Part shown: piece by piece, positions 1 through 64,000 of the stretch
Layout: each line of letters starts with the position of its first letter
How positions within the stretch are numbered: position 1 is the stretch's first letter
Source: Cerrena zonata
Lineage: Eukaryota; Basidiomycota; Agaricomycetes; Polyporales; Cerrenaceae
Direction: 5' to 3'
Assembly: GCA_038087015.1 (NCBI GenBank)
Contig: JASBNA010000011.1
Coordinates: 988,861-1,052,860, forward strand
DNA: 64,000 nucleotides
Notes under the pieces: generated by a model
What the model was told of the DNA's origin: nothing
The model's database searches: none
What the model saw: the letters and a program-made list of their open reading frames with translations, nothing else
Program-made: the position numbers and the translations under genes

Positions 1-357
1 ACAGATATGGAGAGTACCAGCAATGATAAGGGCAACATTATTGCAAGCGGCTTCCAGGAGAAAGAGAGTAATGATTTAGTATAATAACCCCTCCACTGAC
101 GAAGATGTCCGGTGGTCCTAGAGCCGTCAACATGTTCTCCCAATGACCTCCCTCCACAAGTCTACAGAAAGACTATTAGGGCTACTGTAATACATAGCGC
201 GGCCCTTCGTGTATTGGCCGTGTTCTGATTGATGTTTGTTTGTTGGTGGCGACTAGGCGGCCGGCGCCTTGATAACAAGGGCAAGGTTTACCAGTTACCC
301 CCCACTCCCTGTCCCTCCCTTTCATCCTCTATCCTAGTATCCAGTCCACTTCTTACG
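1..357. other. Upstream flank, no gene seen
   Basis: No convincing exon is visible. It presumably contains the promoter of the first kinase gene. A C/T-rich stretch at about 300-345 just before the ATG fits a fungal core promoter, but I see no clear TATA box. Confidence 0.3.
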
Positions 358-2757
358 ATGTCTACAAAAACATATAACTTATCCACTCTTCGCGACGTTG
401 CGCGACAAACCCACGGCTACACCATTGGCCCTATGCCAGTCCAAGACTTTCTCGACAAGTTCCTGCCAAAGGTTCATAGTCACAATACGAGAACTCGGAA
501 GCACGTCTACGACCGCATTCCGAATAAGAAACTATACAAGTCATTTGTGAGTCGAGTTCGTTGAATCGCATACCGGTCTCTGACCTTCATCCCCCGGCTA
601 GTCCAAGACCATGGGTGATCAGAATCTTTGTCCGGGCTTTGAACTCGCCCCTCTGCCTACTGAGGCGAATAACTGCACGAGCTCTGAACATAACCTACGT
701 CCTGGAATCGCGGTCTACTCACGGGGAGCTCAACGTAACTTGGTATGCGATTGGCCCCTTATGGATTTCTTCATCGAGTGGCGACCAAACGAGCATTTTG
801 ACTGTTACTACGAGGACTATGACAACGAGCAAATCCTTGATGACTCCTGTGACCAGGCTTTTGAAATGCGTGGCCGGATGTTCACCTACGCTGCTCAACT
901 GATGGACTGCCAACACCGACTCTTTGTCTTTGCTATCGACATGTTCGGCTCCTTCGCTCGTCTATATCGCTTTGACCCCTCGTGCATCGTCGTCTCTGAT
1001 CTCATCGAATATCGAAAGGACCCTCGGCTGCTAGACCAATTCTTTGCGCGCTACTCTGCTTTGTCTCGTGTTCAACGAGGTTATGACCCCACTGTGGTCC
1101 CTGCCACTAGCGCGGAGAAGGTTCTATTCCAATCTCGCGTGAAAGAATATCTAGAGCGGGCGAAGAAGGAAAATCTCCGGATCCATCCCGACGTCCATGC
1201 TCTGAACGACAACATAGTGAAGATGAAGGTCTCTGGTCAGGAAGGTCTTTCAGATTGGTATCTAGCATGCAAATGTAGCACGATACCAACCAATGCTTTA
1301 CCTTGCGGCCGGTTTACTCGTGGTTTCATTGTCACACCTGCCACACCAGCACCTCACGCTCGGCGTGGCACAACCCTCAGATCTGAACAACCCGACCACA
1401 GGAAGGGGAACATGTTCTGGCTTAAGGACTCTTGGCGGCAAAGTTCATACGAGCCAGAGACAAGCATCTACTATGATCTCAAAGACAAGGGAGTTCCGAA
1501 CCTTCCCGACATTCGATGTGCGGGAGATGTCTTGGTTGGGTCCACCGTTCAAGAGACGATGAACGATGCCCTTCTCTCCGACCCTAGCAGCAGGTCCTGG
1601 AGACGGTTGACTAACACGATTCACCATATGATTCACCATAGGATTGTGTCGAATCTCCTTATTCCTCTCGACTACGTGGAGAATGCGAAGGAGCTGTTGC
1701 TCGTAGGACGAGATGCCTTAAATGGTGAGGTTCTCCGCGTTGCTTAGTATACACGACACTAATTCCTCCACCTGACAGCAATCGCAGGTGCATTTCACAA
1801 AGGGAACATGTACCATCGCGATATCAGTAGGGGAAACGTTATGATGACCGAGAGGCGCGGTGATAGTGAAGGTCCATGGGGAGTTCTCAACGATTGGGAC
1901 TGCGCCAAGCGGACGGATGCGGACGTGAGTGGCCGAACGGTACGTCTACAATGTTCTCAGACATGCGTTAGTAAATAACATATCATATTCTGACAGGGAA
2001 CGTGGCAGTTCATGTCTGTCAACTTATTAGGGGATGTGACCAAACGTCATACGATCTTCGACGACCTTGAGTCTCTTCTGTGGACTCTGCTCTTCTTCGC
2101 CATCCACCGCTTCAAGTATACAGGGAACTTTAGTATGCATCTATTTGACGAAGCCCGCCAAGTTCCAGACCAGGATGGGGATTGTATAGCGATTGGAGGT
2201 AGTCGGAAGCTCTGCTGGCTTCAAATACCCAATCTCAAGTTTGAATGCAAACCGCTGCAAAATTTCTTCGCTTCATACCGTGGATTTCATTGGGATCACA
2301 CTTTGAAGGCTTCTCGAGCTGATAGAAACGAGATGAACAAGAAAGTTCTTGAAGATTTCGAAGCGAAAATTTGCAGCGACATCTATGCGCTGGCTTCTCA
2401 TTTTGACAATGTCCTCAATGACCCCGATATCGACTGGACTGGACAAGAGGTCCATGATATCCGACCGAAACGACGGCTCCTCAGGTGCTGCGGAATCACG
2501 TCGATAGACCTGATGAAGATATGGGTGATCCGGAAGAGGACCCATGCTCAGTCACTCAAGCGGAGAAAGGGAGGCTTGGTAAAAAACGGAAACGAGGTAA
2601 CCCAGAGCCAGAAGATGATGCTGAAGATAGAGGTCGTCAGATCAAACGCCCTGCTATCGAGGCAAAGGAGCGGCGTGCCGTCGTTCGTGCACCTCGTCGT
2701 CGCCAAGTCCCGGCTCCCCCTTGCGATCGTGTATTACGCCCAAGGACTAGGAAATGA
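358..2757 (+). CDS. FunK1-type fungal protein kinase, copy 1
   Basis: Predicted serine/threonine kinase of the fungal-specific FunK1 family (Pfam Pkinase_fungal). Exons as read: 358-546, 602-1724, 1779-1939, 1997 onward, all with GT-AG introns of 54-57 bp that keep frame. The start is the first ATG of an exon reading MSTKTYNLS. The catalytic loop HRDISRGN lies at about 1815-1838, the metal-binding motif appears as DWD (LNDWDCAK) rather than DFG, and an APE-region equivalent (FDDLESLLWTLLFF) follows. These variants are usual in the family. Near 2450 the frame must change to reach a basic tail ending in LRPRTRK, which resembles the end of copy 2. A 35-bp GT-AG intron at 2450-2484 would do this exactly; otherwise it is a frameshift, and the original frame would end at 2764. 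Substrate unknown; expanded in mushrooms. Tandem with copy 2. Confidence 0.85.
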
Positions 2758-2764
2758 ACTCTGA

Positions 2765-3387
2765 GCCTCATTGTTGCTATTATCATTATTATTATTATTA
2801 CTATTTACGCGTAGAATTAGAGAAAAGTATCTATAGTACCTCATTAATTGAGTATTCGTTTCCCGTTGTCGCATTAGGCCCTTGGTTCGAACTCCAACCC
2901 AAGCTCTGAACTATAGATGATGGTTCCTTGCTCGTGGCCTTCTCTAGACCGAAGTAAGACGAGATGGTAGTATTGTAATCAGGCAAACTTAAAAGTTCGG
3001 AAAACCCAAATACTTATGGTGAGTGTTGTTGGTTGTGGGCGGATATATTCCTGGCCGTGAGAACAATCATCTAGGCTACTGCCACCAGTGTGGATGCAGC
3101 TACATAACTTGAAGTTAACCTAACTCGTCGCTGCCGCACTCGCATATAGAATGGCCACTCGTGTCGATAAAATTCCACTTTAATCTGACAATAAATACAG
3201 TCGCATGCACATCTCCCATTGCCCAAAACATAATCACGAGTGGCCACTAATTCTTTTACTATCCTCCGGATTGACTGAGTCCGAGTCTGTGTCGCAAGAT
3301 TCCTCACTCTAATTCTCTCGTGGCTCTACAGCTATATCATCATTTACCCTAGGGCAACACTCTATAAAAGATCCTATTATACAAGAT
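2765..3387. other. Intergenic region between tandem kinases
   Basis: Contains a short ATT/TTA microsatellite at about 2780-2803 just after the first kinase, and no supported gene. It should hold the 3' end of copy 1 and the promoter of copy 2. A C-rich run lies at about 3344-3356. Confidence 0.3.
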
Positions 3388-5729
3388 ATGTCAGGTTACG
3401 CTATCGGTCCCATCCCACCTCAAACGTTTCTGAACCGATTCCTACCAACACAAGGCACGTTCAATCGCAGAGTCCGTAAGGACACTTTCAAGGACGTTCC
3501 ATCGAGCTATGACGGCGTAAACGAACGTTACATGTGTCGTTCCTTCGTAAGTTATCTGCACTTTCGGTCTCTCTGTTTCTTTACTGAAAATATGGTATAG
3601 GCGACGGTCATGAACGATAAGAAATTTTGTCCTAATCGTCTTTTCGTTGCCACTACCTCTAGCGTAGATGAAAACCACGCTCAATCCAAAGTCTCTGCCT
3701 ATCCAAACATTGCCGTCTATCCAACAGGAGTTACAGATAAAAACTGGTCTAGCATGGAATTATTTCTTCAAGTCAAGCCCGAGGAATACTTTGATCCCTA
3801 TCGAGAGGAGTTCTCTAGCGAAGACGATGGCCTGGAAAATCCCTCGGATCTATCGAGTAGGGCTCGAGATGAGCTCTTCACTTACGCTTCTCTTCAGATG
3901 GGATACCAATTCCGACTCTTTACCTTCGCTGTTGGGATCTATGGTTCTCGTGCTCGCTTCTTCCGATTCGATCCCTCTGCATGCTCTGTCTCTGCCAGCT
4001 TCAACTATCACGAAAACCCAAAGATGCTAGCGGACTTCTTTCTACGATACAACACCTTGGCGTTCACTCAACGTGGCTTTGACCCCACGGCTTTTCCTGC
4101 CACTGAAGAGGAGAAGGAATTATACCGCTCTCACATCAAGGATTATCTTGCGCGGACGGAACACGAAAATCTGCGACGGTATCCGGAGATTGAACAGACC
4201 GGGGATGGGTCTTTCCCAATAACAAAAGTGCAGGTGACCGATCTAGATGGTAGCCAGCATTGGTACCTAATATGCAAGCCTAGTTCGATACCCTTTAACT
4301 TGGCATCTTGTGGTCGACTCACTCGTGGCTTCATCGCTGTCCCAACTCGATCTCCTGCTTGTGACAGATATTCTATGCACAACTATGACTCATCAACCTC
4401 TGGCGATCAAAAGGGTAAACTCTACTGGCTTAAGGACTGCTGGAGACCAGCCAATGGCGAATCCGAATCTAGTATATACCGGTATCTTGCAGAGAAGAAT
4501 GTACCAAACCTTCCAGAGGTCGTCTGTGGAGGAGACGTAGAGATGGACGGAGAGATTCAAGAAACGGAAAACGATTCGTTTCTGACTGACCCTAACGCGA
4601 TCTGGAGGCGACCAACCGGCGAGATTCAACACATGGTTCATCACCGAATCGTACAGGGACTGCTCATCCCTCTATGGTATGCTGAGAGTGCCAAGGAGCT
4701 CCTGCGTGCTGGTCGAGATGCTCTGACAAGTGGGTACCGAACATCTATTATTGATTCTGTTCTGACGTTCTGTTTATTTAGCGATAGCAGGAGCATTCCA
4801 TGATGCAAGGGTCCTGCATCAGGATCTTAGTGTCGGCAACATCATGTTAACGGAGAATCGGAGCGACGGGGCCAGACAATCCGCTGTTTTGAACGATTGG
4901 GATCGCGCTAAACGGATCGATTTCGACTCAAACAAGCATCATATAGTATGTCTTTTCTCAATGTTTGTGCGCAGACGTTAATGTCATATTACAGGGGACT
5001 TGGGAGTTTGCGTCCGTAGAATTGTTGCGAGAGGGACAGGCACCACATGAAGCATTCGACGATCTAGAATCTATCATGTGGGTTCTTCTCTTTATTGCTA
5101 TCCGACGTTTCAACTACGAGGGTGATTTCCACATGGAAATGTTCGATGAGGTCCACCCGCCATATCATGCGACGAAATACAAGGGGCGAAGCGGAGGACT
5201 GTACAAATCCTGGTGGCTCACGGGCGGTGTACATGGGGATTTTGTCTGTGACCCTCTGAATACTTTCTTCGTCACCTATCGCACTATTCACGAAGAACGG
5301 CGTAAGAAAACAAAACTAGCCCGAGACTCCAAGACCCAAGACGCAAAAGATGACCTGGAACGGTACAAAGCGGAAATCCAGGAAGACCTGTATGCACACC
5401 TGGTCTTCTTTGACGATATTCTTGATGATCCTGCTGCCGATTGGAGTGACAGTGTCCCCGTTCCGTTTGCACCAGAACCGAAGATAATCGAGGAGATTGC
5501 TACAAGATCGGATACAGTCTCCATCCAACCTATTCAACTTCGGCGCAGCAAGAGGCATAGACGGGACCCCATAGGCTCTCAAAACGATGACTCTCGCCCA
5601 CAAAAACGTGTTACCATTGCGAGTAATGGTGCAGATGGAAACCCGCGGAATACCGGGCCTTCTCGCAAAGGACAAACTGCTAAGGTTATTCCGCGAAAAA
5701 CCTATAATCTACGTCTTAGGAGAAAGTGA
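3388..5729 (+). CDS. FunK1-type fungal protein kinase, copy 2
   Basis: Second FunK1 kinase, same strand and same exon plan as copy 1: exons 3388-3546, 3601-4729, 4782-4945 and 4995-5729, all in frame across GT-AG introns of 49-54 bp. About 728 residues. It shares the N-terminal YAIGPIPPQTFL block, the helix around HHRIVQGLLIPLWYAESAKE, the catalytic loop (HQDLSVGNIMLT), the DWD metal motif (LNDWDRAKR) and the FDDLESIMW segment. The loop has HQD where copy 1 has HRD; the catalytic Asp and Asn are kept, so activity is plausible but may be altered. The C-terminal tail is basic and low in complexity and ends LRLRRK. Most likely a tandem duplicate that has diverged for a long time, since protein identity is only moderate. 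Confidence 0.88.
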
Positions 5730-6089
5730 CTAAGAGCGACCAGTATGTTATTAGACATCTACTTTTATTGATATCGAATACAGTCTCATGATAGGGATTA
5801 TGCAGATCTTATTTTCTATCGAACACACGACTAGACACCTTTAACTTGAATTCTTGCGGGTATTGAGGAAAAGGAGATTACCGTTGAAGAACACGAGATC
5901 TAGAGGGTGGCCTCTCATTTAACGACATTCTTAACGACTCGGATACTGATACCGACTGTAGTTATCCAGGGGCAATCGGGATGTATATTAAAGAGGTGAT
6001 TGGTGTCGGTGAGCAGCAGGTGAGGATGTCGAACTATGTAACATTGTTGCTCGCGCCACGATGATGTTGCGTCAATGGATGAGCAGGCA

Positions 6090-6990
6090 GAGGCCCGTGG
6101 GGAAGCATATATTGCTCCTCGCCATCGCTGCTGACCTTTATAATCGTGTCCTACGTTTTCCATTCTGCCCTTACGGTCACACCCTCAATCTGAGTTCCAC
6201 AGTAAATCATTACTAGGTTCGACAAATGTCGTGTCGCAGAGTCACCGAGACAATGCTTTACATTGATATAGAGACAATTTCCGCAAACAATTCAGGCCAC
6301 AAACGAAATGCCGGACCAAGGCAGATGGCCAAAAGGACGAGATGGACGCATACAAGTTATCCTCCGATCGCAAGTTTACGAACTCTAGAGTACTTGTTAG
6401 AATCGAGGCAGACACGAAATAGCAAAGACGAATTTGTAACGTTGGTTGAAGTTGCCTAACAGCGTCGGTAATACCAACCAGGTTCACCAATTTCCAGGGA
6501 TGCCTTCGATACAGCGTCCCTGAGTGCCTCTAGCTGATCGGGGTCGGGTTCAGAGCTGACACCTAAGAACCGACTATTTTTGCCGGTCTTGGGGTTCCAT
6601 ACCATAGCAAAACGAGCGCTACGATCTATATCCTTGACTTCAAGCGTGAGGTCCTGCATAAACTGTATGAAGCCTTGTCTTTGCTTGCCAGAGACTTCCG
6701 GGCTATCATCGTCGGCGCCATCCCACAACGGTAAGGAGCAGTGTCCATGTCATACTCGTCTATTAGCCAGCCATACATATAACCCGGACGAGTCACCCTG
6801 TCTTTTCCCCGGGTAGAAGCCTGAACGGTCTGAGAGTCGCAAGACTGACCTAGAATGATCGGGCCGTTTGTACTGTTATTTACTTCTGACGCGCTGCTTG
6901 GCACTATTAGGGAGTTACGTCGTGTAAAGTAAGGCTTGAGAAGAACTCACATATACGACTTGAGATGGTACCAGGGAACTTGTTCAATAC
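6090..6990. repeat. Direct segmental duplication, proximal copy
   Basis: About 0.9 kb that matches 10,940-11,860 in the same orientation. The match covers a noncoding stretch (for example tgacctttataatcgt and ttacggtcacac), the YGWL-family gene body and its leader intron. It includes the broken gene at 6456-6886. Nothing else is supported in the 5730-6090 gap before it. Confidence 0.6.
6456..6886 (-). pseudogene. YGWL-family small protein, broken copy
   Basis: Degenerate member of an unrecognised small-protein family that is repeated through this window. The family landmarks are present on the minus strand: YGWLID near 6770, FLGVSSEPDPDQLEALRDAV, and IGEPGWYY at the end. The expected ATG is replaced by GCG (the other copies have ATGACAGAAG right after the leader-intron AG). 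A one-base frame change at about 6710-6728, within GMAPT/DDDSPEV, splits the reading frame. The leader intron (GTGAGT near 6945) is still recognisable. Either change alone could be a sequencing error; together they suggest a pseudogene. Confidence 0.6.
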
Positions 6991-7498
6991 TCTGACATGA
7001 TCCCACTCGACGACCAGGATGTTCCGATGTAATGAGCATGTCCGAAATCATATGTAGTCATGACATCTTCGTCATCATTCCCCAAACAGGGCACACACCT
7101 TCCTTTTCGGGACACGTCAGGCTCCCTATAGATTTTCTCTTCTTCGCCATCGTCCTGACTTTTTACATATACTGTACTCCATCGATCGCAGAGATCCATG
7201 CGCGTGTTGGACACGAAGAAAAGGAAAAGGGATACAAGGATACTTTCTATTCAAAAGTACAAATCAGTGAAGATGTCAACAACAGTGGTTGTTGACGATC
7301 TCTAAAAGTACAAGGACAAGGCAACAGAAAAGTAGAAAAGGTGAGTTTGTTGTACGGATTCAGTGTTGAGTATAACATTGTCCTAATATGATTCCAATAC
7401 AATCGATATCTATAAAACCTGCTGAAGCTAATACCAACTTCGCAGGCTTTTCTTCAACTTCACTGTCTCCAAGAAAATGCGTCACTGGTTAAGTGACG

Positions 7499-8146
7499 TT
7501 ATAAGGTTGAGTTTTTGTCCTGGGGAAGGACTCCTGGAAGGGCTCCTTCATCCATGGACAGGAGCACGGCTTTATAAAGCCGTTGACCTCCAGGCGCAGA
7601 GTGAGAGGACGAGCCGCGTTCAGCATGCCTGTTGCCAACATCGGCGAGAGGAGCATTTACACTGTGTTCGGCGGTGATTATGGTGTTATCGACCGTAGGA
7701 GCCTGAGGATATCGGGTCACGAAACCTCCGATAGAAAGCTCGAAACGCTGAACGATGCGTCTGTGTCTTGGGTTACAGGTAGGGCATTGATCGCATGTAT
7801 TGATGTAGCCATAATCATCCGCGTCCTCAGAGTCACTATCCAAGTCGTAGGCACCCTCGTCGCGCTGTTTCGTTGAGCCGACGCTGGTCATCGACCTGTC
7901 GACACCACCATCGTTGTCGTTGTCGTCGTTGGTGTTGGGTGAAGGGGAGGCAGGTCGACCAAGGTATGGGTAATCAGACTCGTTGTTCTGGATTCGAAGC
8001 TTATTAATAAAGTTCGAAATTAATGACCGGCCTATGCACACAGAGATCGGCTTAGTACTTACGCTATGTCCGTCGTTGAGGCAGAAAGACTGAGGTTGGA
8101 ACCAAGAACAGCTGGTCTGCACGGACGTGTTCAGGCAGGGGTGCAT
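7499..8146 (-). CDS. Unknown DSD/CxxC protein, left-arm copy
   Basis: Unrecognised protein of about 194 residues. Two exons: 8146-8063 and 7999-7499, with a 63-bp GT-AG intron. I chose the ATG that opens MHPCLNTS. The frame extends upstream without an ATG. The middle holds an acidic Ser/Asp run (DLDSDSEDADD) followed by a cysteine cluster (CDQCPTC) and a basic RHRRIVQRF segment; no membrane segment or clear domain. The right-arm copy (23,292-23,934) has the same exon structure and stop, and most differences are single substitutions. Both frames staying open despite divergence argues that the protein is real and under selection. The CxxCxxC could bind metal; this is inference. A perfect palindrome, CGGCTTTATAAAGCCG, lies inside the coding sequence at about 7569-7584. 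Confidence 0.55.
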   Translation of the reverse strand: MHPCLNTSVQTSCSWFQPQSFCLNDGHSVSTKPISVCIGRSLISNFINKLRIQNNESDYPYLGRPASPSPNTNDDNDNDGGVDRSMTSVGSTKQRDEGAYDLDSDSEDADDYGYINTCDQCPTCNPRHRRIVQRFELSIGGFVTRYPQAPTVDNTIITAEHSVNAPLADVGNRHAERGSSSHSAPGGQRLYKAVLLSMDEGALPGVLPQDKNSTL

Positions 8147-9222
8147 ATCGACGCAACGGTATAGGTAGCTGGAAGAATAAATGATGGAAGGTATGTGACC
8201 GCAATTCAAGCGGATAGAGATGTTTGAGAAAACTGGGGGGTAGGATACGAGGTCTGCAATGGATTATATATGCATATTTCCTCTGCTTGCCACTCGCTTA
8301 GTCCCACTGACCCTCCCCCCTCGCTCTAAACTCCGACATGTCAATCGTTACCACTTAGGGTCTCTATTGCGAACCTCCAAGGGGCGAAAACGCGCGGGAT
8401 GGATCCATTGATCTCGCATTGTCCCATTCCCCATCACCGCGAATTCCCCTGGGGTATCCCCACGCGTGCCCCCTTGTTCGCGCGGATAGGGGCACACTGC
8501 CATGCAGACCCTCGGCTGACAAGCTCATTCGGCAACGAACTGGGATGTGTTGCTTCTTGCGATCATCCGTCGCTGTAGATCTTTAATATGTTATGTTTGA
8601 AAGATTTCACACCGGGAACACCTGGTAGACCTTAGCCGTCACTTCTCGTTGGTCTACGCTCGGGGGAAGATCAGGGATGGTTCTGAAGGTCCATGCATAC
8701 ACCACACGTCTCTGTTGACTTGGAAACTATCCTGGTATTATTGTATTTGGACTATGATCAATGCGTTCAGAGTTCGAACGGACATTACTACAATAGTCTC
8801 TCTGTTCCGCGTTAACTTCTGGTGTTCAATATTCAATATCCATATTCAAACTCCAATCACGCCATGTCCAGAGCAACAGCGAAACCCAGGGAAACACCTT
8901 ATCTGAGTACGTCAAGCAACATCGTTGACAACCCTATTTGTAACCTAAAATCTGATTACATCTAGACAATACCACATAATATTATGCTAAAATACCGATC
9001 GCTATAGCGAGTTGTGCGACCACCACATCTTCCTGTATTTTACTTGCGCTCACTGCCAGAGTCATGCCCTCTGTCATACTCCCTCATGCTCTATCACGAG
9101 AGTTGATGCTTGAGGGGTTAAAGGGGCACGCTACCTTGAGACCACGCAGACCTTCTTACCCGACAAACGTGAGTTGCAAGTTCAAAAGAATTCATGACCT
9201 TCTAATCATATTTTTCAGTCAG

Positions 9223-9612
9223 ATGTCAGAGACTTCATCTTTTAAACAACCTCCCGGCAGGTGTGCATTCAACGCGGGATAGGCGTACGGTCAGTTATTA
9301 GATGGTCCACAACTGAGAGAGCTTGGTCAAATGAAGTCTTTCATGCCCAAAATGCACTCGACGACCCGCGATACCGAACAACTCGAGCCTTTTAATCTTT
9401 CACTCGACACATTCAAGTAAAGCTGCGGAACGTACGAGAATCCGATAAAGATCCAAATAGCATCTAGTTTTAGCTATATCATTGAGTTTGAGTTTCAAAG
9501 TCTACGAGCCCGCTGAGGATAAAGTACAAGAGGCTAGGAGTACCTTAGTAGAGATGGCTGTCATGATTCTTGAGAAGTCGTGTTGGATTACTATCTATGG
9601 CCATCCAACATA
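9223..9612 (+). pseudogene. YGWL-family small protein, decayed left-arm copy
   Basis: Remnant of the gene that is intact at 21,682-22,065 in the other arm. The ATG (MSETSSFKQPPGR) follows a preserved leader-intron acceptor (TCAGTCAG). The frame then meets a stop at the TAG of 'gcgggatagg', and further stops and frame changes follow. Relics of the family blocks are still readable (YGQLLDGPQLREL, GFEFQS, and a tail corresponding to WITIYGHP). Clearly nonfunctional. Confidence 0.75.
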
Positions 9613-9774
9613 ATTAGCTCGTTCCACTTCGTTCATGGTGTCACTTTTACTTTGGGTTTGAGGTGCTGTCCTATCAACGTATCAAATGTAAAGTTAGACC
9701 AATGTATCTATATAAACCCTTTGGGGCCGTACACAAAACAGTAAAGACGAACTTGTATTGTTTTTTGAAGTTGC

Positions 9775-10239
9775 CTAACGCAGGTAGTACCAACCAGGTT
9801 CACCAATTGTCAGGGAGGACTCTGATATAGCGACTCTGAGTGCCTCCAGCTGATCAGGAGGAGGTTCGGAGTCGACCCCCAAGAAACGACTATAGTCGCG
9901 GGTCTCAGGGTCCCATACCATAGCCCAAGAAGCGCTCTCGACTATATCCCTGACTTTTGATTCGAGGTCCCACATGAATTCATCGAAAGGGTCGTTGTCT
10001 TCCTCCTCATTACCGGCAGTAGTTGTCAATGCCAAGCGGTCAGGAGCAGAGTCCATGTCATCTGCATCTATCAGCCAACCATACATCTGTTTCCTACGAG
10101 GATTCCTGTCTTTTCGCTGGATAGAGGTAGCAGTCCGACCCTGAGTCCCTGGGTCTAACATAGACGTGGGCTCCTGATGAGAGTCGTGAGACTGATCGGA
10201 AATGTTTGGGGCTTTTGTACCAGTTTTTACTTCTGTCAT
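9775..10239 (-). CDS. YGWL-family small protein
   Basis: Intact family member of about 154 residues with no recognised domain name. A poorly conserved polar N-terminus (about 50 residues, Ser/Thr/Gln-rich) leads to the conserved core: MYGWLIDADDMD, a helix around EFMWDLESKVRDIV, then RFLGVDSEPPPDQLEALR and the terminal SLTIGEPGWYY. The start ATG (MTEVK) follows almost directly (one base between) a GTGAGT...AG leader intron in the 5' UTR (10,240 to about 10,305), an arrangement shared by other members. No signal peptide or membrane segment. Closest relative in the window is 11,282-11,749; the C-terminal 45 residues are almost identical. Function unknown. Confidence 0.55.
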   Translation of the reverse strand: MTEVKTGTKAPNISDQSHDSHQEPTSMLDPGTQGRTATSIQRKDRNPRRKQMYGWLIDADDMDSAPDRLALTTTAGNEEEDNDPFDEFMWDLESKVRDIVESASWAMVWDPETRDYSRFLGVDSEPPPDQLEALRVAISESSLTIGEPGWYYLR

Positions 10240-10489
10240 GCTGCTTAGCAAAACTCATTATTATCAGGGAGCTATGTGATGTAAAGCAAAACTTGGAAAG
10301 AACTCACATATAGTACTTGGGATGGTAACAGTGAACTTGTTATTCTGAGATGGCGATACTTCAGTGTTTAATTTGATTTATTTGTACGTCACCTCATCGG
10401 AAGCGAGTCTTAGCGATCTCAATTATCATCGGTCAAGACCATTGACTATCGCCCCGGCTGCGATTTCGGTGCCTCATCTGAACTTGTAT

Positions 10490-10550
10490 TTAAGTGCTAA
10501 TTTCAGATTATCAATGGATATTAGCCAGCCATACATCCAACCTTTGCGGC
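10490..10550 (-). pseudogene. YGWL-family relic fragment
   Basis: Minus-strand fragment reading GWMYGWLIS, the signature of the family, with no surrounding open frame. It shows that further copies have been inserted or duplicated here and lost. No other gene is supported in 10,310-10,940. Confidence 0.45.
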
Positions 10551-10939
10551 AGCGAGGGCATATACAGATGTGAAGGATCTTGCGTCGACCAAGGACTCGG
10601 AGAGAATTCGAGCCGGAGATCCGCCATCAGTCACAGCACGTGCACTGTGACAAGCGTATTCGTCTTAATCTCCTTCGAGAATCTCAGGCTATAGCTAACA
10701 ACCGTACAATCGTTGGGAACAGTAAAAAAGAGGCAATCACCTCCCTTTTCGACGATATTCGTCAAACCTAATAAAATTGGCTCTACTAGTTATGTGAATC
10801 TGTGGGGCGAGGTGCAGCCAACACCTTGGGGCAAGCGTAGCTAACGGCGAAATCGCGACAATCTCGAACCAAAAGATGACGATGATCGTCAACGCAAACT
10901 CATTACTATAACTTAAAATGAGGATTGGAGAACAGAGGG

Positions 10940-11860
10940 TACGGGAAAAATATATTGCTCCTCACCGTTCTACTGACCTTTATAATCGTTTCCGCCCTTA
11001 CGGTCACATCTCTAATCCGAGTTCCACAATAAATAAATTAGGTTCAATAAATATAGTGCAACGAAGCTATAGAGACGAAGCTTTATGTTGATACGCAGAC
11101 AACCTCCACAGACAACTCAGGTCCCAAACGAAATAATGGACAAAGGCATATGACCAGATAGACTAGATGGACACATACTAGTTATCCTCCAAGTTTACGA
11201 ACTCTGGAGTACATGTCAGAATCGAAGCTTACACGAAATGGTAAAGGGTAAAGACGAACTTGTAACGTTACTTGAAGTTGCTTAACGCAAGTAGTACCAA
11301 CCAGGTTCACCAATTGTCAGGGATGACTCCGATATAGCGACCCTGAGTGCCTCCAGCTGATCAGGAGGAGGTTCAGAGTTGACACCTAAGAAACGACTAT
11401 AGTCGCGGGTCTCAGGGTTCCATACCGTGGCGAAACGAGCACTGGGGACTATATCCATGACTTTTGATTCGAGGTCCCACATGAATTCTCTGAAAGCTTG
11501 GATTTGCTTGGCAGTGTCTTCCCGGCTATTATTGTCAGTAGGTGTCGGTGCCATCCCAAGTCGGTAAGGGGCATGGTTCATGTTAACTTCGTCTATTAGC
11601 CAGCCATACACCTGTTTCCCACGAGCGGGCCTGTCTTTTCCCTGGGTAGAGACGGTAGTTTGAGTCTGAGTCGCCGAGCGTTGTGTAGACTCGGGCTCCT
11701 GGTGAGACTGATCTGAAATGATCGGGGCGTTTGGATTTACTTCTGTCATGCTGCTTGGAAAAAATGTATCATTATTAGGGAGCTACGTAGCGTAAAGCAA
11801 AAACTCACATATGGTACTTGGGATAGTACCAGTGAACTTCTTGTTGTGAGATGATCCCGC
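10940..11860. repeat. Direct segmental duplication, distal copy
   Basis: About 0.9 kb matching 6090-6990 in direct orientation, including flank, gene and leader intron. The gene is intact in this copy. A third, shorter match at about 9720-10,380 covers the gene, its 3' flank and the leader intron. Confidence 0.6.
11282..11749 (-). CDS. YGWL-family small protein
   Basis: Intact family member of 155 residues. It has a polar, disordered-looking N-terminus, then VYGWLIDEVNMN, the EFMWDLESKVMDIV helix, RFATVWNPETRDY, RFLGVNSEPPPDQLEALR and IGEPGWYYLR. The start ATG sits one base after the acceptor of a leader intron (GTGAGT at about 11,810). The core and 3' end closely match the gene at 9775-10,239, indicating a recent duplication, while the N-termini differ by several indels. 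Function unknown. The pattern of one rapidly changing end and a fixed core would suit a small regulatory or binding protein, but this is speculation. Confidence 0.55.
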   Translation of the reverse strand: MTEVNPNAPIISDQSHQEPESTQRSATQTQTTVSTQGKDRPARGKQVYGWLIDEVNMNHAPYRLGMAPTPTDNNSREDTAKQIQAFREFMWDLESKVMDIVPSARFATVWNPETRDYSRFLGVNSEPPPDQLEALRVAISESSLTIGEPGWYYLR

Positions 11861-12279
11861 TCGACGACTAGTCGATTTTATACTTCTAAGGTTTATGTAA
11901 TTTGATTTATTTGTACAACGCCTCATCGGAAGCGAGTCTTAGCCAGCTCAATAATCATTATTCGACGTGGGTTGAGAGAGCAGTCCCTCTCGTCTGTTGC
12001 TATCTGGATTATCCTATGCGTCCCTTTAGCTACATATATGGCAGAACCTATATCAACAGGAGTTGCATTTATCATGATTTATTTACCTTCTTGAAACGTC
12101 CGAGAGTTTTGCAGACTCATTGACCTCCTTGACGAACAGATGCTGTAGATAACACGTTTCGTCCCTCAACTGCGAACGGCATTCCTATGAATGATCCATG
12201 TATTCAACCTGCATGACACTAGAAGTGTTTATATTACTGTGCACATCTCTATGTAACACCAAAAGATATCAAAGTCACT
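11860..12279. other. Intergenic, no gene seen
   Basis: No supported exon, repeat or RNA gene. It separates the YGWL cluster from the 3' end of the SH3-TBC gene. Confidence 0.3.
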
Positions 12280-15200
12280 CTATGTTTTCGGCAGCGAGAT
12301 ACTCGGCATAGATATCCCTGGCTGAGTGGTACTCGACCTACCCTGGGTCTGCCGTTTTGCCTGTGCTTCCTTCTTGTTCCGTAGTTTGCGAATATCGTCG
12401 TCCTTGAGCTTGATGGAGAAGACCATGTCGAGGAAGGCTTCGGGGGTGGTGGGGAGGATTGAGGAGGGCGGGTGGGTGAGTTGTTGGATAAGGTCGTCAC
12501 GGTTGGCGGCGTCCATAATTATGCGTTTGCAACAAGAGAGGATGGCGATACCGACCCTGAATAAGAACACAACACCTATGTTGCCGGTTAGAGATGTGTT
12601 ATTGGGAAGGACAAGGAAAGGAAAGGTACCTTCGAATAAAAATATATCCCAGACACGATACTGGTAATCGGGTGGTAATGCATCTACAAACAGTGAACAA
12701 AACCTGTCGAGAAAACTCAGTACCACGGAGGAAGGTAAAGGTCGGATTACATACCATGAACGACATAGTTGGACAGGATGGATGGCCATATCAACAAAGA
12801 CTCTTTTGGCCGCGATAGAGTCATGAGCTTCAGCTGCCTTGCCGAACAGAATCGCGTCTACCTCTAGTTGAACAGCATTCGACGAGAAATACGGCCGGAT
12901 GTGCGTGTCCATCAAGGAGATGAATGTCCAAAAGGCATCTTCTTCCGGTGATAGTTGTAAGAGACAACCAGCGATACAAGTTAACCCGTTGTTGTATTGA
13001 ACATCTGGTACCATGATCAAGTACGCTTGAAGTAGGTTATTTAGCGACTGCGATGAGAGGCCTGGATGCTCGATGATGTACTCTTGGATGTCACGTTCGA
13101 TGCTTGGTGAGGCTGCTACTCGTTCCCGCTTCCCTAGCTGATCGTAAATCTTGTCTACGCGTTTCGATCTGCTATCGGTCAGATGCGCCCAAACGAGGTA
13201 ACGGACCGAGGAAGGAACGCCGTCTTGTAGAAGCTTTCGGATTTTCTTGCTCTTTCGTGCTTGGGAAGCAGGTATTGAGGACATTGATGATATCCATTTC
13301 AGTTCGCGTTGACGATGTGCTTCAATGTCTGAGCCCTCGAGATTCTTGTTCGCTTGCATGACTGGTGATGCTGTGAGCATCGAATTTGGTTTCGAACGAG
13401 ATGTTGATGCGGATAGTGTTGAAAGCGCGGGACTACCAGCACGTAGGAAGGAAGAATGGTCAGCTCGTACTGGACTGGGTAACGGCTGAGAGATATCATC
13501 GGTAGAAGGTGAGAGAGCAGCGGTTGGTTGGACGAGTTCAAAGTCCATGTCTTTCACTTGAACTGTTCGTTGCTCCTCGCTAGGTGACAAACTCGAGGTG
13601 GGACTTCGCATATCTTCAGGTGGACGATCTGAGGAACTTCTGATTCTCAAAGTAGGTAACGATAACTTTGACCGAAGGGAACCACTACGACCTAGAGGGA
13701 CGGTAGAAAGCGGAGGACTGAACGTAGGAGAAACTAGAGATCGTGCATCGCTATAGTGAGAAATATCTGTGTCGCCTGATCGTCGTCCTTGCATCGAGCC
13801 ACGGGATTGCGGAGAGAGGTCACGAAGATTCGATGCTTTGTGCGAGATGGATGATCTACTGTGACGTAGATGTCGAGCAGGAGCACTGGGACCAGAAGGT
13901 GGTTCAGACGGAACCTCGCTCCTGGGCACCACAGGACTACTTGGATGGTGCATTGATAGAGGTGACAATGGCGTGCCCTCACTCTGAGAATCAGTTCTCG
14001 TCAGGTTCGAATCCGAGCTCCTCGACGCGAGGACGGGTGGAGCAGCCAACGGACTACTCGGAACTTTCGTTATGGTCGGTGATTTCATCGTAGGCGTGAT
14101 GGGAGATGCGACAATGTTGTTCTGGGATAACGAGAGAGGTGATGGTCTATGTGAGACCGAACGAGCAGTTATAGGCCCATGCGAATGAGAAACACTCGCT
14201 CGTTGAGGTGTTACGTTCACATTCGAGACCGTCGCAGACGTCGACTTTGATCGTTTTGCAGTTTGGAGAGGGGGTGTTTGCATCGAGGTACGGGTCTTGA
14301 TATCACCATCTTCCGAACTGAAAAAAACTTGATGAGTGATTGAATCTTAATGGTGCGGGGATAGACTTACCTGCGCCCCTTCTGATCCTTCGGTAACTCT
14401 ATCTCAGCAAACGGCGAATCGAAGCCAGAGAAAGATCTTGATCGAGGGCGAGATGTTGGCGCCTTAGGGAAGAAGTTTGCTCTAGGGATGACTTTGCTTG
14501 CAGATGAAGACGAATCTTGTGGCGGAGGTGTCGACGTCGATGGTTCGGGAGAGGGAACAGAAACAGGAGGACTTGGTGACGGTAAGGGTGGGCTCTGGGT
14601 CAGCTGGGGTGATTGAGCAGCTGATCGTAGCGAGGAATTCGACGGTCGGTTTGCGAGAGAGTTCATACGGTTCGCTGGAATATTATTTGGAGGTTCCAGC
14701 GTAAACGAGATCGGTACAGGACCAATAGAAACCGAGAGATCTTGCTCCAACATGCCATAGATTGTCGTCCGTCTTGGTCGACCGTGAGCATCAAACCGTG
14801 AAGAAAGTGCCATGTGTATAGTATGGAGGATGGAACCAGAAGAAGGTCCTGCAGGGGACGGACTTTGAGCTGGAGCGGGAGGGGCACGTCCGTATAATGG
14901 ACCAGCAGAGGCGACTGGGGGTTTTGGAGCATGCGGATGTGGGAGGAATAGACTTTGTCGTGCACCCGGCGAAATGGGCTGTGAAGGCGCAGGACGTAGC
15001 TGGGGTTGTCCGGATGGAACAACAGTAGGCATCGGGGCAAGAGCAGGGGCAGGAGCAGGAAGATGGGAGGTAGAGGAGGAAGCTGCGGGTGGTGACGAGG
15101 GAGTATAAGGAGGCGGAGGAGCTGCGACAGGATTAGGATTCATGACGACAAGTTGAGATCTCAAGGCCATTTTCTCGGACACGCGAGGAGAGGTCGGGGT

Positions 15201-17229
15201 AGGCGAGGATGCTGAGGTGGAAGTAGATAGTGTCGAATTAGCCGAGGGAGAAAACGGTTCTGAAGTGCTTGTACTTTTTCCCGAGTTCATGACGATTCGA
15301 TCCTCGCTGTCGTCATCTACAATGATAAGTTGATGCGACTGTCGATTGAGAGCAGAGACATCTGGCACAGTAATCGTAGAGGATCCCACGGCTACAGGAC
15401 TCACAGGACGGGACCCGCGTTCCAGCTCGAGTCGTTGACGTAGAGCTGATGCAACTCCCGATGTGGCGGCATGTGGCGGAGACGGCGGATGGGGAGGTGA
15501 GAATAGAGACTCGTCATTGGAAGACAGTCCTGGGGAACCAAACGTCGCATGTAATAGTGGTGAATTGTTGTTACTTCCTCTATCGTCCTGGTTACGAGAA
15601 CTGGTAATTTCGGGCGCAAAGGTCAGAGGAGAGGGGACGTGTTTCGATTCTGCGACCCTGGTAGCGGTTGACGAAATTGCTGGATTTTCGTTAGATCCAA
15701 TAATAGGCGATTGTCTTGAAGAATCGGTTGAAGGTCGAGGGATAGATTCAGTAGAATTGAATCGTGGGCGAATGCTGTCAAGACTTGGTCGAGTCGAGTC
15801 TGAAGGCACAGGCGGTGGGACTTCAAGACCCATCCCAGATCCTACCGTATGCATAGAACCTCTCGAAAATCGAGACATCTTTGAAGCAACCGAATAACGC
15901 GAATAACGATAATTGTCGTAAATGTCAGAAGCGCCTTCCCATTCCTCGCCTCCATATTCCGAGTCTGTGTTGCCTCGAGACATGAACGAACGGATAGACG
16001 GTGACGAAGGATGATGAAAAGGACCGGAAAAAGACATTGTCGGGGACGTTGTCGCGGGTTGCGAGTCCAACGTCGAGGATGTGTCTGTCGTTTCCGTTTG
16101 TCCTGTGATAGAGTCCCTGATCGACTGTGCCTCGTCCTGTGTAGGGATTGGTGGCGCAGATGAAGGCATTGAAATCGGACTGCTAGCTCGCTCGCGTGGA
16201 TCCTCGTCCGAATAGTCCGAATCATCACCTCCATTCATAAAGTCCTGTAGAAGAGCGAACCCGATGCCAGTCTCCCCGTCATCCGAAAGAGCAGCCGATA
16301 TACGGGTACTTGGCTCCGAAAACAAATACGACGGATGTTCACTGTGATCATGTCCGGTGGTGGCTGTGGACAGATCTGCTATACTGGTGTCATTGGAATG
16401 ATCATGATCCTGGTCAGCATTGAGGATAGAGATGTGTTTGACCGAGGTTGCCGGGCTCCCAGGAATTGATAGAGTCTTGTCAGATAGCTGCAGGGTGATA
16501 TCTGGCGTCGGCGACTGGATCTGGCGGTACTCTAAGGAGTCGATGGGGTCGTCCTTGAGAGCGTCCGAGGATGTCCGAGGGACAGAAATGGGGTCTAGAG
16601 CTGTCGAGATGGAAGCGTTACTGACAGAATGAATTTCAAAACTGTCCTCGGGCGGTGTGCGAGGGGACAGGGGAACTGGGGAAGGGGAGGGAGCGCCGAG
16701 AGAAGACGATTCCAAGGATGCCGAAAAAGAGGTAGACGCAGACTGACTGCGAGAGATGCGGAGCTGCAGAGAAGGAGAGCTACGGAGGGCAATACCAGGT
16801 GAAATCCGGCCTCCTACGGTGGCTGCACTCATGGACGAGGAGGGTCGGGAGGAAGGGTTAGTAGAGGAACGTTTTGCCATGACAGGTTTCTTGAGACGGC
16901 TATGGAAGCGTACATCGCGACCTGCGAATCTGCCGACGACGCCTTCACAATAGCCCTAGTAGGCTTTAGAACGAAGTTGGATGTGTGAATTTGAATAGAG
17001 GACAAACCAGATAGCGATCTTCTTGAGCAGGGAGTTGCATCAACACTACGATTTCATCATCCTATAGATAACTGAGGAACAAACTAGGGCAGAGATTGGA
17101 AGCTACACACACCTTGAGGAACATGAGATCATCAGTCTGCTCGGCCACACAGTCCTGGAGAGCTGTGCACTTTCCAATCCCGCCCTTGGCTGCGAAGCGT
17201 GTCCAGCGACCGAGCTCGTTGGCATCCAT
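12280..17229 (-). CDS. SH3 + TBC (Rab-GAP-like) domain protein
   Basis: Large protein (about 1,550 residues) with an N-terminal SH3 domain and a C-terminal TBC domain. Exons 17229-17113, 17061-17008 and 16955-14371 build the SH3 domain (CTALQDC, DDLMFLKDDEIVVLMQL, GYCEGVVGRF) and run on in frame into a Ser/Pro-rich linker of over 1,000 residues. Intron 14318-14370 leads to the TBC exon. Two further introns that happen to be open (about 51 and 54 bp) are inferred because removing them restores TBC motifs WFCSLFVDALP and RVWDIFLFEGVVFLFRVGIAIL. TBC proteins normally accelerate Rab GTP hydrolysis with an Arg and a Gln finger. Here the IxxDxxR position reads IERDIQE and YxQG reads YNNG, so both fingers look lost. 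It may act as a Rab-binding scaffold. Divergent from the mitochondrial S17 gene. Confidence 0.8.
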
Positions 17230-17592
17230 GGTGCTAGACCCTTGCACATGCACGTTACGAATCGAAAGCAGTAGGAGAAAGCAAGAGATGAGCTTGAATG
17301 ACAGCGAAACAAGGATGTCCTAGTTTGAGACAAGCTGAGGTCAGTGCGAGCCCGGAGGAGTGGGAGAGGGGGCTCACGAGATGAGAATTAAGACGATTAA
17401 TGTATGGAAGGAGCGGACGAGGTTCGGACAGACAAAGGATGGAGAGCGAGCAAGAGCGAAGAGCAAAGAGCAAAGGCACAACTCAGGCAAAACCAGCAGG
17501 ACCGGTACAACACTCGGAGCGCTAATAAACCCTACACGCCGTATCCCAGATTCCTCCTTCCTTCTTCGCCACCACCACCTCCTTCACTCACA

Positions 17593-18055
17593 ATGCCCCC
17601 AATGGCGTTCACAGGGACTGTCTCCCGGGTCGGATTCATGAATAAAACGGCCTCTGTCGTCGTCACTCGCTGGACGGTGCACCCCAGGACCAAGAAAGTG
17701 CGTTGTTCTATTTCGATCACCCGTTACACACAGCTCTTATACACGCCCCTTATAGCGAATGGAAAAGCGTACAAAGCTCCTTGTTCACGACGACCAGAAC
17801 AGTACGTTGCTCTTGTTCTGTCTTTGCTGTATTCCCCTCATCTCTCGACTTTTTGCAAACCTTCCAGAACTTCGCATTGATGACACGGTCCTGGTCCGGA
17901 ACTGTCCGCCTATTTCCGCTCGAAAACGTTTCACGCTAGAAAAGATCCTGAAGAGTCCAGAGACGGAGCGAGATGAAATGCATGCGCGTATGGCGGCAGA
18001 AGCTCAAGCCAAGCTGGCACCTACAGAGGCACAATCACCATCGCAAACTTCATAG
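17593..18055 (+). CDS. MRPS17: Mitochondrial small-subunit ribosomal protein uS17m
   Basis: Bacterial S17-type protein of the mitochondrial small ribosomal subunit. Exons 17593-17697, 17756-17801 and 17868-18055 join in frame to about 112 residues. The N-terminal block FTGTVSRVGFMNKTASVVV is the S17 OB-fold start; RMEKRTKLLVHDDQN and LRIDDTVLVRNCPPISARKRF match the RNA-binding loops and the family's conserved G/D-D-x-V motif. A C-terminal helix (LEKILKSPETERDEM) and an Ala/Gln/Ser tail extend beyond the bacterial protein, as in fungal mitochondrial forms. No separate cleavable presequence is obvious, which is common for this protein. Divergent from the SH3-TBC gene, with about 360 bp shared upstream. 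Confidence 0.85.
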
Positions 18056-18149
18056 ACATCACACCATCTTCCGCCCCCGACTATTGTAACATTACAGCTA
18101 ATGCATAATGCATCTATGGATACATTTGGGTATCTACACGTTATCTGGC

Positions 18150-18719
18150 TTATGCTGAAATGGCTGCTGGAGCTGTCGCAGCTGGGTTGGCTTGAGACTT
18201 TTGCTGGATCTCTGTCTGAATTTCGACGATCTGTAATTTCCAATCAAGAGATGAGTCGACGCTGTAGAATTGGACCAGACGTACCTCGAGCTTCTTCTTT
18301 TCGAGCTTCGCATTCCCATCCTCTATCTGCTTCTCGACTCGTTTACTTCATAAAGCCGGTGAGTATTTGTCCGTCAAAGTAATAAATTACATACACTTCG
18401 CTTTGAATGAATTCGAGTCGTTTATCGACGTTGCTTTTGGCCTCTGCTTGGTCCTGTTGAACAAGCACAGGTCCTATGAGTTTGTAGACGGTGTTGTTTG
18501 GTGTGAGCTGTTGAAACTCCTGAAGATTTATGAGACAATCAATATCGCAATAACGGTGATCGAAATGGAATGAACCTTTTTGACAAGCTCGTTCTCCTGC
18601 TGCTGTGCACCCAAGCGCTGCCTGGCATCGATGATTGCAGTCAGGTCATTCTGCAGTTTTTGGTACTCGGACGAAGCGAGCTGAAGTTTATCCTGCAATT
18701 GAAGGAGGGCTGAAGACAT
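18150..18719 (-). CDS. YKE2: Prefoldin subunit 6
   Basis: Beta-type prefoldin subunit (Yke2/Gim1, PFDN6), part of the hexameric cytosolic chaperone that passes unfolded actin and tubulin to CCT/TRiC. The start is the ATG opening MSSALLQLQDKLQ. The N-terminal coiled coil (EYQKLQNDLTAIIDARQRL, QQQENELVKK) is followed, after an intron, by the beta-hairpin NNTVYKLIGPVLVQQDQAEA. The second coiled coil (DKRLEFIQSEVKRVEKQ) continues across two more introns and ends near SQANPAATAPAAISA. Four exons, each junction GT-AG and in frame; about 130 residues, normal for the family. Its 3' end is close to that of the S17 gene (convergent). Confidence 0.88.
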
Positions 18720-18909
18720 TGTACGGGTAGCAAGAGAGCCGAGTACTGCACCTATTCCATCCCAAAATGGGTTTCTGGGGGCAAACAGGGCCAAACAACT
18801 TGTACTGCACTGGCTGCGGCCGAGAGAGTGACACAATCCCGAGTCTGCGTCTCAACTCTTTCTCATTGTCGCCGGCGACGGTGCAGGTTATCCCAACACT
18901 CTCATCATC

Positions 18910-19830
18910 ATGGACACCTCTCCTACCTCTTTATTCGACTCGTATGAGCAGGACTTTCGTCAGATCATCGCCAGCATACGCGACAAGTTGGAAGGTGACG
19001 CACAGGGCGATGCTGCAGGTATATAACCAGCTTCAATTTCGTGTCAATGTCCATTGCTCATAGGTATCCTTAGAACAGAGAAAGGCGGCGTTGAGGAGGG
19101 TCGAGATGGAACTCGACGAGGCGGATGAAATGGTATGCCACCTTTGCAAAGCGATACTCATACACTAAACGATGATGTCCTCCCTAGGTTTCTCAAATGG
19201 AGATCGAAATTCAAGGCATCCCCCAGTCCATCCGGTCCTCCTACCAACCTCGCATCAAGTCAGCCAAAGCAGACCTCCAACGATACAAGAAACTCTCCAA
19301 AGACCTCCACGCCCAGGCTGCCCGTAACGACCTTCTCTCTCGTCCGGGCATGAGCCCTGGCCCTTCCTCAGATGACCCGTATGGTACTTCTAGTGACCGT
19401 ACCAGGTTGTTGGCTGGGAACGACCTGCTTGAGGATGGGTCGAGGAGGCTGATGGATAGTCAGAGAATTGCACTCGAGACAGAGGAACAGGGCGCGGATA
19501 TTTTGAGGAGTTTAAGAGGGCAGAGGGAACAAATCCAGAATTCGAGAGATACAGTGCGTATACCCGTCCTACGCCTCACAATTCGAAACATCCTAACTCT
19601 ACCCTAGTTGTCGAGAGCAGACAACTCTATCGACCGTGCCTCCGGTACCCTCAAGAAGATGATTCGCAGGTGAGCACACCACTCCTCCCTCCCCCTTCCG
19701 TCCAACTGGTGCTCTAACAGGTGGATATAACCCATCTAGGATGTACCAACAACGCGTCGTGACTGCTGCCATCATTGTCGTACTCGTCCTTCTCATTGGC
19801 ATCATCCTCTACTTCAAATTGGTTCGGTGA
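18910..19830 (+). CDS. VTI1: Qb-SNARE Vti1
   Basis: v-SNARE of the Golgi, endosome and vacuole fusion pathways. Exons 18910-19019, 19075-19132, 19188-19553, 19608-19669 and 19740-19830 join in frame to about 229 residues. The N-terminal three-helix domain runs SLFDSYEQDFRQII, RVEMELDEADEMVSQMEIEI, then RSSYQPRIKSAKADLQRYKK. A variable Ser/Pro loop follows. The SNARE motif carries LLEDGSRRLMDSQRIALETE, with SRADNSIDRASGTLKKMIRR at its end. The C-terminal membrane anchor (VVTAAIIVVLVLLIGIILYF) ends in KLVR. Length and layout match the family. Housekeeping gene, divergent from prefoldin 6. Confidence 0.9.
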
Positions 19831-19848
19831 CGGTCGAGCTTTTGTGTG

Positions 19849-20350
19849 TTATCGTACTTTGTTTGCTGAGTGTTTTTCTTTTCTTGGACTGCCGACGCCC
19901 GAGCCCCCTTTCTTGTATCGGAACAGTGTATTTATGCATATCATTACTACCATTTTTTGTTTGTCGCGCTGCGAGACCTTTCGTATACTGCAATAACCAT
20001 CAAAACGAAACCACTCTGGCTCAGTCTGGCCAACGTCCAACCCATGCTCGAGTAAAGCACTCCGGATAACCTCCACATCCGGACTTCCACTAACAGGTAC
20101 TCGCTGAAACCCAACTACCTGCTTGATATTCTCATTAGCAAAGTTGATTTCTGTATGGTCATGCGCCAAGAAGATCTCTATATAATAATCGGTGATCGAG
20201 TTGAGGTCATGGCCGAGCCCCGTTATGAATCCGTTGAAAGCATCCTCTCGCAAGGCCCGCACCTTGTCTGAAGGTGTGTCTTTGGGGATGGGGTACTCGA
20301 CGTCTGCACGAGCTTGGATTTTGGCATCTGGGATATATACATGTCCGCGG
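19849..20350 (-). pseudogene. YGWL-family member, N-terminally incomplete
   Basis: The minus strand reads a family-like core: NPLYRGHVYIPDAKIQARAD, a helix FNGFITGLGHDLNSI, VVGFQRVPVSGSPDVEVIRSALLEHGL, and EPEWFRFDGY. These match positions of the 20,849-21,232 protein (CYIHRAPP, VVGFESVP, GLTVDEKPDWIHIHG). The upstream YGWL block and an ATG are not found; the frame meets a TGA near 20,395. It may be a truncated copy or a gene whose first exon I cannot place. Its tail overlaps the 3' flank of VTI1. Confidence 0.45.
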
Positions 20351-20359
20351 TATAAGGGG

Positions 20360-20848
20360 TTTTGTTGTAGTCGGTTTCTAGTGGTGGTTTGTCATGATTG
20401 CTGCGAATTGTGCTCAGAGACGATATTGGAAAGGTAGTGATTCTATAACAGATTGGCAACCACCTCTAACATGAGAATATAGATCAAGCGTCAGGATTTT
20501 CTCCCTCGTAAGCGTCGCTTCGCTGGACAATTCCGAGTCGTATATGATCGTATCGACAGGAGGCATACTGTCCCTCACGTATGATCCCGTCTGGATTATG
20601 CATGATGTTCAAGTCGAAACTTTTGACGGATTTCAAAATACTACTTACCACGTCGCGAATGTACATAGTATTCGCTTCACCAAGATTCATAACGATTCGA
20701 TAGAGATAGTTTATTGTTTTCGTATTCATCGAATGTAAAGAACGTACATATCTCCAACAATCTTGGTAATAAAATGGAGCATTGAATACGCGACTCAGAG
20801 GCGTCTGGTTCATGATGCGACATCGTGACAATACAAACTACGATGAGA
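20360..20848. other. Intergenic, no gene seen
   Basis: No supported coding sequence. Short open stretches on both strands show no family similarity. Confidence 0.25.
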
Positions 20849-21232
20849 TTAGAGCTGGCCGTGGATGTGGATCCAGTCCGGCTTCTCGTCGACCGTCAAA
20901 CCCATGGTATCTACCAAGAATGCCCTAGCCATCCCCACCCTTTCTGCATGAGGCACGGATTCAAACCCAACGACATTGATGAGGCCATCTGCTAGGTTGA
21001 CAGTTATCTTGGTCTGCAGCTGATGTCTGAGCTCAGATTGAATATATGTAATAAGAGATATTAAGTTCCGAACTGGATCCACTTGGTCTGGCTGAGTATC
21101 GGGAGGAGCTCTGTGGATATAGCACTTCTGCTTGGCGAGATTCTTCAGTTCTTTGTCGTCCAATAACCAACCGTAGGTCCATCCTCGGTAGGTGATCACG
21201 CCGGGAGGTTGGATAACAGCGACAACGGACAT
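20849..21232 (-). CDS. YGWL-family small protein, compact form
   Basis: Intact protein of about 127 residues. After a short N-terminus (MSVVAVIQPPG) comes GWTYGWLLDDKELKNL, a helix NLISLITYIQSELRHQL, the strand TKITVNLADGLINVVGFESVP, and AFLVDTMGLTVDEKPDWIHIHG. The ATG directly follows a leader intron (GTGAGT...CAG, about 21,233-21,292), exactly as in the gene at 21,682-22,065. Compared with the 9.8 and 11.3 kb members it lacks the long polar N-terminus but keeps the order YGWL, helix, hydrophobic strand with GF/LGV and P, ALR-like helix, E-P-W end. No known function, no membrane segment. Confidence 0.55.
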   Translation of the reverse strand: MSVVAVIQPPGVITYRGWTYGWLLDDKELKNLAKQKCYIHRAPPDTQPDQVDPVRNLISLITYIQSELRHQLQTKITVNLADGLINVVGFESVPHAERVGMARAFLVDTMGLTVDEKPDWIHIHGQL

Positions 21233-21681
21233 CTGATTGGATTTATAAGTAGAAAGCCTCGGGTCAAGCATTATTTTGAAGCAACTCACATTTATCGGAT
21301 GAAAAGGACTAGGTCTTGAGGTAGAGTATCCCTTTAAACCTCCAACTCTCGTGATGGGAGGCCAAGGGGATACGACAATGGGTGTGACTGACGATAATAC
21401 GTAAGTGAGGTGCGTATGTAAGTAATCTGCAAATGTACAGCTAACAGACTACGTTTTGTATGATTTATTGTTATCATTCGACCATCCATGTGTGAGGTTG
21501 AAATCAAACCATCATCCTCCAGGCTCCTGCAACCATGTGTTCCGATATTTGTGCATGAGCTCGCTAACACTATCACATAACCGTATTGAAAGATCATACA
21601 ACATAGTATCGGACGTCTGATTCACAGTTATAGAGAAAAACCGAACAAAAGCGACACAATAAACCGCGTGGAACAAACAAA

Positions 21682-22065
21682 CTATGTCGGATGGCCATAG
21701 ATAGTGATCCAGCACGGGTTCTCGAGAATCGTCACATCCATTCCTTCCAAGGTATCCCTAACTGCTTGCACTTTATCCTCAGCGGGCTCGTACTCAAACC
21801 CAATGACATAGCTAAGGTTGGCTGCAAGTTGGATGGTCACACGGATTCCCGCACGTTTCCTGGCTGTGGCCTGAATGTGTTCAATAAAGGATAAAACGAT
21901 TCCAGTGTTACGATGTCGCGGGTCGTCGAGTGCGTGTTTGGATATGAAAGGCTCTGTTTGGCTAAGCTCTCTCAATTGTGGACGGTTCAATAACCAACCG
22001 TACGTCCATCCTGGGTGGTAGTTACGTCTGTCGGGAGGTTGCTTAACAGCTTGAGTTTCTGACAT
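21682..22065 (-). CDS. YGWL-family small protein, right-arm copy
   Basis: Intact protein of about 127 residues starting MSETQAVKQPPDRR. Core: GWTYGWLLNRPQLRELSQ, helix GIVLSFIEHIQATARKR, strand IRVTIQLAANLSYVIGFEYEP, helix KVQAVRDTLEG, and the end ILENPCWITIYGHP. The ATG is preceded directly by a leader intron (GTGAGT...CTGTCAG, about 22,066-22,119). The counterpart in the left arm is full of stops, so only this arm can express it. Divergent from the DSD/CxxC gene, as in the other arm. Function unknown. Confidence 0.55.
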   Translation of the reverse strand: MSETQAVKQPPDRRNYHPGWTYGWLLNRPQLRELSQTEPFISKHALDDPRHRNTGIVLSFIEHIQATARKRAGIRVTIQLAANLSYVIGFEYEPAEDKVQAVRDTLEGMDVTILENPCWITIYGHPT

Positions 22066-23291
22066 CTGACAGAAAATATAAATTAGAAAGTCAAGCATTC
22101 TGTTGAAGCGACTCACGTTTGTCGGATTAGAAGGTCTGCGTGTCCTCAAGGTAGTGTATCCCTTTAACCCTTCAAGCTTCAACTCTCGTGATGGAGGACG
22201 AGGGAATGAACCAAGGGGCATAACTCGGGCAGTGATACATATGCAAGGTGTGTATGTAATTTGCACGACTAGCAGAGCACGTTTATTATGCAATCTTACT
22301 CAGTTGTTGTCATCTGACCCTCCACGTGGGAGGCTGAGGTTAAGCTGGCATCCACATGTAGCCATAAACATTTGAGCGCAGGTGAAACACAAGGAGATGC
22401 GACACTGGCAGTCGCACAGCGTAGGGGTCAGTCGCCTAGCAGAATTGTGCCAAGGGTAATCAGGTTTTATGTTAGGAAATATGTTTGTTGACGATGCTGC
22501 ATGACGTACTAAAGCAAGGCATTTTCCTAGGTTTCGCCGTTGCCCTGGACATAGCAAATCAGAGTTTGAATATGGATATTGAATATTGAATGCTAGAACG
22601 CGACTGTTGTTGCAAAATTGGACCTAAGTAACGTCCGTTCGAGCCCAAACATATTGAGCATAGTCCAAATAGAATAATACCAGGATAGTTTCCAAATCAA
22701 TAGACACGTGTAGCGTACGCATTGACCTCCAGAACCATCCTGGTCTTCCCCCCGAGCGTAGACCAATGAGAAGTGACAGCTAAGGTCTACCAGGTGTTCC
22801 TGGTGTAGGATCTTTCAAACATAACATGTTAAAGATCTACAGCGACGCATGATCGCAAGAAGCAACACATACATATGGACCCCAGTCCATTGCCGAATGA
22901 GGTCGTGAGTCGAATGCGAGGCTCTACCTGGGAGTGTGCCCCTCCGCGCAAGCAAGGGGGCGAGGGCGGGAGCCGGGGAATGTCCCAGGGGAGGTGGCGG
23001 TGATGGAGAATGGGACAATGGCGAAATCAATGGATCCACCCCGCGGGTTCTTGCCCCTTGGAGCTTCGCAATAGAGACCCTAAGTGGTAACAATTGACAT
23101 GTCGGAGTTTAGAGCGAGGGGGGAGGGTCAGTGGGACTAAGCGAGTGGCAAGCAGAAGAAATATGTATATATAGTCCGTTGCAGACGTCGTATCCTATCC
23201 CCCAGTTTTCTCAAACATCTCTATTCGCTTGAATTGCGGTCACATACCTTCCATCATCTATTCTTCCAGCTACCTATACCGTAGAGTCGAT

Positions 23292-23934
23292 ATGCACCCC
23301 TCCCTGGACACGTCCGTGCGGACCAGCCGTTCTTGGTTCCAACCTCAGTCTTTCCGCCTCAACGACGGACATAGCGTAAGTACCAAGCCGATCTCTGTGT
23401 GCATAGGCCAGTCACTAATTTCAACCCTTTAAGCTTCGAGTTCAGAACCAGGAGTCTGAGTATCCATACCTTAGTCGACCCGCCTCCCCTTCATCCAACA
23501 CCAACAACGACCATGACAACAATGGTGGTGTCGACAGGTTGATGGCCAGCGTCGGCTCGACCAAACAGCACAACGACGGTGCCTACGACTCGGATAGTGA
23601 CTCTGAGGATGCTGATGACCATGGCTACGTCAATACATGCGATCGATGCCCTACCTGTATTCCAAGACACAGACGCATCGTCCAGCGTTTCATCCTTTCT
23701 ATTGCGGGCTACGTGACCCAATACCCCCAGGCTCCTACGGTCGATAACAGCATAATCACCGCCGAACACAGTGTAAATGCTCCTCTCGCCGATGTTGGCA
23801 ATAGGCATGCTGAACGCGGCTCGACCTCTCACTCTGCGCCTGGAGGTCAACGGCTTTATAAAGCCGTGCTCCTGTCCGTGGATGAAGGAGCCCTTCCGGG
23901 AGTCCTTCCCCAGGACAAAAACCCAACCTTATAA
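23292..23934 (+). CDS. Unknown DSD/CxxC protein, right-arm copy
   Basis: Partner of the left-arm gene at 7499-8146. Exons 23292-23375 and 23434-23934, with a 58-bp GT-AG intron; about 194 residues. Landmarks: MHPSLDTSVRTS, the acidic DSDSDSEDADDHG, CDRCPTC, RHRRIVQRF, and a conserved end ALPGVLPQDKNPTL. Upstream, the frame is open to a TTG at 23,229, but no ATG precedes 23,292. The two copies differ at scattered residues yet keep exon junctions, the cysteine cluster and the stop. Not recognised; no signal peptide or membrane segment. Expression could be driven by the TATA-like sequence about 120 bp upstream. Confidence 0.55.
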
Positions 23935-24379
23935 CGTCACTTAACCAGTGACGCATTTTCTTGGAGACAGTGAAGTTGAAGAAAAGCCTGCGAAGTTGGT
24001 ATTAGCTTCAGCAGGTTTTATAGATATCGATTGTATTGGAATCATATTAGGACAATGTTATACTCAACACTGAATCCGTACAACAAACTCACCTTTTCTA
24101 CTTTTCCGTTGCCTTGTCCTTGTACTTTTAGAGATCGTCAACAACCACTGCTGCCGACATCTTCACTGATTTGTAATTTTGAATAGAAAGCGTCCTTGTA
24201 TTCCTTTCCTTCGTGACCAACGCATGCGTGGACCTGGCGATGAAGTGAGTGTAAAAAATGAGAACGATAGCGAAAAAAAAACTTGCCTAGCATGTCCCGA
24301 AAAGGAAGGCATGTACCCTATTTAGGGAGCGTGCAGTCGTAATGACAAAGATGTCATGACTATCGACATGTATTATTTG

Positions 24380-24831
24380 GTTCAAAGGAACGAGGCGGTT
24401 GAAACTTGAAACTCAGGTGAAAGACTCAGGTTGGAGATATATTGATACAAATGCCCAGATGACAACGTACACGGACGCTGTTTACTCTAATATCGTGTTG
24501 TTGGTTGTAGTAAGCCCATGTCGAAGTCACAATCGGCAGCTCAGAGCCGGCCTGTCCGAGTAAGTAGGAGTTTATAACAAACGTCGCTGTGTACTAGGAA
24601 GAAGAAAAAAAGCGTTTGAAGATTGCGTCTTCCTAGTCTATATGATCATAACGAAACCCTTGATTAGTCTAGTTACATCATTGGGGTTAGAATGCAACGA
24701 CCTGATTTAGTGTAAGGTGTAAGATTGAACGTGGCGAATACATGCCTGCCATTTCTATTCGGGATGTGGGATGTAGGGTGGGTCGGCAAGTTATTATGTA
24801 TCCTCAACATACAAACAAGCGACAAACAGGG
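24380..24831. other. Intergenic, no gene seen
   Basis: Lies outside the inverted arm and before the stop of the aminopeptidase gene. No supported exon or repeat; a short A-run is at about 24,605. Confidence 0.25.
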
Positions 24832-27210
24832 TTAGAGAGACCTCTTCGCAAACTCGATCAACGCTCTTGTCGACCGTCCGGTCATACCAGTCTCCTGGTA
24901 CGGTGACGAACGCATGGCCTATCGTAACCCGAGAGTCAAAACTAGAGTCAATGTTTACGTGAGGATAACGCACCTCCATAGTCCCGGCAATGTCGATGTG
25001 TGCCCATCTCACTTCCGGTTCTCCCGTTTCTTCAGATGGTTCGACGCCTTTGACGAATTTCTTGAGGAAGAGAGCAGCTGTACAGCTTCCACCTGGTTTG
25101 CCGCCGACCTAGAGTTGATTGGAACGTGAGATTGAGTGGATATGTTACTTGAAGAGCGTATAGAAGGGTACTGACGTTACACAAGTCCGCGTTGGAAGAG
25201 TAAATTTGGGGACCGAATTCCTCGTCGAGGGGCATTCGCCAGAATCGATCGTGTTCATGCTGGCCAGCTACGTAGAGATCTTCCCATAGCGAGTCGCTGT
25301 TCTATATCGAGGAGTGAGATGAACCATTGATACCTCGAAACATAGTCGAGTACGTACAGTGAACACGCCGGTAAATATCTCTCCTAGAGCAGTTTCCATA
25401 GCCCTGAATTACATGTACGGGTTGGAAAAATGAAGCAAAACGATGGTGTTGACGATTATCGATACTTACCCGGTAAGAGTCGCGACGTCGAGCAGAGTCT
25501 TGGGCTTGAACTCTGTTGAGCCGTAGTACAATGCGTCTATAGAGAGAGGGATAGAACGTCAATAAATTAAATAGTACTCCCGATAGAATATGCCTACCAG
25601 AGAGGACCAAACGACCCTCGGCATCCGTGTTGTCAATCTCGACCGACGTTCCGTTCATAGCATAAACGCTACAAAACCCCAAAAATCAATCAGTATCTCG
25701 ATAATAATGAAACTCGTTGGACTTACACATCCCCAGGCTTATTCGCACTCGGCCCAGGCATATTCTCGCAAAGTGGGGTCAGCGTAACCAAATTGATCCT
25801 AAACACATCAAACCCCATTCAGCACCATTCGACTTTCATAGAAAAAAGCGGGACTCACGGCAAACCCAACTTGGCGATTCCCAGAGTAGCACTAACGACA
25901 CAAGCCGCACCTCCCATATCAGCTCGCATCTGTTTCATGCCCGAGCCAGGCTTGAGGCTGATTCCTCCTGAATCGAAAGTGATACCTTTCCCGACGAAAA
26001 CGAGTGGAGATTCGTCTCGGGTCGGGGCACCGTGGTAATGACTGAAAAGTAGGGAAGGGTATCACGTTAGTTTATGGTATGGAATCACGGGCTAACGGGT
26101 GGAGTGGAGGAAGGACAGACATTTCGAGGAACTTGGCAGGTTCGGAGGAGCCTTTTGTTACGGAGAGGAATGTGCGCTGTTTGATTGTTAGTTATAGGAT
26201 ATTTAGAGTGGATATTGGAGGCATACCATTCCTTTTTCGGCCGCCCAGGCTGTAAAATGGCATTGAATATTTCAAACAGTTATGAAATAGACTTGTAGAC
26301 AGACCTTCGTCACGAACAATGACAGTTGTGTTGGGAACATTTGCAAACTCCTTCTTGATTCGTTCGGTGAATTTCTACATGAACCAGTTAAAACCAAGAA
26401 TTCAACCAAACCTCGAATGGGAGAGCCTACCGTCGGTGTGAGCATGTTCGCAGGCAGCTCCATCAACTACCAACCATAAATAAATATTTGATTAATCCAA
26501 AGCAAAGTTCATAACATGAAACACGACATACCGTCCTAGCAAGGTTCTGAGCAGATGCATAAAGCACACCCTCATCCCACTCTTTCGACTGTACCAAAGA
26601 CTTGAACGAAAGTTTCTCCGGCAGAGGTTCCGACAGCCTAGGATCAAACAGCGAAGGGTTCGGCTTAGTCTTCAAAGTGAATGAATATGATGCCAAATGA
26701 GCACCGACAGCTATATTTCCTCTCGATTAGGCTTTCGATTGCAATAGACCATGATGTTTATGAAAACGTACCAGCGGCATGAGGATCTGTCTGAGCATCG
26801 ACGGTGACCTCTACGGGTTTCTCGTTCTTCTCTGCGACGACGCCTTTGACTTTACCCACTGCACTCCCTACAGCCTTCCTGATGGCCTCTCTCCTCTCGT
26901 TCCCTTTCTTTTTCTCGAAACCCTTTCCTAAGGAACTTAGAGCGATCGTGTGGTCACTATTAGGCCCAACTCCGTAGAATACGTGTGCGCCACTCGCTTC
27001 AGAAGGATCGGAAGCGTTTTTGGGAACAGATGACCAGAGCCTTTGGGTGTCCAAAGGAATAGAAGTTGGAGCAGCCGACGTAGTTTTCGACGAAGGTTGG
27101 ATGGGGAGGACGTAGATGGGTGAAGAAGCTGTGGACATGGCGCGTGTGTTTAGAGTTGTTCTACGAGAGATGGGAAGAAGTCTAAGTTGGCAAAGACGGC
27201 GAGAGAGCAT
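24832..27210 (-). CDS. M17 leucyl aminopeptidase
   Basis: Metallo-aminopeptidase of family M17 (cytosol or mitochondrial leucine aminopeptidase), which removes N-terminal residues from peptides. It is spliced from about ten exons. The first exon starts at 27,210 ([12 protein letters not shown], with Arg and no acidic residues, suggesting a mitochondrial presequence); a second Met (MSTASSP, about 27,138) could give a cytosolic form. The catalytic domain shows [19 protein letters not shown] at about 25,950-26,005 and the NTDAEGRL signature at about 25,617-25,640, both with the metal ligands in place. Further family blocks: [44 protein letters not shown] and [12 protein letters not shown]. The final exon ([15 protein letters not shown]) ends at 24,832. 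All key residues I can see are present, so it should be active. Confidence 0.88.
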
Positions 27211-28346
27211 CGAGAGAGTTCAGCCACGAGGAGATGGGCTGTATTATACGTATGATAACAGGTGGACGCCGGAAAATTATTAGAATAGAACCTTGTGGAA
27301 AGCCAGAACCCGCGTGGATGCCCGAACCAATGCAACGGAGGGTGGTGAGTGTGGTGGAGGATGTGTTGTCGGTTTGTGCTTGCCGGAACTCGGGGAATAT
27401 GTTTTGATGTCCCTGTCTTGTCGGCAAAAGTTAGATTGAACTCGTCATTAGAACATCTCTACATCTGGCGTCTGCATTTGATATTCGGAGGGTGAGAACT
27501 CGAGAGAACATGTGGTTGTGTTGGGAATGGAAAGAGACTTCCGGAATTGGGAATATCTCTCGTAGTGATGTTAGTCCCGATCATGGGTTGCCTGTCCAGC
27601 GACTCTACGTCCGGTTTTCCATGAGAGGGCCGGAGAAGGTTTAGTGAATCGTTCCAGCCCCGATTGTGTGTAAAGCTTACGTGCTCAGGGCAATAGATCA
27701 TGAACTGTATTGTGTTTATCTCATGATACGTCCGATCTGTTCAATTGTCCAGCTGATCATCCGCTCGGGCCTCCCACCATCTCGAATGGACCAACCTGTC
27801 TCATTTAGCCCATATGGAACTGGATTTATGACGACGAGATAGCCAGAAAGATGCTTTGCAAATGCTACAGTGATACAACAAAATCCATTCACACCCAGAC
27901 CCAATCTCGACTCCAACGATATTCGAAAAAAACATGAGAAAAGAACTTGAAGAGACGAGGCGAAAAGGAGGATGATCACAGTGAGATAGCAAGAAGAGAG
28001 GGAAACGTATGGCAGAATACCATATATAGACACTCGCATCCCACCCAGTGATGTTAAATCCCCCAAAGCAAGACCTAAAATACATCCGACAGGTGGTCAT
28101 GCGAAACGACACCCTATGGTCTGCAGCCCTCGGCCCATGAGCTACGGCAGCAAGAGACAAGAAGAGGAAACGGGAAGAAAAATAATCCGTGCAAAGGTAG
28201 GATACGATTTGGTCCGACGGCGGCGCGAGATATAGCCTAGAGGAGGGCTATGAGTTGGAAGAGAGGGGGGATAGGCGATAGCGAGGGCAGACGTACCATA
28301 AAATTAACAAAAAGGAGACATTTTATGAGGATGGAGTCGTGGGTGT
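27211..28346. other. Intergenic, no gene seen
   Basis: I found no reading frame with family similarity or a credible exon chain. It should include the promoter of the aminopeptidase gene at its left end. Confidence 0.25.
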
Positions 28347-28697
28347 TTACCAGCCTGCTTTGCAGCCAGCACCTTCACAACGTGCCTGTGGAAAGAAATC
28401 GAGAACATGAGCAAGTGGGCATCAAACGACGATCGCGGACATGTAGGCCACATACCAGATTGCCGGAAGCCGGTGTAGGCTGTGGAAAGACAATCCAGAA
28501 ACGTCAACAACCAACTCTAACTGTGATCTATACAGTGAATGATGTTGGACTCACAGGCACAGGCATCTAAGCAAGAGGGTGTGAGCGAGCGTAGGGAAGG
28601 GCTAAGCAAACGGACTTACGGGAGATGCAGAGACTTGAGAGATGGCTCCGATAGTGAGGAGAAGGGACATGGCAGCTTTGAGGATCGTGAATTGCAT
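28347..28697 (-). CDS. Possible secreted mini-peptide precursor
   Basis: Candidate four-exon gene for a precursor of about 50 residues. Exon 1 (28697-28620) encodes a good signal peptide: MQFTILKAAMSLLLTIGA, then ISQVSASP. GT-AG introns then lead to a 12-nt microexon (28566-28555, MPVP), a 24-nt exon (PTPASGNL) and a final exon ARCEGAGCKAGW with TAA at 28,347-28,349. All junctions are canonical and in frame, with TTTCCACAG or TTGCTTAG acceptors. The mature part would be about 24-28 residues with two cysteines (CEGAGC). It could be a small secreted protein or signalling peptide. If the last intron is instead used at GTAAAC, the protein would be longer. The microexon makes this model uncertain. 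Confidence 0.4.
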
Positions 28698-29395
28698 TGT
28701 GGATTCGAGTGTGCGGAGGAGAGAGAGCAGAAGAGAGGTTAAGGCTGGAGGGAGTAGAGAAACGGAAAAGCCTCGCGCCGGAAAGAGGCATGGAGGAGCG
28801 GGCTATATGACGTGAAATTCACAGGGGCGAGGCGATAAGCTTGCTGGAGATGAGTGAGGCACGAGACAGGCCCAAGAGGCACAACAGCGGCACATCATCT
28901 TCACTCTGCACATTTGCCCTCATGGTCCTCCTTCGGAAGAATGGTTCCATCCCCCATCTTCGCCTTTCCCGGCGGGTCCGTCCTCTCTCTCTCATTGATC
29001 AAGGAACATAACAAGACCCTTTCGCCCCTTGGCACCCTCCGTCTGCGCGGTCAGAGTCCTGCACAACACCGATAACCAGTGCCCAGACAAGCATACCACT
29101 CGGGCTGCATGCTCGCTGTCGTTCACTCTGCATTCCCAACTCTTGTTTCAGTCTGACGTCGTATGCTGCTATCGGCTACCAAGACGCTGCAAACCCATTC
29201 AATTTCATTCGCTTCGACGCTAGTCTCGGCGACTACACTCTTCGCTTCCTAGCATTTTGGCACTTTGACTTCCTACTTCCGCGAACGTGTACCCTCCAGG
29301 TCATCTCTAGATCTTTCAAACAATCCAAACCTTGCAATAAACAAGAAAACATCCAAAATACAGGCGTACATGAGCGATTCATATCCCAACTCCAA
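28698..29395. other. Intergenic, no gene seen
   Basis: Probable promoter of the mini-peptide gene at its left side and 3' flank of the BRCT gene at its right. No exon is supported. Confidence 0.25.
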
Positions 29396-32300
29396 TCATG
29401 CGGCAAGAACCTTATTCCCTGCCTTGTCCCACTCAATCTCTTGATTCAGCATCCCCGTCAGAATCAGCTCCTGGTTATACACCGGATACCCCGCCTCTGC
29501 CAACGGTCTCCAAACCGCCTTGTCGTCCGGACAACTGATCACATAGCGGTCGGAGTTGGCTTTCAGGATACGCACAGTAGGTGTCCCGGTTCCGACCTAA
29601 ACGCATAGTGTACAAATATCGATTAGCATATAAATATCTTTTTACGCCGCTGACACGATAGATGAACTGAGACGAACCTTGCCACCTCCCGCGGTGATGA
29701 CGTTCTTTAAGAGCTTGGTTCCAACTGGGATCTTTGGCGTAATGTAGAATGTCATTCCGGTGAACAGCTTCCCTTTGTTTTCCTTGGCACGTTCCAGGGC
29801 GTCGTTCAAGTTTACACCTAGCTTCTTTTCGTTCGCTGGGTCGGAGAGCAAAAAGTCGTCTTCGACTGTCGATATTTGGTTAGTGTCGTTTACGGCATAG
29901 ATGAGATCGACGTACTGAGCAGATGGTGAGTGGAAGCACACATCTCTATCCACTTGTCTGTCACAACGATCGGAGCGTTGGTCATGGCGCAGAGGAACTT
30001 TTCAGTTCGCACCAAGTTTTTCGCGACGAGGTGAGTGCACTCTGATGGATTTGTTGTAAACGAGACCCCAAGGCGTGTCATAGACTAGGTGAATACCAAT
30101 ATTCGTTAGTAGAAATTGTAGGAGAATAAAATAGATAACATACCCGTTTGACATCGTCTGTGAACGTTACCTGAGTAGTCATAATCACGATACTACTCGG
30201 GTCTTTCTTGTTCAATTTTCCGCTGTTCCAAAATATTAGTATGATCTAACGACTGAAACAAAATGAAAACAAACGTACCCAGACTGAGCTGCCTTTCCAT
30301 CCTTCTTCGCCCTCTTCTTCTCCCTCTCGTCCTCCTCATCCTCACTCTCCCCTCGATCTCCCATACTCGCTCTCTTCTTCCCCTTATCTTTCACCGCCGT
30401 ACTCACACTAGCAAGCGGCGCACTCTCCTCCCAACTCCCTTTCATAACCCCTCTCTTCAGCTGTTTCTGAAACTGGTTCATATCCGGCATAACCTCCTCC
30501 CTCAACTTCTTCGTCGCCTTTGTCGCCGCACTCCTCCTCGACGGACTCCTCTGCGCCGGGGTTTCATCCAACCCGACTCCAGAGGGTCGTCGACGATGAG
30601 TGGTGGTGCCGGTGCTTGGACCTGGGGATGGGGTTTGACGCCGTTTCGCTTTCGACTTTGGTGTTTTGTGGATTTTGGGAGGAGGGGAAGGTGAGCGAGT
30701 CGAGGGTGAGGGCGAAGCAGAGGGAGTTTCGTGTCGTCGTTTACTCGTTGATGCTCCGTTGGTATGCACCTTTGTCCGTCCGCGTGAATGTTCTGCATTG
30801 GCCTTTGCGTTCCTCTTGGGTGAATCCAGGTTTTCGAGAGAGTACGCTTGTTCACGAGTAGGTACGACGACGGATAGTCTCCTCTTTGGAGTCTTTCCGG
30901 GTGTTGCAAGGCTTTTCCTTCCTCGCTCGTCTTCGTCCTCGGTATCGATCTCGATAGGAACGTGTTCCTTGCGCTTCGACTTGGGTTTTGGAGCATCATC
31001 CTCGGAATCATCGTCGATGACCTGTTTCCTCTTCTCCTTCGCGGCGGCTCCGCTTGTCGAAGGTCGTCCTCTCTTCTTGGGAGACACCACTTCATCCTCG
31101 GAATCGGATTCAACAGCTTTGCCCTTACGAACTTTCGACGGAGTCTTCTTAGGACCAGAAACAATCTGGATGTCCGAGTCTTCGTCGTCACCGAGAGGAG
31201 GGAGAACCTTCCCTTTACCCGCTCGAGCTCTCGACTGAGACCGTGTTATCCTATGTGAAAGCTCAGATCCATCGTATGGGACTTTCTTTGGTCGTCCAGG
31301 TCCTTTCTTGGGCTGGTGTTCCTCATCATCAGAGGGCTCAGCTGGACGAGGTCGAGATTCCGATTTCCGAGGTCGTCCCCTCCCTCGTTTCGGTACCTCT
31401 TCGACGTCTGACTTTGCTTCCGGTCGGGGACGAGACTCTGACTTCCTAGGTCTCCCTCTCCCCCTCTTGGGTGGACTCTCTCCTTCAGATTGGTCTCCCA
31501 CTCTTGGTCGGGAAACCGACTTTCTCGGACGACCACGTCCCCTCTTCGCCGAAGCCTCAACGTCCTCCCCATCAGCAGGTGGGTTCTTTTTTGGTCGTCC
31601 TCTTTTCGGTGTGGGTTGTACAGGAGACTTGTCTTCTTCCATGATATCATCCTCATCGTCGTCTGTTCGACCATTCTTCGCGGGTGTACTAGAGGACTGA
31701 GCTTTCGTCTTCATCTTTGCTCTCACTGACGGGGTTTGAGGAGCCTTGGTAGGTACGACGACGACGATACCAGGGTCGCTCGACGGGGAACGTTCGACTC
31801 TACGTTTCTTGATAGGACGGGTTTCGGTAGGTTTAGGAGGCGAGGCTTTTGCTTTGCCTTTTCCTTTCGACGAAATGAAAGGATCATCGTCGTCGTCGTC
31901 GTCGTCGACATCCATGTGGTCCAACTCGACCTCGAGAGCACCTCCGACGCTGGTCTCTCCTACACCGTTCATCACCACGTCCTCGTCCGCATCTTCGAAA
32001 ACAACATCTTCGACCTCCTTCGCACTCGCAGTCCTCGCCAAAGCGAGTGTCTCCTGTTCTTTGCCCTTGCCCTTCTTTGCGGGTGTTTTCTTCGGACTGA
32101 GTTCCCCGTTCAACACCCTCTCCTCTCGACCGACGTCCTTCTCTAACGCATCCAATTCCTTTGCATCATACCCAATCCTCCCGATTCCTTTCTCCCCAAG
32201 CATGGATCCAAAATCGACGCCTGGTGGGAAGCATGTATATTTCTCGTTTGTCGTCGTGAGGTTTCGCCAGTTAATAAAGCAGTCTTCGAGCCAGAGGTGG

Positions 32301-33697
32301 TTGACGACTGGGATTCCCCAAGCCACTGCCTTTTCGGTTTTCGTTCCTTGGTGGCTGGATTTTCATGTTAGAGTGTTAGAGCGCGTGATGAGAGAATAGA
32401 AATGGGGACATACTAGGCTGCGATCACGACGGTGTTCTTGCCGGACATACTTGGCGTAAAGTCGCCTCCGAGAGTGGCGATGAGTTTCTTGAGGTATTCG
32501 CGGTCTTTACCCGTGTAGTTCGTGATAGTGATTGACTATAATAAAAAATAAACATGCATGTACGATAGAGTAGAGTAGTAGAGACGTACGTGGTTGGAGA
32601 ACCCCTCGACCGTTCGTTTGGGGATGGGATAATGAAGTAGCTGGTCTGTCGGTCTCGAGATCTTGCCCGTCGATCGAACATACCATAACCACGAGAGAGA
32701 ACCTATCGTTTTCTTCAAGCGGAATGCCTATATGCGGCGGCTAATGAACATCAGTCCTAGTTATCGTAACTTGGAAACTCACCTTGACATAAGTCGGGCC
32801 TGCTCGATACCGCGTGACTACGATATCTGCCTCCTCAATACCTCCCTCTCCGTGGACAACGACTCCACCTTCTCGCTCGATATCCGCCTCGTGAGCTCTC
32901 CGCTGACTCTCTGTCAAACCCAACTCTTCATCAAGCAACAGCTTTCTCTCCTTCCAGATATTCCGCGGCGTCGCTTTCGAAAAGTCGGGATCCTGACTAG
33001 GTGAGGTCAAGAGAGTCTCATAGAGAGCCTTCTTCTCCGGCGACATCGTAGCAGGGGTCAACCGCTTTTCCTCGTTTTGCAGACTTTCCCAACCCACTTT
33101 GAAGACGGTCGGCGCAGGCCACTCGTAAGGCCCCGTCGCGAGTCCTCGTACTCCCAACCTGACAGAGTCGTCGAACCAATGGGGGACAAGGACCTTGATA
33201 TTGATCGTCTTTTGGAATTTGACGGCGGTCTCATACTTTGCACTTCCCGTACTAAGTGCAAATAGGTGAGTGACTTCTTTGGTGAGACCGGAGCGCCATT
33301 GACCACCGAGAGCAGTGATACCAGCGGACAAGACTTCGAGGTCGGACGGAGCGAGGTCGGTCGCAGCAGCAGTGATACCAGAGAATAGTAATGCAGGGTC
33401 AGGAGAATAGCTTGCAGGATCCTGCGCAGAGTTGATGATGATTGTGCGTTCGACCCAGAGAGATGTTACGAGATGAGCATGAGTATCTGAGGGGAGACCG
33501 TCGAGGGACTGAGATTCGGTGTGTGGGAGGACGGTGGTAATGAAATGTGAGAGAGTCGGATCGTTTGGTGGTACAGATTGAGCACCGTTTGCATTGAGTA
33601 GTGCAGCGAGCTGTTTTCGCTTGTTGTCTTCAATCGAATCGGAGATAGCATAGAATACATTTGAGAATAATTGTGGTGTGTTTGACGAGTCCGCCAT
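29396..33697 (-). CDS. Brc1/Rtt107-like multi-BRCT protein with AT-hooks
   Basis: Probable DNA-damage scaffold of the Rtt107 (budding yeast) / Brc1 (fission yeast) / PTIP group, which binds gamma-H2A through its C-terminal BRCT pair at stalled forks. The N-terminal part (33,697-32,260) carries several BRCT repeats: LFSNVFYAISDSIE, FSGITAAATDLAPSDLEVLSAG (with GGQWRSGLTKEVTHLFA), EGGVVVHGEGGIEEADIVV, and TLGGDFTPSMSGKNTVVIAA ahead of VVNHLWLEDCFINW. A long charged linker follows, with Lys/Arg/Pro blocks KRGRPKK, three KRGRGRPRKS, GPGRPKK and KKRGRPS, all AT-hook-like, plus Asp/Glu patches. The C-terminal BRCT pair (30,230-29,396) shows TRLGVSFTTNPSECTHLVAK, PIVVTDKWIEMC and FTGMTFYITPKI, and ends VLAA. 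Several exons of irregular length. Assignment to Rtt107 rests on domain order, not on alignment. Confidence 0.72.
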
Positions 33698-34990
33698 AGA
33701 GTACGTGAGCTGCGGACGCGCGGTGAAAGAAGACTCGGTGAGATGTCTACTCTATTACTGATTATAGCACGTACAGTGAAGCTTAAGAAATAGATAGAAT
33801 GTCGAGAGTAGAGGTGCTTATGATAAACAAGGGTGGATTTGAGTGGCTCCAAGTAGATAACAGTTATGGAGCTAGAGGTGTAGCAAGAACAGGCATGCGG
33901 CAGATCCAAGACAAGAGTGCTTGTATTATTGCGAGCAGCAGAAGAACAAGCGAGGCAGCTTCCAAGATTTGCCTTTACGGATGAAAGAGCGGATGAGGAC
34001 GAGCAGACAAGACGCGGGAGCAATACAAATACGCTTGTCACAAAACACGTGCTGTGACATATCGCGGTCCTTGCTAGCACGAGTGAGTGACACAGCGGGG
34101 ATCCCTCGCGACTCAGTATGCGCCACCGACTCCCTCGATCCCTGAAGACTCTTACGAAATATCTCCTCACTCTCCGATAGCAACAACAGCTGATAACTGG
34201 CTATATGCCTTGAGATGATCGAGGGGGCAGATTTCCGTATCGTTATGCAGAGTTTGCTTTTGTGCTGCCCTTCCATCGAGAGGACCCGGATTTGGTACGT
34301 CGTCTCTCTCTCTCTTGCTCATTCACTCTCATGTCTCTTTTTAAACTCTGATATAACTGTTCTCGTTCGAACTAGACATGCCATCCTTGATACAAATTGG
34401 TATCGTTCTGGCCTTGCCGGGATTGCTCGTACCTTGACTTCCACGCACGGTGGCGAACGTTGCCCTTTGGTTGAGTGTTTACTTGTACACGACTTGATTT
34501 GTTCCTTGAGTCAAGACAGATGGACATCTTGACTTTAGGTACCGGATCGGAGGAATTCCAATGTGTCGGACGCTTCTCGTTCGTTCGGATTGGGGGTACG
34601 TCTGAGTCCTTAGTATTACTTGGACGGTTGTTGGATGAGGTATATTTTGTACGCCTATCGTCATACCCATACCTTCGATATGTTACGACTAAATAGGAGT
34701 TTTCAGACGATGCCTTGGAACGCTGCTTATCCCCGCTCATAACAAATGTGTCTTTGTCGTGACAGATCGCCCTGGAAATACGTCCGTTATTACTGCTCCC
34801 GCACGTCAGTGCCTATACTCGATGCTGAGCTTAGTGGGATGGTACCTGGGCGATCAACCTTCGTTCTCCCGTTGAGCACGGAGGTTCGCTCATACAGTTG
34901 GTATAAAGGACGTTCGGTACGACAGTGTAGTTCTTTTCAGACCGCCTTTTGGTGTTTGTCGTTACTTATCTCAGTTTCACAGCTACTAGA
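33698..34990. other. Intergenic, no gene seen
   Basis: 1.3 kb with only short, unsupported open stretches. A pyrimidine-rich run (tctctctctcttgctc) is at about 34,305-34,321. It separates the BRCT gene from the WSC gene and should hold both promoters. Confidence 0.25.
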
Positions 34991-36038
34991 ATGCTTCTTA
35001 ATCTCATTTTGATTGTTGTAGCTACTGTTGTGGCTAAAGCGGCTACTCCTAGTCAACACCAGATATGCCGTTTTGTCTGTCCGGATACCGTTGGTGGAAG
35101 TCCTCTCATCAACGAAGTTTTGGGCACAGACGGTTCCGCTGTAGCCTGCGAGTGGTTTGGGAATGGACTTGGGTTTCGGGCTGCGAGTTTCGATTCGGTT
35201 CGTCTCTTCTTTGCTCATCGTTCTTGTTTTTCGAGCTCTAATGTTAACACTCTTCTATGGGTAGAACGGGGATGTTATTCCTGGGAGTCAAACGAGTAAC
35301 AACCAATTCACGACTCGAGCTGGTCAACATTGCGTCGAGGTCACTGATGGTTGGACTTGGGCGAATACCCAGGTTTGCATCAAGGATACGGTCTCTGCGC
35401 GTATCCTCCAACGTGATACTATTGCTCCTTTGGATAGCAATTCGCCTGAGGCGTGTACGGCCGCTTGTGATGCTTTAGGCTTTACTTTTGCTAGGACGGA
35501 ATTTGGGTCTGAATGTCATTGTGGGACCGGGTTCACGTCGTATGTATCTTCAGTGATCATGATGAGATCTTTAATCCTAACGCTTCGTTTGACGGGTTCA
35601 AGGGCAATCACACCTGTACCTCACACTCAATGCAATAACCGTTGTACAGGAAACAGTTCAGAAACATGCGGAGCAGGCGATCTTATCGAGGTCTTCCAAG
35701 GTCCCGATCCTCCTCGTGCAGCTCAACTCCCAGCCGGTTGGTCCGCCTTCGCCGATGCACCCTGTGCTCAAGACTCCGCTGCGAGGATGTTCACCAATAC
35801 TTTGATTGCAGGCCCCGTCCTTGCTGCGACGGATACACCTGCTGCGTGCGTGGCGTTCTGCATCGATAATGGGTTCACGAAGGCAGGTGTGGAGGGTGGT
35901 GATGAGTGTTATTGTGGGACGGAGTTCAGGGAGGTGCCGGAGGCAATTGAGCCTACGTTGTGTAATTTGCCTTGTCAGGGTGCACCTGGGATCAGTTGTG
36001 GCGGGAATTTTGCGATTCAGTTGTACATTGAATCTTGA
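34991..36038 (+). CDS. Secreted WSC-domain protein
   Basis: Secreted protein with two WSC domains (cysteine-rich, carbohydrate-binding; found in cell-wall sensors and glyoxal-oxidase-type proteins). Exon 1 (34991-35197) encodes a signal peptide (MLLNLILIVVATVVAKA) and a Cys-containing N-terminal region (ICRFVCPDT). Exon 2 begins at 35,265 (NGDVIPGSQ) and stays in frame to the TGA at 36,036-36,038. WSC 1: TVSARILQRDT, PEACTAACDALGFTFARTEF, ECHCGTGF, CNNRCTGN, CGAGD. WSC 2: PCAQDSAARMFTN, AACVAFCIDNGF, DECYCGTEF, CNLPCQG. Between 35,540 and 35,620 the frame is open but WSC 1 is unusually long, so a small extra intron may be present. No transmembrane anchor follows, so it is likely released into the wall or medium. 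Confidence 0.72.
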
Positions 36039-36331
36039 GTGGTAAACGTAGTCGTCGAAGGGTTATGATGTAGATTACTGTGATGTGGCCATGTCCGTGT
36101 TCATGTTTTAGGTGACAACGAAATGAAATTTATTAGCATCTTTGTTTGTTCCTCGAAAACACTTCGGGATCGAACAATCCGTAGTTGAGCAAATTGACAC
36201 GAGTAGTCTATCATATGTACATCTGTACGGTCGCTATGCTCAGAGTTCATATCGGTAGTTGGGATGCTACGGATATTATACAGCAAGTCAAGAAGAAAAT
36301 AAGCACTTCATTGCTCAAAGATCTGCACCAC

Positions 36332-36691
36332 TCAAGATTCGACATACAACTGAATCGCAAAATTCCCGCCACAACTGATCCCAGGTACACCCTGACAAGG
36401 CAAATTACACAACAGTAGGCTCAATTGCCTCCGGCACCTCCCTGAACTCCGTCCCACAATAACACTCATCACCACCCTCCACCAAGTGAACCCATTATCG
36501 ATGCAGAACGCCACGCACGCAGCAGGTGTATCCGTCGCAGCAAGGACGGGGCTTGCAATCAAAGTATTGGTGAACATCCTCGCAGCGGAGTCTTGAGCAC
36601 AGGGTGCCTCAGCGAAGGTGGTCCAACCAGCAGGAAGTTGAGCTGCATGGGGAGGGTTAGGACCTTGGAAGACTTCAATGAGGTGCAATGG
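36332..36691 (-). pseudogene. Inverted partial copy of the WSC gene
   Basis: Opposite-strand copy of the last ~360 bases of the WSC gene (about 35,680-36,038), still about 90-95% alike by eye. It begins in the middle of the domain (LIEVFQGPNPP, AQLPAGWTTFAE) and ends FAIQLYVES. A deletion after IDNGFT puts the DECYCGTEF segment out of frame until a second indel restores it at LCNLPCQG, so the central cysteines are lost. No start codon or signal peptide. It forms an inverted repeat with the parent, about 300 bp apart. Confidence 0.75.
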
Positions 36692-36774
36692 TTGTTGCAT
36701 TGAGTGTGAAGAATGGATGCAGGAGATCTATTATGCCGGATGAGAAGAAAAATAGGATCATTATACTATAATTC

Positions 36775-37165
36775 TAAAATAAACACTACACTTAACTCAA
36801 AACCTATGCTTATACATATCTTAATATTTGTGCTTAACTAAGAACTGTACTTTTTTAAGACCTGGCTTGTGTATATCTTAATACCTGTGCTTAACTATGA
36901 CCTGCACTTAACTTAAGACCAGTGCTTACTTAACACTAAAAACTGTGCTTGCTTAGAAATTTGTGCTTAGTCTAAGACCAGTGCTTGCTTCAAGTTAGAC
37001 CTGTGCTTAACTAAGAACTGTGCTTACTTGATAATTTGTACTTAACTTAAGACCAGTGCTTGCTTAACAACTGTGCTTGCTTAACAACTGTGCTTACCTA
37101 GAATCTGTGCTTATTATAACACCTATACTTACTTAAGAACTGTGCTTAGCTTCAGACCAGCTAAT
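36775..37165 (+). repeat. Degenerate 17-19 bp minisatellite
   Basis: About twenty imperfect units resembling AGAACTGTGCTTACTTA, each carrying the core TGTGCTTA or TGTGCTTG. Unit length varies between 17 and 23 bases. It lies between the broken WSC copy and the 5' flank of the retroelement. Confidence 0.75.
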
Positions 37166-37601
37166 CAAAACTTGCCTTTTCATTTTTTTTGTCATGTTTC
37201 AAAATGTATTTTGCAATTTCTGACCTCAATTTTTCTCCCATGCATACTATTTTACTATATTTGGAATCTCCTCTCTTCTGCCCACCTGGACCTCACACAT
37301 TCCTTATCTTACAAGCCTTATCGATCATGCCATCAAACTAGCTTATTGGGCTGCAAAAGCCCTCTGTGTAAGGGTGTCATACTAGGACACCTGCCTTATC
37401 CGGAAGGAGGAGTTGAACTGTATAGTTACATGCGGTGGCTGCCTTATAAGGCAGTCCACCGCTAACGGACCAGTAGCTTAACATCACTGTATCATCGTAC
37501 TGTCTATATAGACCGTGTCTGACGTACGGTGCCCGTGTGATAACTAAGCGTACTCTTACACTTTTTTACGTCTTCGGCAACGTAGACAACATCTTATTCT
37601 T
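37166..37601 (+). other. Probable 5' untranslated/LTR region of the retroelement
   Basis: No gene. This stretch should contain the 5' LTR and leader of the Ty3/gypsy element, because its gag frame opens at 37,602. I cannot delimit an LTR: no matching copy is found 3' of the element. A candidate start is TGTAAGGGTGTCATAC near 37,365, and a palindromic patch GGTGGCTGCCTTATAAGGCAG lies at about 37,433-37,454. Confidence 0.35.
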
Positions 37602-40600
37602 ATGCCTACTTTGACACAAAAGAAACAACGTAAGGCCAACCAAGGTGGTACTGCACCACCTCAAGGTGGCCCCGTAACAAGGTCATCTAATAAGAAGAAA
37701 GAACCCGTAGTGGCTCCAGAGGAACCACCGGGGGTGGAACCGCGTGCAAGCACGCCAACGCCACCTATCGTAGAGGACGACGACGATCTCTACACTGACC
37801 CACCCGAAACGGGTGGAAACAGCGTAAGTATAGAACCAGGTGAGAATGGTGGACCCACCACCACAACACCAGAAATCAAACAAGAAAGTAGTTCGTTGAG
37901 CGACAAGGAGTCAGAAGTGACTCATACTCGCAGCGACGGAAGAGCCCCTACACCGGAGCCCAAACTTTCTCCTCAAACGGCTCATAATGTTATTCGTCCC
38001 GATAGGTTGCATCTTGCAACCCGGTTAGGACGAATCGCAAATCGCAACACAACTAATCGTGTGTACGCGTATATATTCAACCGTCTCATGACGATGCAAC
38101 AAGACCTCGATGCTGTGACCGAGCTCCAAAACTCGACTATGCAAGATGTACTCGACGTAATGGAGAGAACCGAAGGCCCACTGGGTGCTCATGGCACCAG
38201 TGCGTTGTGTGAGGATCCTGACGACGACCGTCCACCTGCTCTCTCGGAGGACGTGATGGCGGGAATCTTGGACCCCTATGCGACAACGATGCAAGGAAGG
38301 GTGGAATATGTCCCACCCACCTTGCCCCCAGGCCTAGGCCTCGATCGAGGAGCCCAAGACAGTAGGGTGGCATCACAACCACCCCGCAGGTCACATGGCC
38401 CTAATAGCGAGACCAGACTACGAAATGCTAACCTAGCAGGAACTGCTGGCGGAGGACCCATACCAGCAGCAATCCCTCCCCAGGAAATGCAGCGTCCTCC
38501 ACCCCCGCACGTGAGACACAGCGGTGGAGGACAAGGAGGAGGAGGAGGAGGCGACGGCCCTCCGGGAGACGGAGGCGACGACTATGGAGGTCAGGATGAG
38601 GATGACGACGGCAACGAGAGTCGAGAATGGACTCCTCACCTAAGAGAAAATGGAGGTGGTAATGGTGTGACTGAGAAGGGAAGGGCGACAAAGTCACCCA
38701 CTCCAACCGGAGGCACCAATCCACCCCATTCGTACTATTATCGGCAGGATACCATACAACCAAGTAATGTAGTCGGTAGAGATCAAACACCTTCCATGGC
38801 CGGTGCCAGAGACAGCACCGAGATTGAGACAATAAGGTCTACGATCAGAGAGAAAGTGGGAGACCCACTTCCTGATCAACTCCCAATATTAAAGAACTTG
38901 AAAATAAGCCAACCAGCGGGCTACAGCGGACAAGACGATACCGACACCTTTGACGTGTGGCTGTCCACCGTATGCCGGTGGCTGAGGATCTCCAGGATCG
39001 TCGGACCGATCCTAGACATTGAACGTGTACACCTGCTTGGTACTGTATTAGAAGGGGAAGCCCTTCTGTGGTACCATTCGGTTATCGACAGCCCACATCG
39101 GATTAAACGGTATTGGGACTTCGAAAGCGCTATAGTGGCACTTTACCATCGGTTTATACACCAGTCCACTAGCCTTACTGCAACAGAGAAATTCGAGGCA
39201 GTACAGTACACCAGAACTGGCGGGGCATGACAGCTCGCCACAGATCTCGGGAAGTTCGCCGGCAGAATGGTGCAATCGCCGGACGAGTACACCATCAAGC
39301 GGAAATTCTGGTTCGCAATGCCCAAAGAAATTACGAGGATACTGGGGACAGTCAAAGGGTTGTCCGCCGAACGCTCCTCGTTTGATCTACTGATCGAGGC
39401 AGCAGCCGAGATAGAGAATGCCATGAGAGCGGAGCGGATAGGTGATCGACTTCGAGCAAATCAGCAAGGGTCACACACCAGCACTCCGCAGGCTGGGAAC
39501 AACGCTCTCAGCCATGGGACGACATCCCAGAAATCAACAGGATTCAGTAAAACCCGGCAACCATTCCAGAGACTTAGAGTTCGATTTGGCGACAAACCGA
39601 CAGACAGAGGTGGAGACAATCGTAGGCCCGAGGCGGCATCAAAACCCTCCTCTGGCAGTACGAGACCACCTTCGCCGAGAGTCAATAGTGGCACCAATAG
39701 TGACCCTAAAGGAAAAACACCGCGCCGAGGATGCTTCAACTGCGGGAGCATGGACCACTGGGCAAGCGATCCTAATTGCCCAGAAAGGAACAAGAAGCCC
39801 CGACCTGTGATTCGAAGAATAGCAGATGAAAGCCAAGAGGGAGCATCGATAACCCACGGCGGTGACGGGCTGGAAGGACAGCAGTCCGAGCAGCTTCGCC
39901 ACATGGAACAGCATACAGAGGATAGTGACGACGGTGACTTGGAAGGATCACAACTTGATCCTGACGAGTACCCCGATGAAGAATACTTCTCATACTCAGA
40001 AAGCGAGGAGTACGGACAGGGCGAATGGATGGGTGGCATGACCACCACCCGACCATCGCCCGGAAACCCCACTGAATGGCTGGGAGGGATGAGGCTAGTC
40101 CCTCGTGCAGCGTTGCACGACGAGAGCACAGAAGCGGGCGAATCTAGTAGGACGCCACCTGAAGTTGAGGACCAGGTGGGCGACCACGAGGACCCTGAAG
40201 AAGAAGTGGTGTTTAACTTAGCTCTCCCCCATAGCGGGTACCTAGACGACATAGTGCTACCGCAAAGGGTAGTCCAAGACTACCGCACAGGATGGGCTGA
40301 TCGGCTATCCCGCCTGCTCGACGACACACAGGAGCAAATGTTTGCGGCACAACAGCGGAGTAGAATAGCGGTACAAGAGGTGGAATTGAACCACCTCCGT
40401 ACCATAAACCTGGCGATGGTGGAGCGTTGGACTCAGTCGCAAAAGGAGCTAACAGATGCTACTCAAGAAAATATCCAGTTAGTAAACGTGAACGGAATGT
40501 GGGTCAGGCAATGTAGCGAAATGAACACCGAGTTGAGGACAGTCTGCAACGCCATTAACACCGGTGTATTGTTGGAACGGTTGGCGCAAATGGTGCATGA

Positions 40601-43600
40601 CATCGAGAGACGTCAGCACCAACGCGCCTTGGTACGTGAACGGGCATTTTCCCGAATCACAATAGACCCCGAAGAAGATGACGACGATATGCCCCCTCTG
40701 GTAGACGAAGCAACTTTCATGGCCGAGCGTATGGACCGAGTACATCGCGCCATGAGTGAGCAGACAGGTGAACGCCTGTTTGCGATCCTAGCTAGCCGAG
40801 ATCGTGAGTACCGATCAGCCATGGCACCCAAAGAAGTCCGACCTCAGCGTGACTTCAAATGTATCACGGTGTCACTGGATCGTAGCCCAAATTTTAGGCT
40901 TCATAAAAGTAAGGTCAAATTTTATAAAAAGTCTCCTACAAAATATGATTTTAAGCACCTAAAAATTGTCAAAAAATGCAGAATTTTAGCAAAATTTGAT
41001 GAATCATAAAATCCTTGGCTAATTCAGACTTTTGTATCTAATTTTTAGACTTTAGAAATATTGAATTTTTGTTTATTTTTTATTGGAGAAAAGTTTACTA
41101 TACAAAATTCCAAATTTTGATGCACTTTTATTTCCCTAGAAATCATAATATAATTGTATATATCAAAATAAAGTGTTATAAATAGAGAGCCTAGAGAGAA
41201 GATATAGACTACTATTGTTGGTAAATCATAGTCTCTGTCAATTATACTATCTGATAGAGATATTCAAGTATGCAATATCACTGACCTTTCCAAATTAGCA
41301 GTTTAAATTTTATATCACTTTTGGAGAAGCAAAAGTGCATCAAAATTTGAAATTTTGTATAGTAAACTTTTCTCCAATAAAAAATAAACAAAAATTCAAT
41401 ATTTCTAAAGTCTAAAAATTAGATACAAAAGTCTGAATTAGCCAAGGATTTTATGATTCATCAAATTTTGCTGAAATTCTGCATTTTTTGACAATTTTTA
41501 GGTGCTTAAAATCATATTTTGTAAGAGACTTTTTATAAAATTTGACCTTACTTTTATGAAGCCTAAAATTCAGGCCACGATCCAGTGTGTATGTCGAAGT
41601 GAATGGATTGAAAGGGCTCGCACTACTCGATTCCGGAAGCTCAATCGATTGCGTGAGCCCCGAGTTTGCTAAGGTAGCCAAGCTACCTACAAGACCACTG
41701 GACAAACCGGTAGGATTGCAACTGGGATGCGTAGGCAGCCGATCCTCCATCAACTTTGGTTCGCGAACCGAAGTGCAGATGGGGACAAACCGTCAGAAGG
41801 TGTACCTCGATGTGGTCAACATCGACCACTACGACTTGATCCTAGGGGTCCCGTTCCTCCAGCAGTTTGGGGTGAAATTGGACTTCCGTCACGAGACGAT
41901 TACCTCCGGTACTGAAGTGATACGGTCACTTCAAGTAGGGGAGGAGGTCCGCACGGCGAAACCGATGAAACGAGTATACACTGGTACTTCTGCGAAATAC
42001 CAGTGGGCGGAGAAGGATCAGTATGAATAGCAGCCAAGTGAAAACCAGGAACCTACCGCGGTACACTCTATGTCCACGGTAGTAGAGCCGAGTCATTCTC
42101 GGACGGCAAGGTCGGCGACAGTGACGGAAGTGGCAGATGAGCATTTCACCACACTACCAAAACAGCAGAAATGGCAGTATGGCGAGGCGATAGTGGTTGA
42201 GAAAGGATACGAGCAAGAGGGGACTCTAAGTAAGCAAGATACACAAAAAACCGAAAAGAAACCACAACGAGACAATGGAGTGCCCCGCATAGGTAAAGAG
42301 CGATCGATACCATCGGTGCACTCCAGTACACTGCCAGAATGAGGACAGACGGGATACCAGACCCCATCTGGAATTAGAGAGCGAAACTGGGAGGCTGACG
42401 AAACGACAGCCGAACAATTAACGCAGATATCCACTCTGACGGAAAAGGACGTCCCTAGACTCAGGCAACAATGGATGGAAGGGTGCCAAGACATTATGAA
42501 TGGCGCCCCATCCAGATTACCTCCGTTGAGGGAGATAAACTACCGGATCCCCCTGATCGACCCAGCGAAGGTGTATAATTATCACCTCCCTAGGTGTCCA
42601 GAGGCCGTAAAAGTAGCGCTATCAGCAAAGATCGAGCGATATGAGAAGGCAGGATGGTGGAAACGAGCAGTGGTGACTCAAGCAGCACCAATGCTCTGTG
42701 TACCCAAGAAAAACGGAAAACTGCGGACCGTAGTCGACTGCAGGAAAAGGAACGACAACACGCTTCGAGACGTGACGCCATTCCCAGACCAAGATGAGAT
42801 CCGAGCAGACGTAGCCAGAGCAAAATGGAGATCCAAAATAGATTTATCAGATGCGTATGAGCAGATCAGAGTGCACCCAGACGACGTGGCAAAGACAGCA
42901 TTTGCCACCGTATATGGTACATTCAAGAGTTATGTCATGCAGCAGGGTGACTGTAATGCACCGTCTACATTCCGGAGGCTCATGACGTTCGTATTCCGAG
43001 ACTTCATAGGCAGATTTGTCCATGTATACCTCGACGATATATTCGTGTTTTCGGCATCAATTGCCGACCACGAAAAACATCTGAAGATGGTATTCGATCG
43101 ACTGAGACAGGTAGAATTATACCTGAAATCAGAGAAATGCGACCTGTACTCTACGAGGATGGAGTGCTTGGGTCACATCATCGACGACGACGGAATCCAC
43201 GCCGACGAAGATAAGATGACCCGAATCAGGGAGTGGAGGACTCCTCGGAATTACAACGACATCGAACGATTCCTGGGACTGGTGAATTATGTGGCCCACT
43301 TTATGCCTGACTTGTCAGCATACACGGGACCACTGCACACCATCCAGAGGAACGGTCACACTTTTGAGTGGCGACCGATACACCAGGCATGTTTCGACAA
43401 CATAAAAGCGTTAGCGGCCAAAGCCCCGATATTGAAACCCATCGACCCTTCAAAGGACGAACCCATCTGGGTGGTATGCGACGCATCCACCCATGGGGTC
43501 GGCGCGTACTATGGACAGGGGCCAGAGTGGAAGACGTGCCGCCCAGCGGGCTTCATGTCAAAGAAATTCACGACCGCGCAGCGGTCATACCGTGTATTTG

Positions 43601-45819
43601 AGCTAGAAACCATAGCGATCCTCGAAGCCCTACTTAAGTGGGAAGACAAGTTGCTCGGACATCGAGTGAGTGTGGTCACCGACCACAAATCACTAGAGTT
43701 CTTCAAAACCCAGGGCAGGATGTCCCACCGTCAAACACGGTGGATGGAATTCTTGCAGCGATTCGATTACGAGATAACGTATGTGAAGGGAGAAGAGAAT
43801 GTGGTAGCAGACTGTCTGTCTCGCTACCATGAATCTGATTTGCCTTTGGAAATCCATCCAAGGCATTACTACGTTAACGCTGATGAGCGGTTAGACCCAG
43901 AAGGGGAAGCACTCCCCATCGGGAGAGCATTGGAACTGAGAGCGATGCGAGACGCGGAAATAGGCCGAGTGCCTAGGGAAGCGACGGAGGAACGGGAGAT
44001 TGAAGCAGAAGCCCTCTGCGATGCACAGGTACCGACTACGATACCTGTGCATCAGTCGAGTAACAGGGACCCTACCTGGGCAGAATCTCTCACCACTGGC
44101 GACCAGCTAGTGGAAGTTATGAGAGCAGACATCGAAATCGAGAGAGAGGCTAGAATCGGATATGTGAAAGACCGTGTACTCGCAAAGATTGTATCGAAGC
44201 CGCTGGAACACAAGTCGTTCACATTGAAGAACGGACTGCTGTACACCAAGAGCAGATCCGGAGAAGAGGTACTTTGTGTCCCCCACAGCAAGGTGGGACA
44301 CAGGTACCTCACCCAAGTGGTGATCGAGCATGGACACCAGACTCTGGGTCACCTGGGGTCGCAAAAAACAGAAGAATACATTCGCCGATGGTTCTGGTGG
44401 CCCAGGATAGGACTGGAGATTCGCAAGTACTGCGATAGCTGTGGGACATGCCAGACGATCAAGCCTAGCACACAGATACCGAGGGGACTGCTGCACTCCA
44501 TGCCCATCCCCACCAGACCATGGGGATCGATAGGAATGGACTTCGTGGGCCCGTTCCCGCCGAGCCAAGGATTCGACTACCTTTGGGTAGTGATTTGCCG
44601 ACTCACGTCCATGGTACATCTCGTACCAATGACGACAACGACTAAAGCGTCAGAACTGGCATGGATCTTCGTGAAAGAAATTGTCAGGCTTCATGGACTC
44701 CCCGATAACATCGTGTCCGATAGAGACTCCAAGTTTACATCCAAATTTTGGAAAGAAGTGCACCGGGTGCTGGGGGTGAAGCTATTGATGTCGACATCAT
44801 TCCACCCCCAGACCGACGGCGCATCGGAACGAGCAATCAAGACAGTGGGTCAAGTGTTGAGAGCGATGGTCAGCCCTGACCAACGGGACTGGGTGGAGAA
44901 AGTTCCATTGATGGAGTTCGCTCTGAACTCCTCCAAGAGCAACTCAACCACCTACGCCCCATTCGAGCTCAACGGTGGTATGCCAAGACTCGGGTTTGCT
45001 ACCACCGCCGGTCCGACGGCACCAGGGGTGGCCTCGTTCACCCAGCAAGTCCAAGACAATCTGCTATCGGCTCATGATGCGATCATTGAGAGTAGGGTGC
45101 TTCAAACATACTACGCTAACCAGCGCAGACGATCGGAGCACCCCAAAGGGGAGGAGGAGTCCTCATACGCCGAAGGTAACCTCGTGTACCTATCTACAAA
45201 AAACCTGGCACTTCCCAAAGGAAGGGCAAAGAAACTATTGCCAAAATTCCTGGGACCCTTCAAAATCGTGAAGGCTAACCAGGAAAAGTCCGCATACCAA
45301 CTCGATCTACCAGTGGAACTGAGGGCAAGGAAGATCTACCCCATGTTCCACGCTAGCTTGCTCAGACCATACATACCGAATGACGAGGAGCTATTCCCAA
45401 AACGAGAAGCGGCCAAGTTTTACGACTTCGGAATGCCGGACGAAACCGAATGGTTTGTCGACGATATCATTAGTCACCAGTGGACCGGTAGGACAATTAG
45501 GTTCCACGTCAAATGGAACCTAGGAGACACCACCTGGGAACCACTGGACGAATGCGATAAGCTACAAGCAATGGATCGTTACCTAGAGGTTATGGGGGTG
45601 CAACGATGGCAGGACCTGCCCCGACACCCTGAAACGGTGGATAAAGCGAGAGAGGTCCGCAGGGAACCTAATGCGACGGATCCTAGGATGGAACAACCGA
45701 CGAGGCAGGCTGGGAAGAGGGTGACCGACAAGGCCACCCCCCCAGCCCATATCGAACCAACCAGACACACGTCGAGTGGACGAGTGGTCAAGAGGAGGAA
45801 GCGAGCGGATGAAGATTGA
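37602..45819 (+). pseudogene. Gag-pol polyprotein frame of a chromovirus, interrupted
   Basis: One ancestral frame, now broken. Gag (37,602-39,230) opens MPTLTQKKQRK, is Pro/Gly/Asp-rich and stops at a TGA inside a block that otherwise continues (QLATDLGKFAGRM). The CCHC knuckle is CFNC...H...C at about 39,740, with six residues instead of four before the last Cys. A coiled-coil stretch follows. The 715-bp insertion then splits the frame just before the protease (LLDSGSSIDCV). TAG at 42,028-42,030 and TGA at 42,340-42,342 come next. From 42,475 the frame is open to 45,819: RT with YLDDIFVF at about 43,026, RNase H (VVCDASTHGVGAYY), the HHCC zinc finger, the integrase D-D-E (MDFVGP, SDRDSKFT, GASERAIK) and a chromodomain (EWFVDDIISHQW, RFHVKWNLGDTTWEPL). 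All catalytic residues I can see are kept, so decay looks recent. Confidence 0.85.
40873..41587. mobile_element. CACTG-ended nonautonomous element with long inverted repeats
   Basis: A 715-bp, very AT-rich insert. It begins CACTGGATCG and ends with the reverse complement CGATCCAGTG. The terminal inverted repeats extend about 250 bp with few mismatches (40,873 to about 41,135 against about 41,330-41,587), around a core of about 190 bp with no coding capacity. It is flanked on both sides by TGT (40,870-40,872 and 41,588-41,590). CACTA/G termini with a 3-bp target duplication are the hallmarks of the CACTA (CMC) DNA transposon superfamily; assignment to it is inference. Removing the insert plus one TGT puts gag and protease back in one frame. 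Confidence 0.8.
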
Positions 45820-46009
45820 GAGATTGCCTCCACGGCGGGAGCAAAGCAAGCGCTGAATTACTCAGCGCTCAGCGCTTGATACTCGGAGAGCCCCGGGCGG
45901 AAGCTAAACCTTGTACCAACTACTGGTACACGGCGCTTCCACCTTGGTCGATTCCTCCCACACCTGACACCGCCGCTTCACTTCCTATTCAATACTCAGC
46001 GTCATCATC

Positions 46010-47797
46010 ATGTCGGACAACAGGAAGCCGGGACCTTCCTCTCAGAATTCTCGGGGATCTGCTCGCTCACGTGGTGGCCACACTCGGGCATCTGCCCACG
46101 GCCACCGCTATGAGCCATACTCCAACCCTACCTCAGACCGTCACGATCACCACCACACTGGTGGTGGTGATCTTCGCTTACAACAAAATGATCCTCAGTG
46201 GGTGTGTAGACACCCGCTAGGATTCCACCATGACCGCGGCTGCGAGCAATGCGCTCTGCAGCGGCGGCATATCACGGACGCGATCCGCACTGACCCGGAA
46301 CTGGCCTCAAGGATCGCTCAAGCCAGCCTCGACGATCCTGAGACCCTACGCGTAGAAGTAGAGGACGCTCGGCGCAACTGGTCATTGTGCCAGGACGACC
46401 TCGACGATTGCGAGCGGGAGCTTGACCGCACTCATCGAGAAATCGAGCGAGTCCGGGAAGAACTCGATCAAGAACGTCGTCTGCGACAACGCCCTCCCGC
46501 CCCTGCTATGCTACCACAAGTGCACGATCGAGGGCGCAATCTCAGTGCGCCACAACAGACTATCGAACTGCTGCAACAGCAACTTCGAGAGGCGACAACG
46601 GCAAGGGACAACTATCGTCTCCATACCGAGGAGCTCGCCACTCAACTACTGCGACTTGGACACTCAGTGGTGGCCGCATCGGGATCCGATGCGTCCACCA
46701 CATTACCACGGCCTTTCTTCTCAATTTCGGATCCTGTCCCTGGTGGAGCACCGACATACGTGATTCCCCGCCAGGACACTGATGTCGAGATGGGCGACGC
46801 TAGCGAGGCGGCCCCGGTTCCGTATGCCACTCGCACATTTGTATTGGGAACCGATGGCACGCTGGTGAGGCAGCGGGCCGACATCTTCGACATGTCAAGC
46901 GATGAGGGCGAGACCATCGAATCCGACGAGTCTGAGGACTTTGACGACGATGGCGATATCGGGAGGCCCAAGGCACCAAAGAAGGCAAAGGGTAAAGTGG
47001 TCGCTAGTCGACCACCACTACCACAACAGCAAGCCCCTCCCGTTCTACCAGTTACACGTCCCTCTCGTCGACCGCCTACAGGTCCCCGAGTGGATAGGCA
47101 TAACTGGACGGCCCCACAGCCATCGTGGGACTCCAACCCTCTCCCCGCAGATCGAGCACGATGGGGGGATGAGTCCTCACTTGCTAGGGGCAGTGACATT
47201 GGTCCTGTTCCCTGGACTCACACGCCCGCCACAGTGGGATGGGGTGATCCCAGCCGTCCAATGTACCAACAAGGGTGGAGCGGTGTGGGCCACATTGGCC
47301 TACCACCGCCACCACCCCCTTCATCTCATTTTTCGGAAAGAGGGGGAAGGAACCAACCTCCTCCGCTACCACCAAGATTGGTTACCAGAAACCAACCTAT
47401 CTGGCACACCGAGTTCAACGGCGTAGCCTGGGTAGCTAGAAGAATCCCTCGGGAACCCATCGTGGCCAACCTCCACGGACAAGAGAGGTATGAACACGAG
47501 AGGACCCGAGGAGTAAACGCTCCTAGGCCGGCACTACAACCCGGTGAATTACCACCTGGATTCGTAGCTGCAAACGTAACAACTTCCGAGGTTCTGCGGA
47601 ACCTAATGGAAAGGGCGTCGGAACCCACCAACCCAGGTGCACGAGATGCGGTGGACATACTCGGCGACCTTAGAAACGTCGCTGGGAGAGCACCGCACCC
47701 TCGTCATGAACTAGAAGACATCGTCATGAACGAGTATATCGGGAAACCCGCGTGGGCAGGTGGTAAAGCCCACCTTAAGCAGAACAAGAAGGGTTAG
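46010..47797 (+). CDS. Coiled-coil ORF downstream of the retroelement
   Basis: Unrecognised frame of 595 residues beginning MSDNRKPGPSSQ. A His-rich N-terminus (HHHTGG) is followed by a short Cys/His segment (CRHPLGFHHDRGCEQC), then a coiled coil (DDLDDCERELDRTHREIERV, ELDQERRLRQR, IELLQQQLREA). An acidic patch (SSDEGETIESDESEDFDDDG), a Pro-rich middle and a conserved-looking end (RDAVDILGDLRNVAGRAPH, YIGKPAWAGG) follow. Placed 190 bp after pol on the same strand, it could be an accessory ORF of the element or a separate captured gene. The CX9HX5CX2C pattern may bind zinc (inference). The stop codon falls inside an internal telomere repeat, so the natural C-terminus may have been cut off. Confidence 0.5.
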   Translation: MSDNRKPGPSSQNSRGSARSRGGHTRASAHGHRYEPYSNPTSDRHDHHHTGGGDLRLQQNDPQWVCRHPLGFHHDRGCEQCALQRRHITDAIRTDPELASRIAQASLDDPETLRVEVEDARRNWSLCQDDLDDCERELDRTHREIERVREELDQERRLRQRPPAPAMLPQVHDRGRNLSAPQQTIELLQQQLREATTARDNYRLHTEELATQLLRLGHSVVAASGSDASTTLPRPFFSISDPVPGGAPTYVIPRQDTDVEMGDASEAAPVPYATRTFVLGTDGTLVRQRADIFDMSSDEGETIESDESEDFDDDGDIGRPKAPKKAKGKVVASRPPLPQQQAPPVLPVTRPSRRPPTGPRVDRHNWTAPQPSWDSNPLPADRARWGDESSLARGSDIGPVPWTHTPATVGWGDPSRPMYQQGWSGVGHIGLPPPPPPSSHFSERGGRNQPPPLPPRLVTRNQPIWHTEFNGVAWVARRIPREPIVANLHGQERYEHERTRGVNAPRPALQPGELPPGFVAANVTTSEVLRNLMERASEPTNPGARDAVDILGDLRNVAGRAPHPRHELEDIVMNEYIGKPAWAGGKAHLKQNKKG

Positions 47798-47807
47798 GGT
47801 TAGGTTA
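47791..47807 (+). repeat. Interstitial telomere repeat 1
   Basis: Short tract GGGTTAGGGTTAGGTTA in the same orientation as the chromosome end, with the same mix of TTAGGG and TTAGG units as the terminal array. It abuts the end of the ORF at 46,010-47,797 and marks the boundary between retroelement DNA and the subtelomere. Confidence 0.75.
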
Positions 47808-48290
47808 TGAGTGTTGTTCTTTCTCTCCTAGGGAGATCCTAGGGAGACCCTAGGGTTGGGCGCCTAGTGGGTAGGGCAGGGCGTGGAAGGGGCAAGGCGG
47901 GGTGGTAGAAAGTAGGTGGTTCAAAGGGTGTGAAAAATAGTGTGCTTTGACGGACAGTGTGTAAGAATAGTATGCGTCTTGGATGAACATTGTGAAGGGG
48001 GAAATAAGTGGTATGAAGGGCGGAAGAGGTGCAGGTGCAAAGTGTGCTGTAGAGAATGTGTGTAGACACCGAAATGTGCGTGTACAGAGGTATCTTAAAC
48101 AGTATATGGCATGTGAAAATGGCACGTGAAAAAGATACCTCTTTGGGAAAAGAGAGCGTTGTACGGAAGTGCGCAAGTATGCGTCCTAGACGCACACTTG
48201 CAGCATAGGCTTACAGAGAGGAACAGATCGTGTTGTAGGGAAGTGTGCAGGTGTGCGTCCAAGACGCATGCCGGCAGCATGTGCTTACAT

Positions 48291-48475
48291 TGCATCACAA
48301 CCGAACCATTTTGCCGCAGGTGCGAGCATTCGAGGGAGCTTGTGACCTGGCCATACATCTTCTCCCCAAACTTTGCACGTTCGTGCAATGTTTGGGACTG
48401 GGAGAAGATGTATGGTCAGGTCACAAGCTCCCTCGAATGCTCGCACCTGCGGCAAAATGGTTCAGTTGTGATGCA
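48291..48475. repeat. Near-perfect 185-bp hairpin
   Basis: Inverted repeat with arms of about 90 bases (48,291-48,382 and 48,384-48,475) and almost no loop. The arms differ at only a few positions (for example ccgaacc against ctgaacc, cctggcc against cctgacc). A transcript would fold into a long double-stranded stem. Confidence 0.85.
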
Positions 48476-48534
48476 ACGTGCACATTGGTAGCGGGCGTGC
48501 GTCTTAGACGCACACCTGCACACTTACTCGATAT

Positions 48535-48557
48535 CTTAGGGTTAGGGCTAGCTTAGG
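48535..48557 (+). repeat. Interstitial telomere repeat 2
   Basis: Degenerate tract of TTAGGG units (CTTAGGGTTAGGG, then GCTAGCTTAGGG), in the same orientation as the terminal telomere, between palindrome copies 3 and 4. Confidence 0.6.
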
Positions 48558-48957
48558 GTGACTATGGGGGGGGGATGCGTCCTGGACGCACGGGTGGTGA
48601 TACATGTTGACTAGAAGTGATGGACTGAAATATGGCTTAGTTTGGAAGTAGAGACGCTCACTATCATGAGGGGCGTGCACCGGTGTGCGTCCAGGACGCA
48701 TGTCTAAGAGACTTCTATGGCATTTGACATGCGGATCACTGTGAAGATGGCTAAGACTGCTTAGTACGGGATTAGCTGATGGCACGAAGTTCAAGCGATG
48801 GCTAGGTGGGTCTATTAGGGTTCTAATTGGTTATGATTGATGTCAGGCCCGCCTCTAAGATTATAAGCGAGTGATCGGAGCGGGAAGAAATTCGCTCATA
48901 AAGCAGAGACAATGCGGGGAAGGGCAGATCTCTCCTTCTCTCAACTCTCATCACTTA

Positions 48958-49004
48958 ACAACAGCAACAGCAGCAACAACAACATCAACAACAACAACAA
49001 CAAA
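48958..49004 (+). promoter_or_regulatory. CAA/CAG-rich 5' leader of helicase copy 1
   Basis: A run of about fifteen CAA, CAG and CAT triplets reaches directly to the start ATG at 49,005. CAA-rich, unstructured leaders favour ribosome scanning and strong initiation. The equivalent stretch before copy 2 (57,919) lacks it. Confidence 0.5.
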
Positions 49005-52000
49005 ATGCCTTCTCCTCCTATCGCCGTCGCTTTTCTGATGTTCACCGCAGATATGCGCCGCATCGTGGGCGTTGAGGATGCGCCTTGGTGCTGGCCTACG
49101 TGGCAGAGCCGTGTGAAGTCCCTAACAGCGCCTTGGGTAGAACCGGCTGAAGGTGCGACTCACATTTTTGGCTGGACTCAGAATCAGATTCGCGATGCCA
49201 AGGCGTATGTGGACGAGTTCTGCAAAAAGCCGGTGAGCCAACGTCTCACGTTTGCGCGCACGAAGGGGGACGACTATCACGAGGCGAGGGACCTCCTTCA
49301 AAGGTCATTGGTCAAGGCGTGGGACGAGACGTGGGGACTGCCTCATTTGATCCGGACAACTTTGACGGCGATGGGGAAGGGCCGGACAGCCCTCTTGTCT
49401 GAGCATGGAGATCGACAAGTAAGTGTCGAAACAAGGTCAATGTACAGGGGAGGCGCTGATAGCTTGTATGTAGCTGCCTCCGATCGAAATGGCCGATTTG
49501 ATGGCGGTCAAAGAGCACATCGCCTTTGAGCTCTTCAGGGCTGAGGGTATGAAGAAGAATTCTCGCAACAAACCGATAATCCAGGTCCTGGAGCTTATGA
49601 ATAATTGGTTCTATCAGATCTGGCGTGGAATTACGATGAAGGTCAAGCGGGACCGGGCTGCCATGGAAAAGCTGGAGGTAGAGACAGCGGCATTGCTTAA
49701 AAGTAAGTAATGTGTTAAATACATTAATTAGGCTACTAATGACATGGTATACAGAGTTTGAAGGGGAGGGTCGTAACCCAGCGACATTCAGGGCGTACCT
49801 CAAGAAGTCTAAAATGTTGATGAGGTACTATCAGGACTTTGGCGACAAACCCAGCATTGAGGCGATCGAGGAGCACCGCACGAAATTGGACAACATTCGG
49901 AAGGCGTTGGCAATGAAGGAGGACGGGACGGCCGAGGAGGACATTAGTGAGTAGTGTTGTCAGAATGAGAGAACACACCTAATGTAACATATGCTTAGAA
50001 CTGAGTAGTGCTTTGCGAGCGTCTTTGGTGTGGTTGAGCACCCAGGCTCAACATGATTCAATCTCGGATGAGGTCTGCGAGCAGATTCACTCGCTGGCGA
50101 ACGACGAGTTCGAGTTGCCTGCACTTGACCTGGCATCGGTGAGCCTGAATGAATGGGAAAGCGGCGTCGAGGCATGGGAGAAGTTGCAGGTGTCGGAGCT
50201 CTATCGTTACTTGGGCCTGGATGAGGAGAAGCCTCTCCCGTTCTTCAACAAGTACATTGACTTGGCGGATAGCCGGGATGCATGGGCCCATCCTGCACTT
50301 GTGGAGGCGGATGAAGGGAACCCTAACCGAATTCTATTGCGTCCTCACTGGCATCAATTGGTGGGTATGTGTAAGATGTTGGACTGTCTGTTCGATGGGA
50401 AACCGGTGCTTCTAATGGATGGGGTGGGGTTGGGTAAGACGTTACAAGTTGTTGGGGTGATTGCGATCCTTGCGTATTATCAGACGGTGAAGAAGGAGAA
50501 GGGGGTATTCCCTGGGGCATTTGGTAAGTTAAAATGACTTTGTATTGAGAACCTACTGACATAGGTACTTTTCATAGCAGAGCGATTGTTCCAAGAGGGG
50601 GATAATATCCCGGAGCTGCCATCGATGATTGTGGTGCCACCGTCCCTGCGTCAGCAGGTTGAGACCGAGCTGCATCGGTATCTTACTCGGGGAGTGTTCG
50701 ATATCATGCTCTATGAGGGCACGGTAGTGAGCAGGAGTGGGTACTGGGAGCATACATGGGATCGGTCCGTTCTGAACGAATGTCACCGAATTCTCCTTGC
50801 TACTGCACCGGTGAGTGTTGGGACCGACTGTGAGATTATGGGTGGTGGGCTGACAGAATAATGCAGGCTATCACCAGCGATGGCTCCAATGCCTTGGTTT
50901 ACAACACATTAAGCCCCCACATTCCCCCGACTAGGACTGGTATGTTGATGGACACTATCTACCAGAAGGATTGGCTGCTGGCGGTTGTTTACGAGATGCA
51001 CTGTGCGCGGAACATGAGTCGTACTTTCTGGTCTGTTTGGGGTCTGCAGATCCAGAGTCGGGGAGTGATTGGAATGACAGCGACACCAGTGATGTCGAAA
51101 ATCCGGGTAAGTCAAAGTGATGTTGTAGCGAGAGTATGGATCGACTGATAGGGGATATTTAGGATCTGTGGCACATTGGCCGAATGTTGGGTATCGACGG
51201 GTTTGACGAGCAAGATGAGTATGTGGAGATGAACAAGGAATCGAGTCGTGCATTACGTGCCGATCGACGAGTGCGGGAGGTGAACATCGAGGCCTTTGTG
51301 CATGGAGAAGCTGATGGCAATGCGGTTGGAAATGTCGACGAGGTGAATCTGAAGTGGATGAGGAAGATGCGGAGGTTGTTCCAGGGATACATCGTGCGAC
51401 GGAGCGAGGAGTCACGAAACTGCGACGGGAAGCCACTCATGGACTTGAAGCAATACCAGCTTGTGATCCTGGAGCTTGAGCTCTCAGGTCGGGAGAAGGA
51501 GGAGGTTGAGGCTCGACTTGCTGGGCTAGGTGATCTGCACACTGCACGAGCAGATGGGGAGGTAAGTGAAATGTCTATTGGGCGATGCGATCAAAGGCAT
51601 GCATCCTGGACGCACACCACACCCCCACCTACGCGCGCCTTCCACGAGTAGGTGGGTGCCCAGCGTGCGTCCAGGACGCATGCCTTCCTGACATGGCTAC
51701 TATGCCTTGGTCAATATGACCGTGTGCCCGGTGTGCGTCCAGGACGCACACCTTCCTGACACGGTCACGTTGCCTTGGTCAATATGGCCGTGTGCCCGGT
51801 GTGCGTCCAGGACGCATATAATCAATCGCAGTGGGGTGTATGCTAATTATTTTGTAGGCCTTCTACCTTGGTATCAGGCGAGCTGTTGTCCATCCAGATT
51901 TCTTCACCACTCGCGAAAACCAGCTTCGCTTTGACACGCTCGAGGACTGGCAGAGCAACTCGTCGACCAAGCTCGATGTCATGGCTAAAGTGGTGCAGTG

Positions 52001-53543
52001 GCACCTCACCATGGACAAACGTTCCCCAATGAAGACCGTCGATGGCGTGCTCGTCGATGGGGATGCTACTCTGCTTGACAACCCTGACGGTCTCCCTTGA
52101 GACAAAATCGTCGTCTTCTCGATGATGGTGGTCAACACGCGGATAATATCTCAAGTAAGTTTGCTCTCAAATTACTAGCTCCTTGCTGATATATCGGTCA
52201 GGTCCTCAACGTGCATGGTATCAAGCATGTTTCTATCCATGGGTCTCTCTCTCTCGCAAAGCGGACTGCTCTGATCGAGCAATTTAAAGCGAGTGACGAA
52301 AACGGTCCACGTGTGCTCATCATCTCGTCGGTAGGAACAACGGGGCTCAACTTGGCTTGGGCAAATATCTTGCTTTGTATCGTAAGTATATTCCCCTGTC
52401 TACATGGATGCGGAGCTAAAGTGTCCATATCTTTAGGATGTTCCCTGGTCGTGGCAGGAACTGGGACAGATGATCGGTCGTCTGTGGCGATTGCCGCAGA
52501 AGAAAGAGGTGATCGTGTACTAGCTCGTCGCTCTTGGTACGGCGGATGTCTTCCTCAGCGATAACTCATTTGGCAAGGGCCGGATGTTGGAGGCATTCCA
52601 AAAAGCGAGTCCCAAGCTCCTGGCATTGCTGGGCGGCGAGGATCAAGAACCGCTTGGGAACGAAGACGACGATTCGGAAGACGACGTCGAGGATACTTCT
52701 ACGGCGAAGAAGAAAGGCAAGGGTAAGAGCCAGCCAAAGAAGGCGACGAGGACGAAGAAGGGCTCTTCAGTAGTGTCCAGCGTTGACAAAGGAGAAGGAT
52801 CGTCGGCCATGACGAAAGCACCGGTCCCCCGCCCCAGGAAGAAGACCACTGTCGTCAACAAACCAGAGGGATCGGCTACAGCTCAAGCCTCCACTCTGGC
52901 TGAAGCATCGACTACAGAGCAAGCACCGGTTCCCTCTCTGTCTGCCAAAGGGAAGGGCAAAGAGAAAGCGCGCGAGACTGAGGAGGACGAGGAGGATGAG
53001 GAGGATGAAGAAGAGGACCAGCCCCCAGCGGCGACTCACACTGGATCGGAGGTGCAGGCTGGACAAGCGTCCCCTCAGCATCAACAGGAGCAGTCTCAGC
53101 GAGAGGAGGATCAGGATGGGGGTGTGCCTCAGGCTGAACAACCTGGACAAGCAGCGTCTCGTTCTGAGCGTGAGGATGAACCTGCCCCTTCCCCTTCTGA
53201 ACCTCTTTCTTCCTCCCCTTCTTCAGAGGACGTCAATATGCAATCCCCGTCTCCGCCACCAGCACCTCGTGCTCCCTTATCAACGTCAAGCAGTAAGTAG
53301 TGGCTTAACATTTATGTCATTTACCACTAACAAACAATGTTTTAGCTCGGAGCAATGGGCGTGTGGCCAGGGCTACTAGCAAGAACGTCAGATATCACGA
53401 GAGCAGTGAGTCCGACGTCCCTATGGCTCGCAGTAAGTGTGTGTATATGTCAACGGTATGTATTTATTAATATAAAAGCAACAGAGCGTAGCCGAGGTCA
53501 GGGTAGGGGCCGCGCTGGACCAAAGGGTCGGGGCCGCCGTTGA
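49005..53543 (+). pseudogene. SNF2-type subtelomeric helicase, copy 1 (decaying)
   Basis: Paralog of the gene at 57,919-61,951, same strand, about eleven exons. Block order is the same: WCWPTWQSRV, FGWTQNQIRDAKAYVDEFC, MRYYQDFGDKPS, LRPHWHQLVGMCKML, Walker A DGVGLGKTLQ at about 50,418-50,447, ATPVMSK, MRRLFQGYIVRR, and a C-terminal lobe with GTTGLNLAWANILL and GRLWRLPQ. Three defects: the DEVH box reads YEMH (TAC at 50,990-50,992), TGA at 52,098-52,100 replaces the Cys of copy 2, and TAG at 52,521-52,523 replaces Gln. A long Lys/Glu/Ser tail ends in a GR-rich RSRGQGRGRAGPKGRGRR. The intron at 51,562-51,857 (296 bp) holds four palindromes. Most introns are otherwise intact, so loss is recent. 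Fungal subtelomeric helicases are usually RecQ-like; this one has SNF2 motifs. Confidence 0.8.
51562..51857. repeat. Palindrome cluster B inside a helicase intron (four copies)
   Basis: A 296-bp intron of helicase copy 1 with palindromes at 51597-51617, 51663-51683, 51731-51751 and 51799-51819, spaced 66-68 bp. The last two or three units also share their spacers (cttcctgaca, ttgccttggtcaatat), so this part is a minisatellite of about 67 bp built on the palindrome. Confidence 0.85.
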
Positions 53544-53659
53544 ACTCCTCCGCCTTTTTTTCGTACATTGTTGGAACCAGGACACTCGTCGGAAATTGTG
53601 CATCATGCATAGTTTCCATATCATTTGTAAGTAGCTACACTACGTAGTCTACTCGTATC

Positions 53660-53870
53660 TACTCGGACGTTGTTGATGATTTTCGGACATCTTTGCTTTA
53701 TTGACGACTTTCGGACGTTTTTGCTTTTGCCTTATTGACGGCTTTCGGACGTTTTTGTTTACTTTCGCACTTTCGGACATCTCTGCGTATTCACGGCTTC
53801 CAGACGTTTTTGATGATTTTCGGACATCTCTGCTTATTCACGACTTTCGGACGTCTTTACTTTCTGCTCA
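53660..53870 (+). repeat. Degenerate minisatellite with a TTTCGGAC core
   Basis: About seven imperfect repeats of 28-40 bases, each built on ACTTTCGGACGTTTTTG or ATTTTCGGACATCT, followed by GCTTATTGACG-like sequence. It follows helicase copy 1. No gene is supported between 53,544 and 54,170. Confidence 0.6.
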
Positions 53871-54175
53871 CTATGCGATCCCTTTCTATGCTTATCTTTT
53901 TGTTACTTCCTATGCTTTGCGCACAATTCTCTTTCGCCGGTCTCACATTTTCATAAGATTCAGATGTTGTTACTTTCATGTTGTTCAAGCTGGTCTTAGG
54001 ACGTTACATATGCAAGTACAAAAAGTACAAATTGATGATTAGTTATATGCCTTCAAGATGTGTAGAGTTGCTGTCGCTGATGAAGAGGTACATGAGAGAG
54101 ATACAGCGAGGACTACAGTCCAATACAATAATCAAATTATAATGGCTACCATACACCAGATAAGTGCGGTGAGCG

Positions 54176-54323
54176 GTGTGCGTCCAGGACGCACACCTGT
54201 AGACAGGATAGGATTGAGATCATATAAATTTATGATGTCACTAAGTCTTCATTTGTAGCGGAGGTTTTCTGAGAGTTGCAGATGATACGTGGTGTGGGGT
54301 GGGTATGCGTCCAAGACGCACAG
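54176..54323. repeat. Palindrome cluster C (two copies)
   Basis: Copies at 54176-54196 (perfect) and 54303-54323 (CAAGA centre and one end change), on the 3' side of the minus-strand gene at 54,486. Confidence 0.85.
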
Positions 54324-54485
54324 GTGTCGTTATCGTCTGTGTATCATTTGCAAGTATATTTGTGAGTATAATTTCCAAAAGACTGACCACTCGGCAACCA
54401 ACCACATGCATATTCCGCAATCTCAGAGTCACGCAAAAAGAAGCAGAGGGATTTGCGATATTGAAAGCATAGATGTACAACAGGT

Positions 54486-55300
54486 TTACGTATACAAAAC
54501 TACATTATTGTCAATGTCTTGAGCCCAGATCCAGACCAGCAGCTCGACGATATCAGGGCGCAGCCTGTCATATACCCACCTCAAGTGAGCGCTGCTACTC
54601 AGCACCTCAGCCAATAGTGAGTCCACTCCAGACACCTCACGCATCATCCGTGTGGCCTCAAGCTCGAGAGCTGAGGCGAATTTGGCAGTCGCGAGAACTG
54701 CAGCGTAGTACAGGGCAAGAGACCTGTTACGCTCAGCGGTCTGGATGCCGCCAAAGTTCCGCTCTCGCAATGCTACCCAGTACCGTCTCCATCGCTCTAC
54801 TCGTTCTACGACGTGCTGGGCTGCTTCGATGCAGAGCCGCAGGAAACTAGCGTGAGCCACTATTATGATGAGGCAGTTAGAATGTCAATTGCGATAGAAG
54901 ATAGAGATATACTAAGTGCTGGAGGGCGCAAGTCGCCCAAATGTCTGGCTTCCTGAGTGTAATAGACGTTTCCTGAAGTACTGTTAGTGTGTAAACTAAT
55001 ACGTTAGGGTAAGAACATACCTATGAGGTTGGGCATTACCCTCCTGAAAGCAAAGGCCTCCTCGAGGCGTTGGATCCTTCCATTGTCTGCACAAATGAAT
55101 AATTGTATAGGGCGAGTTTATCATGAGGCACTTACGTTGGAGAGTGGCGCCTTCCTCCACGATGAGGAGGAAATTGCCATGATCTCGGGCAAGGCATACG
55201 TTGTACACCAATGCCGGGCCCCATTGAACCCGGGCCGGAGTCTGGTATATATGAATCAGACGATCGTCGACAATACGCAGGTGCGACTTACAGTGTAGTT
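54486..55300 (-). CDS. Unknown subtelomeric protein, left paralog
   Basis: Unrecognised multi-exon gene. The last exon (54,860-54,486) encodes an alpha-helical domain: AHASFLRLCIEAAQHVVERV, RWRRYWVALRERNFGGIQ, AERNRSLALYYAAVLATAKF, ending DNNVVLYT. It aligns along its length with the last exon of the right-hand gene (AHAAYFKLMHEAGTNMLERV, DFAGVRRQEKNRAYLL). Upstream exons include VYNVCLARDHGNFLLIVEE at about 55,205-55,145 and a segment DNGRIQRLEEAFAFRRV at about 55,090-55,040 that matches DGAWSRLEGTFTLWRRI of the right paralog. The 5' end is uncertain. The exon pattern suggests a long-standing duplication. Function unknown. Confidence 0.5.
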
Positions 55301-55422
55301 GGTGACCAAGGGCAGAGCCCTGCATTCCTCGACGGTGGTTGGGTGTTGCATACTTGAAGCAGGGATATGATGAGAGGTGGGATGTGGAGGAGGTAAAATA
55401 CGGTATTAGGGATCCCACCCAC

Positions 55423-56412
55423 CGTGTCTCAAATATATCTTTTGTGGTTGTAAACTTACCATTGAGCTGGTCAAGGGCTCATTTCATTATTGCGCAGGCC
55501 TCGATGCGTGTTGGTAAGCCTATGATCAATGAGTTATGAGTTCTAAGCTCTCCGTGAGTCAGGAAACGTACGGTCATCAGGGTATTTGGGTCGAAGAATC
55601 CCGCTCGGGAGCCAAGTGGGGCTTCTAACTCTCGGGACCGTGCAAATTAGACTTTTGAGTGACTCCAATATGAAATGATGTTTGGCATAATTGAATACGT
55701 TCGGGAAGAAGTGTGATTGGATAAGGCCGAGACCGCGGGCTAGACAGAGGTCCGCATTTAGCCGAATGTCCGCCGTGGGGCAGGTGTGCGTCCAGGACGC
55801 ACACCGCTCCCTGGTCCACTTGAATTTCTCGCAGATAGGGATCTGTGTGCCGCTGTGCGTCCTGGACGGATACCCGCCTGCACAGTACTATGTACCGATA
55901 CCTCCTGAGCTGATCTGCACCCCGCTGTGCGTCCAGGACGCACATCGGCACACAGATCCCTATCTGCGAGAAATTCAAGTGGACCAGGGAGCGGTGTGCG
56001 TCCTGGACGCACACCTGCCCCACGGCGGACATTCGGCTAAATGCGGACCTCTGTCTAGCCCGCGGTCTCGGCCTTATCCAATCACACTTCTTCCCGAACG
56101 TATTCAATTATGCCAAACATCATTTCATATTGGAGTCACTCAAAAGTCTAATTTGCACGGTCCCGAGAGTTAGAAGCCCCACTTGGCTCCCGAGCGGGAT
56201 TCTTCGACCCAAATACCCTGATGACCGTACGTTTCCTGACTCACGGAGAGCTTAGAACTCATAACTCATTGATTATAATCCAGTCGTGGCCTACCAACGC
56301 GCATCGAGGCCCACGCACTAAGGGCTCCTTAGTCTTGTCCGCAGGCTAGTCGAGATCAGCCCCTAACCAGCGCAATGGAAAGTTTACAACCACCAGAGAT
56401 ATATTTGAGACA
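55423..56412. repeat. Large inverted repeat between divergent paralogs
   Basis: Two arms centred at 55,899. Inner parts 55,500-55,873 and 55,925-56,300 are near-perfect reverse complements around a 51-bp spacer; outer parts out to about 55,423 and 56,412 match with indels. The arms contain no gene of their own: reading frames on the two strands are copies of each other. They separate the 5' sides of two divergent paralogous genes. Confidence 0.85.
55784..56014. repeat. Palindrome cluster D (four copies, mirror-symmetric)
   Basis: Copies at 55784-55804, 55853-55873 (one base broken, CGGATAC end), 55925-55945 and 55994-56014. The first and fourth, and the second and third, are mirror images about the centre of the large inverted repeat. 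Confidence 0.85.
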
Positions 56413-56437
56413 GTGAGCAGTGTGTCGGCTTCAACTC

Positions 56438-57305
56438 ATGGAGCCTCCCTCAACAATCGATGAGTGTTACAGCTGCCCGCTTTTGTCCTATTACCCGGTA
56501 AGCAGCACCCATCATTCTCAGACGTGCATCCTACTGAACAGCTATCAGGCACCAGATGAAGCAGTGCTTGGGGACTACCACACTGGCTTTATGGTGTGCT
56601 ATCGCCATGTGTCTGACAGGCCTTGTGATCGAGTTATCGAATTCGAGGAAAGTATATGTATTATGAGTATGTTTCAATTGCATCTGATTTACCTATTCAG
56701 GCTAACGGTTGATCGATGATCTCTCACAGAAGATGGTGCCTGGTCTAGGTTGGAAGGCACCTTTACTCTTTGGAGGCGCATCGACCATGCCACAGGCGAG
56801 TCCTGTTTACTCAATAATCAAGTCTCATGTACTTATACTACGCTTAGCGAGGCAACGATACACCGATAGAGAAGCCGTAAGTTCTGACGATCCGCGTACC
56901 CCGGGACGAGGTATGTTTTTGTAACTATCTCCTTTGCCGGGAGGTGACTTTGCTCCAGTTGCACATGCAGCTTATTTCAAGCTCATGCATGAGGCGGGGA
57001 CAAATATGCTCGAGCGTGTACTCAAGTGGAAGGAGATCTGGAACCAGTGGGAAGCAGCCGACTTCGCCGGGGTTCGGAGGCAGGAGAAAAACAGGGCCTA
57101 CCTCCTGTTTGACGCAAGCCTAGTCACCGCAGAGGCATATAGCGAGTTCCTCTTCAAGCAGGAGGACAAATGGAACCCAAAATACAGTGGGCTGGCCTCG
57201 GTGCTCGCCGACCTCACTGAGTTGGCCACTCGCCTCGTCTCAACGAGGGACGATCTCCTTGATTTGCGCGATCAGTGCAAGGCACATGTCCTCGCTCACA
57301 ACTAG
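56438..57305 (+). CDS. Unknown subtelomeric protein, right paralog
   Basis: Unrecognised gene transcribed toward the telomere, with its start just outside the large inverted repeat. Model: MEPPSTIDECYSCPLLSYYP, intron, APDEAVLGDYHTGFMVCYRH to FEESICIM, intron, DGAWSRLEGTFTLWRRIDHA to SEATIHR, a short exon around DDPRTPGRG, and a last exon (about 56,940-57,305) with helices HAAYFKLMHEAGTNMLERV, KWKEIWNQWEAADFAGVRR, YLLFDASLVTAEAYSEFLF and the end KAHVLAHN. The last exon is homologous to that of the left paralog. The helical domain has no motif I recognise. Exon edges in the middle are uncertain. Confidence 0.5.
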
Positions 57306-57918
57306 TTTGGTAGTCCTGTAACTATGTCTTGCCGTATGTCTCTCTTACGAGACTTTCTCAATATAATTGTAGCCGTTGTCTAAGATATATAGACCGAGTG
57401 TTATGCTGCTAAGCCTAAGAGATCACGCCGACATATCAATGCACTCTGTTTAGGAACATACGATCTTCCATCAGGAACATTGTGGTCCGATATTGAAACT
57501 GATGTGTACAAGGTACGGTTGCTAGGGTTCAGCAGCTTAAGCCGCATGGAACAGCCAATACCCCATATTAGGTGCACCCGTTGTTCTCCGTCCATGTGCT
57601 CGATATGCAGATGGCACCGTACACCGGTGTGCGTCTTGGACGCACATCACGCACATCTTGGTAATATCATAACATTATCTGCAACCACGCAGGACGGGGA
57701 AATATTCAGGATATCCTGTCCCTGATGCTAGTTCAGGACGCGAAGGTGGCAAAACAATATCTCTTCTTTGAGAAGCAAGTCATTGGGCATCCGCTAAGTG
57801 GTGCAAACAATTTGGCACTCGCTTGTCCGATCCTAGGCAATCCCTTAAAAGCTCGTGTAAATCATGACCATACAAATATTCTCCACACATCCTTTCCGAC
57901 GCTGTCAACGTGTCTGCT
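57306..57918. other. Intergenic with palindrome E
   Basis: Contains a single palindrome at 57627-57647 (TTTGG-like centre, CGTCTTGGACG) and no supported gene. It holds the promoter of helicase copy 2. Confidence 0.5.
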
Positions 57919-60900
57919 ATGCCTACCTTCAGCTATGGATCAAGCTTGCTTAATATCACTGCTGAATTCAGGCAACGCACTGTCTCTGTAAATACTCCCG
58001 TTGATCCTAACGCACCCTGGTCATGGCCCACCTGGCAAAAACGTACAGGGTTTGCTGAACCCCCTTGGGAAGCTGTCCCTCCTACCCAGAAACATCCCTT
58101 TGGCTGGACAGAGCGAGAATGCAGTCTGGTCAAATGTTACGTTGACTCATTCTGCAAGATCCGTACACGTTCAGAACGCCTGGAGTTCAGCAGAGCTAAA
58201 GGTGATAACACCGCCGAAGGCAGAAAACTTTACAACCAAGCGATCAACCTCTCCTTCAACGGGAAATGGAAACTCGTGGACGCTATGCATCGCTGTTTTC
58301 GGGACTCCAAAAAAACCTTCGAGTCCATACTTGCAGATCACGGTAGTCGCAACGTACGTTCGAATCCTGCATCATCATCGGATGCACACTCATACCCTCA
58401 TCAGCTACCTGAGATATTCGAAGAAGACCTTGGTGAGGTCAAGGACCTGATCGCGGACAGCATATTTGGGGAGAGCGGCAAGAAGCCCGGATCGTCTAAA
58501 TCTACCCCCGAGGTCAGGAAAGCTATTGATTATTGGGTATCGAACTTATGGCATGCCATGACCTCCAAATACCGTCGTGATGGCGTCAATATGGACAAGC
58601 TTGCGATTGAGGTCGCCGAGACTCTGCATAGTGTGTATACAATCCTACACATCTCCTTGTTATGTTGTATTTGTTATTGATCATCTGGTTCTGTAGAATT
58701 CGAAACCACGGATCGCAACATGGCAACATTGCATCTCTTTCTGCAGAAAAGTGGCAGATTGATGCAGTATTATCGGCAATTCGGTGATATTGAATCTCAG
58801 GCGCAGATTCATGAGTATCGCGATAAGCTCACAGACATACGCCTCGCCCTCTCGATTGATATGCAAGGCAAAACAATCCACAGTACGTACATGTTTGTCA
58901 CATCATCTTTCTCACATCTGACAGTTGTCGTTGTAACAGAGATAAGCCCCGCACTTCGGCAATCTCTGATGTTGTTAAGCAAACAAGAAGATGTCGATCG
59001 TATGGATGCTGAGATCGCGGAGGAGATTATCAATCTCTCCAAAGACTCGGTTGACATTCCCGTCTTGACACTCGACAGCATCGACTTGAAGGACTGGGAA
59101 AGTGGAGTGGAGAAATATCAGACCATGAATTCGGAGGCGATCTGTGCCCTTTTAGGTATCTCTCCCGATGGGACTCTCCCTCACTTTAACAACTACATTG
59201 ATGCTGTCGGTATCCGCGATCCCTGGATTGATGATTCCCTTCACAATGAAGCACTCGATGACCCCGATCAGAAGCTTCTCCGTCCACATTGGCACCAGCT
59301 CGTAGGCATGCTTAAGATGCTGGACAGTACTTTTGCCGGAGGACCCATCCTCCTGATGGATGGTGTGGGTCTTGGCAAGACGTTGCAAGTCATCGGCATA
59401 ATTGCACTTCTGGCATACTACCGCAAAACTAAACAGGATACCGGTCAATTTCCCGGCATATTCAGTGTGTTTTTTTTGTTCAGTTACTGTGCCTAAGCTG
59501 ATGGAGCTATCTTGTTCAACAGAGGGTAAAAAGTTCCAGGAACATGACAACATTCCTGATGAGGCCTGTTTGCTGGTGGTCCCCCTGTCATTGAGGGCGC
59601 AGGTCGAAGTTGAACTTCATCGGTATCTGAAACGCGGAAGCTTCGATGTGTTGCTGTATGACCGAGGGGCGCTGAAGATGCCAGATTACTGGCACACGAC
59701 CTTCCACATGTCTAAGCATGCACCCAGCCACCGTATCGTGTTGGCCACTATGACGGTAAGCTTTTTTGGCCAGATCTCCACAGATATCATCCATCTGACC
59801 ATGTGAACCCAAGGCACTGACCAGCGATGCAATTAATTGCCTGCAGTATGCATCCACAAGCCCAAATAATGCTCCCAAGGTCATTGAGAACTGTAGTCCA
59901 ACTCTCTTGACGCGGAAATGGCTCTTTACGGCCGTGGACGAGGTGCATAATGCACGCAACGTTGGTCAGAGCTACTGGGCAGTCTGGGGCTTGCGACAAT
60001 GTAGCCGCGGCTTTGTGGGCATGTCGGCAACTCCTGTCCTCACCCGTCCCCACGTAAGCACCCTTTACTTGACCATCGTTGACTGTATATATGCTGATTA
60101 TGCTGATAACGCTGATGACAGGATCTTTATCATATTGGTCGCTTCATGGAGATCAAGGGATTCGATAACGCATTGGACTACCAGACGATGATCCGTGACA
60201 TGACCAAAGCGAGTCGGTTGGATCGTAACGAGCGGGACGAACGTGGCGTCTGGAACGTGGACTTCTTCCGTGGGCAGGAGGAAGCCAACATCCCGGATCA
60301 CGTCGCCCGGTACAGTATGCATTGGATGAACAAGATGCGAGCGATGTTCGAAGGCCACATTATTCGCAGGGACTCCAACTCAGTGACGTACAACGGCAAG
60401 TCGATTATCGACATTAAACCTTACAAGTATGTTGCTCTGGAGCTAGCGTTGACGCCCACTGAGCAAGACGGGCTGGACGAAATCACGACAGCATTTGAGA
60501 AGAAGAGCAGCAACAAACGAACCGAAGGCCAGGTATGTTATGATTTGTCATCTCCATATCTGAGTCGAGCATCGGTGTGCAGGAGCAGGTGTGCGTCCTG
60601 GACGCATACCTGCTGCTGCCCCCGTGATACGAAAGAGACAGCAACTTCTGTGTGCTCTCTGCACTCGGTGTGCGTCCTGGACGCACACCTGCTGCTGCCC
60701 CACACGATACATCGAGGTCTGTGTGCCCTCTCGTGTCCGTCAGGCCTCTGCGCCCGATGTGCGTCCAGGACGCACAGTATTCTTATTCTCTTGCTTCTGC
60801 TCATCTCCTAATCAACAGCACTTCTACCTCGCTTTCCGCAGACGGTGCCTGCATCCCAACTTGCACACCGGGCGTGAGACAACCCTCGCCTTCAATACGC

Positions 60901-61951
60901 TAGGAGATTGGGAGGCTAACCCTTCCACCAAACTCGCCGCCCTTGTGCGCGTCCTCACCTATCATCTCAAATCTGACGCTCGCAGCCCCATGACCACAGT
61001 TGACGGCGAACTCGTAGATGGACCGGATGAGCCTCTCACTACAGAGGATAACCTACCGTGTGACAAGATTGTGGTCTACTCAGCCTTTGTCATTAACACA
61101 AGGTATATCAAGCAAGTAAGTGCTGCTTCGTACTCTCACCGGTCTATCGAGCAGTCCTCATCCCGGTGTAGGTCTTAAATGTCCACGAGATCCAGTATCT
61201 GTCGATCGACGGTGGAATGACTGTTGCAAGACGCACCAAGGTTATTCACCAGTTCCGTACTAGCGGGGTGGACGGTCCTCGCGTGCTCCTCGTTTCCATC
61301 GTTGGCACTACAGGACTAAATTTACCATTCGCCAATATCCTCGTGTCTTTGGTATGCATTCCTTTCCTCTTGTGATCGCGCGCTGACATTGATCGGCAGG
61401 ACGTCAACTGGTCTGAACAAGATGAGAACCAGCTGCGCGGTCGTTTGTGGCGCCAGAACCAGCCCAAGACTGTAGTCTTTTACCAACTCGTTGCCCGCGG
61501 TACCTCCGATGTCTTTCTCAACAACATTGCCTTCGGCAAAGGCGTGATGCTCAAAGCTTTTGTATCAGCCCCCAAAGGGCTTCAGAAGTGGTTCCATCCA
61601 GATTACATTGAGGACAACCTGCAGAAAGACGACTTTGATTACGCGCTAGCCAAGGATAACGATAAGGACGAGGATGAAGATGAGACCCCAAAGACCAAGA
61701 GAAAGAGGAAGGCCAAAGCGAAGAAAGCAGCTCAAATATGCGAGGATCAAGACAACACTCAGGCTTCGAAGAGCAAGAAGAAAACCAAAGCGAAGGCTAG
61801 TCCCACATCAACTGAGACAGCCGAGTCTTCAACAAATGTGTCGACTGAGGCCCAAACAGCGACAGCTGATCCTTCCCAGTCCAAAAATAAGGGTAAGCGG
61901 ACCACACCAGCGCCACGCAAGAAAATCACCTATGTTTCTTATCCCCCGTAG
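57919..61951 (+). CDS. SNF2-type subtelomeric helicase, copy 2 (intact)
   Basis: Predicted SNF2-family ATPase of about 1,100 residues, the last gene before the telomere and pointing to it. About ten exons; first exon 57919-58353 opens MPTFSYGSSLLN. An N-terminal family-specific region (WSWPTWQKRTG, FGWTERECSLVKCYVDSFC, LMQYYRQFGDIES) precedes the ATPase core: HWHQLVGMLKML, Walker A DGVGLGKTLQ (59,358-59,387), LLVVPLSLRAQVE, DEVH (59,937-59,948), GMSATPVL, GHIIRR, then lobe 2 with DKIVVYSAFVINTRY, GTTGLNLPFANILV and the arginine motif QLRGRLWRQNQPK. The tail is Lys/Ala/Ser-rich. All catalytic motifs are present. Intron 60,533-60,818 (286 bp) holds three palindromes. Fungal telomere-linked helicases are thought to act in end maintenance or spread by recombination; the same role here is inference. 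Confidence 0.85.
60533..60818. repeat. Palindrome cluster F inside a helicase intron (three copies)
   Basis: A 286-bp intron of helicase copy 2 with palindromes at 60589-60609, 60668-60688 and 60757-60777, spaced 79 and 89 bp. Spacers share CTGCTGCTGCCCC. This is the same intron position as in helicase copy 1 (both resume at (H/A)FYL). Confidence 0.85.
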
Positions 61952-61966
61952 TGAGGGCTGACTACG

Positions 61967-62030
61967 GACGACTCCAGGGCAAACGACTCCAGAACGACTC
62001 CAGAACGACTCCAGAAACGACTCCAGCAAT
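61967..62030 (+). repeat. ACGACTCCAGA tandem repeat
   Basis: Five to six units of about 10-12 bases (ACGACTCCAGA with small changes), starting 16 bases after the helicase stop codon. Confidence 0.8.
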
Positions 62031-63838
62031 GACTTTAGGCCAAAGTTGATGCAGCAACTTCCAGAATTTCATGAAAATATCAGGCAAAGTTGATGCAGCA
62101 ACTTCAGTTCAGTGTCAAATGGAAAGAGTTACTGTAATCAATATCAATCTAATATGAAACAACTGAAGTTGATTCAACATATATCAAACTGGAAAAGATA
62201 ATTACTGTTATATTTTTGATATCAGAAAAAAGTTGCTGCAACAACTTTCCAAAAGAACATTAAAAATGTCACATTTAGTAGAGATATAAAGTATATTATA
62301 TTAGAATATATTAACCAGAGTCAAAATGAAAGTCATAAGTGATTGCTACAATTATATTTTGAATAGCAAAAATAAGTTGCTGCAATAATGTTTCAAGTAA
62401 CTTTGCAAGTGAACATTGAAAATATTATAATGAGTAAAGATATAGAAAGAGATATATTGTGTTGAGATCCAGTAATCTGAATGAACACCAAAGAAATAAA
62501 GAATAAGATAGCAATGACAAAAAGTAATGATAACAAATATTGAATATCAAAGTCAAGTCAAGAATTAGATAAAAATGTCAGACAAAGTTAATAGAGCAAC
62601 TTTGATAAAGTATCAAATGAAAATAGTTACTGTAGCAAATATGAATTGAATATGGAATAACTGAAATAAATATAAGGTATCATATATCAAAGTGGAAAAG
62701 ATAATTATTGCAATATTTCAAGTAACTTTGCAAGTAAAGATTGAAAATATTACAATCAGTAGAGATATAAAGTGAAGCATATGATACTACAATCTACTAA
62801 CTAGAATCAAAGTGAAAGTGATAAGTGATTGCTATGATTATATTTGTAATACCAAAAATAAGTTGCTGCAACAACTTTTCAAGTGAAGATATAAAAAGAG
62901 AATATGTTGTGATAAGATTTAGTAATCCAAATGAAGGTCAAAGAGATAAAGATTAAGATAACAACAATAAAAAGTAATAGTAATATCAAAGTCAGGTCAA
63001 GTACAAGTTGCAATTAATATAATATATATCAAAGATAGTAGCAATAAATATGAAAGTATTATTGAAAATTGATATAACAGATTTTGATAAGTAGTAACTG
63101 TGAGTGAAGATAATGATTAGTAAGATTGAGTAAAGAAATAGTTCAACAATAAAGTGAAATAAAGTAGATGTAAGTATAAGTTGACATAAAAAATAATATG
63201 ACATAGATTGAAAGATAGAAATATATATCAAGTGAATATAAAAATAAGATAAGTGTATAAGAATATGAGATGAGAACATAGCAATAATAATATTAGAATG
63301 ATATAGAAATTATGAGAGAATAATAGAAATAGTGACAACAATAGTTATTGAGATATAATATTGCAGGTAAGCAGATATGAATATTTTAACAGAATTAGTT
63401 GAGAGATGGTTGAAATAAATAAAGGTAGAGGTAAAAGTAAAGTAGAAATAAGACAAAGGTAGAGATAGATAGGAAGAATATAGTAGAAGTTGAGATTCAA
63501 GTGGAACATAAGAAATAAGATTGAAGTAGGCAGGTAAAGTCAGAGGAAGTAGTTAGTAGAATAATATAGAGAAGGAATTAGAAAGAAATATTAGAAGCAA
63601 TAATAGAATTGAAGTTGGAAAATATATAGAAAGAAGGAAAGTATGAAGTAGAAGCAAAGAGTGAAGATGCAATAATGGAAGAGAGATAATATAGTTAATG
63701 TTAGATGTGGAAAGAGATTAATAGTTAATTGGTTAAATAAAATAAGATGTAATTTAGATAATAGGATAGGTTAAGTAGGCATAGGTAGGATTTAAGAGGG
63801 AAAATAATAGAAAGGAGTTAAATATTTTAATTATTGGT
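62031..63838. repeat. AT-rich subtelomeric repeat DNA
   Basis: About 1.8 kb without a gene. The first kilobase is made of long degenerate repeats: the 62,090-62,480 stretch recurs at about 62,570-62,960 (agttactgtaa, ctggaaaagataattactg). It carries several near-palindromes of the type AAGTTGCTGCAACAACTT (62,232, 62,371 and 62,861 regions) or AAGTTGATGCAGCAACTT (62,044 and 62,087). From about 63,000 the plus strand is strongly purine-rich with very few C. Confidence 0.7.
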
Positions 63839-63888
63839 TCATAACCCGGTCAGGGTTAGGGAGGAGGAGAAAACCTAACGAAGCGAGC

Positions 63889-64000
63889 TTAGGTTAGGTT
63901 AGGGTTAGGGTTAGGTTAGGTTAGGGTTAGGGTTAGGTTAGGGTTAGGGTTAGGTTAGGGTTAGGGTTAGGTTAGGGTTAGGGTTAGGGTTAGGGTTAGG
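63889..64000 (+). repeat. Telomere
   Basis: Terminal array of TTAGGG mixed with TTAGG units, running off the window. The inner part follows a 5-6-6 base rhythm (17-bp period); the last four or five units are pure TTAGGG. It shows that this is a right chromosome end with the G-rich strand 5' to 3'. A single isolated CAGGGTTAGGG sits just inside at about 63,850. Confidence 0.97.

Follow-up and report, generated by a model that had tools for sequence, protein, structure and literature searches.

A 21-bp palindrome, GTGTGCGTCCWGGACGCACAC, recurs in Cerrena zonata through subtelomeric blocks of a single family: its core is kept in otherwise unlike contexts, all placed exact cores are subtelomeric, it stands upstream of genes and in introns, and in some blocks it has been inverted in place. 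The reading preferred here, tentatively and from sequence comparison, is that the palindrome is a putative subtelomere-specific site for a dimeric protein, whose symmetry also makes it a hotspot of rearrangement. The site would be private to these blocks, and a homodimeric DNA-binding protein would bind its two TGCGTCC half-sites, acting on the helicase-like genes of the block from their promoters and one of their introns, where it might influence expression or silencing. The near-perfect hairpin at each site may in addition cause replication to switch template there, whereupon sites would flip in place, the spacers between sites would invert, and array units would be gained or lost.

Occurrence of the palindrome

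The 64,000-nucleotide stretch of DNA analysed, from contig C11 (the window), contains 18 matches to the palindrome at up to three mismatches, extending from 48177 to 60777, and none of 100 shuffled sequences contained any. A nineteenth copy (48573) was recovered at four mismatches and a twentieth (47970) at five; before 47970 the window holds no palindrome even at up to five mismatches. The first-pass annotation had reported nineteen palindromes between 48.18 and 60.78 kb, none in the first 47.8 kb, and a CCWGG centre in most copies, and all three observations are borne out, the last by 14 of the 19. Five copies are perfect (51731, 54176, 55784, 55994 and 60668), none of the 19 overlaps an exon, and local duplications are apparent at 51663/51731/51799, at 60589/60668, and at 55784-56014 within a large inverted repeat (Table 1).

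Table 1. Palindromes and associated features of the window
Feature	Position	Strand	Basis
Interstitial telomere repeats at centromere-side block edge; telomere-like repeat family	47790..47807	+	Junction compared at 13 block starts
14.1-kb subtelomeric block, common to many contig ends	47803..61930	+	BLAST of contig ends
Degenerate palindrome, 5 mismatches	47970..47990		
Palindrome, 5' of gene 1	48177..48197		
Large hairpin (arms of 126 bp with 89% complementarity, loop of 33 nt); palindrome close to each outer end	48241..48525		
Palindrome, 5' of gene 1; C51 has TTG for inner CAA (partial in-place flip)	48251..48271		
Palindrome, 5' of gene 1	48495..48515		
Palindrome with 4 mismatches, 5' of gene 1	48573..48593		
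Palindrome, 208 bases 5' of gene 1 ATG	48683..48703		
Gene 1, SNF2-type helicase-like protein, P0003 family	48912..53540	+	
Gene 1 long intron, about 295 bp, four palindromes	51564..51858	+	Borders set manually using reading frames and P0003
Palindrome, gene 1 intron	51597..51617		
Spacer F, inverted in C11 (window) and C51 versus 9 other blocks (2/11)	51618..51662		
Palindrome, gene 1 intron	51663..51683		
Perfect palindrome, gene 1 intron; central base A in C11 and C51 versus T in 7 others	51731..51751		
Palindrome, gene 1 intron	51799..51819		
Perfect palindrome, intergenic	54176..54196		
Palindrome, intergenic	54303..54323		
Inverted duplication with 362-bp main arms (98% complementarity) and a loop of 33 nt; four palindromes round axis	55425..56412		
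Perfect palindrome in inverted duplication	55784..55804		
Palindrome in inverted duplication	55853..55873		
Spacer J, inverted with both flanking palindromes in C92 (1/10 blocks)	55874..55924		
Palindrome in inverted duplication	55925..55945		
Perfect palindrome in inverted duplication	55994..56014		
Palindrome, 271 bases 5' of gene 2 ATG	57627..57647		
Gene 2, SNF2-type helicase-like protein, P0001 family; truncated at block edge in window copy	57919..61930	+	
Gene 2 long intron, 286 bp, three palindromes	60533..60818	+	
Palindrome, gene 2 intron; C11 and C51 flipped versus C5, C8, C35, C57, C146 (three marker bases)	60589..60609		
Perfect palindrome, gene 2 intron	60668..60688		
Palindrome, gene 2 intron	60757..60777		
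Terminal telomere array, mixed TTAGGG and TTAGG, end of C11	63892..64000	+	

Across the Cerrena zonata assembly the palindrome was found in 247 places, a count inflated because most of these reflect duplication of the block, and a mirror control was found in none. The exact 15-bp core TGCGTCCWGGACGCA occurs 157 times in the genome; the 154 placed cores, 139 in the contig-end stretches compared and 15 on C88, C92, C93, C129 and C141, all lie no farther than about 41 kb from a contig end, a contig end not always being a telomere. The confinement to the subtelomere proposed from the window is thereby upheld genome-wide. An ordinary transcription factor site used throughout the genome is rejected, since no placed exact core lies outside the terminal regions. 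The restriction to subtelomeres also counts against the preferred reading, in that a general transcription factor would not usually have its sites there alone. Among palindrome-bearing contigs, a telomere array is present only on C11, C35, C51, C57 and C141; C18, C20, C97, C111 and C136 carry a telomere array but no palindrome among the matches listed. The exact pattern had no match in viral contigs, and no description of this palindrome was found in listings of papers on Cerrena zonata genomes, on telomere helicases, or on palindromes that are subtelomeric or dispersed.

The subtelomeric block and its helicase-like genes

Pairwise divergence between blocks ranges from 0.19 to 1.84%, and is about 1%. 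Separately, C141 has a 2354-bp stretch, including a palindrome array, that C35 lacks; it has a 3-base repeat at its edges, and insertion and microhomology deletion explain the difference equally well.

Yeast Y' elements and the fungal telomere-linked helicases are near-identical terminal blocks with helicase genes beside telomere repeats. The Cerrena block resembles them in being repeated at contig ends, with telomere arrays on the five contigs named above, and in encoding helicase-like proteins, but it is studded with a palindrome, and nothing comparable is known to us from Y' elements. The fungal telomere-linked helicases are moreover of RecQ type, whereas the proteins of both block genes match the Pfam SNF2-related and Helicase_C domains, with ERCC3_RAD25_C also matched, and not RecQ. 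RecQ genes near Ganoderma telomeres are described in PMC10817607.

The proteins of genes 1 and 2 are 44% identical, and the window copy of gene 1 has two in-frame stops at positions that are residues in P0003. The start codons of genes 1, 2 and 3 have a palindrome 208, 271 and about 258 bases upstream, respectively. Each of the first two genes has a sole long intron, the other eight measuring 49–68 bp in gene 1 and 45–68 bp in gene 2; the two long introns occupy the same protein position and have nothing in common except the palindromes. A further reading is that the block is a self-contained chromosome-end element, whose own SNF2-type proteins or a carried partner would bind the palindromes, controlling expression, silencing or copying to other ends; we consider this quite improbable.

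Conservation of the core and variation between blocks

Conservation was assessed over 29 palindrome contexts, some of them related, after four of six near-identical palindromes from C141 had been dropped; their flanks are mostly unrelated. Deviations number 5/348 in the inner arm and 41/174 in the outer arm (p ~2e-16, the contexts not all being independent), and the information content, about 2 bits per base within the core, declines to background some 12 bases out from the centre, which confirms the palindrome as the conserved element, as had been suggested. Transitions make up 35 of the 41 outer-arm deviations, compared with 49 of 100 non-CpG noncoding changes in the block. Random decay from one ancestral tandem repeat is rejected, the deviations being uneven and the spacers mostly unrelated. 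Arm positions changed on both sides and still matching numbered 3, where shuffled arms would give 4.7, so that it appears to be the letters that are kept and not the pairing; the compensatory changes looked for as a sign of preserved symmetry are not in excess, and selection for base pairing alone is rejected. With its dyad and a core more conserved than its edges, the palindrome resembles the site of a dimeric protein. Such a site had been among the roles first proposed, and it is compatible with these data and favoured among those roles; the bound protein itself we infer.

Polymorphism was counted in seven blocks, leaving out the partial ones on C92, C93, C16 and C146. Palindromes are more variable than distant noncoding sequence (20/376 against 93/4838 sites, p 1.3e-4) and do not differ from nearby noncoding sequence (67/1939, p 0.10). 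As to the methylation target also suggested at first, CpGs in the palindromes (8/78 changed, against 64/637 in block noncoding sequence) follow the ordinary CpG rate. Once nine flip-derived sites are removed, the non-CpG variable sites come to 3/298 in palindromes against 96/6139. There is no clear sign of purifying selection on palindromes among the compared blocks at about 1% divergence, which leaves room for a functionless hairpin: an ordinary subtelomeric repeat, spread recently by local duplication and recombination, that would be a rearrangement hotspot only and would look kept because it is young. The many local duplications and inversions at palindromes, and the small distance between blocks, fit this account. 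It sits less easily with the contrast between diverged outer positions and a hypermutable CpG core in which only 3/116 positions have changed, with the lack of a tail of decayed copies (no more were found at up to three core mismatches in the 14 sequence sets scanned), or with the arrays in the corresponding intron of both helicase-like genes, these introns being otherwise unlike. We judge it doubtful, but a serious possibility.

The palindrome might instead be mobile, a short nuclear element akin to the GC clusters of mitochondria or the REP elements of bacteria and copied to new places by some enzyme, which would explain one sequence in many unlike contexts, its abrupt edge, and its presence in introns and intergenic DNA alike. 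According to PMC4478555, yeast GC clusters, likewise short GC-rich hairpins, are comparably dispersed between genes; the Cerrena palindromes, however, are nuclear and belong to one block type. Up to 11 blocks compared yielded no filled and empty orthologous sites; what varied was the presence of complete array units, and the insertion preference entertained in the first-pass annotation is likewise not supported. In the flanks inspected by eye there is no consistent target duplication, and the absence of placed exact cores outside terminal regions likewise counts against mobility, which is on the whole unlikely.

Inversion at hairpins

The 21-mer folds into a hairpin of -9.5 kcal/mol, matched by none of 200 shuffles. 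A known structured RNA is rejected, Rfam giving no match at gathering score over 47700-61950. The palindrome at 60589 is flipped in two blocks against five, and that at 48251 is flipped at its inner bases in C51 only (one of ten blocks); in the large hairpin at 48241-48525 the loop is inverted in place at 48372-48389 in some blocks, spacers F and J are inverted as listed in Table 1, and array units have been gained or lost between blocks. Two of seven inversion candidates with at least three changed bases lie away from palindromes and the loops of large hairpins, one (56256-56258) being within an inverted-duplication arm and the other (59736-59738) in a poorly polished contig. C57 looks poorly polished beyond its ~18.2-kb point, and its spacer R was ignored.

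The in-place inversions support the hairpin or cruciform behaviour suggested earlier, and together with the gain and loss of array units they are as expected for template switching at hairpins, the route by which the inversions would have arisen. According to PMC8604942, yeast inverted repeats with arms of at least 10 bp undergo spacer inversions, some of them recurrent, and the Saccharomyces repeats share with the Cerrena palindromes arms of ~10 bp, a short centre, in-place inversion and the segregation of both orientations. Those repeats are scattered, arose by chance and lie in genes, whereas in Cerrena one sequence is repeated; nor do the Cerrena arms, with their three matched changes, show an excess of the homogenisation seen in template-switching repeats.

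Unit loss and spacer inversion with junctions inside palindromes would also be produced if the palindrome were the crossover site of a site-specific recombinase encoded by the element, the spacers forming a small shuffling system. Lone sites flip too, however, and the site at 48251 only at its inner bases, as a two-site recombinase would not do; the block proteins scanned, from part of the block's frames, contain no recombinase domain. This explanation is accordingly very unlikely.

Significance

Should the palindrome prove to be a binding site found only in the subtelomere, it would offer a direct handle on the control of a telomere-linked gene family and on the spread of blocks between chromosome ends. 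A self-contained chromosome-end element, were that reading true, would mean that a telomeric element of a nuclear genome has a cis-site system of its own. Even without function, the blocks constitute a natural experiment, in which the same hairpin is present many times with both orientations preserved, and through which hairpin-driven inversion can be measured in a nuclear genome.

Distribution of the palindrome

The genome assembly of the white-rot fungus Cerrena zonata comprises 55.5 Mb in 171 contigs, and contig C11 terminates in a telomere array of TTAGGG mixed with TTAGG. The first-pass annotation had claimed nineteen copies of the 21-bp palindrome in the window, a number recovered when up to 4 mismatches are allowed, with 18 copies at up to 3 (against none in 100 shuffles) and 20 at up to 5. 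All lie within a 14.1-kb block that other contig ends also carry, with pairwise differences of 0.19–1.84%. There are 247 palindromes genome-wide (mirror control, 0), and the proposed subtelomeric confinement holds for the exact 15-bp cores, 154 of 157 being placed, all terminally: 139 inside fetched terminal stretches and 15 more at terminal places. Among the matches listed, none falls on the telomere-bearing contigs C18, C20, C97, C111 and C136, so the palindrome marks a type of block and not every chromosome end. The literature listings searched on subtelomeric and dispersed palindromes, telomere helicases and Cerrena zonata genomes contained no description of it.

Features of the window and related contigs
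Feature	Position	Remark
Window	C11 988861-1052860	end of contig
Ty3-type retrotransposon frame	42343-45813	upstream of block; reverse transcriptase, RNase H, integrase, Tf2-1-like SH3
Open frame	45968-47791	extends to telomere repeats at block edge; no Pfam match
Block start region	47790-47810	TATGAGTGTTG
Block	47803-61930	
Large hairpin	48241-48525	
Gene 1, window copy	49006-53540	
Inverted duplication	55425-56412	362-bp main arms
AT-rich, purine-skewed module	61931-63890	starts TATGTTTCTTATCCCCCGTAG; also C93 near 106.9 kb and near start of C35
Stretch of C141 missing from C35	L025 3691-6046	2354 bp, six palindromes; CCT at edges

Thirteen blocks (C5, C8, C11, C16, C22, C35, C37, C38, C50, C51, C57 and two in C93) start at the identical base, and the chromosome sequences joined there differ. 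Directly before it stand telomere-like bases in eight, AGG only in four and neither in one, so that the block looks to have been attached to former chromosome ends. Where the AT-rich module caps a block, the cut point varies, lying at 61930 in C11 and at about 54052 in the first block of C93; at the end of C51 a truncated block is followed by a T-run and then directly by the telomere array, which resembles telomere healing.

Palindromes and helicase-like genes

Genes 1 and 2 of the block encode SNF2-type helicase-like proteins, 44% identical; querying six-frame translations with the gene 2 protein found at least 108 matches, every one on block-bearing contigs (34 of 259 candidates scored). Upstream of gene 1 lie five palindromes and one degenerate copy, upstream of gene 2 one, and upstream of gene 3, in C35, four, the nearest 258 bases before the ATG. 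With exon borders placed manually, none of the 19 window palindromes overlaps an exon. Both helicase genes contain a single long intron (295 bp in gene 1, 286 bp in gene 2) at the matching protein position, the remaining introns being 45–68 bp, and the two long introns resemble each other only in palindromes with a few flanking bases, besides three 8-base matches. Compared with the related protein P0003, the window copy of gene 1 is interrupted by two in-frame stops and may therefore be inactive.

Possible sequence constraint and recent variation

Twenty-nine partly non-independent contexts were compared (20 from the window, four from C5, three from C35 and two of six from C141). Counted from the centre outwards, positions 2–7 hardly vary (5/348 deviations), positions 8–10 are looser (41/174), a contrast which the 3-mismatch limits could bias, and positions beyond 12 are near background. 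No extra copies, however, appeared in any of 14 sequence sets when 3 mismatches were allowed in the core alone. Lone half-sites are at background level, with one TGCGTCC outside palindromes in the block. Distinct spacers between adjacent palindromes measure 45–58 bp in 11 of 18 cases, class R being dropped. Compensatory changes preserving symmetry, for which the first-pass annotation had proposed a test, show no excess (3 matched both-arm changes against 4.7 expected, P 0.90). Transitions make up 35/41 outer-position deviations, against 49/100 non-CpG noncoding changes in the block; old CpGs at positions 8–9 could explain part of this excess.

This contrast between core and edge, with the placement of the palindromes, is the case for constraint, and speaks against a young, functionless hairpin, a possible but somewhat doubtful reading. 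In favour of such a hairpin, recent change among seven blocks is ordinary or raised, which counts against a functional site and leaves the case for constraint to the deeper between-context comparison and to placement. Varying positions number 20/376 in palindromes, 67/1939 in nearby noncoding sequence (difference not significant, p 0.10), 93/4838 in distant noncoding sequence and 123/6747 in exons. At CpGs the figures are 8/78 for palindromes and 64/637 for noncoding sequence; elsewhere they are 12/298, nine of the 12 being accounted for by flips, and 96/6139. In noncoding sequence, differences between blocks are about sixfold more frequent at CpGs than at other positions and mostly affect one block only, a pattern that methylation of the CpGs would be expected to produce.

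Inversions between blocks

Spacer F is inverted in C11 and C51 relative to nine other blocks. Palindrome 60589 (named, as the others, by window start) is reversed in place, by three marker bases, between C11 and C51 on one side and C5, C8, C35, C57 and C146 on the other, and has one extra base in C37; in 48251 the inner three bases are reversed in C51 alone. At 51731 and 55784/55994 the central base is swapped between A and T, either by a flip or by simple substitution. Spacer J, with both adjoining palindromes, is inverted only in C92; since J sits between the 362-bp arms of the inverted duplication, ordinary recombination between them explains this equally well. Two of the four intron palindromes are absent from C8 and the first C93 block, and six of ten blocks carry array unit I twice. 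When in-place inversions were searched for without bias, 24 rows resulted, which after grouping included seven candidates with at least three changed bases: four coincide with a palindrome or with a spacer bounded by palindromes, one lies in the large-hairpin loop, flanked by two palindromes, and two lie elsewhere (56256-56258 and 59736-59738). Inverted repeats in yeast with arms of at least 10 bp undergo the same kind of in-place inversion (PMC8604942).

We tentatively favour, at somewhat less than even probability, the reading of the palindrome as a putative dimeric site specific to the blocks and at the same time a hotspot of template switching; the young, functionless hairpin is only a little less likely. 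That palindrome and protein would form a pair private to a chromosome-end element seems improbable.
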